Of a stretch of 64,000 nt of DNA, positions 1 through 64,000 are shown in pieces. Source of the stretch: Vicia villosa (lineage: Eukaryota > Streptophyta > Magnoliopsida > Fabales > Fabaceae); contig NC_081185.1 of the NCBI RefSeq assembly GCF_029867415.1, positions 84,201,712-84,265,711 of the forward strand. The letters are read 5' to 3'. The notes under the pieces were generated by a model. The model saw nothing but the letters and a program-made list of their open reading frames with translations. It did not search any database and was not told the origin of the DNA. Both the position numbers and the translations under genes were made by a program. How positions within the stretch are numbered: the first letter of the stretch is position 1; every line of letters starts with the position of its first letter.

Positions 1-911
1 GTGAATGTGCATAATAGCTACTATGTAATGTACATACAAGATCAATGCCCTAACTAACTTCTAACTGTGTAACTAACTTTTAGTTAGGTGCTTACAGTCT
101 TGTCACTTGTATCTTTATTGTTGCTTGCTTGTGAAGCAACCTCATCTTGTGACAAAATCGTTGTTCCGTCGATTGTAAAATTCGCTAATATTTCAAACCC
201 GGTCCAAAGTAAAATTGTAACAATTTAAGCGGTCGCTAAAATTTATGATTTATATAATTTTTTTTAATGTATACTATGATGGTTACCAACAACCTTTCTA
301 TATTGTAACCATTTGTAATCCCCGTTTGTTATAATATTTTTGAAAACAAATTAATTTTATCCAAATTTTAGCATTATTATGTGAAATTCCTTTTTTTTTT
401 CATTACAAAACTAAATATGATTAATCAACAAAATACATGCTAAGTATTGTTTCACTATTGACTTATAAATATGATAAGTTAACTATTGACTCTGAATCTG
501 AATCATTAGATGTTTGCATAAAAATATGAATGTCGCTTGCAAACCTGACGTCTATTCTATGTACCCGATGGATAAGTTAACTATCAACGTTACTTCCAAT
601 TCGATGATAAAACTGAACGCGTGTTACTAGAGATTTTATCTCTAGAAAAGATGTCAATATGAGAATATTCATAAGTAGAAAAAGTGTACGCGATGGTCAA
701 GTTGAAATAGTGAGAAGAAACTGTCAGTTATGCCAACAGAATCCATCCTCTCTAAAGGCACATTATGTTGTTGGGTGACTTTTTGAATTAGATTTCAATT
801 GAGTTCAACTAAATAGAGTTGAAATTAGTCGTACATGCTAAATTTCAATTGGAAAGGCTGTAATTAGTACTAGGAGGGCTATGCGCTAAGTCCAAACAAG
901 TCGGTGTAATT
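1..911. other. No recognisable gene
   Basis: AT-rich DNA with no reading frame of note and no recognised repeat boundary. Short direct repeats of the type taactaactt occur near 50-90. Confidence 0.5.
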
Positions 912-2593
912 AGTTATATTGAAGATCAACTTCCATAAAAGTAACTTTTTTTGGAACCCACATTGGAGATTGGTACATCATGTCCGCGACAACTTTTCTT
1001 GCTTGCAAAAAAGGAAGTCTTCCATTTAAATTCCTTGGTATTTGGGTGGGTGAAGGTGCTTATAAGAAAAAGGTGTGGCAAGAGGTGATTGACAACATAA
1101 AATCAAGAATATCTAAGTTGAAGGGAAGGAACATATCCATTGGAGGGAGGGTGACTCTAATTGGATCTGTGCTTAATACTATCCCTATTTTTACTCTCTC
1201 TTTATATAAAGCTCCGAGTAAAACTCTTCAAGCGATAAGAAGTCTTCTTAGCAATTTTTTGTGGAGTGGGAACGTGAAATCAAAGTGCATCCATTGGGTA
1301 AAGTGGGAGAATATTTGCAAGTCCAAAGGGAAAGGAGGGTCAGGCATTAGAGATGTGGGAGAAATGAACAAATCTCTTCTTCTTAAATGGAAGTGGAGAA
1401 TTCTAAAGGAGGATAAGGCAATATGGAGTAGTTTTTTACGCTTGAGATATCATAATCCGAAGATAAAAGTGTTAGCTTCTAGCAAGGACCTTTTAAATCG
1501 GGATGATTCTAGATGGTGGAGAGATATTGTCCTTAATGACTTCAAAGAGGATGATTTGGGGGAAGGGTTCAACGATTGGGTTAAATGTAAATTCAAGAAA
1601 GGTAATAACATTCTCTTTTGGCATAGTTGTTGGTTGGTCGATCAACCGCTTCATGTTTCTTTTCCGCACTTGTTTGATCATATAACCAACAAATTATGTG
1701 TGGTGAATGATATCCTTAATTCGAACAATGGTGCCACTTTGTGGAATTGGGAAGAAATCTTAGGTGATGATGTTTTGATTCATTCGGTCCCGAATGCCCC
1801 TTTCACCACCTTATCCGTAACGGGCACGACAATTGGTGAAGAACTTAAGGATTTAAAAGAGCTTCTTCAAGGAGTTGTGTCGGACATTTCGGCAAAGGAT
1901 GAATTCCATTGAAATCTAAATTCTAATGGAGATTTCTCGGTGTCTAGTGTCTCGCACATGGTGTCTAGCGCAAAAGATATAGCTTGGCCAACTTCCAACA
2001 TCAAGTTGTTGGAAGTCATTTGGAAGACAACCATTCCGGAAAAGATCAAGATTTTTTCTTGGAGATTCCTCATCAATAGACTACCGTTAAAAGATCAACT
2101 TGTTAATAGAGGTATGTCTAATCTAACTACCATGGATTACCCTTTTTGTTCTAATCATCCGGAATCTTTGGATCATCTTTTCTATCAATGCCATGTAACA
2201 AAGGCGGTTTGGAATAGAATTTACTTGTGGTTGGGTAATGATGTCAATTTTTCTCAAGAGAAATTCAAGAGCTTCGGGAGTATTCAAGAAAAGGTGAAAA
2301 ACACCAACATTAAAGTTAATCTAAACACTATATGGATAACTTTAATTTGGTGTACTTGGAACATGAGAAATACAATCATTTTTTATAGCGGTTTTTTTAG
2401 TCATGATGAGGTTATATCAAACATTTTGTATTTTTCTTGGAGATGGGATAGTAGTAGGGAATCTTCGTGTAGGATCAATTTTTATGATCGGTATAAATTA
2501 CCATTACTTTGTAACAATTCTACCTAATGTGTTCTCGATGTAAGGGTTGCAACCCTAGTGCGATATCTTAAATTCAATTGCCTATTAAAAAAA
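912..2593 (+). pseudogene. 5'-truncated L1-type LINE, ORF2 C-terminal half
   Basis: This is the tail of a plant L1 ORF2. It starts inside the reverse transcriptase, in the NFHKS motif after the palm, frameshifts in a T-run near 945-952, then runs open from 980. Residues such as PFKFLGIWVG, ISIGGRVTLIGSVLN and IHWVKWENIC mark the region after the RT thumb. The 1940-2527 part carries the zf-RVT domain (FSWRFLINRLPLKDQL, then a C-x2-H-x4-H-x4-C-like finger with PESLDHLFYQC). A TGA at 1910-1912 interrupts the frame, so at least two lesions are present. The 3' UTR contains the palindrome GGGTTGCAACCC (2544-2555) and a short A7 tail at 2587-2593. The truncated 5' end is usual for abortive target-primed reverse transcription. 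No convincing target duplication was found. Not functional. Confidence 0.9.
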
Positions 2594-2646
2594 GTTATGT
2601 GACTAAGTTTTTATGGGAAGGGAAGCGTACGTTATATTAAATTCGA

Positions 2647-2924
2647 CTAAGCAAGTTGCATCCCAAAAGAATAAATGCAGGAAATCCGTAAGACTATACC
2701 TTGAGGGATATTTTCACAAAAGTAGGTACGTAGATAAATCCGAAAGACCATTCCGTGAGGAAAATTGCTCCCAAAAGCAGGAAGGTAGGTAAATGTGTAA
2801 GACCATACCTTGAGGCATATTTTCCCAAAAGGTGGTAGGAAGGTATCCCCGGGAGACCGTTCCTTAATGGAATTCACTCCTGAAAGCAAGAAATCAAGTA
2901 AATCAGTAAGACCATACCTTGAGG
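2647..2924 (+). repeat. 55-bp minisatellite, left part
   Basis: About five monomers of a 55-bp unit containing AGACCATACCTTGAGG. The TTGAGG core or its variants recur at 2701, 2755, 2810, 2865 and 2920, that is every 54-55 bp. A- and B-type monomers (ccATACCttgagg versus ccATTCCttgagg) seem to alternate. The array resumes in the same register at 8047. Confidence 0.85.
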
Positions 2925-3080
2925 TAAGGGTGGACAAAAGAAAATCATTAGTGATTAATTGACCGGAACTAATCTAAGTATACACTAAGGGTCGGATTAA
3001 ATCGGGTCAATGGTAAAAGAGGGTGATCTGTTCGATTTAAACTAGTCTTCTTCATTTGGGTTCGGATTAAAATATTGGAT

Positions 3081-3187
3081 CCAGCGGCAGCAGAGACCAT
3101 AATAAGGAAGACGAAGTGAGAGATTGAGAGTAACCAAATACTAGATATTTATATATTACTTACTATAAGAGTCTCTGATGCCGCTGG
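3081..3187. repeat. Inverted repeat, possible small foldback
   Basis: CCAGCGGCAGCAGAGAC (3081-3097) and GTCTCTGATGCCGCTGG (3171-3187) are inverted copies with one mismatch, separated by 73 bp of AT-rich sequence. Confidence 0.6.
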
Positions 3188-3189
3188 TG

Positions 3190-4585
3190 TATTTTATAAT
3201 TCTATCTTTGTTTACTCTTTTCTGTTTGTCATTTGTATCTTTTTCTTCTCATTGCCGCATCACTATTTGCCTTCTTAATCATCTTCTTATTTTCATTTTT
3301 CTTTCATAAATAATTTATTTCCAAGTGTTGAACTGACTTGAAGCTACAAGAGTTGGTTCTACTTAGATGAAGTTAAATCTTACAAAAGGTTATTTTTTGT
3401 TGATTTTAATGTTTTTAAGGGTTTTTATTTAAGGATTTTTCTCTATAAGTTATCTAGGGTTAAAATTTGAGTTTTGTGAACTATTATTAAGTCAAATGTG
3501 TTTTTATTTTGGTTGTGCTATAATTTCCAAGTTCAACAAAGTTAGTGAAGAGTGATTCTTCTTTTAAGATAATTGTTGTTAAGGTTTTAACCTTCACCTT
3601 TGATTCTTATTTTCGGTAAAATTTTGATTCTTCTCTTAAGAAAATTAAGATAGTTGTTATTTAATTTGCATAATCTTGTTGCAGTTTGAAAGATCACTAA
3701 AGTTTACAGAAATTATAAGGCCTTGAAATTAATGAGGTTTGTCTGATTAGTTTAGAACCTCTTGATTTTCTTTTCCTTGTTTAAGCTGGTTTATTATCTC
3801 AATTTTATAGTTTGACTATTGTCTTATTGTCTAAGCAGGCAAAGCATGTTTACAATATGGAAGATTTCCTAGTCAAAACACTGAAGATTTTCTTGTCTAA
3901 TTTTTTATTTATTTGTGATTATCTACTATGGGTCATGTGTATTATTGAATTATGTGTTTCCAGCAACAAGGCCTGAGAATATTTTCTGGCTGCAAATAGG
4001 ATTAAAAGTTGATTATCTTTGAGCATTTTATTTTTATATAAGTGGTAGGTATATTTCAGACCAACATTATTCCACTGTAAGTGTTTTGGTTTCTTTGATT
4101 ATTATCATGTTCAAAGAATATATGAATAGTTTCTACTACTTGTTTATTGTTATGGACCTTATAGTAATTTTCTTAATAATTTATTTTCCTAATTGTGTTG
4201 TTCAAGTAAATACAACCTCAAGAATCAAGTTTTAAATAAGTAAGGAAATCATGTGATTATGGACCTTATGGACTTTATACTACTACTTTAAATAATTATG
4301 TTCTCAAACTGAGGAAATCACTAGAAATTTTTTTCATGATTGTATTGTTCTGGTAAATATAAATTTTCTATAATATTTTAATGACTTATAAAATATTTTT
4401 TTATTTGGATTTAGAGTTTATTGATGGTAATATTTTACAAATTCAACATTGTTGATGTTTACCGATAAAAATATTGTTTTTATGATAAATCATTTTTAAT
4501 GGTGAATCATTTACTCTTATTTATGTGTGTTAGTGAATGATTTATGAGAATTTATGAGTTTTAATGCTTGAGTGCAAATTAAATA
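3190..4585. other. Non-coding interior of the hAT-like element
   Basis: T-rich, intron-like sequence without an open frame. No host gene fragment could be recognised. It may be captured non-coding DNA. Confidence 0.4.
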
Positions 4586-6760
4586 GTTGCAACACCTTAT
4601 TTTTTTAAAAATTAATTTAACCTATTTAATTAGAGTTTATGGTATTTATTTAATTATATTCTTTGTGATTTAATTAGATATGTTTGGGAGTAAGGGTGTG
4701 TGAACATGTAGTGAGGTGCAGAGAGTAATTAGAGTCTGTTAGAAATTATTTACAATTATTAAATATTAGTTTATGTGGTTTATTAATAAAATAATGAGAG
4801 AAATAAAATAAAATAAATAGAATGTGTAGAGATTTTAGGGGGTGATGGTAATTAGATAAGACTAAGTTGTGGATAAATTAGGTAAATCATAATAGAGGGA
4901 TAGTTATAAGGGGAAGATTGAGAGAAGTGAGGCCATTGTGTATTATACATGAAATTTGGAAGAAAAAAGGCTAAGGCACTGAGGAACCAAGAGAGCATCC
5001 ATCCATTAGAGCTTGAAGAGATCAATTTCTAGAAGAATTTTAATGTAGGGGTGGGTAATGATTCTCACTACGTGAAAATTCTAAGATTGATTAATGATTC
5101 TCAATCTTTGCTGATATACGTGAAAATTCTCCTTTTGGTTGTTGATAAGTTTTCCCCCATTATTGGGTTATGAGAGTTTGAGTTATAAACATTAAATTGA
5201 TTATTGCATAATGTATGTATGATGTTAGGACCTCTAAATAGGTGTTGTATCTTGTTATAAGTGTTACATAATTGTAGTATTTCGAATTCTGAGACTGTGG
5301 TTTTTTTACAGAATTGAAATCGGAGGTCCAGAAGATCTCCAATGATGAAAAACACAAAATGTTGCGTTCATCTAGTCACGTATGCGCTCAGCGAGGTAGC
5401 TATTGTTTGCATTTTTAAGCCGGAAGTGTTTTGGCCATAACTTTTGATCTGTAAGTCCATATATCGCCCCCTTCGAAGCGTTAGAAAGCTAACGCAATTT
5501 TCCATCAAACGGAATTAGTTTTAGGAGCTAAAAGTTTCATGATAAAAAATAATTTATAAGAATTATGCGTACTTATTAATGTTATTGTGATGATATTTAT
5601 GATGGTTAAAATATTAATTATAACTAAATAAAAATGTTAATGTTATTGATGTTATTATAAAATAACATGATTACAAGTTTATGAATATACATATGTTGAG
5701 TGGCTGAAGTTGATGTTATTATTGGTTGTAGTAAATTGATTGATGTTTACATATGGTAAATGATGTTTTTATATCATGAATTGGTGATGATGTTATTGAT
5801 CATGTTGTATGATGATATTGTGATGATGTTTTAATGATATTGCATGTCCAAATATATACATGTTAAGTTTATGATAATTATATTGTTGAGGACACACTTA
5901 ACTAGTCGTTGTTAAACATATGTGTGTTGTTGTTGTTTCATGATGAGAGTCCATTCATCCATGTTGTTAGAACATCGATTCAGTTTATGATGTGGCCTTG
6001 TTTCCTATGGTGATGGTTCGAGTGCGCGTAGCTAAAGTTTGTTGTCCAAAGATTTTACTGAAGCGTTACATATGGTGATGGTAGTGATTTTTGGTGTGCT
6101 CCAATTCCAAGAGGGAATCGATCCTATGGTGGGGCTCATAGAGGGAAGTGAACCAGGTGTTCATAATTTGTACGACATCCATTTGAGTCAGTATCATTGC
6201 AATAACATTCTATGTGACATTGCATATGTTGGATTGATGATACATGATGTTGTGATTAACGATGATTACTATGTGATTATGATTGAACTATTTATGATGA
6301 ATGAAGGTGTATTTATGTTGTTGATTTATAGACTGTAATTTTTTAAGTTTACTTTTCTCTTATGTTGTTTATGATTGATTACTAATACTCACCCTTTCTG
6401 TTTGAATGTCGCCTCTACGTGGGTACATGCAAATACTCAGGAGTAGACTCCAAGGAAGTAAGTGAAAGTTAGCTATTGGAGCTTATTTTAGTTTATCGTT
6501 TTGAGTAGTAGGGAATTTACTATGATTCATGTAACACCGGGTTGGGTGACGCTTGTCTTTTTTATTTCTTTTGTTGAGTATTTTAGCAGTATTTGCAATG
6601 AATTTTATGGTGATACTCTAAGATGTTGAATTAAGTGTTGACGACACTTATTTGTTGACGTTATGAATGTTAAAGTTTAAGACTAAACCTTAGTTGTAGA
6701 AGTACTTGACCAAAATTAGATGTGTTGGATGCTGTGTGACATCCCAAGTACTAATGAGAC
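4586..6760 (+). mobile_element. Degenerate Ty3/gypsy (Tekay-like) LTR remnant
   Basis: The start TGCAACACCTTATTTTTTT resembles the TGTAACACC start of Tekay-type LTRs, such as the intact one at 35437. Further LTR-like landmarks follow in the usual order: an AT-rich promoter zone, a leader near 5000 (catccatccattagagcttgaagag), a 'ggccataactttt...gcgttagaaagctaacg' stretch at 5430-5500, and 'tactcaccctttctg...gtcgcctctacgtggg' at 6385-6425. The small frames at 5101-5357 and 6039-6338 lie inside it and are not genes. The 3' end is not sharply defined. Confidence 0.5.
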
Positions 6761-7357
6761 ATATTGGATTATGTGTAGCATTTTGGGTATAAAATGTGTA
6801 GTTTAATTGTTCACTTGGCAACCCATGTTATGTAATATGATAATTGTGATGTTTTATGAAGTGTGACACCCTCTTTATTGTATTTACATGATTAAATTTA
6901 TTGTTAATTTCGTGGAATTAGAAGTATGTTAGAGAAAATTTATTCAATATTAATTTATCATAAATATAATTATTATTTTTACAAAACTCTTAATAGAATT
7001 GTTATTATTGTTATTATTATGCAGGTTTTTTTATAACTTTTCAATTTTATTATTAATATTGATCATTTACTCTATTAATGTATAATTTATAATAGAATTG
7101 TTTTTCGTCAAAATTATTTTTACTATCCCACATTTTGTTTAACTATCCACAATTTTAGTTAATTTTTGAATTTTAGAAATTATTGATTTCTCTTTTGTTA
7201 ACTATTATCCTTTGTTTAAAATTTTTATGACAGATATTGCTTGCATGAATTATTTGGACAATATGATTGATTCCATATTTAAATATTTGTGTAAATTATA
7301 ATAAAATTATAGAATTTGTAACACTATACAATGACTATGTGATGGATAACTTATTTA
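6761..7357. other. Non-coding interior of the hAT-like element
   Basis: AT-rich. A 'gtgtgacaccctc' LTR-start-like string lies near 6860. Nothing coding. Confidence 0.4.
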
Positions 7358-7366
7358 TATTATGTT

Positions 7367-7631
7367 GGCTTAATTGTAACTTTGGTCCTTCTATTTTGTA
7401 ATTTTTTCGATTTTGGTCCCCTCATTTTTAAAACCACGATTTCTATCCCCTTTTGAGTTTTCTATTGAAAAAGAGATAAAATTATGGACTCATTTTGCAG
7501 AAAAAAGCAAAATTGGGGAGACAAATATTGCACAGAAAACTTAAAAAGGGGACAAAAATAGTGGTTTTTTAAAATAGAGGGATCAAAATTAAGAAAAAGA
7601 AAAATATGGGGACTAAAATTGCAATTAAGCC
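7367..7631. mobile_element. MULE-type MITE, 265 bp
   Basis: Inverted ends GGCTTAATTG...CAATTAAGCC extend about 22 bp with a few mismatches (inner part TTTGGTCC versus GGACTAAA). They are flanked by a perfect 9-bp target duplication TATTATGTT (7358-7366 and 7632-7640). A 9-bp duplication is characteristic of the Mutator superfamily. The interior has only short A/T-rich arms with 'gggg(g)ac' blocks and no coding capacity. Confidence 0.85.
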
Positions 7632-7640
7632 TATTATGTT

Positions 7641-8034
7641 TATCTAAAATGACTCAAAATAACCCTTTGTACAAATAAATAGTAATTTTATCAAAATAAT
7701 TAATTTTTTTTATTAAAAGTCAATTAATTTTTCATTTTTATATTCAAATAAAATTCATATTGAGTTGTAATTGGGCTTGAAATTTAGGTGAACCAACTAC
7801 TAACTTGTTAATAAGAATTTAATAAAAAAGTAGAAAAAAAGCTATTGGACTAGATTTAATATTGGTCAATCTGCAAATGTAGTTCAAAATTAACTGGTCC
7901 AGTTACTCGAACCCGTTTTAACTCGAACTTGAAAAAATCAATTGCTAAATTGGTCAGAATTGTGCCTATATATGTCACTCGAGGGTTGGGATGGATTGAG
8001 GTTTTCGGTCAGAATCCGAACTGGCCTGAACCGA
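7641..8034. other. Subterminal non-coding region of the hAT-like element
   Basis: AT-rich, becoming more GC-rich towards the right terminus (motifs such as cagaatccgaactggcctgaacc). No gene. Confidence 0.4.
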
Positions 8035-8046
8035 TGTCCACCCCTA

Positions 8047-8222
8047 CCTTGAGGGACATTTCTTCCACAAGCAAGTAGGTAGAAAAATCTGGAAGACCAT
8101 TCCTTGAAGGAATTTTCTCCCAAAAGTAAGAAGGCAGGTAAACCCGTAAGACCATATCTTGAGAGATTAATTCCCAAAAACAAGTAGCTGTATAAACTTG
8201 GAAGAACATTACTTGAGGAAAG
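8047..8222 (+). repeat. 55-bp minisatellite, right part
   Basis: Continuation of the array at 2647-2924. Core positions at 8050, 8105, 8160 and 8214 keep the 54-55-bp spacing. Confidence 0.85.
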
Positions 8223-8293
8223 CATGCTAGTAAATCTGATTACTCTGAGACTCGTGTAATTAATAATACATTTGTATATTCTTGTGTTATATG

Positions 8294-9646
8294 TGAAGAA
8301 AAATTGCATCACAAAACGCAACGGAAATTAAAATTTTCCTTTAGTGATCCTTACGAATGGGCATGATCAGTGATAGAAACAGTTACCTCTTGTGGCGATT
8401 GAAACCTTTAATGCCAAATCGAAGGAGCGAACACGAGCGTTGATGAAGAACAACACCTCTACTCATTCCACACGAACATATCCCTTCAGTCCCAGTGCTA
8501 GCTGATCCGAATGAAGGCTTTGAGTGAGAGAGAAGAAAATACATCTAGGGTTTCTCAGATCAAATTTTCATCAAGTCAAATGCTTCAACACAAGGATTCT
8601 ATTTATAGAACCACTTGTGTGGGCTACAAGCTAAAACCCAATTAAGGCTACAAGCTAAAAGCCCAATTAAGCCTACGGGCATCATACCTTATGATGCACT
8701 ATATATCACTTAAGCTTGTGGTACCTTACCATATTCTGAATTCACATAAGTGTACTGTACCTTACAATGTTCCTTATTTTCTCTATCTCTCATCAACCTG
8801 TCCTTATGTGTGTGACCCTGTAGGTTTTCGCGACGTTAGCAATTATATTAAATCACACATTTAACATAATAAATAGTGAGCGGTATCTAGCAACACATCA
8901 CTGCTACCCAAGTCACGAAAATGTCATGTGATCTGACAAAAACCTTTTTGTGATAATGTTTGTGTGTACAATTACCTTTTTCCCATTATTTCTATATTGA
9001 AGACAAGACATAGACCGTGTCACCCTTGTCTAGTTCTATATTAGGCCCTTAAACAATTATCCTATTATGCATGATGGGCAAATTTCTTCTAGGTCACTCA
9101 TATCTCTTAACAAGCTTTATGAAGTATCCATCAACTGTCATCCAGTTACGGAAAATGTTTGATTAGTAATAAAGCACTTGTCTCTACATCTAGGGTCCAT
9201 AGTGGTTTCAGGTCGAAGGGTGGTATACACCACTTATCACCATGAGAATAACTTATGACACGTTGCATAACATTCTATGTAGTATTATCATAGCGGGTCA
9301 ATCCAGTATTAATATTACTCCTAATATTTATACCTATGCAACACTTGATAACTTCTTATCCATGGTTCATGAGATGTGATCATCATTCTATCTTCATAAT
9401 AGTATTGGTGCTTTAAAATTATCCCACTTCACAATAAAGCTCAACTATGGATACTTTAAGAATAGTGTCTTTATGTTTAATGGAATCTCAAGATTAAGTC
9501 GCATTTAAAATTGCATTAAACATACTAACTATTCTAGGGACTTTATTATTTTAAAAAAACAAACATAATAAAGAAATGTCTTTTATTATTAATAACTAAT
9601 TTGATACAAGTACCAAGAGTATTGGCCTCTAGAGCTTACACCAACA
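8294..9646 (-). mobile_element. Solo LTR of a Ty1/copia (Angela-like) retrotransposon
   Basis: A 1353-bp segment reads TGTTGGTGTAAGC...TTTTTCTTCA on the minus strand, with TG...CA ends and no internal coding sequence. It is flanked by perfect 5-bp duplications ATATG (8289-8293 and 9647-9651). On the minus strand it contains a TATA-like 'ctataaatagaatcc' and a leader-like 'gaaaccctagatg'. A single LTR with a matching target duplication is the product of recombination between the two LTRs of a full element. The Angela/Tork assignment rests on length and general appearance and is tentative. Confidence 0.85.
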
Positions 9647-9651
9647 ATATG

Positions 9652-10740
9652 AAATAAAAATGGCTAGTGTGAGGAACCTTAGAATCAACAATTTAGGTAG
9701 ATTGTGTGAAAGGACTCATAAGATAGGATAACTCCGCTGAGATGTGAAGAAAAGCTTCAACTATTGTTTTATATTTTGATGAAGACAAAGGATTTCGTTC
9801 AAATGCATTATCAAAGGAAAAATCTCAAAGTTTTAAAGATATCATTTATAACACAACTTGGTACTCACGTAATCTTCAAGAACATTGGATAGTGATCAAT
9901 TGATCATGAGGATAAGGTACAAATTACAATTATTCTTTGTATTCAAATTTAGGAGATCAGGACAAATTTCGTTTTTCATATAGAATCATCCATACATGTT
10001 TTGAAAATATTTGGAAAGAAACTATGTTGTTACAAGTTGAATTTGAATATTTACAAACAACAGTAACCGGCTTTAGGCTCGGATTTTTTATTTTACTTTT
10101 TAACAACTACAATTGGAACCGGTAAACCAAAACCTCTAATCAATTACAGGAACAGAATTTTTAAAATATTTTTAATGGCTACATAATTAGCACTTTATCA
10201 CTGAACCAGCAACACTTTTTCTATTTCATTTTGAATCCAACGATTTCATTTTATTGATCATGAATCATGGAAATTATAAATGATATTGTACTATTTCCAA
10301 AAGGTGCATTTCAAATCTAAATAACTATGGATTCTAAATTTCAAACTTACATCTTCCAATCAATTAAAATTCAAATAATCCTCATTTACGAAGTGCCTCG
10401 AGCCAAAACCTTTGTAAAATTCTGCATAATTTTTAACAACATTATTGAAAGTTTCATACTCAAACTTTTGAGCACTTAAAGTATCATACCTTGTGAGTTG
10501 TACATTTTGAAGGGAAGATCAATTACTACATAATTGGTTCAAGTGTAAAAAATTCTTCATCTATTAAATTTTGTTTTGTTTGATCACAAAGTATAAGTGG
10601 TCATTGTATTCAAATGACAATAGTGTGCTTTCATTTACGTGCCTTTGTGATTGTGTTAGAAAGTTAAGAGAATCCGGTGGATCGATTGTAACACTTCTAA
10701 TAAAGTAAATTCTCTCACGGGGTGTTGTTAAAGCGCTAAA
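9652..10740. other. No recognisable gene
   Basis: AT-rich DNA. The open frame at 9937-10125 lacks any recognisable domain. Confidence 0.4.
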
Positions 10741-11404
10741 GCTGCAGCAAAAAGTAAGTATTTACTTAATTTTATCATATTGTCTCCACAAGGATTAGTG
10801 TTATTGAATTGTTGTTCGACAATGCGTTAATGAGTTTGGGTTAAAATAGATAAAAATGGTAAATGCAGGAATTAAACATATAAACAAGAAAGAATACATT
10901 CTTCAGAGACTAGAGAACTCTCGGGTTTGCATTTTATCTAACATATCAAATACTTAAACTTACTACCCAGTTGTACTCAACCGAAATCACTCGTCAATAT
11001 TATCATGTATCACTCACACAGAGGTTATCTCTAACGCAAATGACATATCAACCATTTTGATCTCGTCGGCGATGTCTCACGCAACTCAATTAACACAAAG
11101 CCATTAAGAGTTGATACACATAATGAATACTAAGACTAAATCTATGTTTAGAGTCTAAAACCTAACAAATATTAGGGAAGTTTATGTCTAAAGTAACTCA
11201 AATCTAAGCCCAAAGAAAAAACAAGGATAAACATCAATATTGATTTGTAAACTAGATTTTACATAATACCATGAGCAATAAATATACATATAATCAAGGT
11301 AAAGTTACATACAAACTCTATCAAGTAAAGATTACAAAGATACGAGAAGAAGATGAGGAAAACATTTCTTAGTTTGTCAACACTAATCGATGAGAAATTC
11401 GACC
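10741..11404. repeat. Unclassified non-coding repeat
   Basis: Contains a stretch (tattgtctccacaaggattagtg..., then short aat/aca-rich blocks) of the same style as 52190-53700 (ttgtcaaacccacagagac...). Such sequences are common near legume LTR elements. The boundaries cannot be set. Confidence 0.3.
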
Positions 11405-14070
11405 CCAAATCATCTAGATGCAAGTCTATTAATAAGAGAGAGACATTGTTGTATGCTAAGCTTCTTGCACGATAGTGGGACTCCAAGGTAATTGAATGAC
11501 AACTCTCCACATTGGTACCCTGTGATCCGCAGTAGGCCCTGTTTATCATTCTCATCTAAACCACCAGTATACAACTTACATTTTGTCGGGTTAGACCTTA
11601 GCCTTGTTGAGTCAGAAAATTTATGAAATGCTTCCGTCATAATTGCCACGGATCTATATTCCCCTCGAGCAAAAATAATTAAATCATCTGCAAAACAAAT
11701 ATTGGTTAGGCAAATTTTTTTACACTTCGGGTGGAAATTGAAATCAGGCATGGTTTGGAGTTTCTGCATGCATCTGTGCATATATTCCATCAAAAGCACA
11801 AAAATTAGAGGTTATATTGGATCACCCTGACTAAGCCCTCTCTTTGCAGCTAGGTATGCAATGTGCTGCCCATTTATGGAGTATTTGTATGAGACACTAG
11901 TGATGCAAGTCATGGTCCACTTGATGAACTTAGCAGGGAAGCTCATCTCCTTCATTATGTCTTCTTCCAAAGCTAACTGAATGGCACATGTGGGGGAAAT
12001 ATGTTTTCTATTGTAACCTCTCAACAACTCATGAGCAATGATGATGTTGTCTAGGATAACTTTTCTTGGAACAAAAGTAGACTAACTGTAGTCTACCACA
12101 ATATTGATAACTTTGCTCAGTCTATTGGTGAGAATCTTGGATATTATCTTGTATAACACTATACAACATGCAATAGGTCTCATATCCTTCATCTTATTGG
12201 CATTTGGGAACTTGAGAATCAGAGTAACAATGGTACAGTTTACTGCCTTGTACAGTCTTCCATGCTCAAAGAAGTCATACACTGCAGCCTTCACATCTTT
12301 TCCAATGATCTCCCACGCTTCCATGAATAATTTGGCATTATATCCATCAATCTCAAGGGCCTTTGTGTCTCCAATACTTTTTAGGGCTGCCATGATTTCC
12401 TTGTCAACAACAGGTTGTATCAACTCATTTTGGTCTGTATGACTGAGTTGAGCACCATTCCTCAAAACCTCCACATTAATATGTCTCAACTGATTGCTAG
12501 ATTTCCCAATTAGATCCTCATAGAATCTTAGCACCTCTCTCTCCATATTGTCATGCCCTGTTATTTCCATCCCATTGGGATCTTCTAATGCATGGATACC
12601 TAAAGCTTTATTTTTTATCTTCAAGGTGGCATGAAAGTACCTGTTATTTCTATCTCTAAGAAGAAGCCAATCTACTTTGACTCTTTTCATTAGAACCTGC
12701 TCTTCTAGATTAGTGGCCTTTATAAGATCAAAAGAAAGCTGTTTAATTCTATCAACCAAATCCACATTAAATTTATCAGTCAGTAAAGCAGCTTGAGCTT
12801 GTAGAAAATTGTGCCTGTAGTTTTGGATCTTCCAAATGCTCTCAGTAGTTCTCTTGGTTAACTCTCTCATGACCGGCTGCAGAAGTTTCAAGTTCCTCTA
12901 AACCTTGTACATAGGTCTGTAATCAGCAGTGGAGTCCTAGTTGTTCTTGACACTATCAAGGAAATCATGTATGTCAACTATACAATTGAGGAATTTGAAA
13001 GGTGATCTTCTCTTTGTCATGATATAATTTCCCGAGCATTGAACTCTCAAAGGTGCATAATTAGAGATATGTTGTTGCATCACAGTAATTTCACATTGAG
13101 GAAATTGTGTAAACCACTCCCTATCGCAAATAGCATGGTCTATTCTAGAGTAAATCATATTGCTTTTATGTTTATTGTTCCAGGTGAAGTATTCCCCTTT
13201 GGTCTAATGAGCATACAAACTAACATCTTCCATCATTTGTTCAAGGTCAGCATATTCTGCCAGTTGAACCTGCTCCCCCCAGTCTATCATTACTTGACAT
13301 GCATTACTTGACATGACATAGTCACCAATGATCATCCAGGGTCCCTGCACAGAGCCAGCACAATTCTGAATATTAGTCCACAGTTTTTCCTATGATGTAG
13401 TTGATTCTGAGCACATATAAAACTGATCCACTGTACCACACTATTCTTTTTCTCAGTCACTTTGTAGTGGATGAATTGATATGAGCTGTCTATACAATCA
13501 ACATGCTTTTCCTCCTTCTTCCACATAACCCATATGCGCCCATTTGGGTGGTGATTATAGTTGTCAAGCCATCTCCACTTATTTCCAAACTTGGTTGTAA
13601 TTCTCTGTGCATTATTTATTTTTACTTTGGTAGCACACAATGCTATACAAGGCAACTGCATAGGGTTGAGATGGGCTACAATCTCAAGGTGCCTAGCCTT
13701 TTTATTCAAGCCCCTGGTATTCCATACTAACATCATGTGATTTTGTCCTCTTGATGTCCTGAGCTTTCCCCAGTCCCCAAGATTCCAAAGTCATTACTGC
13801 AGGTGATCACTACCTCTGGTTCAGTTTGGATAGCTTTCCCTTTAATTGAGTTGCTTACAGTAATCCATCTAGTATCATCCCCTTCTGTTTCCACTTCACC
13901 TGGAGGTTCCTTTTGCTCCTCTTTTACTTTGTTATTTTCTGTGACTTCTTTCCTTTCCCATTTATGTTGTGTTTTCCCATTTATGTTTGAGTTTTGAGAG
14001 ATTGGGTTAAGGATATAGAAGTTAGAGTTTTCTTTAAGTGCAGCCTGTTTTGAAGTGATATAAGTTAGCT
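11405..14070 (-). pseudogene. Decayed L1-type LINE (ORF1 end, endonuclease, RT)
   Basis: Read from right to left. The last ~110 codons of ORF1 (about 14067-13733) are acidic and end TGA. ORF2 starts at 13736, overlapping the ORF1 stop by the 4 bases ATGA. ORF2 opens with an AP-type endonuclease (WNTRGLNKK at the start; SRIDHAICDREW in 13158-12937), then the RT N-terminal half (12891-12082: VDWLLLRDRNNRYFHA, LILKFPNANKMKDMRPIA), the fingers-palm with GLSQGDP (12027-11812) and the catalytic box FADD (about 11697-11686). Several stops and frameshifts separate these pieces. Homology ends after LINRLASR at about 11405, so the RT thumb and zinc finger are missing. Non-functional remnant. Confidence 0.9.
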
Positions 14071-14100
14071 TTTATTGGTATAATATTTCACCATAGTTCT

Positions 14101-14570
14101 TTATCTGACGTGGTGAGAGCAAATTAAAATTTTTTTTCAAATAGAAATTTAGGGACGCACTTTTTTCTAACGAAAAAACTTATAATCGTTGGTGTTGGGA
14201 TTTGAAACGTGTCACTGTTCACGTATAACAACGCTTGGTATGTTGGACCATAGTTATATCTGATTTAAAAATAAAAATAAAAGACTCCTAATTAACATAT
14301 ATTACATTGGTTGGTTATTTAGCTGTGGCAAGAAATTGTTACAAAATATATTTTTTAATCTGTTTGTCATATATAAATTCAGCCATAGGCCATATCAAAG
14401 ATTATCTCATTCACATCTTACAAGTTAGCCGGTTATTACCTTACTTAAACGTTAGAGTGTTAACTTTACAAGTTCGTCACACACCACATCAAAGATTCTT
14501 GCCACGTATCAAAAGGCTTAAATCCCTTCATTTGATCAATCTCTCGTTTAGTTAATGAAACACAATCAAA
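14101..14570. other. No recognisable gene
   Basis: AT-rich sequence between the LINE and the DEFL1 promoter. The frame at 14307-14555 shows no domain. Confidence 0.4.
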
Positions 14571-15190
14571 TCCAATTGAACAAAAGTTTCACTTTGTTAT
14601 ATGAGAAATTATCGTTAATTATCAGACGAAGAAAAGTTTGATCCAACTAATATGACTCAATAGATTAACTTCATTTATATAACAAGTATAGATAGAAATC
14701 CATTATTATTGTCTAACTTCTATATAGCTCCATCACTAGTTATATAATACAGCAAATAAGAACAATTATATTTTTCATTATTAAAATTTAAAATAATAAA
14801 CATTTATATATATTTTTTTTGGCAACAATATTTATATATTTTTTATTTTAGGCAAAGAATAAAGTTATTTCTGTAGCAATTAATTTCTACTTCTTAAGAA
14901 AATGGAAAACCATACAGTTGCAGTAATGCTATTGTCACTTTTCTATGTTAAATAAATTACATTATTTTTAATATCATCCATTAATGGATGATAATACTTC
15001 TTCTAGACATGTAGTCTAGAAATCCGACTCTATCTCTTTCCATCTTATTTCTCTACTTTTTTGGGTATCTATGTGATATGTATAGTCCAAATAAATATGA
15101 GTTATATTATTATGATAACTGTATCAAATTATTACTGCATAAATATATAAATAAACCATTTAATTCTTAAAATGTTTGCCAAATAAGTAG
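14571..15190 (+). promoter_or_regulatory. DEFL1 upstream region, duplicated at DEFL2
   Basis: Blocks such as GAAGAAAAGTTTGATCCAAC (14628-14647), aaatccattattatt...caacttctatatag and 'cacttttc...atgttaaataaa' recur in the same order upstream of DEFL2 (21490-21790). Shared order and spacing indicate duplication of gene plus promoter and suggest that both genes were under the same control. Confidence 0.7.
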
Positions 15191-15199
15191 TATATAAAG
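15191..15199 (+). promoter_or_regulatory. TATA box of DEFL1
   Basis: TATATAAAG, 66 bp upstream of the ATG. It is followed by 'aactcgaag', which is conserved after the TATA box of DEFL2. Confidence 0.75.
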
Positions 15200-15256
15200 A
15201 ACTCGAAGATAGTTATGCATATTGCTATAGAGTTATAAGAAAATTTTGAAAGAAAA

Positions 15257-15850
15257 ATGGCAACGCTCATTTGTCAATTTTTTCTGATGGGACTTTTATG
15301 CATTGCGTTGATTCTTGCTTCAGGTAAGAAAATTAACAAAAACTTATTCTTAAAGGAAAATATTTTTTATTTTATTTTTCTTGTATATGTTAGGTTTTTT
15401 TACATGTCTTGAGGAAAACATTTGCATAGCTCAAAAGTTTGTTATAGTTTTGTACATCACTGTTTACATATAAATATATAGTATAAAAAGGAGTTTTCAA
15501 TTTTGATGAGTGTTTTACCGCGATAGTCCTAGCGTCTTGGAAGTGGTTTAGAGTTCTCAATGATTCTCCTAAGGATTGTATTTTCCATTATTGGAATACC
15601 TTACCTCTTTCTTGTATAAAGAGGTAATGGTCTCTCTTTGTAACTATCTTCTTTGTGATTAATATACCATTATTTAGTGAAAAAAAATAAAAAAATTGTA
15701 GCACGAACAACACGATATTTGAACGATTTATTACCTTTTCCATGCATTGGGCCATGCGAAAATTGTGCCGAATTGTGCAAGAGTAAGGGATATAAAGGTG
15801 GGGGAGGTTGTTACTCATCGACTTGTTGTTGTTACTTTCACAATTCATAG
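15257..15850 (+). CDS. DEFL1, secreted defensin-like cysteine-rich peptide (2 exons)
   Basis: Exon 1 is 15257-15323 (22 codons plus one base) and exon 2 is 15702-15850. A 378-bp intron with GTAAG donor and TTGTAG acceptor (phase 1) separates them. The predicted product is 71 residues. Residues 1-22 form a signal peptide with hydrophobic core MGLLCIALIL, so the product should enter the secretory pathway. The mature part has eight cysteines spaced C-x3-C-x2-C-x3-C-x10-C-x4-C-C-C, with a GGC (G-x-C) gamma-core-like motif before the CCC cluster. A signal-peptide exon, a phase-1 intron and one mature-peptide exon are the standard layout of plant DEFL/LCR genes. Such peptides act in defence, symbiosis or cell signalling; the specific role is unknown. 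Start codon choice rests on the TATA box and on the identical exon-1 length in DEFL2. No lesion seen. Confidence 0.85.
15540..15680 (+). mobile_element. LINE 3'-end-like insertion in the DEFL1 intron
   Basis: The sequence has a perfect 10-bp stem TTACCTCTTT/AAAGAGGTAA (15601-15610 and 15618-15627, loop of 7) and ends ttatttagtgaaaaaaa. This stem-loop plus poly(A) layout matches the 3' ends of the LINEs in this window. A related stem, TACCTC/GAGGTA, lies in the DEFL2 intron insert. No target duplication could be defined and the left border is approximate. Confidence 0.5.
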
Positions 15851-16066
15851 AAATTATGCAATCAAGACCAAAGAAGTATTTCCACATTAATAAGATTACT
15901 TCTAAGAGATAGAATCTATGAGAAGATAAAATAAAAACTATATTATGCAAGCGAAAAGTGAGAGTAAAGTTGTTTCAATTGAAATAATATGTACTTTAAT
16001 AAAAAATAATTGATATTCAACAAAAAATAATATATTAAAGCACCATAGTAGTTTTGTAACAACGTT
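15851..16066. other. DEFL1 3' flank
   Basis: AT-rich. Presumably contains the 3' UTR. AATAAA-like strings occur (ataaaataaaaac at 15928-15940). Confidence 0.4.
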
Positions 16067-16083
16067 TTAAAATTAATTGCATG

Positions 16084-16163
16084 TTTTTTTTAAAATCTTG
16101 GTATCCGGCCTTGCGAGCACACTGTCAATACCAAACTTCCATCTCTAGACCAATTCTCGGGGG
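16084..16163 (-). mobile_element. 80-bp retroposon (SINE-like fragment)
   Basis: The insert is flanked by a perfect 17-bp direct repeat TTAAAATTAATTGCATG (16067-16083 and 16164-16180). On the minus strand it starts CCCCCGAGAATTGG and ends in an A-rich tail (TTTTAAAAAAAA). Long target duplication plus A-tail indicates LINE-driven retroposition. It is too short to name a SINE family. Confidence 0.75.
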
Positions 16164-16180
16164 TTAAAATTAATTGCATG

Positions 16181-17463
16181 TAATCTTGTTATTTCGAAGA
16201 TTTGATAAGGAGACTCAAGCGAGATAGTAGAAAGGTCGGAGAAATCACTGAATTTTACTTTGGGGCGAAAAATTTATTGCGTCTTTCTCTCTGTCCCCAA
16301 TCACTTGCTCCTCAACTTCCATTTTAGTTTATGGTTTGTTCATTTACTTGTTCTTCATAAACATTTTCTCTTTCCATGATAGTATCATTTACTAGGTTTT
16401 AAGCTTTATAAACTTCTTTCGTGATTTCCACTGATGCTTCATTTGACAATGCATCTCCTGGCTCTTCACTAAAGTTCTCTTGTTTGGGTTTGACATTTGC
16501 TTGCTAGAAGTTGTTGCGGCCTAAAAATTGAGAGTTTCTCAAAATCAATAAAGTCGTCATGAAAATTTATTTACGATAAAACACTTTTCATTGAAAAAGT
16601 CGCATTCGAAACAAATTTTTAGGTTTGAGAGTCAATTATATATAGGAAAAGTAATAGCATGCCCTACGACATCCGTTTAAGAAAATGGTTACCTCTCAAT
16701 CCTGTAAAAAATATTGTTAAATTTTAAGAAATATTTATTTTCTACTATTTATTTTAATAAAAATTAAATTTTTAGTTTTAAAATAAAATACTTTCATTTT
16801 TATTTATTACATTTTAGATAAAAATGTACATGAAATGGAAGTAAAAAAAAATAAGTTGCTTTTAGTAAAGTGCATGAGAAGAGTTGAATTTTACTCCTAA
16901 GAATCTGTGTGTTGAAAAATTCAAAATTACATAGATCTGACTTTAAAATAATTGGTGTTGGTTGATTTTAAAGAAAATATTTTTGTTGTGTTATGCGAAT
17001 AAAAAGACACTATTGAATTATTTAAATAAAAAATATTGAATGCATAAAAACATTTTGAGTTTGTATTATTTTAGCTTTGATGATTTACTGTTATTGTTTA
17101 AAAAAATACATATATAAGTAAACCAATATAAAAATCTTATTAAAGAGAAAGTCCATTCAATGTCAATATCAAATATATCAGCCAATTATTTAAACAAAAG
17201 GACATAACAACATAAACAACATAAAATGAGGTTTTATCAAAAGGAAAAATTGAAAAGAAAATTCTTTGGAATCCATGAATTTAAACAAGATATCAATATT
17301 TTAGTGTAAATTATTTTATTATTTTAATTTATTTTAAAATAAAATAAAATAAAAGTGACATGACATTAGATTATAGTATTTAATTAGTTAAGGGTAATAG
17401 TATCTAACTAAAGTCAAAGATAGCAGAGTGTTCAATAAAATAAAAAGGATCAAAGTTAAAAGA
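16181..17463. other. No intact gene; possible coding relic 16320-16510 (-)
   Basis: On the minus strand, about 60 codons around 16510-16320 have a coding-like acidic composition (VKPKQENFSEEPGD, ERENVYEEQVNEQ) interrupted by two TAA codons. I do not recognise the source. The rest is AT-rich with nothing further. Confidence 0.3.
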
Positions 17464-18606
17464 TGTTAGACTATGTAAATGTAAAAAGAGTATTAATAGA
17501 AGTTATTAGGGTTTATTGTAAATAATTAGAGAATAATTTGTTTAGGATTATTAGAGATACATTTGATGTATTTATATAGTATCCACATCAATGAATAAGG
17601 CAAGACTAATATTCATCTCTATCATGGTATCAATAAGTTTCAGTAATGATCTTTTCCACTAAACACTAGTATCGTTAGAGCCGACAAAACGGGTCGTACT
17701 GTCCGGGTCGGTCCGAAAGCCCGTAAAATATTCCGGGCTTGAACACAAATATTTGACCCATTTATTATCCGGGGTTTTAAGCCGGGCCCGTTAAAAACCC
17801 GAGCCTGTCATGGGCTAATTTGGCCGGGTTGCGGGTAGCCCGTTTATTTTATTTAATTTTTTTAAATACACCCACACCAATCTAAATCTCAATTAAAGAA
17901 TTAATTTATATATATATAATATCTATTTGATTAATTTTAAATATTAATATGTAATGTTAATTCTTATTAAAAAATGAACATCGACATGCTTCTACGTACC
18001 CTGTGTGGTTAATAGTTTTATAAAATGGAGATTATTTAGAGTTGAATTTGAACTGTTGTGTTTGTCGGAACTCTTGCTCTTTTCGCTACTAATGCATCAA
18101 AGAAAGCAAGACCTTTGTGCATTTTTATTTATCACGTCCACGAGCTTATAGTGTTGTTTTATATTTCAATTTAAATGTTGTATTACTTTAGCTTTTATTA
18201 TATGGTATATTATTTTTTTAATTTTAAAGATAAGTATTAAATATAATCCTGGCCGGCCCGAATAACCGAAACTCGTGAAGGGTCGGGCTTGAACAACTTA
18301 ATTTTAACTCGTTTAAATTTCGGGCTTTTAAACCCGACCCGCCAAAGGCCCGAGCCCGCCACAGGGCCGAGTAGCCCGAATTGCCTGCTCTAAGTGTCCC
18401 TTAACCCTAATCTCTAAATCGTCTCTCCTCCCCCTTCTCAATTGCTTATTCTTCCACCCTTCTCCCATGAATAATAAAAGTAACAACACTTTTCCCATCC
18501 ACTCTAGTAAAAATAATTACACTGTTCAATCTCAGCCTCTCACTCCTTTTACGCCTACTCCTATTCACCATACTTTAACCGTACCCAATATCAGAAGCTT
18601 CATTAT
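17464..18606 (+). mobile_element. 5' end of a Ty1/copia element (Ale/Ivana-like), truncated
   Basis: LTR candidate 17464-17624 (161 bp; TGTTAGACTATG...CTCTATCA) with TATA-like 'tatttatatag'. The putative primer-binding site TGGTATCAATA (17625-17635) follows at once; it resembles the initiator-tRNA-Met complement. The leader is interrupted by a hAT MITE (17676-18392). A gag-like start ATG at 18467 gives about 46 codons (MNNKSNNTFPIHSS, rich in T/P) before a gypsy LTR begins at 18607. No pol follows, so this is an immobile relic. The copia assignment rests on short LTR plus primer site. Confidence 0.65.
17676..18392. mobile_element. hAT-type non-autonomous element, 717 bp
   Basis: Ends TAGAGCCGACAAAACGGG and the inverse of TAGAGCAGGCAATTCGGG form imperfect terminal inverted repeats, extended by GC-rich 'cgggcccg' blocks around an AT-rich middle. 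The flanking octamers AGTATCGT (17668-17675) and AGTGTCCC (18393-18400) match at 5 of 8 positions, as expected for a decayed hAT target duplication. No coding capacity. Confidence 0.65.
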
Positions 18607-20165
18607 TGTAATACTCCATTTTTACCTAACTCACTTATTGTCTTTTAAACGAAATTCTAATAGGATATTTTGGTTAATAGATAATTGAGCAATATTAAGT
18701 CTTTAAGTGGAATTAAATGCTACTAATTGGGATTAAGAAGAACAAGTGGTATGTTTGGTAAATAAGGATTTAGTTAGAATGGAACTAGATGGAAAATTGG
18801 TTAATATGTTATAGTTGGAGGGAAAATGGGTCTTTTCCCCATAAGAACCTCTTGCACTAGTTGTAGACTCTTGCCTCTCGGTCTCTTAGAAGGAGAAAAA
18901 CTAGAATTTGGAATGGATGAAGAGAGAAAGGGAGAAGAGTCCAAGTCCACCATCATCAAAGCTTGCATGTGGGAATTCCTAAAGAAATCATCATCATCCT
19001 TGCATCATCTTCTTTACCAAATTCAGAGTTTTTTATTGAGGAGGGTTCCTAGTTAGAATCCTTGAGTAGAAGCTTAAGGTTTGCATGATGAGGGAATTTG
19101 GGTTCTTGGGATATGATTGCATGCATTTATATGAGCTTGATAATTATATTGATTGTGTTGCATGTCATATGAACTATGAGAATTATTTGATCATTGACTA
19201 CATGAGTATGCATGATGAGTTTTTATGTTATTTTACTTGTAAAATTATGTTAATTATGATCATGCCATGCTTGAGTTAGTTTAGAATGAGAATGGATTGT
19301 ATTGGAACTGATTTAATATGGTTAAGTGAGCAATCGATTGCTATAGTGGTGCAATCGATTACTCCTTGTGTTAAATATGTTATTTTGCCTCTGATTCAGT
19401 GAAAAATCGATTGCATTGGTCAAGCAATCAATTGCATTGTGAAAAATTGATAATTTGTCCATTTTATTCAGTGTGCAATCGGTTGGAGGAATGTGCAAAT
19501 TGATTGCACCTGACTGAAAATGACGCTTTATTGTTTCGACCATAACTTAAGCTTCACAACTCGAATTGTGATGCGGTTAGAGGCATGGGAAAGCTAACAT
19601 TAAGGGTTACGAGAAGCCTAAGCTTCCACAAATATAGTACAATCTTAAGAAATAATAAAATCCATGTGTATGTCAATGTATCTTGATTACTAAAAGATAA
19701 AACTTGGTAAGGTGAACCTTTAGATGCATAAGCAAGAGAAATGAAAGGAAGTTGGTCCACTCTTTCCCTTTTTCCCAAGGCGGCTACTTCCTAATTCTTA
19801 TAAGCTAACGGTAATGTTAGTATAGGGCGAGGGGTTAGAGAACAGACAAGAGGATAGTAACGGCTCACTGATCCTAGTTGATCAGAGAGTGAGGCACGTT
19901 ACATATATGCTGGCTATTTCTTGCAAAGTAAATTCCAAGGATACCCCTTTGCCGCGTATATTTCAGGTTATTTCTCAAGCATGAGTCTTGAGAATGGACC
20001 GTGCTCCGTAGTTTAGGAGCTAATATTCAGGGATGAACTCCCGAAGATGTGGATCACTACCTTTTTCTTTGTCGCCTCTGTTACAGGTGAATGTCGTTGT
20101 AGGAGTCGGACCCTGGGATATTGGAGGAGTTGAATCGTTGTGGAGATTTAATGTGATTCCATGGT
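18607..20165 (+). mobile_element. Ty3/gypsy LTR remnant, inserted in the copia gag
   Basis: Starts TGTAATACTCCATTTTTACC, typical of Tekay-like LTRs. It contains the landmark 'ttcgaccataacttaagcttcacaactcg' near 19540 and a 'tcgcctctgttacaggtg...aggagtcggaccctggg' tail near 20070-20120. Small frames at 18826-19279 lie within it and are not genes. The 3' end and second target duplication were not found, so it may be a truncated solo LTR. Confidence 0.5.
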
Positions 20166-20706
20166 TGTGCTAAAATTTGATATGCAAAGATACTGACTGA
20201 AGATTCATTCCATGAAGATATTTAATTAGATATATTTTAATTACTAGATTTGGATTTTCATTTAATGAGAAAATCTCCAATCTCTTTTAACGAAGATGAT
20301 TTAAAGTGTCATTCAGCTTCTGCAAGATATTTATTCTAATTGTTTTGTAAGTAACCTTAGTTAGTGAAATTAGGAATCCAGCTACTTGTTTTGTAAGTAA
20401 ACTTAAGTAGTGCAGTAATTAGTGAGTTTTGTTCAGCTAAATCTCTTTGTAATCCTCTTGTCTATAAGGAAACTTTATGCCATTACCAATCTAAGAGAAA
20501 TTCAGTGTGCATGCTTTCTTTCTTCTACCCTAAAAATGTTATCATTCTACTAACTCTTAATACTAGTTAAAATAATGTGTTTTTAATAGTCTAAACCACA
20601 TTGAATTTAAGTTTTTTTATTTCAAAAAACTTAGCTGCAAACTCTCACATTGGGTTGGAATCTGTTGGTTCAAAATTGTATCCCATTAAGGAATTTTTTA
20701 TGAATT
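20166..20706. other. Probable LTR tail, non-coding
   Basis: Contains an imperfect direct repeat (ttgttttgtaagtaacctta at about 20339 and ttgttttgtaagtaaactta at about 20387), then 'tctctttgtaatcctcttgtctataaggaaac', which looks like the transcribed end of a copia LTR. No frame. Confidence 0.35.
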
Positions 20707-21372
20707 TGCTGATATTTTGAAAAAAAATATCAATATATCATACTTAAAAAAAATATTTCTGAACGCCACACTTTTAGAACTAGCTTAATAATTCATTTGA
20801 CGAGCCATTGAAAACAATTGTTTTTTTTGTAAGCTCGACCATTTATTGGCTGAGCGCTTATTAAGTCGATTCAAAGCATATCTTACTTAACAAGTGTATA
20901 GTTTTAAATAATTTTTCAAATTTTAAATAGCAACGGAACATATTAAATCGGCTAAACTGACTTAACAAGTGTATAATTTAAATGATTTTTGAAAATTTGA
21001 ATCAATGAGAGTTATTAAGTCGTTTAACACGAGACCCGACTTAAAAAGTAAAAAATAATCGACTTAATAAGTCACTTGGTCAATGGATGGCTGAGCCTCC
21101 ACTTTTTTTTTTTTTTGCGTAAGCAAGATATTATATAATAGAGAATTAAGGGTTCTCTAACCTGATTAGACGAAGACGGGAAAAATCCGGAACAAAAAGA
21201 AAAATTACACGCCAATTACGAATACATTACGAGAGAAAAAAAATCGGATCCTTACTAAACTCGTTCATTGTCTTGTTCAATAGATAACCGAACTTGTTTT
21301 AAAAGTATGGCATTCTAGAATTTTTTTTTTCAAATTGTATCATATTGATATATTTTTTTCAAAATAGTGGCA
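20707..21372. mobile_element. Foldback/MITE with ~70-bp inverted arms
   Basis: The left arm (20707-20775: gatattttgaaaaaaa...cgccacactttt) and right arm (21300-21372: aaaagtatggcattc...ttttttcaaaatagtgg) are imperfect inverted copies about 70 bp long. The interior has repeated 'gacttaataagtc'-like palindromes and a T-run. No target duplication was recognised and the superfamily is unclear. Confidence 0.55.
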
Positions 21373-21399
21373 TTTTAAGTATAAAAATCTTCCATTGTT

Positions 21400-22006
21400 A
21401 CTAGTTTAGTAAATATATCCTTCCTATATGAGAAATCAATTGGCACTCAGTTGCAACATTCGAGTTTAGGCATGACTAATTACCAAAAGAAGAAAAGTTT
21501 GATCCAACTACTATCATTACAAAAATGGATCAATTCCAACAATACTTCTAAAGAAGGAAATCCATTATTATTCTCCAACTTTTATATAGTTCCATTATTA
21601 GTTATGTAATAAAAGGAACGTGTGTGATATCAATTAACTCTAACTTCTACTTTAAAGAAAAAATGAAATATATATGTCACCGTCACTTATTTTCTTCACA
21701 TAATAATAGAGTCGTTTAACACGAGATAACTATACACTTGTAGTACATTATTGCCACTTTTCCAAATGTTAAATAAACTGCATTATAAAATTTGTATTTT
21801 TTTCTCTAATATATGTTAAATATAGGGCATGTACTAGGTGTCAAATTTGTCTCTTTCTTTCTCTAATATTTGATGTGAGTAGTTGTGTAGTATACGAGTT
21901 TTCCAAATTTTGATACTTTTTTTTACTCATATTCTTTAAAATATTACATAATAAATAATAAATAATAGTATTTAATTCTTAATTATTTTTTTTATGAAAT
22001 GAGTAC
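21400..22006 (+). promoter_or_regulatory. DEFL2 upstream region
   Basis: Carries the ordered blocks shared with the DEFL1 promoter, e.g. AAGAAAAGTTTGATCCAACT at 21490, 'aaatccattattattctccaac' at 21560, and 'ccacttttccaaatgttaaataaac' at about 21755. Confidence 0.7.
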
Positions 22007-22015
22007 TATATAAAG
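22007..22015 (+). promoter_or_regulatory. TATA box of DEFL2
   Basis: TATATAAAG followed by 'aacttgaag', aligned with the DEFL1 TATA region and 86 bp before the ATG. Confidence 0.75.
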
Positions 22016-22183
22016 AACTTGAAGTTTGCTATGCATAATGCAATTACAAAAGATAATAATAAGAGTTGAAAGATAAAATCTTCAAAAAAAAAATGGTAAT
22101 GCACATTCGCAAGCTTTTTCTCTTGGGACTTTTATGCATTGCAGTGGTCCTATCTTCTGGTAAGAAACATAAGAACTTTTCTA

Positions 22184-22311
22184 GCAGTTAATATTTCTTC
22201 TGTGTCCTGTAATTTTCATGTCTGGAACATTTTACCTCTAAACTGTATAACGAGGTAGAATGGCGTGGTTGTAACAGTTGTTTCGTTTTAATTCCATTTC
22301 TTATTGAAAAA
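22184..22311 (+). mobile_element. 128-bp poly(A)-tailed retroposon in the DEFL2 intron
   Basis: Flanked by a perfect 19-bp direct repeat AAACATAAGAACTTTTCTA (22165-22183 and 22312-22330). It ends ttattgaaaaaaa and contains a TACCTC (22233-22238)/GAGGTA (22252-22257) stem like that in the DEFL1 intron. Best read as a severely 5'-truncated LINE copy. Confidence 0.75.
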
Positions 22312-22521
22312 AAACATAAGAACTTTTCTACCTTAAATTCTATTTTGTACATCATTGTTATAATATTAAAACAAATTTTGAGTTTGAGATTTTTTTTATA
22401 ATGAAGTATAAAAAATATTTGCTTACACAAAAAAAAATATTTAAATAAATTTTGAGTTTGAGAATTTTTTTTTTAGATGGAGCAACCCAAGGTGATAATC
22501 ATAAAATAAAATGTATTTTTG

Positions 22522-23250
22522 CACTACAAGAAAACTGACTTTTTGTGACACTCAAAAAGTGTCACTAAAAGTCAATAATCCGTAGGTAAAAAGCTTGCAG
22601 ACATTGAGTGACGCCCACCCTTAGCGTCAATTATAAGGGGGTGTAATGCTACGGTATAATAAGTGTCACTATAGCTTTTAGCTACGGGCAAATATTTACC
22701 TAAATGTCACTATATCATAGGTTACTGTTACAAATATTTCTCTTTTTACCTACAGTTTTAGTTTTAATAGGTGTCACTAGAACTCTATTAAATAATATTT
22801 TTATAATTTACCAAAATATAATAAAATTATAAATTATTTTTTTTTTTATAATTGAAGAATATAATATTAAAATTCAATTATTCGGTAAAAAATTTTACAA
22901 TACATTTTCTATTATTTCAATTTAAATATGACAAATTAACTTAATATTAAAATTAAACTATTATATCAATTTCAATTAAATTCAAATATTTCAATATAGT
23001 AACAAAGAATTTCAACTACATTTATTAATGCCAAAGACATTGAGATCCTTACATCATGATTACTAGAATATAATGAAATCGACTCTGAGAAGTTTAAGAG
23101 TGAAAACAAAATTACAAAACTCAGACAAAAACTAATTCTGAATCAGAGTATACCAAGTTGAAACCTGGCTAACTGAATAACCGATACAGAATGAAGAACC
23201 AGGAAACAATCCAAGAAATTTCTTTGAAGAAGCGTCCTCCAATGCTGCAT
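22522..23250. other. CACTA left subterminal region
   Basis: Several direct and inverted copies of GTGTCACT and of ACCTAC/GTAGGTA lie within the first ~280 bp. Such motifs are the expected binding sites of the element's own DNA-binding protein. The rest is AT-rich and non-coding. Confidence 0.7.
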
Positions 23251-23947
23251 CTAATAGGTTTTTGTTTTCGGAGCCTTCTTTGGTTGCCTTCTAGGAATGG
23301 AGTTTTTCATCCCAATGAAAAACAACAGAGCTCCAAAAACAGCCAGGTTCTGCAAGGATTGAAATTGAATCAACAGTTTGAATTTGGGCATAGACATGAA
23401 ACTAAACTTCAAATTAAAAAACAAGTCATTGCTCTGACCTGTGTAAATTTGATGAAAAGCTGAGTGAATTCTTTGTCCTCGTTATCGAAATTGTAAAAAT
23501 CATAACGAATTGGAGTAGCAATCAACTGATGCAGAAGCTACAGAAACAAAACAAAAAAACATAGCTTAAGAAACCGAGCATGTGAGATGAATATGGAATC
23601 CAATAGAGAAACTGGGTACAAACCAGTAGCAAAGCTCCGAAAGAGCTTCCAAAGATGAATAGAACCCCTCCAAGGCCCTTCAGAGCAATAGCCCCAGTAA
23701 TCAAAAGTTTCGTCTGTTCATCACATCAGTTATATTAGGGAACACGCGTAGACAAAATGACGAGCAAAAGTGAAGAAAAGTCGACATATATGTAGCATTC
23801 ACAACTTCTTCAACAGATATTTTCATTATTTAAGCCAGATGTATAATAACAAAAAGATGCGAAAAACATTATCAAATGAACATTTGTACATAAACAAGGA
23901 AAGAGCGAGAGAGGAGCTAACATCAATGTTAGGAATTTGAAAGCCAA
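23251..23947 (-). pseudogene. Captured fragment of an HR-like lesion-inducer (HRLI) gene
   Basis: Four splice-bounded exons on the minus strand: 23947-23922, 23713-23624, 23537-23439 and 23349-23251, each with AG acceptor and GT donor and with phases that fit. The joined frame is free of stops until TAG at 23253-23251 and covers about 104 residues. Diagnostic stretches are IALKGLGGVLFIFGSSFGA, LHQLIATPIRYDFYN and GALLFFIGMKNSIPRR, the C-terminal two thirds of plant HR-like lesion-inducing (DoxX-like, multi-pass membrane) proteins. The N-terminal exons (start MGF..., FNEFG motif) are absent. Retained introns show capture at DNA level. It lies inside the CACTA element, so it is not a native gene here. 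Confidence 0.85.
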
Positions 23948-24842
23948 CTTGATAATGGAAGCTTATATAGCCAATGTTGTACCCACTATATATGTATGTA
24001 TATTCAAACACAATAATACTCTTACATCATATTCAATGAACAAATAAATGAACAGCAATTAGCTTACATCGAATTTACTCTTAGATCAGTTCAGCTTCAA
24101 CCAAGAAAGCTATGTAGCAATTTCATAACTTCAAAATCTTTCGGAACATTCAATCATACTCTTAGTACATATTGTGAAAACATTTAGAATGACAAAACAT
24201 TAACATAACAATTCCAAAGAGTTCACACACCCTACAGTGTCATCATCATGCAAAGGGCACAAAACAATCACATACTACATTCAAATTTATACAGCCATGC
24301 AGCTAGCAGAAGAAACGGGTTAAGATGAACCAAAGAGTTAAAAGAGGCAGTCTTTTTGGGGTTTTCATCTCACAAGCTCTATTTGTAGATTTGATGCTTT
24401 ACCATGTAGTGATGTTTTCTTCATTATCATCTATCATCCACAAACTTAATTTTCTGTCCATTTATAGTTTTTTGGTATTCTATTTCTTGTACATTTGTCT
24501 CTATTATTTGGCTTACCAATTTTTCTTTAATTCTCTTGCTACTTGTACATTTGGAAAACCATTTCAATAATTTAAATGTCTCCAATCAATTCCATACATG
24601 ATCAATTTAATATATTGACAGAGCCAAATATAAGATTTTCTGCAACCAAGATATTATACTTTAGCTTCTAACATGCAACCAAGATGTAAATTAAATACCA
24701 TTCATGCATGCTTCTTAGTCATAACATAAATCAAATAACGCGAACACAAACATAAATCAAAGAAGAAACCTCCGAACAAATACAGAAATTTCAGAACAAA
24801 TACTATTAAACAAAAGTGGCAAATTGCATATTCAAAAGAACA
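23948..24842. other. CACTA interior, non-coding
   Basis: Probably captured intron sequence upstream of the HRLI exons. The segment near 24763-24826 recurs at 30191-30255 (see findings). No exon recognised. Confidence 0.4.
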
Positions 24843-24858
24843 AACATGCAAACATACC

Positions 24859-25043
24859 TTAGAAGCCACCTTTATCGGAGTTCCTGAAATAACAATATAT
24901 TTGAAGTTAAGCTATCATATTTCAAACCAGCATATTTCAAACTTGCAAAATCACTAAGGAATTAAACATAAATATAACATGAAGACGTATCAAAGACTTA
25001 AGCTTATACCTTTCCTCCCAATATCAAAGATGGTTTCTCCCAT
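24859..25043 (-). other. Possible mini-exons downstream of the transposase gene
   Basis: ATG at 25043, 14 bases after the transposase stop, opens MGETIFDIGRK and meets a GTATAAG donor at about 25010. A 26-nt segment at 24884-24859 has a TTTCAG acceptor and a GTATGT donor and continues in frame as GTPIKVASK. I do not recognise the source. Splicing on to the HRLI exon at 23947 would be out of frame. Confidence 0.35.
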
Positions 25044-25056
25044 TTTAATTTACAAA

Positions 25057-28000
25057 TTAATATGAGAGGTCTTCTTCACTCTCATCCTCTGTATCTTCAT
25101 TCTCATCATCATTTTGGGGAATGTCCTCTATATTAATTATAACTTCAATGATATCATCACTATCATCAGTTTCTGGTCTAATCAAATCATCATCATTTAT
25201 CTCTTCCAATACTTGTTCATTACTTTTATCTATGTCATTGGATTGAGCATCACCCATATCATATACATCTCTAACTTTAGCATGCACAACGACAAACCAG
25301 TCATTTAGTCTTCTATTCTCCACATAGAATACTTTCTTGGCTTGAGAAGCAAAAATAAACGGGTCATCACATATTTCATTTCCTGTATGTTGCAAGTAAT
25401 TAAAATTTACTAATGTCAAACCCAAATCATCAATATTGCACCCCTTATTTATGTCAACCCAATCACACTTGAAAAGTACAACTTTATACTTTCCTGCATA
25501 ATCCAACTGAATTATATCTATCAATGCACCATAGTAGTTTATTTCTCCTTCCTTAGGGCGTTTGTCTCGTGTACTAGCATAACTTTTGGTCTTAACAGTA
25601 ACACAAATTCCACTATTTTGAGTCTTTAAACACCTTTCCCTCTTCTTTGTATGAAATCTAACTCCATTAACAATATAGCCACTATAGTTTCTCACTTTTT
25701 CTAATGGCCCCCGTGCTAACCATCTGATTTCATCTGTAACTATAACACTTCCTTGTTCTTCTAATCGTGCTACCTAACACAATTACATTTTAAATGATCA
25801 CGAAAAATAATAAAATATTGATAATTGAAAAACCTTTGGAAAACTTACTCTTTCGCAAAACCAATCAGGAAATGTTCGACTATGAATTTTGTCAATTTCA
25901 TATGGTGATAGCCGACGATTTTGATTACGTCTCTTGATAAAGTCAATGTGTTCTCTAGGAAATACAAATACAAAATTAGAGACATTAAACTTCAAAAAGA
26001 ATATCAAACTAAACATTTTTACCTTTGAAAGGGGTCAACATTAGTGTTGTTGAAAAGCACATATCTATGTGCTTGTAGCAATGTTTTTTTATCAAGAGAA
26101 ACTCGAGAAACTCTTTTCCTTTTCTTCACTGTAAACCCAACATGGTTTTTTCTCCCCAAAGGTCTACCTCTAGGATTAAACACATTTGCATTTTCTACAA
26201 AGGAGGAATCATCATTTCGACAAGGTCGAGTAAATCGTGTTTCCACCGTAGAGAGATATCGTGAACAAAATATCAAACATTCATTAGCTAAATAACCCTC
26301 TGCAATAGACCCTTCAGGGCGAGCTCGATTACGAACAAATGACTTTAGAGTAAAAAGGAACCTGCAAAAAGATTTTTGGAATAAAATAAGAAAATGTTGT
26401 TTTTATTTATAATATAATGATATTAAATAACTAAAAAAATGTGTACCTTTCAATTGGATACATCCATCGATAATGAACTGGTCCACCAATTTTTGCCTCC
26501 TATGCCAAATGGATTACCAAATGCACCATTATAGTGAAGAAAGATGGAGGGAAAATCTTTTCTAATTGGCACAACGTTTTTGCTATTCGTTTTTCCAAGT
26601 GCTCCAAATTATGCTCACTAAGCACTTTACTACATAGTTCTTTGAAGAAACGACAAAGATCGCTAATCACTTTACTCACTTTGTTGGGCAAACAACCTTT
26701 CATAGCAATAGGAAGAAACTCTTGCATTAAGAGATGACAATCATAACTTTTGAGACCAAATATCTTGCGTTGTTTCACTTGCACGCATCTTGGAATACTA
26801 GAAACACACTCATCAGAAGATTTCATATTCTTTAGAACTTCCAAGAAAGATTCTTTCTCATTTGATGTCATTTGGTAACAAGCTCTAGGCAAATACTTTC
26901 TACCATTACTTTGATGCATCCTCGGGTGTAGTTGACTTCTTATGTTCATGTGTATAAGATCATAACGGGCCTTATCATTATCCTTTGATTTTCTTTCTAA
27001 ATTTAATAATGTCCCAACAATGTTATCACAAACATTTTTTTCAATATGCATCACATCAAGATTATGACGAAGAACATTATATTCCCAATATGGCAATGAG
27101 AAAAAAATGCTTTTCTTTTTCCATGGGGACAACACCTTGTTTTCACGATTTTTCAATTGTCTCAATGCAGTACTTCCATTGGGTACCTTAGGAGGAGCTC
27201 TAAACTCTTGGTCTCCATCAAAATGTCCTCTATTGTTTCTCCACTTATGATCAGGCTCTAACCAGCGTCGATGACACATATAAGAAAACTTTTTACTATA
27301 ACGCAACCACTTAGAGGCTGTGTCAAAACCACAACATGGACAAGCATATCGACCTTTAGTGCTCCAACCTGACAAATTTGCATAAGCAGGGAAATCATTG
27401 ATAGTCCACATGATTGCAGCACGCATTTGAAATGACTCTTTTTTACATGCATCAAACGTTTTGACCCCGATTTCCCATAATTCCTTTAATTCTTCCACAA
27501 GAGGCTGCATATATACATCAATATTATTACCAGGACCTTTTGGACCAGGAATAAGCAACGAGAGTATGAAATTCGGTTGCTTCATACACATCCACGGAGG
27601 AAGATTGTATGGAATCAAGACAACAGGCCAAGTGGAGTGAGAAATTGTCATGGTTTTGAATGGATTAAAGCCATCTGAAGCTAAACCTAGTCGAACGTTT
27701 CGAGGGTCGCTTGAAAAATCGGGATATCGATGATCAAAATCCTTCCAAGCAAAAGAATCTGCTGGATGTCTCATGAGTCCATCTCTAGTTCGACTATCGT
27801 CATGCCATGTCATGGAAGAAGCAGTTTTTGATGACATAAAAAGTCTTTGTAATCTAGACTTAAGAGGAAACCAACGAAGAACCTTAGCAGGTATCTTTTT
27901 TCTACCTTCAACATCGTCGGAGTTGACTTTCCATCTTGAGATACCGCATGTAGGGCAAACATTAGCATGAGCCAAATCCTTCCAATACAATATACATTCA

Positions 28001-28686
28001 TTAGGACAAACATGGATTTTTTCATATGATAATCCCAACCCTGAAATAATCTTCTTTGTCTCATAAAATGACTTTGGCAATGTATTTTCTTTTGGAAATG
28101 CATCACATAACAACTCTAGAAGCATTGAAAAGCTTTTGTCTGTCCATCCATTTAGACACTTTAAGTGGTACAGGTGTACGATGAATGATAGTTTGGTAAA
28201 CTTACAACCCGGATAAAGATTTTGTTCTGCCTCCTTCAACAACTTAAAGAACTTATCTGAATTATCACCCACTTCATATTGTTGAACATTATGTTCGTTT
28301 ATGAATGTTTCTCGATCCACATCCTCCATATTTATATCTGCATCATTATCATCATTATTTACATCCACTGAAAATGCATCATGAATCAATGCATCCATGT
28401 CATGATCAAACTCATGTTGTACTTCACATGCACTTGCACGATTTGAAGTGCTAACTTTCTCACCATGAAAGATCCAACGAATGTACCCTTTTAGAAAGCC
28501 TCGGCTGATTATGTGTTCGTAAACATCCATACGAGAATGCTTCTTGCAATTAACACACTTAGTACAGGGGCATAAAATTTTTCCATTTTCTGACGAATTT
28601 GCAAATGCAAAATCAAGAAAGTTTAAAATACCTCTAATGTACTCCTCTTGAGTTACAGAGTTATTTGATATCCAACTCTTATCCAT
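25057..28686 (-). pseudogene. TNP2-like CACTA transposase, 4 exons, one in-frame stop
   Basis: Exon 1 (28686-26447) starts MDKSWISNN, the usual start of this family, rather than nine codons earlier. It holds the transposase-associated domain (PCTKCVNCKKH, YEHIISRGF...Y..W..HGE) and the Transposase_21 core, including VCPNECILYWKD, GLASDGFNPF, PWMCMKQPNFILSLLIPGPK and TINDFPAYANLSGW. A DUF4218 region (HIEKNVCDNIVGTLL) follows. A TAG at 26502-26500 sits where the family reads on (IHLA-stop-EAK). Exon 2 is 26361-26023 (FVRNRARPEGSIAEGY, FCSRYL), exon 3 is 25954-25849, and exon 4 is 25773-25057 (DUF4216, acidic tail). All junctions have GT/AG and fitting phases. The product would cut and transfer the CACTA ends. 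The single stop suggests recent inactivation or dependence on related copies. Confidence 0.9.
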
Positions 28687-28851
28687 TTGATAAAACAAAC
28701 AAAAGCTGCACAATTAAAGAAGATACAAATGAATATTGACTGCTAAATTTTGAACTATGGAAAATAGATAAACAGCAGTATAAAAATGTAAGATTTACAC
28801 TCTTAAGAATAACTCTTAGGAATCTCATTTTGTTTACTTGATAACTAATAG

Positions 28852-29110
28852 TTTTGGCAAAGGGAGTCTGACATTTTAAGGTAGCAACTACAGACTCTAC
28901 AAGAAAACCATCGGTAAAAAAATCTTGAATTCGCGTACCTCACTAAGAATTATGAATGAGAGAAGTAACAGTTTTTTTCCATCGCAGGCAATTGATGGGA
29001 GAACAGCTTTACGGTTTGAGCATCAGAAACCTACAAGATCTAGAGAGACAACTCGAACTTAGTCTCCAAGGAGTCCGAATGAAGAAGGAGAAAATTCTGA
29101 CAGACGAGAT
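28852..29110 (+). pseudogene. Captured MADS-box K-domain fragment (AGL17/ANR1-like)
   Basis: A 62-nt segment 28852-28913 (FWQRE...QLQTLQENHR, with one TAG) ends at a GT donor. After a 74-bp intron with TTTCCATCGCAG acceptor, a 100-nt segment 28988-29087 follows, reading [20 protein letters not shown] and on to GVRMKK. The codon split CG|G (Arg) is preserved. 62 and 100 nt are the canonical sizes of exons 3 and 4 of type II MADS genes. The next 23 nt (EKILTDEI) are the start of exon 5, joined with no intron. Homology stops at about 29110. The K-box is the coiled-coil dimerisation region of MADS transcription factors; the DNA-binding MADS domain is not present. Confidence 0.85.
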
Positions 29111-30617
29111 TCTAGTTTTAATATAACATGAAAAATTGGAAGTGCATGATTGATTCAATATAAAAGGCAATCAGAACAAAAGTCTATAATGAAATATCTG
29201 TAATCAAATGTACTATTGATTGAAGATTTGAAGTACTCATTGGACCCGACCAAAATTCCTTTTTTTATTCATCCACTTCCCACTTATTTAGGGATGCAAA
29301 TTGACAAGTTATTAATCTATTGAAAATGAATGAAACTCTTTGGATGCTTTCAATTGGACCCCATACACAGAAACTGACAACTATCTGGGACCAGAGTAAA
29401 AAGCTTAGAAAAATCAATAGTTACATTAACTAAATCAAAAGGTATACAATCTAAGATGTAACAAATTTCAGATTCAATGGCAAACCAAATTTATGTATAA
29501 TATACTAAAATCAAAATAACGTAACCCATGAGCCATTAGATTTGTAGTTTACTTCAGATAATTGTTTATAGAATAACTTATAATGTTCTAAATTAGGACC
29601 ACTTCGGAATGTCTTTTATAGGGCAATATGTTTGAATGTTGTTTCTAAAAATGAACTAAATGTCCCTGAATTATTTTACAATCATCTAATATCAATTTTT
29701 CAACTTTTCTAAATATATCTCAATTATTAGACAAATCATTCTAAGATTGAATCCATATTGAAGCAAACATTAACTAAACTTTACATAAGATTACATTAAA
29801 CAGGCAAAGATTAGAGTATCATCCTAATCTGACCCACAAAACTATATTATTAGTACTATAAACAGTAATAGTAACATGATCATTTTAAAACTATACTACT
29901 TTTAGAGTATAATATTTGTATATTAGTATATTTTCAACTCCAACAACATTATTTTATATGATCTTCAATCTCAAGATGCTTAAATTAACCACTAATTTAA
30001 TTGAACCAATGCAGCTTAATTGAAACTAGTATGATATGGATGTCAATGTCTACAGTTTCCAATGTTTCTAATTACCAAGAAGCTATCAATGCGTTAATAA
30101 ACTCTCTATGAGACTGACTAAAACCAAGACGGAAAGCTCATCTCTTATGAACAAATAACAGTTGCTCCAAACAAAATGATGATTAAAAAGAGAAGAAACC
30201 TCCGAACAAATACAAAAATTTCAGAACAAATACTATTAAACAAAAGTGGCAAATTGCTTGGAACACATAATAAGCAATGTAAAATATTAACACATGGCTG
30301 CATTTATGCTTGGAACAATAATAAGCAATGTAAAATGTGTGTTATCAACTTGCCAATATCCAATCAATGAGCATATAAAAAAACCGACTTCACAGCTCTG
30401 AAATTTCTGATATGGTCAAGTATACAACTTAACCATCTTAAGAAACTAGAACTTGCAATTTAATGGGATGAAATTTCGAAAGCACAAACATTGCAAACTA
30501 GCAAAATTCAACAAAAAGAAAGCAAATAAGCACCGTGATAGAACATTAACATAAGTAATACACAAACTAAATTTATAGAAAAAGCAAAGAAGCAACATTC
30601 ATAGAAAAAGCACTAAC
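29111..30617. other. CACTA interior, non-coding
   Basis: AT-rich. Contains the second copy (30191-30255) of a segment also at 24763-24826 and a small duplication 'ttggaaca..aataagcaatgtaaaat' (30258-30290 and 30309-30336). No exon recognised. Confidence 0.5.
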
Positions 30618-30864
30618 CTTTAGCAAAGGCATGTGAATGTAAAACAAAGTGTCATTGGGATTGAGAAGAGTAGTCTCAAACTCTTCAGCAGAGAATTCAA
30701 GTGAGATATTCAACAAAGGCCTAAACAACTGCAACAACAACAAAGCACAACCTAAAAAAAACAACCTTTTCAAAACAAACACACAATAAAAACACAATCC
30801 AAATTCAAAAGATCACGCCGTTGAAGCTCACATTCAAGAAATTGAGCACGAAAGCCAACTCCCA
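30618..30864 (-). pseudogene. Captured DDT-domain protein gene fragment
   Basis: Minus strand. A partial exon 30864-30832 reads WELAFVLNFLN and ends at a GTGAGC donor. A complete 111-nt exon, 30728-30618, lies between a TTGTTGCAG acceptor and a GTTAGTG donor and reads LFRPLLNISLEFSAEEFETT then PNDTLFYIHMPLLK. Both match plant DDT-domain (chromatin-remodelling cofactor, DDR-type) proteins as I recall them. Phase is 0 at the joint. The flanking exons are missing. The fragment lies upstream of the transposase start, on the same strand. Confidence 0.75.
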
Positions 30865-30983
30865 TATATTACTAAATCTAAGGATGTTACGATTGTATTT
30901 GTATTCATACAAATTTCATAATGCAGACCAATTTCAAAAATGTTTTTATATTTTCAAAATAACAAACCATAATTATAATTACT

Positions 30984-31445
30984 TAAAGAGTAAGAACTAA
31001 ATCAGTTTCTAGACTATTATTACAATGCATGCTATTATTTTCTATATCAGTAATATATTTCTACAATTTGTTAATACAACATAATAGTTCTCCAAATACA
31101 TATAACTAAGTTTTATATAAACTGCAGAATGAAGATTACATTCTTCTAGCCATTTCACATGGTTTTATCTAACATATACAAAATCAAATTAGTGAAAGAC
31201 AGAGTGTGTAAGCCTAAAGAGTAAGAACTAAATCAGTTTCTAGACTATTATTACAATGCATGCTATTATTTTCTATATCAGTAATATATTTCTACAATTT
31301 GTTAATACAACATAATAGTTCTCCAAATACATATAACTAAGTTTTATATAAACTGCAGAATGAAGATTACATTCTTCTAGCCATTTCACATGGTTTTATC
31401 TAACATATACAAAATCAAATTAGTGAAAGACAGAGTGTGTAAGCC
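30984..31445 (+). repeat. 231-bp perfect tandem duplication
   Basis: 30984-31214 and 31215-31445 read identically by eye (starting taaagagtaagaactaaatc, ending agtgtgtaagcc). A partial third echo (ttagtgagaaacagagtgtgt) follows. It is non-coding and internal to the CACTA element. Confidence 0.9.
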
Positions 31446-32414
31446 TAAAAACTAGTTCAAATTAGTGAGAAACAGAGTGTGTCTAACCCTAGAAACTAGT
31501 TCAGATTGAGTGTAAAACATAAAAGCCAATCACTGCAAACCTTTATAACATATACAAAATCAAAAGCAACAAAGGAATAAACAAGGAAGAATGAAAGAAA
31601 AGGTTACCTCCGGTGGCGCAAGCGGAGGAGAACGATGGTGTGATGTGAATCGAACGGTCGAGATTCGGCGACGTTGGAGGCGCGACTATACTATAGTAGT
31701 TTCCGGCGATTTTCTAAGATAATATACTGGATCTGACAAAACAAAAACGAAATCAAACCTAATCTACGTCACTCAGATCTAGTGGTGTAAAGGAAAAGTC
31801 GACGAAGAAGAAACCTGAAGAAGAATGAATGGCGGTGGCCGGAGCTGCGGCGGCTGGTTGATTCCAGTCGATTTGATTGATGAATCTTTCCGGCAAACGA
31901 GAATTGCGGCGGCTGGTTTACGTTGAAATGAAAATAGAATTGTGAGAACGAGAGAATCCAAAAAAACACAAAAACTTTTCTCAAATTTTTTTTATTTTTG
32001 AAAATGATTTTTTAGTAAGTTTATGATATACAAATTTGATAGGTAATAAAATTAAAAAATAATATTATTAAAGTATAATATATTTATTTTTTGAGTCATA
32101 AAGTTTTTTTTTAAGATTAATATTTTGTTTAAAATATATCAAAAAATATTATTTTTTATTTTTTGAAAATATTATTTTTTTTAATAAAATATTTGTTAAT
32201 TAATTTGTTGAGTCATATCCTATTTTATTAAATGGGAAAATGTGACGGACAAATACTACTGTAGGTAAAAGTAACATTTAGTGACAAATATTAAGTGTAG
32301 GTAAAAGTAACATTTAGTGACAAATATTAAGTGTAGGTAAAAGTAACATTTAGTGACAAATATTAAGGTGTCACTAAAAATGAGTGTCACAAGAAGGCTT
32401 TTTTTTTTTTAGTG
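31446..32414. other. CACTA right subterminal region and transposase leader
   Basis: The GC-rich part 31600-31960 contains two copies of CCAGCCGCCGCA on the minus strand and an exon-like end 'cttcttcag'. It is probably the promoter/5' leader of the transposase transcript. 32252-32374 holds the 36-bp subterminal tandem repeat. 31985-32220 is very AT-rich. Confidence 0.6.
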
Positions 32415-32593
32415 TTGGGGATTGTGGAGATTGTGAAAGAAGATGCATTTTGGAGGGATTTCACAAAGGGGAATGCGATTATGAATCGGAATGTTGTTGT
32501 AAATACGTAACAATCTCGTATAAAATAAATAAGACACATCTTCTTCCAAATCTTTTATTTTATACATATATTGGCTGGTTTGAGCAGAAGTAA

Positions 32594-32857
32594 AAGTGGA
32601 AGACTTGAAAGAAGAATGACTTCTTCAAGATAGGAAATATAATTATAGAATCAAAAGTTGTGATGAAAAATATTATGTTTAAAATAATATACACCATTGG
32701 TGTAAAATATAGTTGATATATTAATTAATGAAAATTTACTATTGTGTTTTTATAGTTTTTTTTACTATTCTGTACTTTTATAATATTCATCATGCAAGTA
32801 GAGCGATTTTGCAACATTCCTCTATTTTGGTAACATGTTAAAAGAGATTGACGCTTA
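32594..32857. other. DEFL2 3' flank
   Basis: AT-rich sequence expected to contain the DEFL2 3' UTR. Nothing else recognised. Confidence 0.4.
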
Positions 32858-33096
32858 CTCCCTCCGTTTTAAAATGAGCATCTGCGCACAGATATAAAAA
32901 ATGTAATAATATTATCATAAGGTATTGCACTTTTATTAAATTAACCTTATAAATGTATTAGGAGTAGTTTACAGAGTAACAATTGAAGGATTGAATTGAA
33001 AAAATAGCAATCATACATTGAAAAATGAGAATTATATTTCTTTTAAACCAATTTTTTTGCTAAAACAACACTCATTATAAAACAAAACGGAGGGAA
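32858..33096. mobile_element. Stowaway-like MITE, 239 bp
   Basis: Ends CTCCCTCCGTTTTAAAATGA and ...AAAACGGAGGGAA form inverted repeats with the CTCCCTCCGT start of Stowaway elements. They are flanked by TA (32856-32857 and 33097-33098), the Tc1/mariner target. No coding capacity. Confidence 0.85.
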
Positions 33097-33098
33097 TA

Positions 33099-33930
33099 AA
33101 TAATTTGAGCATCAATTTGTCATTTATAGAATATACTTGTTAAAAATTATAATGGTTGCATCTTGCCAAATTTATTCAAATTCACAAGTCAACCACTTTG
33201 GAGTCTCTAACATTAGGGAACTTGTACAATTGGGTAAATGTGACAGGAAAATACTCTGCATAAAAATGCTCACACCATTTTCAAAACCGTGAACTCCGTC
33301 GAAAAATCAATATACACGTTTGTTTCATCCTCCTATTATATCTTATATATTAAAGTTGTTAAGTCATTGAAAGAACTTTTAGAGTCAAAATTGAGGTCGT
33401 TTTAGTCATTTTTTATATTCATTTTATTTTACTTTATTTATTATTTATTTTAATGAAAACTAATTCTCTCCCACTAGTTTTCCACTAACTTATTTTATAT
33501 CATCTTCAACTTCTGTTTTCAACTTCCCTCACCACTTTCTTTCTATTTAATTGTAAATTAATTTAGTAATATTATATATACCATTCTCTCTTCAACTATC
33601 TCCACCACTTTCTTTCTATTTAATTATAAATTAAATTAATTTAATAATCATATTATATACACCACTCTCTCTCCAACTTCCCTCATCACATATCAAATTT
33701 TACACCACTCTCTCTCAAACTTCCATCATCACATATCAAATCTTATAAATACTTACGATATCACATTTTCTATTCCTTATCTATCAATTCATTTCTCTCT
33801 TTTTCAAATTTTTATTTTCTTTTCTCATCATTCTCTCTTTCATTTGTTTTTTATTTATTTTGATTTGCACATGGTGGTTGATAAATACTACTTCATCTCT
33901 CTTTTTTTTCGATTATTCTAAATTTTTTTA
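33099..33930. other. AT-rich DNA with CT-rich degenerate repeats
   Basis: 33440-33760 has repeated 'caccactctctctc(c/a)aacttccctcatcacatatcaaat' blocks. The stretch 'tcctattatatcttatatattaaag' near 33330 looks like a Helitron 5' end, but no 3' hairpin plus CTRR end was found. Confidence 0.35.
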
Positions 33931-34170
33931 GGATAATGCTAACGAGTGTCCCTGGAGCACTGGTTAAGAGATTAAAAAGGTAAGTTGAACATTGTTTAAT
34001 AAAGTAAAAAAGATAAGTTTTTTCCTAAAATATATGTATTCAATGCATTGAAAACATAAATAATTAACTTTTTTAAAGAATATTGTATGTATTTAATAAA
34101 TTGCATATATAATAATTTCTTTATAAGGAATGCTTAACAAGTGTCCTTGGGGCACTCGTTAACATGATCC
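33931..34170. mobile_element. MITE, 240 bp, 8-bp target duplication
   Basis: GGATAATGCTAACGAGTG at the left and CACTCGTTAACATGATCC at the right are inverted repeats that continue imperfectly for about 40 bp (TGTCCCTGGAGCACTGGTTAA-like). Direct repeats TTTTTTTA (33923-33930 and 34171-34178) flank it. Eight bases suggests hAT, but the flank is low complexity. Confidence 0.7.
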
Positions 34171-34419
34171 TTTTTTTATATGTTTTCTCATCTAAATATG
34201 GTGATTATGTAAATGGTAATTTGATATATATTGTTTTTTAATCAATTTAATATATAATGTTATAATCTTAATAATTAATTGATAATTTAATTGTGATATC
34301 AATATTTAAAAATTTTGGTTGGATGAATTTATCGATTGATTTTTTTTAACTGTTGTACTTTTTGTTTGTATTATTGAGTTTTTGGCACTACGCCAAAATT
34401 GTCTTTTAGCAGCGCATCT

Positions 34420-34712
34420 ACGAAAGCGCTTTTAGGAAAAGCACTGCTATAGGTTTCGCAAAAAACAAAATTAAAAAACAAGGGGAAAAAGTACTAGTAA
34501 AGGGGGGGGGGGGGTATGAAAGCGCTTTTAGAAAGCGCTGCTATAGGGGAGATTTATGAAAGCGCTTTAAAAAAAGCGCTGGTAAAGGGGGGGGGGGGGG
34601 GTATGAAAGCGCTTTCAAAAGCGCTGCTATAGTGGGGGTATGAAAGCGCTTTAATAAAAGCGCTGCTATAGGGGGGTATGAAAGCGCTTTAATAAAAGCG
34701 CTGGCGTAGGTA
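34420..34712. repeat. CACTA left-arm hairpin array with poly-G runs
   Basis: Six units of the form tatGAAAGCGCTTTnnAAAGCGCTgctatagg. Two units carry uninterrupted G runs, 13 G at 34502-34514 and 15 G at 34587-34601. Confidence 0.9.
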
Positions 34713-35431
34713 ATTTTATAATTAAAATTGTTAAATCCTAAACTAACAAAACACGCCTCACATCGTTTCTCCTCCTCATATTTCTCTCAACACAGTACTG
34801 AGATTCTCCTCCTCCTCATTGTATTCCTCTCCACGCCTCCGTTCATACTCCCTCTATTGTTCTCCCACCGTCGTACTCCTTCCGTCTGTACTCCCTTCGT
34901 CGTACTCCCTCCGTTTGAACTCCCTCCGTTTCGGCTCACCCTTCTTTCAAAGGTGAGAAATGTTGAATCTTTATCATCATATTTGAATTTGTGACATTTA
35001 AGAATTGTTTAAGTAGAGTAGTATTTAGAGTTAGAGGTCACTGAATCTATGTACTGTTTTATGATGTTTTAGGTTTATCTTCATATTCTGAAAATTGATG
35101 ACCATTATTGGTTATTTGTCACTATTTTTTGCAGGAAAAGAAAAGTTTGATTGGTTTTCAATTCAGTTCGGTTCACGGGTTTTTCTGAACAACCCTTCTG
35201 AGGTTTGTATCCATTGGAAATTCTGTTTCAGTTAGTTTGTTCTCTGTTATCAGTTATGTTTCTATGAGTTAGTTAAGTGAAAATCATTGATGTTAAAATG
35301 TGTGGGTCTAGAATACATTATTACATTTTAATATGTTGATTTCCATTTCTTATGCTTATGAATCATTAAATGGATATGTTGTTGTTCAGAAAATTACAAG
35401 TACTATATAATGTGATTTAATGGATATGATG
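34713..35431 (+). other. CACTA-2 5' gene region, non-coding
   Basis: Pyrimidine-rich leader (34740-34960) with an ~18-bp degenerate tandem 'gtactccctccgt', then introns. The frame at 34728-34994 comes from this low-complexity leader. The transcript of the Transposase_24 gene presumably began here before the gypsy insertion. Confidence 0.4.
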
Positions 35432-35436
35432 CTAAT

Positions 35437-38030
35437 TGTAACACCCCAATTCTACCCACGAAATTTAAATAAAATCAGAGTATAAAAATTCACAAAAATA
35501 AGCAATTGAGGTATCACATATTCATTCTCAAAGACAAATCACTTCATCGCATAAAGCGGATACATAGCATTCATAAAAAAATATGGGAGAACCGACAACA
35601 TCGAATGATAATCTTTAATATAAAATAACTTCCATAGAAGTGCAACGGAAACTCAACAATTAGTTCAAGATTTCATAGCATCTTAATTCAACAATTAACA
35701 CAATTAAAGTGGCAATCTCAAATAAACAACTCAAGTATTTTCCAAAACATAATAAATCAATAGCAAGTAAATTGACGTGTTCATCCCCCCGAGTGCTACG
35801 TATCAGAGCGACAACGACTCAAGACCAACTCGGCTAACCTCCTCTCAATGCGAATCACCTGCACGTTACCAATATAAAGGCAACGGCGAAACAAAGAAAG
35901 GGTGAGATATCAATTCATATAATCGAGCGCATGATAAATTATATATTAGAAATTAGACATATTCGGTTGATCGCATTCGCAAGAATTAATATAGTCATTC
36001 TATCATTAAGTCACAAATTCACATCATCACATAATCCCATCATTTAATAATTCACAAAAGTAAAAATCACAACAAAGTCACAAACGTCACACTATGAAGC
36101 ACATAGAAATATATGGGACATGACTCATGTATATGCATGTGGTACCAATCGGAGCTTCAGCCCCCGTCACCAATTGCCCAATTCAGAGGCACAAGGCATA
36201 AGCCTTCGTCACTAATTTGCCAATCCAGGCCGTCACAATAAATATGCAAATGCATGTGACTCGATGAACCGAACATCACACAACACCATCATCATCATTT
36301 ACTTCACAAAAATATTCTTCACAAGGCACACGCCCATATCACAATTATTACCGATTATTAAAGGTAATACATTTCACACATAATACAACAACTTCATACA
36401 ACAACGAAACAATTCCGACAATTCATCAAATCAACGGACGATGCCATTAGCAAAAGAATCACAAAGATATTCACAACAATCACATTCACGGTCAAATTCG
36501 CAAGATACCGTAATTTACCGCTAAACCGAATAGTTAATCTAAGTTCAATTTATTTTAATTAAATAGGCTTATTAAAAATTAATTCAACTATTAATTTAAT
36601 CGACCGATTAATATTACAATTTCGATAAAATAACACCACCACGTTAATCTACTAATTAAATTTAGCTACCACGTAAATTTTCATCAAATTCCGGACAATT
36701 AAATATACCGCTTAATTCGGCTATTTCGATCGACGGAACTGTTTTGTATTACACAACACCACTATTTCCAATTTATGTACACACTACCACTTTACTGTTC
36801 TATTATAGTTACTAATCTCTATTTAATATAAACAAGTCATGCCTACATTTTATTTGTTTAGTTAAACTATTTCATGAATTATTAATTAAACTAATTAATA
36901 TAAAACATGTAAACCAAGCATACTTAAGCCAATGAAGTGTAGCTCTCAGTAAGATATCTAGACAAAAACAAACACACAAGGTAATTGTTTTTCAACATAC
37001 AAATATCTTTTCTAAATTTTTCTAAAGTATCAAATTGGCAATTCTAGTGGTCACAGCTTAATTTCTAAAGCATGTAGTCAGTGAAAGAGTTTTTTTTTTT
37101 TTTTATCATTCTTTTCAATCAGCTTCATGGTGTAATGAGTGTATAATGCAACTGTCTCTCATATATTGTAACAGTCACATATGTAAAAATATTTATCCTC
37201 ACGCTACAACATAAGCTCAACGGTTCAACGGTTCCAGTAGCATATATATATATATATATGAATACAAACATGGGCATACAAGCATGAACTTAGACAACAT
37301 CAATTAGCAAAACAGAAAACATGGAATTTCTAGATTCCGATAACAATTAATACAGTGAAAGTAAAACCTAAATCCCTAAACCCCAACATAAAATTGCTCA
37401 TAAGCCCCATTATAGGAAGAGAACCCCACCCTAACCTTGGATTGAGTGCAGCTCTAATGGATTCTTGGAGAAATTTGGAGAAAATAGCTCTTGAATGGAA
37501 TCCCTCTTTGGCCTCCTCCTTCCCTCTAAAACCCTAGTTTTCTTTCTTTCTCCCAAATGACTTTCTCTCTAATTTCTATTTTCCTTTTTCTGGTTTTCTA
37601 TACTATATATATTATGCTTCTATTTTTATTATTATAACATTGGGCCTAACAATTAATACCACATTTCTATTCTTCACTTAATTAAAAAAAATAGGCCCAT
37701 TCTTCTCCTCAACATAAAATAAATAAATCAAATTGTTACTTCTAATAATATTCCACTATTATTTTATTAAAACAAAATATTTGATTATTTAATATACCGG
37801 TTAATACTCAATAACTAATATTTACGGTTTAATCTCAATTACTCAGAAAATTCCCAAAACGCTACATATTAGCTTATTAATATTTTTAATACTAAAAATA
37901 TTAAAATTTTCGATTAAATGTCGATCCGCTATCCCGAACTAATACCGACTAAATCGCTTCAAAACGCGAAAATTCAATAAACATCACAAACGTCTAAATT
38001 AAGCGAATAAATAAATTTCTGGGCGTTACA
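35437..38030 (-). repeat. 3' LTR of the Tekay element
   Basis: 2594 bp. Carries (AT)n near 37243 and a T-run near 37088. The 60-codon plus-strand frame at 37355-37537 is antisense to the element and duplicated in the other LTR. Confidence 0.95.
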
Positions 38031-38043
38031 ACTCTCCCCCACT
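38031..38043 (-). other. Polypurine tract of the Tekay element
   Basis: AGTGGGGGAGAGT on the minus strand, directly before the 3' LTR and just past the pol stop. It is the primer for plus-strand DNA synthesis. Confidence 0.9.
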
Positions 38044-41000
38044 AGAATATTTTCGTCCTCGAAAATAGAAATTTACCTGATTGAAATAACTCAGGATAGG
38101 AGTCTCGCATCTTGCTCTCCAGCTCCCAAGTTAGGCTCTCACCAGCAGCTCCCAACCAGACAACTTTCACCAATGGAATCTCTTTGCCTCTTAGAACCTT
38201 CACTTCGCGACCCTCAATTCGCACAGGCATCGTCTCTACTGTGAGATTATCGCGCACTTGCACATCGTCCATCTGAATCACATGAGACGGATCTGAAACA
38301 TACTTCCGGAGTTGTGACACATGAAACACATCGTGCAAGTTAGCAAGATTTGGCGGTAACGCCACACGATAAGCAACTTTCCCCACTCGATCTGATATCT
38401 GATATGGACCGATAAAGCGAGGAGTGAGCTTCTTAGACTTCAGAGCTCGCCCAACACCAGTCACAGGCGTGACTCTCAAAAACACATGATCACCAGCTTG
38501 GAATTCCAAATCTTTTCTCCTTTTGTCATGGTAACTTTTCTGCCTACTCTGAGAAGCTTTCATCTTATCTCGAATAAGTTTCACTTTCTCCGTAGTCTCC
38601 CTAACCATCTCGGGTCCAAGTACCACACTCTCACCCGACTCGTGCCAACATAACGGAGTCCTACATCTCCGACCATACAACGCCTCAAAAGGTGCCATTC
38701 CAATACTAGAATGGTAACTGTTATTGTAAGTGAACTCAATCAACGGAAGATGAGTATCCCATGAACCTCCCTGCTCAAGAACACATGCTCTCAACAAATC
38801 CTCCAATGACTGAATAGTCCTCTCGGTCTGACCATCTGTCTGCGGATGATACGCCGTACTCAACCTCAACTTAGAACCCAACGCCTCTTGCAAACTTCTC
38901 CAGAAATCGGAAGTAAACCTTGGATCTCTATCGGACACAATACATAAAGGTACACCATGCAACTTCACAATCACCCTGACATATATCTCTGCTAACTTCA
39001 CAATTGGAAATGTGATGTTAATAGGTATAAAGTGTGCCGACTTCGTAAGCCTATCAACAATCACCCAAATCGAGTCAAATCCTCTTAAGGTATTAGGTAA
39101 TCCCGTTACAAAGTCCATCGAAATGCTATCCCATTTCCATTCTGGAACTTCTAACGGTTGCATCAATCCTGCAGGCTTCTGATGTTCGATCTTTGACTTC
39201 TGACAAGTCAAACAAGAATACACAAACTGTGCCACATCACGTTTCATACCAAGCCACCAAAACAAACCCTTCAAGTCTTGGTACATCTTTGTAGCTCCTG
39301 GATGAATACTCAATTTGCTTCTATGACTCTCTTCAAGAATCGCCTTCTTAATCTCTTCATCATCAGGAATGCAAATACGATCTCGGAATCTCAACACACC
39401 ACGTGCATCTAACTTGAAATCACCATTCTCATGTCGATTGGTTCCTACCATCAAATCCACCAACTTCCCATCTAGCTTCTGAGCCTCTCTGATATTGTCA
39501 AGAAAGTCATTGTTAATCTTTAACATTCCCAACATAACACTATGCGGTGTCACTTCGCATACCAAACTCAAGTCTCGGAACTGCTCAATCAACTCCAACT
39601 CTTTAACCATCATGGCCGACATATGCAAAGTCTTTCGGCTCAAAGCATCAGCCACTACATTTGCTTTTCCAGGATGATAGTTCAAACCGAAATCATAATC
39701 CTTCAACAATTCAAGCCACCTTCGTTGCCTCATATTCAACTCTTTCTGATCAAAAAGGTACTTCAAACTCTTATGGTCGCTAAACACTTCAAATCTAGAA
39801 CCATAAAGATAATGTCTCCAAATCTTTAACACAAAGACCACTGCAGCCAACTCAAGATCATGCGTAGGATAATTCTTTTCATGGGTCCTCAACTGCCTAG
39901 ACGCATAAGCAACCACTTTACCATTTTGCATAAGTACACCACCTAATCCCATCAAGCAAGCATCACAGTACACAACAAAAGGCTCTCCTGAATTAGGCAA
40001 AGTCAAAACTGGAGCCGACGTCAACCTCTTCTTCAACTCATTGAAACTCTCTTCACATTGAACATCCCACACAAACGCCTTTCCTTTACAAGTCAATCTC
40101 GTCAATGGAAGTGCCAACTTAGAAAATCCTTCGATAAACCGTCTATAGTAACCAGCTAAACCCAAGAAACTTCTAATCTCAGTAGCAGACTTCGGAGTCT
40201 CCCATTGTAACACAGCATCAACTTTAGAAGGATCCACGGAAATGCCACTACCAGAAATAACATGGCCAAGGAAACTAACTTCATGCAACCAGAATTCACA
40301 CTTAGACAACTTGGCATACAACTGTTTCTCTTTCAGAACTTGCAACACAATTCTCAGATGCTCTTCATGCTCCTCTTCAGATTTAGAGTAGATAAGAATG
40401 TCATCAATGAATACCACCACAAACCGATCTAAGTAAGTATGAAAAATACGGTTCATGTACTCCATGAATACTCCCGGTGCATTAGTAACACCGAAGGGCA
40501 TCACTGAATACTCGTAGTGTCCATACCGAGTCCTGAACGCGGTCTTCTGAATGTCATCTTCTCTTACTCTAATCTGGTGATATCCGGACCTCAAATCAAT
40601 CTTAGAAAACACACTAGCACCCACTAACTGATCCATCAAGTCATCGATTCTTGGAAGTGGATACTTGTTCTTTATCGTCACTTTATTCAACTGCCGATAA
40701 TCAACACAAAGTCTCATACTTCCATCTTTCTTCTTTACAAGCAATACGGGTGCTCCCCACGGCGATACACTTGGTCTTACAAACTTCTTCTCAAGCAATT
40801 CCTCTAATTGCTTCTTCAATTCAGACAACTCTGATGCAGACATTCTGTACGGTGCCATAGAAACAGGTCTGGTACCAGGTACAAGATCAATCGTAAACTC
40901 AACTTCTCTTTCTGGAGGTACATCAGGGATGTCATCAGGAAACACTTCAGAAAATTCTCTCACCACCTTTAACTCATCAATTCGAACTTGATTCTCAAAA

Positions 41001-42426
41001 GACAAGGACGCCATCAATGAGAACATTTGCGCTTCGTCTTGCATCAGTTGCTTCAATTGCTTACCAGTCAACAAACCAACTCCTTCTTCTTCAAGAGAAG
41101 AAAATCTCACCGTGTTGTTATAACAATTGATATGAACGTAGTTGTGTTTCAACCAATTCATACCCAAAACCACATCCAAACCAACAAGCGGTAAACATAC
41201 AAAGTCAACAACAAAGTCCCTATCAAAGATTGACAGAGGACAATCCAAACACATTAGAGAAGTAGTCACCGTTCCCTTAGCGGGGAGTTCGACAACCATT
41301 TCTCCATTCATAGCAGACAAAGTAAGACCCAATCTTTTCACACAATCAGCAGCAATAAAACAATGAGTGGCACCGGTATCAATAATAGTAATTGAAGGAA
41401 TGCTATTAATGAAACAAGTACCTCTAACAAGGCCATCCTCACTAGATGTCTGAGTTCCTGACAAAGCGAACACTTTACCACCTACAGCTGTCTTCTTTGG
41501 CTTCTGACACTGGCTATCAATATGTCCCTCCGCACCACAGTTAAAGCAAACAACATCCTTATGCTTACAAGCAGATGACATATGTCCCGTCTTACCACAA
41601 CGGTAACACCTCTTCACATCAGCAGTACAAACATCGCTCTTATGACCAGGTCGACCACACTTGAAACATACAACCCTAGCAGGAGCATCTCCCCCACTAG
41701 TCTTATGACCATGAGCAACTCTTTGCTTCCCTTTACCAGCATCATATGGTTTCTCACGGCTTTGTTGATTCTTGCCCCTCTTCTCATTAATAACACGATA
41801 ATGAGCGTTGTTGTCCTCCTCATAAATCCGACAACTACCAACCAAATCAACAAAAATACGGATCTTCTGGTAACTGACCGCTTTCTTGATTTCTGGACGC
41901 AACCCATTCTCAAACTTGATACACTTGGAAAACTCACCATTCGGACCATCATAGTATTGGTAAAACTTAGCCAGTTCACCAAACTTAGCAGCATACTCCA
42001 CAACAGACTTGTTCCCTTGTTTCAGCTCAAGGAATTCAATCTCCTTCTTACCACGGACATCCTCAGGAAAGTATTTCCTTAAGAACTCCATGCGAAACGC
42101 AATCCAAGTGATCTCCTCACCATGAGCCTCTAACCTCCTAGGGTCTCAAGCCACCAATCATCCGCTTCCTTAGCCAGCATATGAGTGCCATATCTAACCT
42201 TCTGTGTAGGAGTGCAATCCATAACACGAAAAATTCGCTCGATCTCCTTCAACCAATCAAGAGCACCATCGGGGTCATGCGTACCCTTGAACACCGGCGG
42301 ATTCTCCCTCTGGAAAGTCGCCAAACTACGAGATCCTGCATTCTCATCAGCATTAGGTTGGTTCTGCATAGCCTGAGCCATCGCTTCCAAAGCAGCAGCT
42401 ATCGCAGCATCATTCCTCCCAACCAT
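38042..42426 (-). pseudogene. Tekay gag-pol polyprotein with one gag frameshift
   Basis: Gag starts at 42426 (MVGRNDAAIAAALEAMAQA). The frame ends early at 42130, and the downstream frame, open from about 42140 and starting with a Met at 42091, runs 1349 residues to 38042. A single-base loss around 42120-42135 separates them. Domains numbered from the 42091 Met: gag core 1-103; three CCHC knuckles at 142-195; aspartic protease DTGA at 238; reverse transcriptase about 440-620 with FIDD at 561; RNase H from about 704 to 820; integrase with H923, H930, C960, C963 zinc site and catalytic D993, D1054, E1090 (35-residue spacing); chromodomain-like end around 1296-1340 ([17 protein letters not shown]). 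All catalytic residues are present. Apart from the gag shift the coding region looks intact. Confidence 0.93.
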
Positions 42427-42521
42427 AGCGTCACTACAACACAAAAACAATCAGCACAAACAACAATACATGATTGTTAGACTACACTACGACTCGACAC
42501 TTGGCCGGACAAGACCGACCT

Positions 42522-42533
42522 GCTCTGATACCA
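42522..42533 (-). other. Primer-binding site of the Tekay element
   Basis: TGGTATCAGAGC on the minus strand, complementary to the 3' end of initiator tRNA-Met, four bases inside the 5' LTR. Confidence 0.93.
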
Positions 42534-42537
42534 CTAA

Positions 42538-45136
42538 TGTAACACCCCAATTCTACCCACGAAATTTAAATAAAATCAGAGTATAAAAATTCACAAAAAT
42601 AAGCAATTGAGGTATCACATATTCATTCTCAAAGACAAATCACTTCATCGCATAAAGCGGATACATAACATTCATAAAAAAATATGGGAGAACCGACAAC
42701 ATCGAATGATAGTCTTTAATATAAAATAACTTCCATAGAAGTGCAACGGAAACTCAACAATTAGTTCAAGATTTCATAGCATCTTAATTCAACAATTAAC
42801 ACAATTAAAGTGGCAATCTCAAATAAACAACTCAAGTATTTTCCAAAACATAATAAATCAATAGCAAGTAAATTGACGTGTTCATCCCCCCGAGTGCTAC
42901 GTATCAGAGCGACAACGACTCAAGACCAACTCGGCTAACCTCCTCTCAATGCGAATCACCTGCACGTTACCAATATAAAGGCAACGGCGAAACAAAGAAA
43001 GGGTGAGATATCAATTCATATAATCGAGCGCATGATAAATTATATATTAGAAATTAGACATATTCGGTTGATCGCATTCGCAAGTATTAATATAGTCATT
43101 CTATCATTAAGTCACAAATTCACATCATCACATAATCCCATCATTTAATAATTCACAAAAGTAAAAATCACAACAAAGTCACAAACGTCACACTATGAAG
43201 CACATAGAAATATATGGGACATGACTCATGTATATGCATGTGGTACCAATCGGAGCTTCAGCCCCCGTCACCAATTGCCCAATTCAGAGGCACAAGGCAT
43301 AAGCCTTCGTCACTAATTTGCCAATCCAGGCCGTCACAATAAATATGCAAATGCATGTGACTCGATGAACCGAACATCACACAACACCATCATCATCATT
43401 TACTTCACAAAAATATTCTTCACAAGGCACACGCCCATATCACAATTATTACCGATTATTAAAGGTAATACATTTCACACATAATACAACAACTTCATAC
43501 AACAACGAAACAATTCCGACAATTCATCAAATCAACGGACGATGCCATTAGCAAAAGAATCACAAAGATATTCACAACAATCACATTCACGGTCAAATTC
43601 GCAAGATACCGTAATTTACCGCTAAACCGAATAGTTAATCTAAGTTCAATTTATTTTAATTAAATAGGCTTATTAAAAATTAATTCAACTATTAATTTAA
43701 TCGACCGATTAATATTACAATTTCGATAAAATAACACCACCACGTTAATCTACTAATTAAATTTAGCTACCACGTAAATTTTCATCAAATTCCGGACAAT
43801 TAAATATACCGCTTAATTCGGCTATTTCGATCGACAGAACTGTTTTGTATTACACAACACCACTATTTCCAATTTATGTACACACTACCACTTTACTGTT
43901 CTATTATAGTTACTAATCTCTATTTAATATAAACAAGTCATGCCTACATTTTATTTGTTTAGTTAAACTATTTCATGAATTATTAATTAAACTAATTAAT
44001 ATAAAACATGTAAACCAAGCATACTTAAGCCAATGAAGTGTAGCTCTCAGTAAGATATCTAGACAAAAACAAACACACAAGGTAATTGTTTTTCAACATA
44101 CAAATATCTTTTCTAAATTTTTCTAAAGTATCAAATTGGCAATTCTAGTGGTCACAGCTTAATTTCTAAAGCATGTAGTCAGTGAAAGAGTTTTTTTTTT
44201 TTTTTTATCATTCTTTTCAATCAGCTTCATGGTGTAATGAGTGTATAATGCAACTGTCTCTCATATATTGTAACAGTCACATATGTAAAAATATTTATCC
44301 TCACGCTACAACATAAGCTCAACGGTTCAACGGTTCCAGTAGCATATATATATATATATATATATGAATACAAACATGGGCATACAAGCATGAACTTAGA
44401 CAACATCAATTAGCAAAACAGAAAACATGGAATTTCTAGATTCCGATAACAATTAATACAGTGAAAGTAAAACCTAAATCCCTAAACCCCAACATAAAAT
44501 TGCTCATAAGCCCCATTATAGGAAGAGAACCCCACCCTAACCTTGGATTGAGTGCAGCTCTAATGGATTCTTGGAGAAATTTGGAGAAAATAGCTCTTGA
44601 ATGGAATCCCTCTTTGGCCTCCTCCTTCCCTCTAAAACCCTAGTTTTCTTTCTTTCTCCCAAATGACTTTCTCTCTAATTTCTATTTTCCTTTTTCTGGT
44701 TTTCTATACTATATATATTATGCTTCTATTTTTATTATTATAACATTGGGCCTAACAATTAATACCACATTTCTATTCTTCACTTAATTAAAAAAAATAG
44801 GCCCATTCTTCTCCTCAACATAAAATAAATAAATCAAATTGTTACTTCTAATAATATTCCACTATTATTTTATTAAAACAAAATATTTGATTATTTAATA
44901 TACCGGTTAATACTCAATAACTAATATTTACGGTTTAATCTCAATTACTCAGAAAATTCCCAAAACGCTACATATTAGCTTATTAATATTTTTAATACTA
45001 AAAATATTAAAATTTTCGATTAAATGTCGATCCGCTATCCCGAACTAATACCGACTAAATCGCTTCAAAACGCGAAAATTCAATAAACATCACAAACGTC
45101 TAAATTAAGCGAATAAATAAATTTCCGGGCGTTACA
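42538..45136 (-). repeat. 5' LTR of the Tekay element
   Basis: 2599 bp, nearly identical to 35437-38030. It begins on the minus strand at 45136 and contains the element's promoter. Confidence 0.95.
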
Positions 45137-45321
45137 CTAATGAGTAATTGAGTCTTGATAGTGCTGAGAATTAATTGATAGAAAAGAGTAGCATTGGTAG
45201 TTAGCATACTAGGTGTTGGTGTAATTGCTTGTGGATGTTTTCGAAGTTGATTTGGTTGTTTTAATATGGTTGGGTGTTTAAATTACTTATACTAACACAC
45301 TCTATGCATATGTTTTTTCAC

Positions 45322-46807
45322 AGCGGTCTTTTAACATACCAGATGAGCGTAAACGCTACATACTTAGTTTGGCCGGAAAAAGACATGGAGGGTGGAAAAC
45401 TTTTTTAACAAACACCTATCTTAAGGATAAAGAAGGAAATTTTCTTGAAGAGGCCCTAGGACGTCCAAAAAGTATGAGATCTTCATTAAAGATGAAGATT
45501 GGGTCAAGTTTGTAGAACAAAGAGATGAAGATTTTCGGAAAAGGAGTGCCACAAATAGGGTGAGAGCATCAAAACCCGCGTATCCATACAAAAAAGGGCG
45601 TTTAGGATATGCACGCTTAGAGGAAAAAATTGTAAGTAAATAGAAATGCTACGTTCTTATTAATTGTCTAAATGTGTTGTAATTGACGATCTTATCATTT
45701 GTGTCAATGCATAGTTAGAGGAGACGAAAAGTGAGGAAACCTCACTTCCAGTACATGTGTTGTGGAAGGAAGCTCGTGTGGGCAAGAATCGAGCTGTTGA
45801 TCCCGATGTTCAAAAAGTTTATGATGAATGTGTAAGTATCACACTATGCCTTTAATTAAATCAAATGTTTATTAATATATAATTGATTTTTTATCTCCAC
45901 TAATAATTTTCGAAATGTAAATGAATTACAGGAGACCATGTCGTAATCGGTATCCACCAGTGAGGACCAGGATAATAGGAGCGTACTTAGTAAAGCACTA
46001 GATGTTCCTGAGTATCCCGGTCGGGTGAGGGGTAAAGGTCATGGTGTGACTCCAACCTCTTTCTATAAGCATTCTAGGAGAAGAAATCCTACCAATGAAG
46101 AAGTGTTGCGAAAATTGCAGGATTTACAAGCACAAGTCTCTGAATTGCAAAGAGATAAAGAGATATATATGAGGGAAAAGTGCAATACTTCATCGGTGAA
46201 AGAAACTAGTGATAAAGCTAGTATCAACTGTCAAAAAAAATTTCCCGAGGTAATCATAAATTCTTTTTTCTTACAATTGTTCTATTTCTATAATGATAAT
46301 GACTCTATATTGTTCAAGTTTCTCTTTTTTTTCCACCTTTTTCTATTATTGAATTAACAGTAACATATTTATTATTGGTTTAGGGCATTTCATCTTGCCA
46401 ACTATACTTGGATCAAACAACATTACTTGTATCAAAGTGAAGGTACATTAATTTTCACAATTTTGCTTATAATAGTTATGCTACTTGATAAAACAAGACA
46501 ACTATAAAATCTTATTTGTTTTTCTATGTAGTGTCCGCAACAACGAAACAGTATAGATTGCGGATACTTTATTTTGAGGTTTTTGAAAAAAATCCTTCAA
46601 ATGAATCAATTAGAGATTCCAATCACGGTATGGATTTATAACTTAGGATAATTTCTTTTAATTTATTACATTTAACTAAATCATGCATATTATGTTTTTG
46701 TTATCTAGTACTTTGATGATTTCTATTCTGCTTCTTACACGAGACTTAAGTTGGAAGAAATCAAAGAGGAATTGTGTCAATTTTATATTCAGCGACTATT
46801 CATATAG
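45322..46807 (+). pseudogene. CACTA-2 Transposase_24 (TNPA-like) gene with C48/Ulp1 protease tail
   Basis: Exons read from GT/AG borders: 45322-45631, 45715-45831, 45932-46249, 46384-46442, 46532-46627 and 46709-46807. Exon 1 has the Transposase_24 (plant Ptta/En/Spm) signature (LSLAGKRHGGWKTFLTNTYL, RRSATNRV-like, AYPYKKGRLGY) and lost one base in an A-run near 45469. Exon 2 has LPVHVLWKEARVGKN. Exon 3 has a TAA four codons in, then a coiled-coil-like region (LRKLQDLQAQVSELQRDKE). Exon 4 has GISSCQLYL and a TGA. The last two exons are the end of a SUMO-protease fold (CPQQRNSIDCGYFILRFLKK, YFDDFYSASYT), including the catalytic Cys of DCGYF but not the His/Asp part. Multiple lesions; not functional. 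Confidence 0.85.
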
Positions 46808-48010
46808 GTATGAATACATTATTGTGTGAAAAGTGTTATGAATACATTACTGTGTGACGGATTTTGATAATGACTTTGTGTTGGAGCCTTTAATTGTGTT
46901 TGAGCAAAGTTAGTTTAATTGACCGTGTTGTTCTGTTCATACTTTGCAAGGTTTATGTGGCTTTGATTATAAATTGATGACATGAACTGGATGTGGTGAC
47001 GATATTGTTCTTGGTGCTAATTTGAGTTACTATCGATGATGCTGGAAATTAATGGAGGTAGTGTTTGATTTTTGTTTGAGTTTCTTTGGAAAGTAATGTG
47101 GAAAGGATTATTAAGTGATGCTGGAAATTACTTGTGGCTGTTACTGTCAATTAATAATGTTCTTGATATGTCAAATTGATGAAAATGATCATTAGAATTT
47201 ATATGCACTTTAGGTGATTGTTTAAATGAGTATGTTTTTTTAACGATGCTATAATGGTGGATGTTGGTTCATTTTGCTTAATATTAATTGACGATGGTGA
47301 CCTTGTTATATGAATCAAGTTTGTTGTTTGCTGAATAAGAGTGTTGAACTTTGTTTTTGTTGTTGTTGAGTTTGATTCTTAAATAAGTGGTGCTGATAGT
47401 TTGATTTGAGACTGGATTGATGACACGTTACATTGGTAGATTGAGTTGCAAATCACATGAAATTGTTGCTAATAATATTGTTGATATTTCTTATCAATGA
47501 CAATTTGTTTTCTTAGAAAATTTGAAGTATAGATGTTGTTGTGGGGTCTGTTTTAAAACTTTGCTGTGGTACAGAATTTTTCTGATCAATGACAATTTGT
47601 TGTCTTAGAAAATTACTTAATGTTATTTTCATATTGAGGAAATACTATTAGTGCAGAATTATATATGAGGGGATTGGGTCGTTCTGTGTTGCTTGCTCAT
47701 TATTGTGTGACAGATTTTGATAATGACTTTGTGTTGGAGCCTTTAATTGTATTTGAGCAAAGTTAGTTTAATTGACCGTGTTGTTTTGTTCATACTTTGC
47801 AGGACCAGGACCGTCCGCTCGTCGGATTTTGAGAATTTCGGGCTTATATTCTGATTTAGTTATTGTTAGAGATGATTTAGTTATATGTATCTGTTGTAAA
47901 CATGTGAACTGAACTATAATGGTGTATATATTTTATTTTGGATTATAATGGTATTATGTTCGTATATAATAGTATATAATGTCCTACATACGGGTTTTTG
48001 TTGAAATAAT

Positions 48011-48064
<54 letters not shown>

Positions 48065-48175
48065 ACTTGAATTACATGTTTAATGAATATTTTCAAAAAT
48101 ATTACAGGTTGAAAATAAATATAAATTACAGGTCGAACTAGGAGGCTTAAATTACAGGTTGCACTTTAAAATACT
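46808..48175. other. CACTA-2 3' non-coding region with internal duplications
   Basis: A ~107-bp direct repeat (about 46846-46952 and 47701-47804; gtgtgac(g/a)gattttgataatgac...catactttgca) is about 855 bp apart. A (TA)n tract lies at about 48010-48062. Confidence 0.7.
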
Positions 48176-48179
48176 GCGT

Positions 48180-48412
48180 TTAGCAACGAAAGCGCTTTCA
48201 AACTCTCTTAAAGGCCACCTACGAAAGCGCTTTCTAATTAAAAGCGCTGCCTAAGATAATAAAAAAAAACATAAAAGATAAAAAAACACTACCTACGAAA
48301 GCGCTTTCTGGAAAAAGCGCTGCTATAAGGGATGCTACGGGAGCGCTTTTCTGAAAAAAACGCTGCTATAGGGGATGCTACGAGAGCGTTTATCTAGAAA
48401 AAGCGCTGCTAA
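48180..48412. repeat. CACTA-2 right-arm hairpin array
   Basis: Five units related to cgaaAGCGCTTTcnnnAAAGCGCTgctataggg, the same unit as the left arm. Confidence 0.85.
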
Positions 48413-48427
48413 ACGGCCACAATTTTT

Positions 48428-49379
<952 letters not shown>

Positions 49380-52180
49380 CTCAACACCCTAAAATAAAGG
49401 AAAAGATGTTGGTGATTTTTTACCAGGCTGGTTCAGTCGATTGTGTTGCGCCCAAGAATTGTGTGCATTCGTCAAAGCAGATATTTCACCCTAAAATAAG
49501 GGTCAACACCCTAAAATAAAGAATTACGTGTATTTTTCAAAGCAAATATTTCACCGGTTTTGATCAAATACCCGAGTAGGGGATCAAGGTAACATAAGTT
49601 ATGGGACTTAAGTTTTGGGTTATCTCATTTGTTTTGAAGTAAGGTCGAGGCTAGCTTTGAGGGTAAGAGCAGACGATTTCTTAGAAGACACGTGGAGGTT
49701 TTTGAGACTGAAGGTTGCATGAACCTAGAAACATGTAAAAGCGTGTGTAATCTACCGTTATCGAAGGTTATTCTTTTCGGTTTTAGGTGTCCTCATTTTT
49801 ACCTTTACTCCAAAGTTTACAGTCTTTATGCCTCTCTTCTTTATCTTTGTCAATATTTCTTGTTCCTTTGTTTTTTTTACTATTCTTAGAGTTCAAGTTA
49901 TATTAACTTAAAACACATAAAAATCCAACAAAACTTTGGCACTATATCCTAGGATTACTAATCGGTTATGAGAGTAATTTTTAATGATGAGACTAGCAGT
50001 TGTTTACCAAAACAAAGGGTAAACAAATTCGCACGCCTAGTGGGAACCTTGTGTAAGAGTTATTTGTCTTTTAGTTGCTTATAAAGATTTTTTTGTTCTC
50101 AAAGTTTCATAGTCTTAGTGTGTATGAGATTAAGGAGTGGTAGAATTTCAAGAGACTACCCCAATAGGACAAAAAGAAAGTACACTAGGTGGTAAATCCA
50201 AGAAATAACAATAATAGTAATGGAGAACAAACAGATAATACAACTGAGGAAGGAACACTCGATGCAAATTCAACTGAAGCAATTGCTTCTACAGCCATTA
50301 CTACGTCTATACCGTCTATGACACAAAGTGGGGTAATATTATCCTCAACAATGACGCAAAGTCAACCAGTGACTCCCAAACCGTCGGTGCCTAGTGATTT
50401 TAGGCCTTTTATGCCTAGTTTCATAATTTCTTTACATGGTTTTGAACACCCCTAGTTTCAATGATGGTAGGTTTATATAATAACCTTTTAACATTTTTTG
50501 AACATGCGATTACCACTTTTTCGCCGTTACAGGGGTTAGGGTCGGCCGCAATCCATTAAAGTCGGACATTTCTGCCTACTAGAATGGATGTCTCATCTCA
50601 GACAATCTTGACTCTTACCAATAATTTAATAGCAGTATTGAGACAACAAATGGAAGAAAGTAATCATGATATGGTTAATATATTGACCTGATAGATGGAT
50701 ACAATATTTTGTTTCTTGATTCAAAATACTAACCAAACGAGTCAGTAGTTTGCAATATAAACGAATCAAATTGTTGATTTCTTTGGCGCCCCTCAAGCGC
50801 CAATTTAACAAATTCGACCAACCGTTCCGCCACAACCGACTAGGCTTCAAAATGAAGGTTTGGTTTTAGAAAAGACCGTCAACCAGGGTCAACAAATTGC
50901 ACCCCAAGCAGTCAAAGGAAATTAGTGGCAGCAATTTGCCCAAAATGGTCGAACAACCAATAACAAGAGAGGTCAAATGACCAAGAGTGGTATTGTGAAT
51001 TAAAATCAATATGTAGACGAAGTAGTTAATAGAGTCAGACAAGATGATTTTGCAGGAGAAAATAACTTGGTAACTAGGGTCGAAAGGATCATGGTGCAAA
51101 ATATAATAAATGTGGGCCTTCACAGGCCAAACTACGTTTCTCTTCTATTAGAATATGTCTTACAAGAAGAACTCCCTAGGGGATGGAAAGTTCCAAAGTT
51201 CACTAAATTTTCTGGTGATAATAGTGAGTCTACAACCGAACATATAGCGAGATATTTGACTAAGGCAGGAGACATTGTAAATAACGACAACTAAAGGATG
51301 AGATACTTTCCCAGTTCTATTACTAAGAATTCTTTTACTTGGTTTATGAAACTTCCAGCAAATTCTATCCATGAATGGACTCATTTGGAAAGAGTTTTCA
51401 ATGAACATGAACCAGAAAGGTGTTTTACACAGGTACCTGAACATGAATCAGTTAAGATGGTTGTTGGAAGTCTAGATTATTCCATTAGGAAGAAATTAGA
51501 CACCCAATATATATGAGATATGGCTCAACTAGCAGACGGGGTTCGACAAGTGGAACGCCTGAAGGCAGAAAAATCCAGGGCTTATAGGTATAATAAAAAA
51601 GAGAGGGTGGCTTATGTCAACATAGAAGACAACGATCAACAGTCTGATATTGAATTAAATATGTTGATAATAATGAGGTTAACATGGCCGAATTAAAATA
51701 AAGGTCACCTAATGTATGTAAATTACTAACTTCCTCCGATGGAAAGAATCTGGTCGAATCAGATAAGAATGATAAATTCCCTAAGAAAACATGTACTTTC
51801 GACGTGAACAAGTGCGATGAAATTTTCGACTTACTGGTTATAGATGGCCAAATTATAGTACCACCTGGTACTAAAATGCGTCCATTAGAACGTCATAATT
51901 CTTTCTTTCCAGGGATCTGGTTCAGAATGCTATCAAAGACGAGTGGCACAAGTTTGCGGACAAGGGAAAAACACAAATAAAGATCGATGTCGATCCCTTG
52001 CATGTGGGATTTTCCCATTATACTGAGCCAATTGAAGTTCACATGATAGAGGCTACTGAGGGCCTCATTAGTGGAGTTGATGTGGCTAAGATTACTGAAG
52101 TTGTTGGTGTAGGAATTCAGATAACTGAGATTGTTGAGAATTTCAATTTTGGAGTCAACATGGTCGAAATAACATGGAGT
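49380..52180 (+). pseudogene. Tat/Ogre-like gypsy LTR end, primer site and decayed gag
   Basis: An LTR-like stretch ends near 50027 and is followed by CGCACGCCTAGTGGGAACC (50028-50046), resembling the TGGCACGCCCAGTGGGAC primer site of legume Tat/Ogre elements. Gag begins about 50189 (MVNPRNNNNSNGEQ). The conserved core lies at 51167-51600 (VPKFTKFSGDNSESTTEHIA, YFPSSITKNSFTWFMKLP, then MAQLADGVRQVERLKAEKS), with stops at 51292-51294 and 51514-51516. The end 51770-52170 (TFDVNKCDEIFDLL, IDVDPLHVGFSHYTEPIEV) is frameshifted and seems to lack the zinc-knuckle stretch. No pol follows. Clade assignment is from recall. Confidence 0.7.
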
Positions 52181-52189
52181 GTATCAGAG

Positions 52190-54074
52190 TAGTATAAAAG
52201 ATTGTCAAACCCACAGAGACATAATGGTCAATCTATCGTTACTATTGTGACAATGTTTATCAAAGGCAATCGTTAGAAGGTTTGTAATGAGAAAAACAAA
52301 ATAAAGAAAAAAATTTAAATAATAAGAAATGATAATGCTAGAATATGATTCTCGTTGACCAGACAATACTCTTATTATTTCAAGATAGGATTGCTTACTG
52401 GATAATATTTTCTACTTTGAAAAAGAATTAATGAACAAGAACTGTCACTCTCGCGTATTCAAAACTGGATTTTACTCTCCAATCTTTAACGGGGTCTTCA
52501 CATTCCCGAGTTGCGTACGGCGTTAAAGTAGTAAATCATTTTTTAAGAAATTATTCCTTTGACTCAGTTGAAAAGTAGTTTTGATTGAAAGTTTAACTTA
52601 AAAAGGCTATCGATATATGCTCAGACAACAGGATCCTAAACCTAGAAACGCATCCGCTAATAGTTTCAAAATTACTTTCTAGAAATATTAAGCATTCCTA
52701 ATTAATTAATAAAATGCTTTCGCGGTGTTTGTTAATAAAAAACAAATCAATTTTAATCTTAAGTATCAGAAGGCTTTCAATCTTATATGATGTATTCATG
52801 ACTTTACTTTCTTAATAGCCGGCCAAATTTAATTAAAATTTTTTTTGTATAAACCAAAATAACCCTTGGTATCAATCCTAAAAAATAACAAACAGAGTAT
52901 GGTCGAATCGACGGTCCTCACATTCCACCACTAATAATTTAGATGGATATGATTATGATAAAAGAAGAAGGTTTTGTTTGGAAGATGGAACTAAACATGC
53001 TGATAATAAGAATGTGCGCTAAAATAAATGTGCGAATAAAGTAAAAAGACAAAATATAAATAAAGTTGAACTAAATAAGAGCCTGCTCCAAATGGAGGCT
53101 TGAATCTGGTTCAATAGAAATAAACATCAACTGAAAGTAAATGTGGGAAACAAATTTTTGCAGAATATAAATGCGGGAAGAAATATTACTTCAAAATAAA
53201 AGTGTCCCTAACTCGACAACAACAACAACAATGCGATAATCCTTCAGTGTGAAGAATTAAAGCCTTTTGAATCTAAATATATGCCTAAGTTGTACTAAGT
53301 TTGGATGGGATAAAAAGTTAAAAGGAAATCCTATTTATAATGCGTAGAAACCCTAAATCATGCCATGGAAGTTGCTAAAAACGTGTGAGAAAATGTAGGA
53401 ACGAGTTGAGGAAGTGGAGAATAAGCACAAGTTCACTTTCGTAACTGCATGGAACAACAAAGGATGGCGAACACCAACCCTTCATGGCGAACGCCATCTT
53501 CAAAAAATTGAAAGACTTTGTCTTCCTAAACGTTGGTGGGTGACGAAAGCTTTTAGTGCAAATTGATCAATTTCCTCTATTTTTCATCTCAGTTGCTTCA
53601 TTTTCCCGCGTAAGCCTCTAATAAGGTCAATAACCTGAAAAACATACAAAACACCAACATAATACTTGGAATAATAACAAAATAATGATAATCAGGGTAG
53701 TATTTGACTTTTCGTAACTATGTTTTGCTTCGTGTGTTGCTTTTCGAAGTTGTTTTATTTGATTGTATATAATGATGATCATTTGGTAACTTGCAATGGC
53801 TTATCAAGTATTACTTCAGCATATGAAATATTGTATAATATCACATATGAGCATTGAATTATCACAAGTTTTTGTCAACTAGAAGCGTTTTTAGTTTTTA
53901 ATTAAAAATGTGGCATGAGCTTTTTGAGAAGATTAATTTTAGTATCTTTAAAATATTACATTTTATTAGTTTATTTTTCAGCTTGGTTATTTTATACAAT
54001 TGAAATTTAATTATACTCTTGACTGTTGATTAAAGATTGGAAGAAAATAAAGAAGAGATGGAGAATATAACTGC
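52190..54074. other. Non-coding repeat DNA
   Basis: Starts ttgtcaaacccacagagac and resembles 10741-11250 in style. Contains (CAA)n at 53217-53233 and a 'tggcgaac' doublet at 53464-53495. No frame. Confidence 0.4.
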
Positions 54075-56482
54075 AATAAGGTTTTAGCGGGGAGATTAAA
54101 GAGGGTCATTGGAAGCATTATATCTAAGAATCAAAGCGCTTTTTGTTCCCGGGAGGCAATTAGTGGATGGAGTGTTAGTCGCGAACGAGGTGGTTGATTT
54201 TTCTATTAAAGAGAAGAAGGGGTGCTTACTTTTCAAAGTAGATTTTGAAAAGGCGTATGATAAAGTCAATTGGAATTTCCTTCGGGCTATGTTGGTTAGG
54301 ATGGGGTTTTGTGAAAAGTGGATTCGGTGGATGAGTGCGTTGGTGTTTCGTAGTAATATGTCGGTGATGGTGAATGGTAGCCCAACCAAGGAGTTCAAGG
54401 TAGAGAAAGGTTTAAGACAAGGTGATCCGTTATCACCGTTTTTGTTTGTGATAGTTACCGAAGCTTTGAGAGCTATGGTGAATATTGCGGTTTTAAATGG
54501 AGATTATGCGGGTGTATCTTTGAATGGTAGGAGCTTCATAGATATTTTACAATTTGCGGATGACACGTTATTGTTTGGGGATGGCTCTTGGTCCCATATT
54601 TGGGCCATCAAGTCGGTTCTTAGAGCTTTTGAGATGGTGTCGGGTTTGGGGATTAATTTTCATAAAAGCAAGCTTATCGGTATCAATATATCTCCTAATA
54701 TTATGGATGTGGCGACTAATTTTCTTGGTTGTAGGAGGGAAGATAAGGAATTCACTTTCTTAGGATTACCAATCGGTTGCAATCCTAGAAGACATTCAAC
54801 TTGGATTCCGTTATTGAACAAAATTAGAAAGCGATTGGCAAGTTGGAAAGGGAAATTGCTTAGTTTCGGGGGAAGGATCACTCTAGTCAAGGCGGTTCTT
54901 AGTAGCCTTGCAATTTTCATGTTTTCCTTTTATAAGGCTCCTAAGAAAGTTGTTAAAGATTTTTGCAAAATCCAAAGCAATTTCCTTTGGGGAGGGTCGG
55001 AAGGGAAGAGGTGTGTCCATTGGATGAGATGGGATGATGTTTGTCTTCCGATGGAGAAGGGAGGGTTGGGGGTAAAACGTATCGAGGAGTTTAATTTGGC
55101 GCTTCTTTGTAAATGGAAGTGGAGGATTATCAATCGGCCGGATTCTCTATGGTACGGGGTTTTGAAAGCGAGATATGGGGATGTTTGCCTTAGCGTGATT
55201 CATGGTGGAGATAGTGTCAAGGGGAATAAAAATGGTTCGACTTGGTGGGGGGATTTATTGTCTTTGAATTCAATCTCTCCGATAGGTTTCTTCAATGGTA
55301 ACTGTCATTGCAAGGTGGGAAATGGATTGGCAACATCCTTTTGGCTTTCGAATTGGACCGGTCGGGGAGCTCTTAAGGAGTTTTTTCCTCGTTTGTATTC
55401 TGAATCTTTTTTGCAGGTGGTTACTGTTGCTCTTATGGGAGGTTATAAAAATGGAACATGGAATTGGGGTGATTTTGGGATTCATAATTTACAGCAGCAG
55501 CCTCTGTCTTTGCGGCATCAGCCGGCTGTGTTGGTTGGGCAAGCTGTTTCTGGGAAAAGTCTTAGGATTGCCAGCAGCGGTTTGCGCGCCTACGATGCTG
55601 TCTCGATTCAGCGGAACGCAGTGGATCAGCTTGCGCATAATTCTCGTGAGGTGCAGGTTTTGGGGGATCAATTGTATGCGGTGGTGGGGGAGTTTTCTTG
55701 CAACGGAAATAAGAAGGATACGTACAAGTGGCAAGCGGACTCGGCGGGTGATTTCTCTGTTAAAAGTTGTTATGAGGTTATTAATTCTAGGAATTTACAG
55801 TGTGGACCAGAAGGAGAATTTGATAAGGTGTTTGGTTTAATTTGGAAGATGGAAGTTCTGATGAAGATTCGGGCTTTTGGTTGGAGGGGTTTTATGGATA
55901 GGCTTCCGACTAAAGGGGCTCTTGCTAAAAGAGGTATCATTTCTAGCGATCTCTCTTCTTCTTCTTGTGTTTTCTGTAATAATAGTATAGAATCTTCGGA
56001 ACATCTGTTTATGTTTTGTCATATAGCGGAGTTAGTTTGGAGAGACATAGCGGATTGGATTGGTTTTGTCAATCATAAGGCTAAGTCTTTAAAGGAAAGT
56101 TTTCTGGACTGGTTTTGTTTTGGGAAAAAGGTTAAAGTTCGGAATGGCAAGGAGAATGTGGTTTGGTTGGCGGTTATTTGGTCTTTGTGGACGGTTAGAA
56201 ATGGTATTGTTTTCCGAGGAGATTCTTGGAATATTTACGACATAGTATGGGGGATAAAAGCGATGGTTTGGCGGTGGGCTTATGCGGGTAAAATTATGCT
56301 TCACATTTGTAATTTTTACGAGTTTAGTAGGAACCCCATTTTTATTTGTCGTAAAGTGGTAGCGTGGTTCTGTGTGGTTTCGTGGTGCATTGTATGAACT
56401 GTTGTTTGCTGGCTGTGAGAACTTTGGTTCTCCTGCTTTATATATATATATTTTCCTCTTGCTGTTAAAAAAAAAAAAAAAA
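54075..56482 (+). mobile_element. 5'-truncated L1-type LINE with long ORF2
   Basis: LINE homology starts about 54081 (KVLAGRLKRVIGSIISKNQ), inside the RT fingers, and shifts frame near 54140 in a T-run. From there the frame is open to 56397, so the Met at 54109 is not the native start and ~10 leading residues are out of frame. In the 762-residue frame: FEKAYDKVNW at 46-55, GLRQGDPLSPFLF at 101-113, catalytic FADD at 149-152, thumb and connection to about 480, zf-RVT about 530-660 (IRAFGWRGFMDRLPTKGALAKR; C-x2-C...SSEHLFMFCH). A 3' UTR of ~70 bp contains the stem GAGAAC/GTTCTC (56417-56432) and ends with A16 (56467-56482). No clear target duplication. The long frame suggests a fairly recent insertion. 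Confidence 0.9.
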
Positions 56483-56989
56483 GACTGAAGTATGAGGAAT
56501 CAACATATTTGAAGGAAATGGAGTATTGTGTCAAGTTATTATTACACTAAAATGTTGTAGTTGTACGGTTCACTCATTTTTCTTAAAATTACTTGAATTT
56601 ACTTATTATACATTGTAAGAATTATATATTTTTTTGTATATTTACGGTGTATTTATTATACATTGTAATTATTTTATATGTGACAATTATAGATTATATT
56701 CATAAATGTTAGTATATCTTAAATGTATATTTTTATAATTTTTTGTTTGATATAATAAATTGATTTATCAAAACTATAAGTGAGGAAATTGGAAATATGT
56801 CATAAATTAGTAAGGGAATTTGAAAGCTCATTAATTATTGAGGGAAATTGAAGTCCTTCAGTAATCAGTGAAGAAATTATTAGAATGTATAATATACTTA
56901 TGGTCAGTTGTAAGTGACGAGAATAATTAATTTGTGACGGAATTATTAAGTTGCTATTTGTGAAGGATTATAAATTTTCTCACTGTCCA
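56483..56989. other. No recognisable gene
   Basis: AT-rich intergenic DNA between two LINEs. Confidence 0.5.
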
Positions 56990-58521
56990 TTTTTAGAGAG
57001 AGAAACTCTCTCCTCTCTCTCGCCTTTTTGTTTTGGGCGTGTGGTTGGGAGCCATGAACAAACAACGGGAAGGGTGGACTAAGGTTGGAAGGGGGTTCTA
57101 TAGGAGGGTTGTAGAAGAAAGATGGGATGTTGCGGGAGGACGATGGAGGAAGGAGGAGGGAACAACGGTTACTTCTTAGTTCTCTATGGAATTTAGGAGA
57201 AAATGAAAGGCAAGGGACTTGTTGTTTGAGTTTAAGGAGTTGGGGGACATTGATGAGGTGGTTATTCCTCCGAGAAGGGATAAACGCGGGAGGAGGTATG
57301 GTTTTGTGTGTTTCTTTGATGTGGAGGATGAAAAGATGTTGGCCATTAAACTGGATAGTTTGGTGTTGGAGGGAAGGAAGTTGTATGGGAACCTGCCTAT
57401 GTTTCAAAGAATGGTTAAGGAACCAGCTCAACTGGCGTGGAAGAATGGTAAGGTGGGAAGGGATACAACTTTTGGGGAGAAGGGAGGTATGCGTCATGGA
57501 CAATGTACAAAGGCTTGGACGGATATAAGATCATTTGCGAACGTCGTTCATAATCGGAAAACTTGGGATAGTAAAGATGAGGATGTGATGGGGGTTAAAA
57601 GCGTGGCTTTTTCTTCCGAGAAGGACGAGCTTTATTGTTATAGCAAGGCATATACAGGTGTTTATAAATACCCTAGGGATGCTTTGATCATCAAGAAGAT
57701 TTTTCATGAAGAAGGCCTCTTCACAATCAGGATCACCGTGTAGGGACCTAATCTTTGCATCCTTGAAGATTTGGTATGCGGAGAGGTGGAAACATTCATT
57801 GAGGAGTGGAAAGAGTGGTGGGAACATTGGTTCTGCTCCATTAGACCTTGGGTTCCAAAAGATGTGGATTCAGAAAGATTGTTGCGGCTGAGAATATCAG
57901 GTATTCCATGCCATGCGTGGGGAGAAAGCTTCTTCAAAGCTCTAGCGGAAAACGGTGGCACCTATGTTAAGAGTGATGAGGCTACGGTGGCACGCACTAG
58001 CATGGAAGATGCAAGAATTTCTATTAAATCAGGGTGGAAAGGAGCGATCAATGAAATAGTTAAAGCAGTGATCGATGGAGTTTCGTTCCTTATTAATCTG
58101 AGAGAAGAACCATCTCTGCTCAAGGTTTTGGCACCGGTTCGTTGATTAATGCGTTGTTTAATGCTATTCCTATATATTCTTTATCTTTTTACAAGGCACC
58201 AACGAAGGTGCTTGATGAGATTCGGTTTATTCAAAGCAATTTTTTATGGAGCAGGGGAGATTTAAAAAGAACAATCCATTGGGTGAGCTGGGATACCGTT
58301 TGTAAATCTAGATAGGAAGGTGGTTTAGGTGTCAAAAATGTGGAAATAATGAACGTGGCGCTTATTAGCAGGTGGAAGTGGAGGATTTTAGTCGAGAATG
58401 AGGTGGTTTGGTGTGGAATCCTAAAAGCTAGATATGGGAATGTGAAACTCAGGGTTTTAATTGGTGATATTTCGGTGGTGGGTAATAAAGACTCTATTTG
58501 GTGGAGAGATGTTTTGATTTA
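56990..58521 (+). pseudogene. L1-type LINE, ORF1 fused to the ORF2 tail by internal deletion
   Basis: A short GA/CT-rich 5' UTR leads to ATG at 57054 (MNKQREGWTKVGRGF). ORF1 continues in shifted frames: 57219-57743 contains an RRM-like RNA-binding domain (YGFVCFFDVEDEKMLAIKLD), and 57771-58145 contains a gag-like region (LRISGIPCHAWGESFFKALAE). At about 58137 the sequence jumps into the ORF2 C-terminal part (NALFNAIPIYSLSFYKAP, IHWVSWDTVCKSR, TAG at about 58312-58314, then MNVALISRWKWRI and IWWRDVL). Endonuclease and the RT palm are missing. The LINE is then cut near 58520 by the Athila element, so its 3' end is outside the window. Confidence 0.85.
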
Positions 58522-59361
58522 GGATAATTATGATCGTTTACATCAACAGTTACTCATCCTAGGCTACAAATCTTCTTCGGGTAAGTTTGCATCGACAGGT
58601 ACTAATCTTGCACACTAAGGACATTGTAAGAACACTAACCACAGATATGCAGACATAAGGCTCCTAAATACACAAACCAATTCAAATCATATTATTATAC
58701 CATAGCCTAACTTACTCATCCTTTTTGCTCTTTTTCATTCAGGCGCAATCACATTAAGCCCGTTATCTCCACACACTTATAGCAGGACAACCGGTTAGTG
58801 ATTCTGATCCTTTTGCACGGGGTTCCGGTACTTGCGTGGCATAACCCTTTGCTTACTCAGATGTAGTTGTGGGGGATCGGACCGTAATCCTCCCTACCAA
58901 GTTCAACACCAGAAACCGCTGAACCAACTAACAAAGAGTTTTGAAAACTTTTTTTTTTTGAAGATTACACAACCGTTGGGTTAGGTGACCGGGTGAGGAT
59001 CACCAAACTTAGAAGGTGTATTACCTTTTTCTTTTCTCTTTTTTTCTTTTATTTTCGGAACATTCACTTATATTCATCGGCTTCCTGCGTAAAGTGTGTG
59101 AGAGATGGTGCCCACTGCTGAAATAAACTACTCAAGAGCTGTCAAAGAATGAGAAATTAAGGCTAAAACATAATAAAAAATTCAAATCAATTTCCGTATG
59201 CAGGAGACTTACGGTGTTAGAACGATACCGATCTTGTGAATTTTTCCCAAGTCTCCGCAAACCCGACTCAAATCAGTGTGTAGCCTAAAACTTTCAAGAA
59301 GATGCATTTTTTATTGAAATTAAACAAAATACTAAGATACAAAAAACAAATAAAACACACA
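58522..59361 (-). repeat. Putative 3' LTR of the Athila element
   Basis: The minus-strand sequence starting TGTGTGTTTTATTTG just after the purine tract could be an LTR of about 830 bp ending near 58525-58530 (...AAACGATCA). It has no coding frame. The boundaries are tentative because the 5' LTR is not in the window. Confidence 0.5.
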
Positions 59362-59449
59362 ATTTCCTCCCCCACACTTAAACTAAGCATTGCCCTCAAT
59401 GAAAAGACATTACTAATAAAGTAGAGAGAAGGAAAGAAGGACTCCCTGA

Positions 59450-62400
59450 TCAAGTTGCAGTGTAGTCAGGTGCTTCTAAAGAAAGCTCCTCTATGCTGAC
59501 ATTTTCAGGCACCGAACTTTCATGGAATAACTTCAGTTGCTGCCCGTTAACCTTGAAGACTTTGTCAGTACCTGCACTTTTTATTTCTACTGCACCATGA
59601 GGGAAAACATTAGTAACAACAAAGGGGCCAATCCATTTGGATCGAAGTTTCCCAGCCATAAGCTTAAGGCGGGAGTTAAATAGTAAAACCTGTTGGCCCA
59701 TAGAAAATTCCTTCCTAGAAATCATTTTATCATGGAAGTGCTTAGTTTTTTCTTTATAAATCCTAGAGCTCTCATAAGCCTCTAATCTAAGCTCTTCCAA
59801 CTGTTGCAATTGGAGTTTTCTTTCAATACCTGCTTGTTGCATCTCCAAATTACAACTCTTCACCGCCCAAAAAGCACGGTGTTCTATCTCAACAGGAAGA
59901 TGACATGCCTTACCAAAAACAAGTCGATAAGGAGACATCCCAATGGGTGTCTTGAAAGCTGTCCTTTGAGCCCAAAGTGCGTCTTCTAGACGACGGCTCC
60001 AGTCTTTCCTATTTGGCTGCACCATTTTCTCTAAAACCTGTTTGATCTCCCTGTTGGAGATCTCAGCTTGCCCATTAGTCTGTGGGTGATATGCAGTAGA
60101 GACTCTGTGCACAACTCCATACTTTCGGAGTAAGGCTTCCATGGTGCGGTTACAGAAATGAGTGCCTTGGTCACTTATGATAGCTCGCGGTATTCCAAAC
60201 CTGCAAAAGATATTAGACCTGACAAACTCTGAAACAACTTTAGAATCATTAGTACTAGTGGGGATAGCTTCCACCCACTTTGAAACATAATCAACAGCAA
60301 GCAAAATGTAAAGGAAACCAAATGATACAGGAAAGGGACCCATGAAATCGATCCCCCATACATCAAATACCTCACAGAAAAGCATAGGCTGTTGAGGCAT
60401 TTCACTCTTGCGAGTGATGTTGGTACCTGCTATCTGGCACTCTTTACAAGTGCGATAAATCTCAAAAGCGTCCTTAAAAATAGTTGGCCAATAGAAGCCT
60501 GAATCAAGGACCTTTCTTGCAGTCCTTTGAGGACCGAAATGTTCGCCGACTTGAGATGCATGAGAAAATTTTAAAATAGATTCAATCTCATTGTCGGGGA
60601 CACATCTCCTGATTACCTGATCACTACCAAACTTCCATAGATATGGATCATCCCAAACATAATATTTGGCATCACTTTTGAGTTTGTGAACCTGTGATCT
60701 AGATGCACCTGTAGGAAAAATACCAGCAACAAGAAAATTAACAATGTCAGCAAACCAAGGTGTAATCCCATGCAAAAGAAACAACTGCTCATCAGGAAAA
60801 TCATCCTTAATAGGAAAAGGATCTTCATCTCTCTCTATCCTGCTCAAGTGGTCAGCCACTAAGTTCTCAGCTCCACTTTTGTCTTTAATCTCAACATTAA
60901 ACTCTTGGAGCAGCAACATCCACCGAATCAATCTCGGTTTTGCATCCGGCTTCTTCAGCAAGTACTTTAAAGCTGCATGGTCAGTAAAAACAACAACCTT
61001 GGAACCTAGCAAATAAGATCTGAATTTGTCAAGAGCAAAAACAATAGCTAGCAGTTCTTTTTCAGTGGTAGTGTAATTAGACTGTGCAGAATCTAAAGTC
61101 CTAGAAGCATAGTAAATAACATGGGCAGCCTTGTCAACTCTTTGTGCAAGGACAGCCCCAACAGCATAATTCGAAGCATCACACATAAGCTCAAAAGGAA
61201 GTGTCCAGTCAGGGGGCTGAATGATGGGAGCGGAGGTCAATGCTTTCTTCAAGAAGTCAAACGCTTGTTTGCATTTGTCATCAAACTCGAAAGTGACGTC
61301 ATTCTTCAACAAGTTCGACAGTGGAAGAGCTATCTTGCTGAAATCCTTGATGAAACGCCTGTAAAAACCTGCATGACCAAGAAAAGAACGAATCTCGCGA
61401 ATGCAAGAAGGGTAAGGCAGTGTAGAAATCACATCAATCTTAGCAGGGTCAACAGAAATTCCTTTTTCAGAAATAATGTGACCAAGAACAATTCCCTGCT
61501 CAACCATAAAATGACACTTTTCATAATTCAACACAAGGTTAGTCTCGATGCATCTTTCTAAAATCAAGTTTAAACTGTTCAAGCATGCATCAAAAGAAGA
61601 ACCATAAACAGTAAAGTCATCCATAAACACTTCCATGCAATTTTTAATAAAATCAGAGAAAATACTCATCATGCATCGTTGGAAAGTGCCAGGAGCATTG
61701 CAAAGGCCAAAAGGCATCTTCCTGTAAGCAAATGTACCGAATGGGCACGTGAAAGTGGTTTTTTCTTGATCTTCAGGTGCAATATGAATCTGAAAGTAAC
61801 CTGAAAAACCATCAAGAAAACAATAATGTGATTTACCAGCTAGCCGTTCAAGCATCTGGTCAATGAACGGCAAAGGAAAGTGATCCTTTCTAGTAGCCTG
61901 GTTCAGTCTCCTGTAATCAATACAAACTCTCCAGCTGTTCTGGACTCTAGTGGGAACAAGTTCATTCTTTTCATTTTTTACCACTGTGAGTCCAGATTTC
62001 TTAGGTACAACCTGCACTGGACTTACCCACTTACTGTCAGAGATAGGATAAATGATACCTGCTTGCAAGAGTTTGGTTACCTCTTTCTTTACAACATCAA
62101 GAATCAAAGGATTAAGCCTCCTTTGGGGCTGCCTTACTGTTTTCGCTCCATCCTCAAGTAAAATCCTGTGCATACACATCGAAGGACTAATACCTGGAAG
62201 GTCGGCTAATGTCCACCCGATTGCTTTCTTGTGCCTCTTCAATACCTGCAAAAGTCTGTCTTCTTGATTTAAATCAAGGTTAGAAGAGATAATAACAGGA
62301 AGTTTTTCATTATGCTCCAAGTAAGCATATTTCAGGTTCCCAGGGAGCTCTTTTAGCTCTAAGGACGGGGGCTGAATGATGGATGGAAGGCTTGGGGCAG

Positions 62401-64000
62401 CCGGGATGTCAAGAGCATCGACGGCAAAAACAACCTCATCGGTAACAACTTCACCTGTAGGAAATGTATCAGGCTGCAAGGAAGCATCAATCTCAGCACA
62501 AAGGACACAAACGTTAGTGTCAGTGCAGTCAGGACATGAATAATTATCATCAAAATCAGAGAGAGATGGAAAATCAAGTGCAAATAATTCAGAACAACTC
62601 TCATCAACTAATTCAGAAATCAACTCAATGTTAAAAACCGAATGCTCCTCCACGGGGTGTTTCATGGCATCAAAGATATTAAATTTTGCGACGATGTCAC
62701 CAAATTCCATGGACATGGTTCCATCATCAACATCAACTTTTGTCTTCGCCGTTTTCATGAACGGTCTGCCTAAGATGATGGGAGCTCTGCTTGACTTAGT
62801 TTCTCCTTCCATGTCCAGAATGTAAAAATCTGCAGGAAAAATTAAATCGTTAACTTGAACGAGGACGTCTTCCACTATGCCGGTGGGACGTGCATTGCTC
62901 CTGTTCGCCAGTTGAACGATTAAACCTGTATGCTGCATGGGACCAAGGCAAAGGTTATTATAAATAGAAGTAGGCATAACATTAATGCCCGCTCCTAAAT
63001 CAAGCAAACAGTTATCAAATTTCTTATCCCCGATGGTACAAGGAATAGTAAAAGTTCCCGGGTCCTTGCACTTTTGTGGCAAGACCTGAGAGATGGCCGA
63101 AACACTTTGTTCGGGCTGAATGAAAGCAGAGATGCTTCTTCCCAAGTTGACTCTGTCACTTCCTTTTACTTTTCTCTTGTTTGTACACAAATCCTTCAGA
63201 AACTTTGCATACCTTGGAACTTGCTTAATCACATCATGAAGCGGAATATTTACCGCTACTTTTCTGAACATATCCAAAATTTCTTTTTCTTTGTCTCCCT
63301 CCTCAATTCTTTTATTTTTCAGAACTCTATGTGGGAAAGGAACTGGTGGCACATACTCCTTTTCTTTATTTTTTTCAGTTCCGACCACAACAAAAGAAGG
63401 AGAAGAAAGCTCAGCTGGAGAAGGTTCAGATGGAGAAAGTTCAGAAGTTACCTCAATGAATTTTTTATTCTTTTCAGGGGCTGTTTCTATAACTTTTCCG
63501 GATCGCAAAGAAATAGCGCTCACATTAGCATTACCATTCGGATTGACAACAGTTTGTGCTGGAAGTTGGTTTGAACCTTGAGCTTGCATATTATTTATTT
63601 GAGTAGCAAGTTGTCCCATCTGTGTGGTCAAGGTCTGAATGCTAGTGTCGGTTCTTTGTTGAAACTGAAGGTTGTTCACGGCCATTTGCTTAACAAGATC
63701 TTCCAAGGATGGTCCGGAAGTAGTAGTTGGAGGGGTGTGATGTGGCTGGGGTAATGGAACGGTAAGCTGTTGTTGGGAAGGCTGCTGATGTCCATATCGA
63801 AGGTTGGGATGATTCCTCCAATTGGGGTGATATTTGTTGGTAGACAAGTCAGGGGTGTTGTTGTACCTGTTCTGGTTGTAAAGGTTGGTTGCATAAGCTT
63901 GAGGCAGCTCGGTAACAGTATCATCTTTCAGAAGAGGACAAGTATCAGTGGGGTGTTCATGAGCTGTACAAATGCCACATACAGTTGCTGTTTGAGGTTT
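59450..64000 (-). CDS. Athila-type gag-pol polyprotein (N-terminus beyond window)
   Basis: The frame is open from 64000 to TAG at 59450-59452, 1516 codons plus stop; the true start is outside the window. Residue numbers below start at 63847. Upstream of it a gag zinc knuckle C-x2-C-x4-H-x4-C ([14 protein letters not shown]) is visible at about 63979-63938. Then come a Q/P-rich gag linker and the Athila signatures [10 protein letters not shown] (about 109-118), [17 protein letters not shown] (about 210-226), [12 protein letters not shown] (259-270) and protease DLGA at 283. Reverse transcriptase spans about 590-780 with FMDD at 741; RNase H from about 885 with D890; integrase with H1096, H1103, C1134, C1137 and catalytic D1167, D1226, E1262 (35-residue spacing); C-terminal GPF region near 1407. 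No stop or frameshift. No envelope-like frame follows. The coding region looks intact. Confidence 0.93.

Follow-up and report, generated by a model that had tools for sequence, protein, structure and literature searches.

A tandem pair of defensin-like genes

We analyzed a 64,000-nucleotide stretch of Vicia villosa DNA (C6:84201712-84265711, hereafter the window), in which two defensin-like genes, DEFL1 and DEFL2, were read as follows.

15257..15323, plus strand: exon 1 of DEFL1, the intact tandem relative
15702..15850, plus strand: exon 2 of DEFL1, stop TAG; mature part modelled as strand-helix-strand-strand
22093..22159, plus strand: exon 1 of DEFL2, 67 nt, hydrophobic leader (by eye), donor GT at 22160
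22477..22521, plus strand: exon 2 of DEFL2 left of an insertion, acceptor AG at 22475-22476
32418..32593, plus strand: exon 2 of DEFL2 right of the insertion, with seven of the eight cysteines, CCC ending at 32500 and an open frame to the stop at 32591-32593

The DEFL2 intron is in phase 1; base 22521, the last of the left part, is codon position 1, and in the right part full codons resume at 32420. DEFL2 exon 1 is 75% identical to DEFL1 over a 100-nt stretch, and 10 of the 14 changed codons are nonsynonymous, a count drawn from few sites. The 57-residue frame right of the insertion aligned to DEFL1 with a score of 61, which none of 2,000 shuffles reached (maximum 56).

Plant DEFL genes have two exons, encode a hydrophobic leader and eight cysteines, and occur in tandem copies. 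DEFL1 and DEFL2 share these features and the order C-X3-C, G-X-C, C-X-C, which was found in short peptides with a leader (by eye) and eight cysteines both for DEFL1 and for an uninserted DEFL2 on scaffold C655. The cysteine regions of two further copies, on C3 and at C6:85.2 Mb, also contain eight cysteines each, and the C3 copy fits the DEFL order by eye. The spacing had been described as parallel to that of DEFL1; it is similar and not identical (counted by eye, 3-2-3-10-4-0-0 in DEFL1 and 4-2-3-9-5-0-0 in DEFL2 on C655), and both presumably differ from the spacing of classical plant defensins. In Pfam the 2 genes stay below curated cut-offs: against the Gamma-thionin and Defensin-like families the right part of DEFL2 gave 11.9 bits (cut-off 25.1) and 16.7 bits (cut-off 27), and DEFL1 had no Pfam match. 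A large protein collection searched with the right half of DEFL2 and with DEFL1 yielded no candidate with three shared words and no named homologue. DEFL1 exon 2 was modelled from its single sequence (pLDDT 73.6, pTM 0.48), and the 50 of 83 Foldseek matches listed for this model were mostly scorpion toxins and defensins (best E 0.3; none of the 83 at E ≤0.001).

A CACTA element splits exon 2 of DEFL2

The insertion between the 2 parts of exon 2 contains the following features.

22519..22521, plus strand: left copy of the target site duplication (TSD), TTG
22522..32414, minus strand (transposase gene on that strand): CACTA transposon, from terminal match, TSD, subterminal motifs, domains and family copies
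22522..22554, plus strand: left terminal inverted repeat
23254..23725, minus strand: captured fragment of an HR-like lesion-inducing gene (HR_lesion, PF05514), three exon-like pieces, from Pfam matches
25060..28686, minus strand: transposase gene of several exons, with Transpos_assoc (PF13963), Transposase_21 (PF02992), DUF4218 (PF13960) and DUF4216 (PF13952)
30618..30728, minus strand: exon-like open piece, read by eye
30984..31445, plus strand: tandem duplication of two identical 231-bp units
32381..32414, minus strand: right terminal inverted repeat, reading CACT and then a run of A on that strand
32415..32417, plus strand: right copy of the TSD, TTG

The window holds 1,569 CACTA...TAGTG pairs spaced 200-25,000 bp apart. 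The best terminal match among them was the pair at 22522-32414 (score 19; next 15), which delimits an element of 9,893 bp, and among the 29 pairs with a 3-bp TSD the runner-up scored 12. These are the same ends, TTG/CACTAC and TAGTG/TTG, as given in the preliminary description. The element has CACTA terminal inverted repeats and is flanked on both sides by TTG, which is single at two uninserted sites (C655 and C3). GTGAC/GTCAC motifs occur 5 and 6 times in the two terminal 250-bp stretches, compared with 0.05 per 250 bp in the interior. The Transposase_21 match (E 1.4e-98; 328.8 bits, cut-off 28.6) identifies a tnp2-type transposase. By its terminal repeats, TSD, Transposase_21 domain, subterminal repeats and dispersed copies, the insertion is a CACTA (En/Spm) DNA transposon.

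The transposase query was 99% identical to a V. villosa protein over 84% of its length. A nonsense codon (26500-26502) interrupts its frame; this copy is thus probably non-autonomous and would move only if other copies supplied the transposase. The three HR_lesion pieces (E 1.3e-7, 2.7e-10 and 1.1e-3, the third under the curated cut-off) form a host gene fragment with exon-intron structure within the terminal repeats, the layout of gene capture. No match was found in Pfam or PDB for the exon-like piece at 30618-30728.

The element belongs to a family that is dispersed and multicopy in V. villosa. At least 40 matches to its left end were found, with identities of 77-100% (40 of 164 candidates scored); one is the window itself and 39 are others, three of which reach 99%. 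The single copy compared along its length, at C3:88.79 Mb, differs at 17 of 6,881 aligned columns; it also carries the HR_lesion stretch and aligns as though it had a single 231-bp unit.

Uninserted copies read through the site

On scaffold C655 of the same assembly DEFL2 is uninterrupted and TTG occurs once at the site, and a paralogue on C3, likewise uninserted and with one TTG, reads straight across. Both natural copies bear out the placement of the insertion within the second exon of a defensin-like gene, as well as the continuity of DEFL2 when one TTG is counted, and within this assembly both empty sites are exon-like. Within the window alone, the join of the 2 flanks rests on peptide similarity only, and they could be unrelated sequences brought together by chance or misassembly, with no split gene; the two read-through sites, short of misassembly at both of those loci, and the shuffling result make this extremely improbable. 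Excision alleles had been suggested, and a footprint was sought at TTG: neither C655 nor C3 has one, and both look never-inserted. We also considered whether the one residue by which DEFL2 exceeds DEFL1 between its first and second cysteines is an excision footprint, and rejected this, since the C655, C3 and C6:85.2 Mb copies have four residues there as well.

Exon 1 of DEFL2 differs from C655 at 3 of 66 bases, all nonsynonymous, and the intron-spanning codon is also nonsynonymous (by eye). Bases 22477-22478 differ, and all 42 bases of 22479-22520 are identical. From 22479 to CCC there is one synonymous change and no nonsynonymous change in 123 compared bp (two pieces), and the junction codon, GGG versus GGA, is synonymous (by eye).

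DEFL1, DEFL2 and the intervening blocks are collinear between C6 and C655, and C655 is probably the other haplotype of the DEFL2 locus in an outcrossing plant. It could instead be a segmental duplicate, each chromosome set then having one broken and one intact locus, which we consider possible but somewhat unlikely. Mismatch over 14 window blocks was 6.03% of 12,657 aligned bp (single blocks 1.50-11.39%; alignments <150 columns or ≤75% identity left out), with 3.34% adjoining the insertion; the total exceeds the 3.14% heterozygosity given for the sequenced plant in excerpts of the assembly report (PMC10659084), which speaks for a duplicate. C655 also came through the purge_dups screen, which removed 54 Mbp of duplicates (PMC10659084), and 15 of the 30 listed blocks lie outside a single order (alignments <300 columns or ≤80% identity left out). 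The other 15 of 30, however, are collinear across roughly 68 kb of C6, both DEFL genes included. Further against a duplicate, about 0.65 Gb of the assembly, by subtraction of two figures, lies outside the pseudomolecules, and the authors attribute false duplications to high heterozygosity and describe haplotigs resolved to the level of the structural differences that distinguish homologues (PMC10659084). C655:450001-455000 and C6:84200001-84201711 lay outside the C6/C655 comparison.

C655 has an insert of its own, of about 29.4 kb, beginning directly after DEFL1; at E 1e-10 nothing in it matched the window element. A partial stretch of C655 had suggested reciprocal loss, with C655 lacking DEFL1; this was rejected, as DEFL1 is present once the next stretch is included.

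The present allele is closed within the element

The insertion had been called frame-preserving. This is trivial, because any insertion looks so when the TSD is counted once: the frame holds only at the uninserted site, and insert plus TSD have a length of 2 mod 3. Reading from DEFL2 into the element gives ALQEN and then a stop, five codons in, so the C6 allele would be null unless the element leaves.

A transcript from which the element is removed like an intron, leaving a peptide-encoding DEFL2 allele, is very improbable. On the plus strand the element ends in a T run followed by AG, resembling an acceptor; among the donor-like sites scanned, the top-scoring one, 23582, is in the matching phase, and in soybean CACTA elements within introns are spliced out, according to excerpts of those reports (PMC4219821; PMC1947982). 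Those elements, however, sit in introns and this one in an exon. Site 23582 lies past the stop that closes the frame after five element codons, the highest-scoring site upstream of the insertion (22492) is in another phase, and exon 1 joined directly to the acceptor is out of frame (67+4 = 2 mod 3). Donor-like sites over 22477-23600 scored at most 7.6, compared with 9.6 and 11.6 for the two real donors, on a hand-made weight table.

The missing downstream stop had been taken as a sign of intactness or recency, an argument that fails. The stop follows the last cysteine by four codons in C655 and three in C3, and the window copy lacks 33 bp after 32500 that in C655 contain it. The long open frame right of the insertion is thus a second lesion. 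The 33-bp loss may have preceded the insertion, in which case the element entered an already altered DEFL2, perhaps a pseudogene; we hold this order to be unlikely. The stops present in C655 and C3, and the three exon 1 codons and the intron-spanning codon that encode residues other than those of C655, would fit this order of events. The missing 33 bp belong beyond the last cysteine, though, and their loss would add a tail and keep the core, and the synonymous changes from 22479 to CCC and at the junction codon argue against it; one allele gives no order for the two events.

Origin of the allele

We conclude, with a probability of roughly 0.93, that an element of a multicopy CACTA family inserted into exon 2 of DEFL2 on C6, duplicating TTG and creating an allele that is null unless the element leaves, and that an intact DEFL2 lies on C655. 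The element would have landed most likely by cut-and-paste, to judge from the known biology of CACTA elements, and closure of the frame five codons into it would most likely make the allele null in the plant. Defective in its own transposase, it would move only with transposase supplied by other copies. The suggestion that the insertion is recent is likely to be right, although not because of the missing stop: the near-identical exon 2 in C655 and the 17 mismatches in 6,881 columns to the C3 sister element point to it.

An extended reading, which we put forward tentatively and rate as quite unlikely, is that the plant is a heterozygote whose young DEFL2 null was created by a gene-carrying CACTA element with defective transposase that can be mobilised in trans, and that the locus segregates null, intact and footprint alleles in this outcrossing legume; the element may then still leave.

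The breaking of a small peptide gene by a large transposon is an ordinary process, of which DEFL2 is a clean and probably recent case, and the general view of CACTA elements and defensin-like genes is unchanged by it. DEFL2 offers a well-resolved natural example in a cysteine-rich peptide gene that changes fast, and the same assembly also contains the uninserted state. Should C655 be the other haplotype, the locus would also illustrate how, in the reference of a heterozygous plant, the chromosome can carry the null allele while its intact counterpart is left on a scaffold without anchoring; small peptide genes would then be miscounted.

Comparison with known systems

Among the literature matches listed, none described a CACTA element inserted into a defensin-like gene of a legume, which is not proof of absence. 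The comparisons below follow excerpts of the cited reports. The soybean Tgm elements TgmR* (13 kb, in a MYB intron) and Tgmt* (20.5 kb, in F3'H intron 1) are, like the DEFL2 element, large legume CACTA insertions in genes, and Tgmt* shares with it a 3-bp TSD, a tnp2-type transposase and subterminal repeats (PMC4219821; PMC2613891). Both soybean elements lie in introns, whereas the DEFL2 element interrupts coding sequence in an exon of a gene for a cysteine-rich peptide; for TgmR*, PCR detected excision products, whereas activity of the DEFL2 element is only inferred (PMC4219821; PMC2613891). Tgm-Express1, in the soybean wp allele, is likewise a CACTA element that carries captured host gene fragments and disrupts a gene; it measures 5.7 kb, is intronic and has five such fragments, and unlike it the DEFL2 element has all four transposase domains (with the nonsense codon) and one recognised captured gene (PMC1947982). 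Outside the legumes, the Chenopodium CACTA 'Jozin' elements with the Type 1 domain architecture resemble the DEFL2 element in having only the four transposase domains, captured gene fragments and a similar length (8,258, 8,380 and 9,210 bp in three examples), but belong to another plant family and captured other genes (PMC8978399). The maize Meg family, like DEFL1 and DEFL2, consists of tandem cysteine-rich peptide genes with transposons, CACTA included, nearby; there the CACTA sequences lie 3' of the genes, whereas at DEFL2 the element lies in the exon (PMC4236715).

A CACTA element splits exon 2 of DEFL2

The second exon of the defensin-like gene DEFL2 is interrupted after base 22521 and resumes at 32418, on the far side of a CACTA transposon whose ends, target site duplication (TSD) and length, as given in the preliminary description, were matched exactly on re-reading of the sequence. 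The window covers C6:84201712-84265711, and its features are:

15257-15323 and 15702-15850 (+), exons of the intact gene DEFL1
22093-22159, exon 1 of DEFL2
22522-32414, CACTA element, 9,893 bp, with the TSD TTG at 22519-22521 and 32415-32417
23254-23725 (-), captured fragment of an HR-like lesion-inducing gene (HR_lesion stretch), inside the element
35432-45136, young Ty3-type LTR retrotransposon: long direct repeats (35432-38030 and 42534-45136; 99.58% identical over 2,604 columns) and, between them at 38045-42145 (-), an open frame with gag, protease, RVT, RNase H and integrase-type domains
54100-56394 (+), LINE-like open frame encoding RVT_1 and zf-RVT domains
59453-64000 (-), 1,516-codon open frame running to the window end, perhaps another retroelement

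Alignment of DEFL2 with DEFL1, running from upstream via exon 1 into the intron, gave 503 identical columns out of 799 (63%; 122 gap columns). The DEFL2 frame downstream of the element aligned with DEFL1 with a score of 61 (2,000 shuffles peaked at 56), and C-X3-C, G-X-C and C-X-C occur in this order in both genes, which are tandem relatives. Structure prediction from the single sequence of DEFL1 exon 2 gave a strand-helix-strand-strand arrangement (pLDDT 73.6, pTM 0.48). Foldseek matches to this model were mostly scorpion toxins and defensins among the 50 of 83 listed, and none of the 83 reached an E value of 0.001. Because DEFL1 and DEFL2 are below Pfam cut-offs, 'defensin-like' is meant loosely.

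Uninserted copies of the site

With the right flank as query, the assembly yielded five matches in four places:

the window itself
C655, a scaffold of the same assembly
chromosome C6, 85.2 Mb
chromosome C3, 187.74 Mb (two adjoining matches)

On C655 both flanks were found, joined at a single TTG, and DEFL2 encodes 69 residues, its last cysteine being followed by four codons and a stop. The C3 relative is also continuous across the site with a single TTG, and the bases adjoining it on both sides are the same as in the window. The continuity of DEFL2 over the insertion site, proposed earlier, is thus borne out by natural uninserted sequences, and therefore the two halves are parts of one gene. 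The more distant relative at C6:85.2 Mb and those at C3:187.74 Mb add to the DEFL genes, and their eight-cysteine regions are unbroken.

C655 (580 kb) carries DEFL1 and DEFL2 in the same order as C6. Counting blocks of at least 300 columns and above 80% identity, 15 of the 30 listed C6-C655 blocks lie in one order over C6 84.191-84.260 Mb (~68 kb). The remaining 15, one of which appears twice owing to overlapping stretches, are out of order; some are in reverse orientation, and repeats probably account for many of them. Mismatch amounted to 6.03% of 12,657 aligned bp in 14 window blocks, to 3.34% of the 1,498 bp on the right side of the insertion, and to 1.50-11.39% per single block. Passages of the hairy vetch assembly paper give a heterozygosity of 3.14% and report that purge_dups took out 54 Mbp of duplicates ahead of scaffolding (PMC10659084); C655 is still in the assembly after this screen. 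We consider the C655 copy an allele of the C6 locus, rather than a duplicate, with a probability of about 0.7. C655 also contains an insert of ~29.4 kb (C655:484627-514008) that starts directly after the DEFL1 stop; its terminal sequence is TAGTAGTG, which gives the right end a CACTA-like look, and a comparison with the window element showed no match at E 1e-10.

Effect of the insertion on the coding sequence

The insertion had been described as frame-preserving, which would apply to every insertion when one TSD copy is counted; insert plus TSD is 9,896 bp, or 2 mod 3, so no frame is kept by the insertion itself, and reading from 22521 into the element meets a stop after five codons. The long open frame of the right half goes with 33 bp that are missing downstream of the last cysteine codon; these 33 bp are present in C655, its stop included, and in the C3 copy the stop lies three codons past the cysteines. 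Among 5,000 random sequences matched to the local composition, a 57-codon open frame arose in 41, and 28 open codons with at least seven cysteines in none. Between the window and C655, DEFL2 exon 1 shows three changes in 66 bp, all nonsynonymous, and the exon 2 pieces compared show none in 42 bp and one, synonymous, in 81 bp; by eye, the intron-spanning codon changes its residue and the junction codon keeps it, differences too few for testing selection.

Structure and family of the element

Of the window's 1,569 CACTA...TAGTG pairs, none matches as well at its termini as the pair bounding the element; 29 pairs have a 3-bp TSD, and of these the element's scores highest, 19 against 12 for the runner-up. 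The subterminal motif GTGAC/GTCAC is crowded at both ends and near zero in the interior; close to the right end (32248-32371) it lies in short tandem units with self-like matches. A domain search detected Transpos_assoc, Transposase_21, DUF4218 and DUF4216 on the minus strand, the Type 1 set in the sections available of a Chenopodium element study (PMC8978399). The transposase gene is flanked by a 76-bp direct repeat (24752-24827 and 30182-30257, 93% identical). Its frame contains a nonsense codon at 26500-26502, and the top protein match is from V. villosa (99% identity across 84% of the query); intact transposase copies exist in the family besides this nonsense-bearing one. Spm/En elements can be supplied with transposase in trans, according to the portion seen of PMC2613891, and the window element would need such a supply to move.

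The left end of the element had 40 matches at 77-100% identity, the window included, among the 40 of 164 candidates scored, three of them on C3 at 99%. The one family copy read, C3:88788468-88795110, is without 3,016 bp (window 26633-29648) that include most of the transposase. Aligned with the window element over 6,881 columns, it differs by 17 mismatches and has 2 gap columns, ~235 C3 bases being counted twice at a 231-bp repeat. Given this near-identity, family copies have spread in recent time; divergence between sister copies sets no strict bound on insertion age if the window copy was the donor. The HR_lesion stretch is common to both copies, and its capture therefore came before at least these two diverged.

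Proposed mechanism and comparison with known systems

We propose that a member of a recently active CACTA family, transposase-defective then or disabled since, inserted by cut-and-paste into the DEFL2 exon. The outcome would be a null DEFL2 allele, with an uninserted copy remaining. The nearest cases seen, in the parts available of the respective reports, come from soybean: Tgm insertions in pigment genes (PMC4219821, PMC2613891) and Tgm-Express1, with captured fragments (PMC1947982). Compared with the Tgm cases as described there, the DEFL2 insertion has another host gene and sits in an exon; it is a further instance of an already known type of event.
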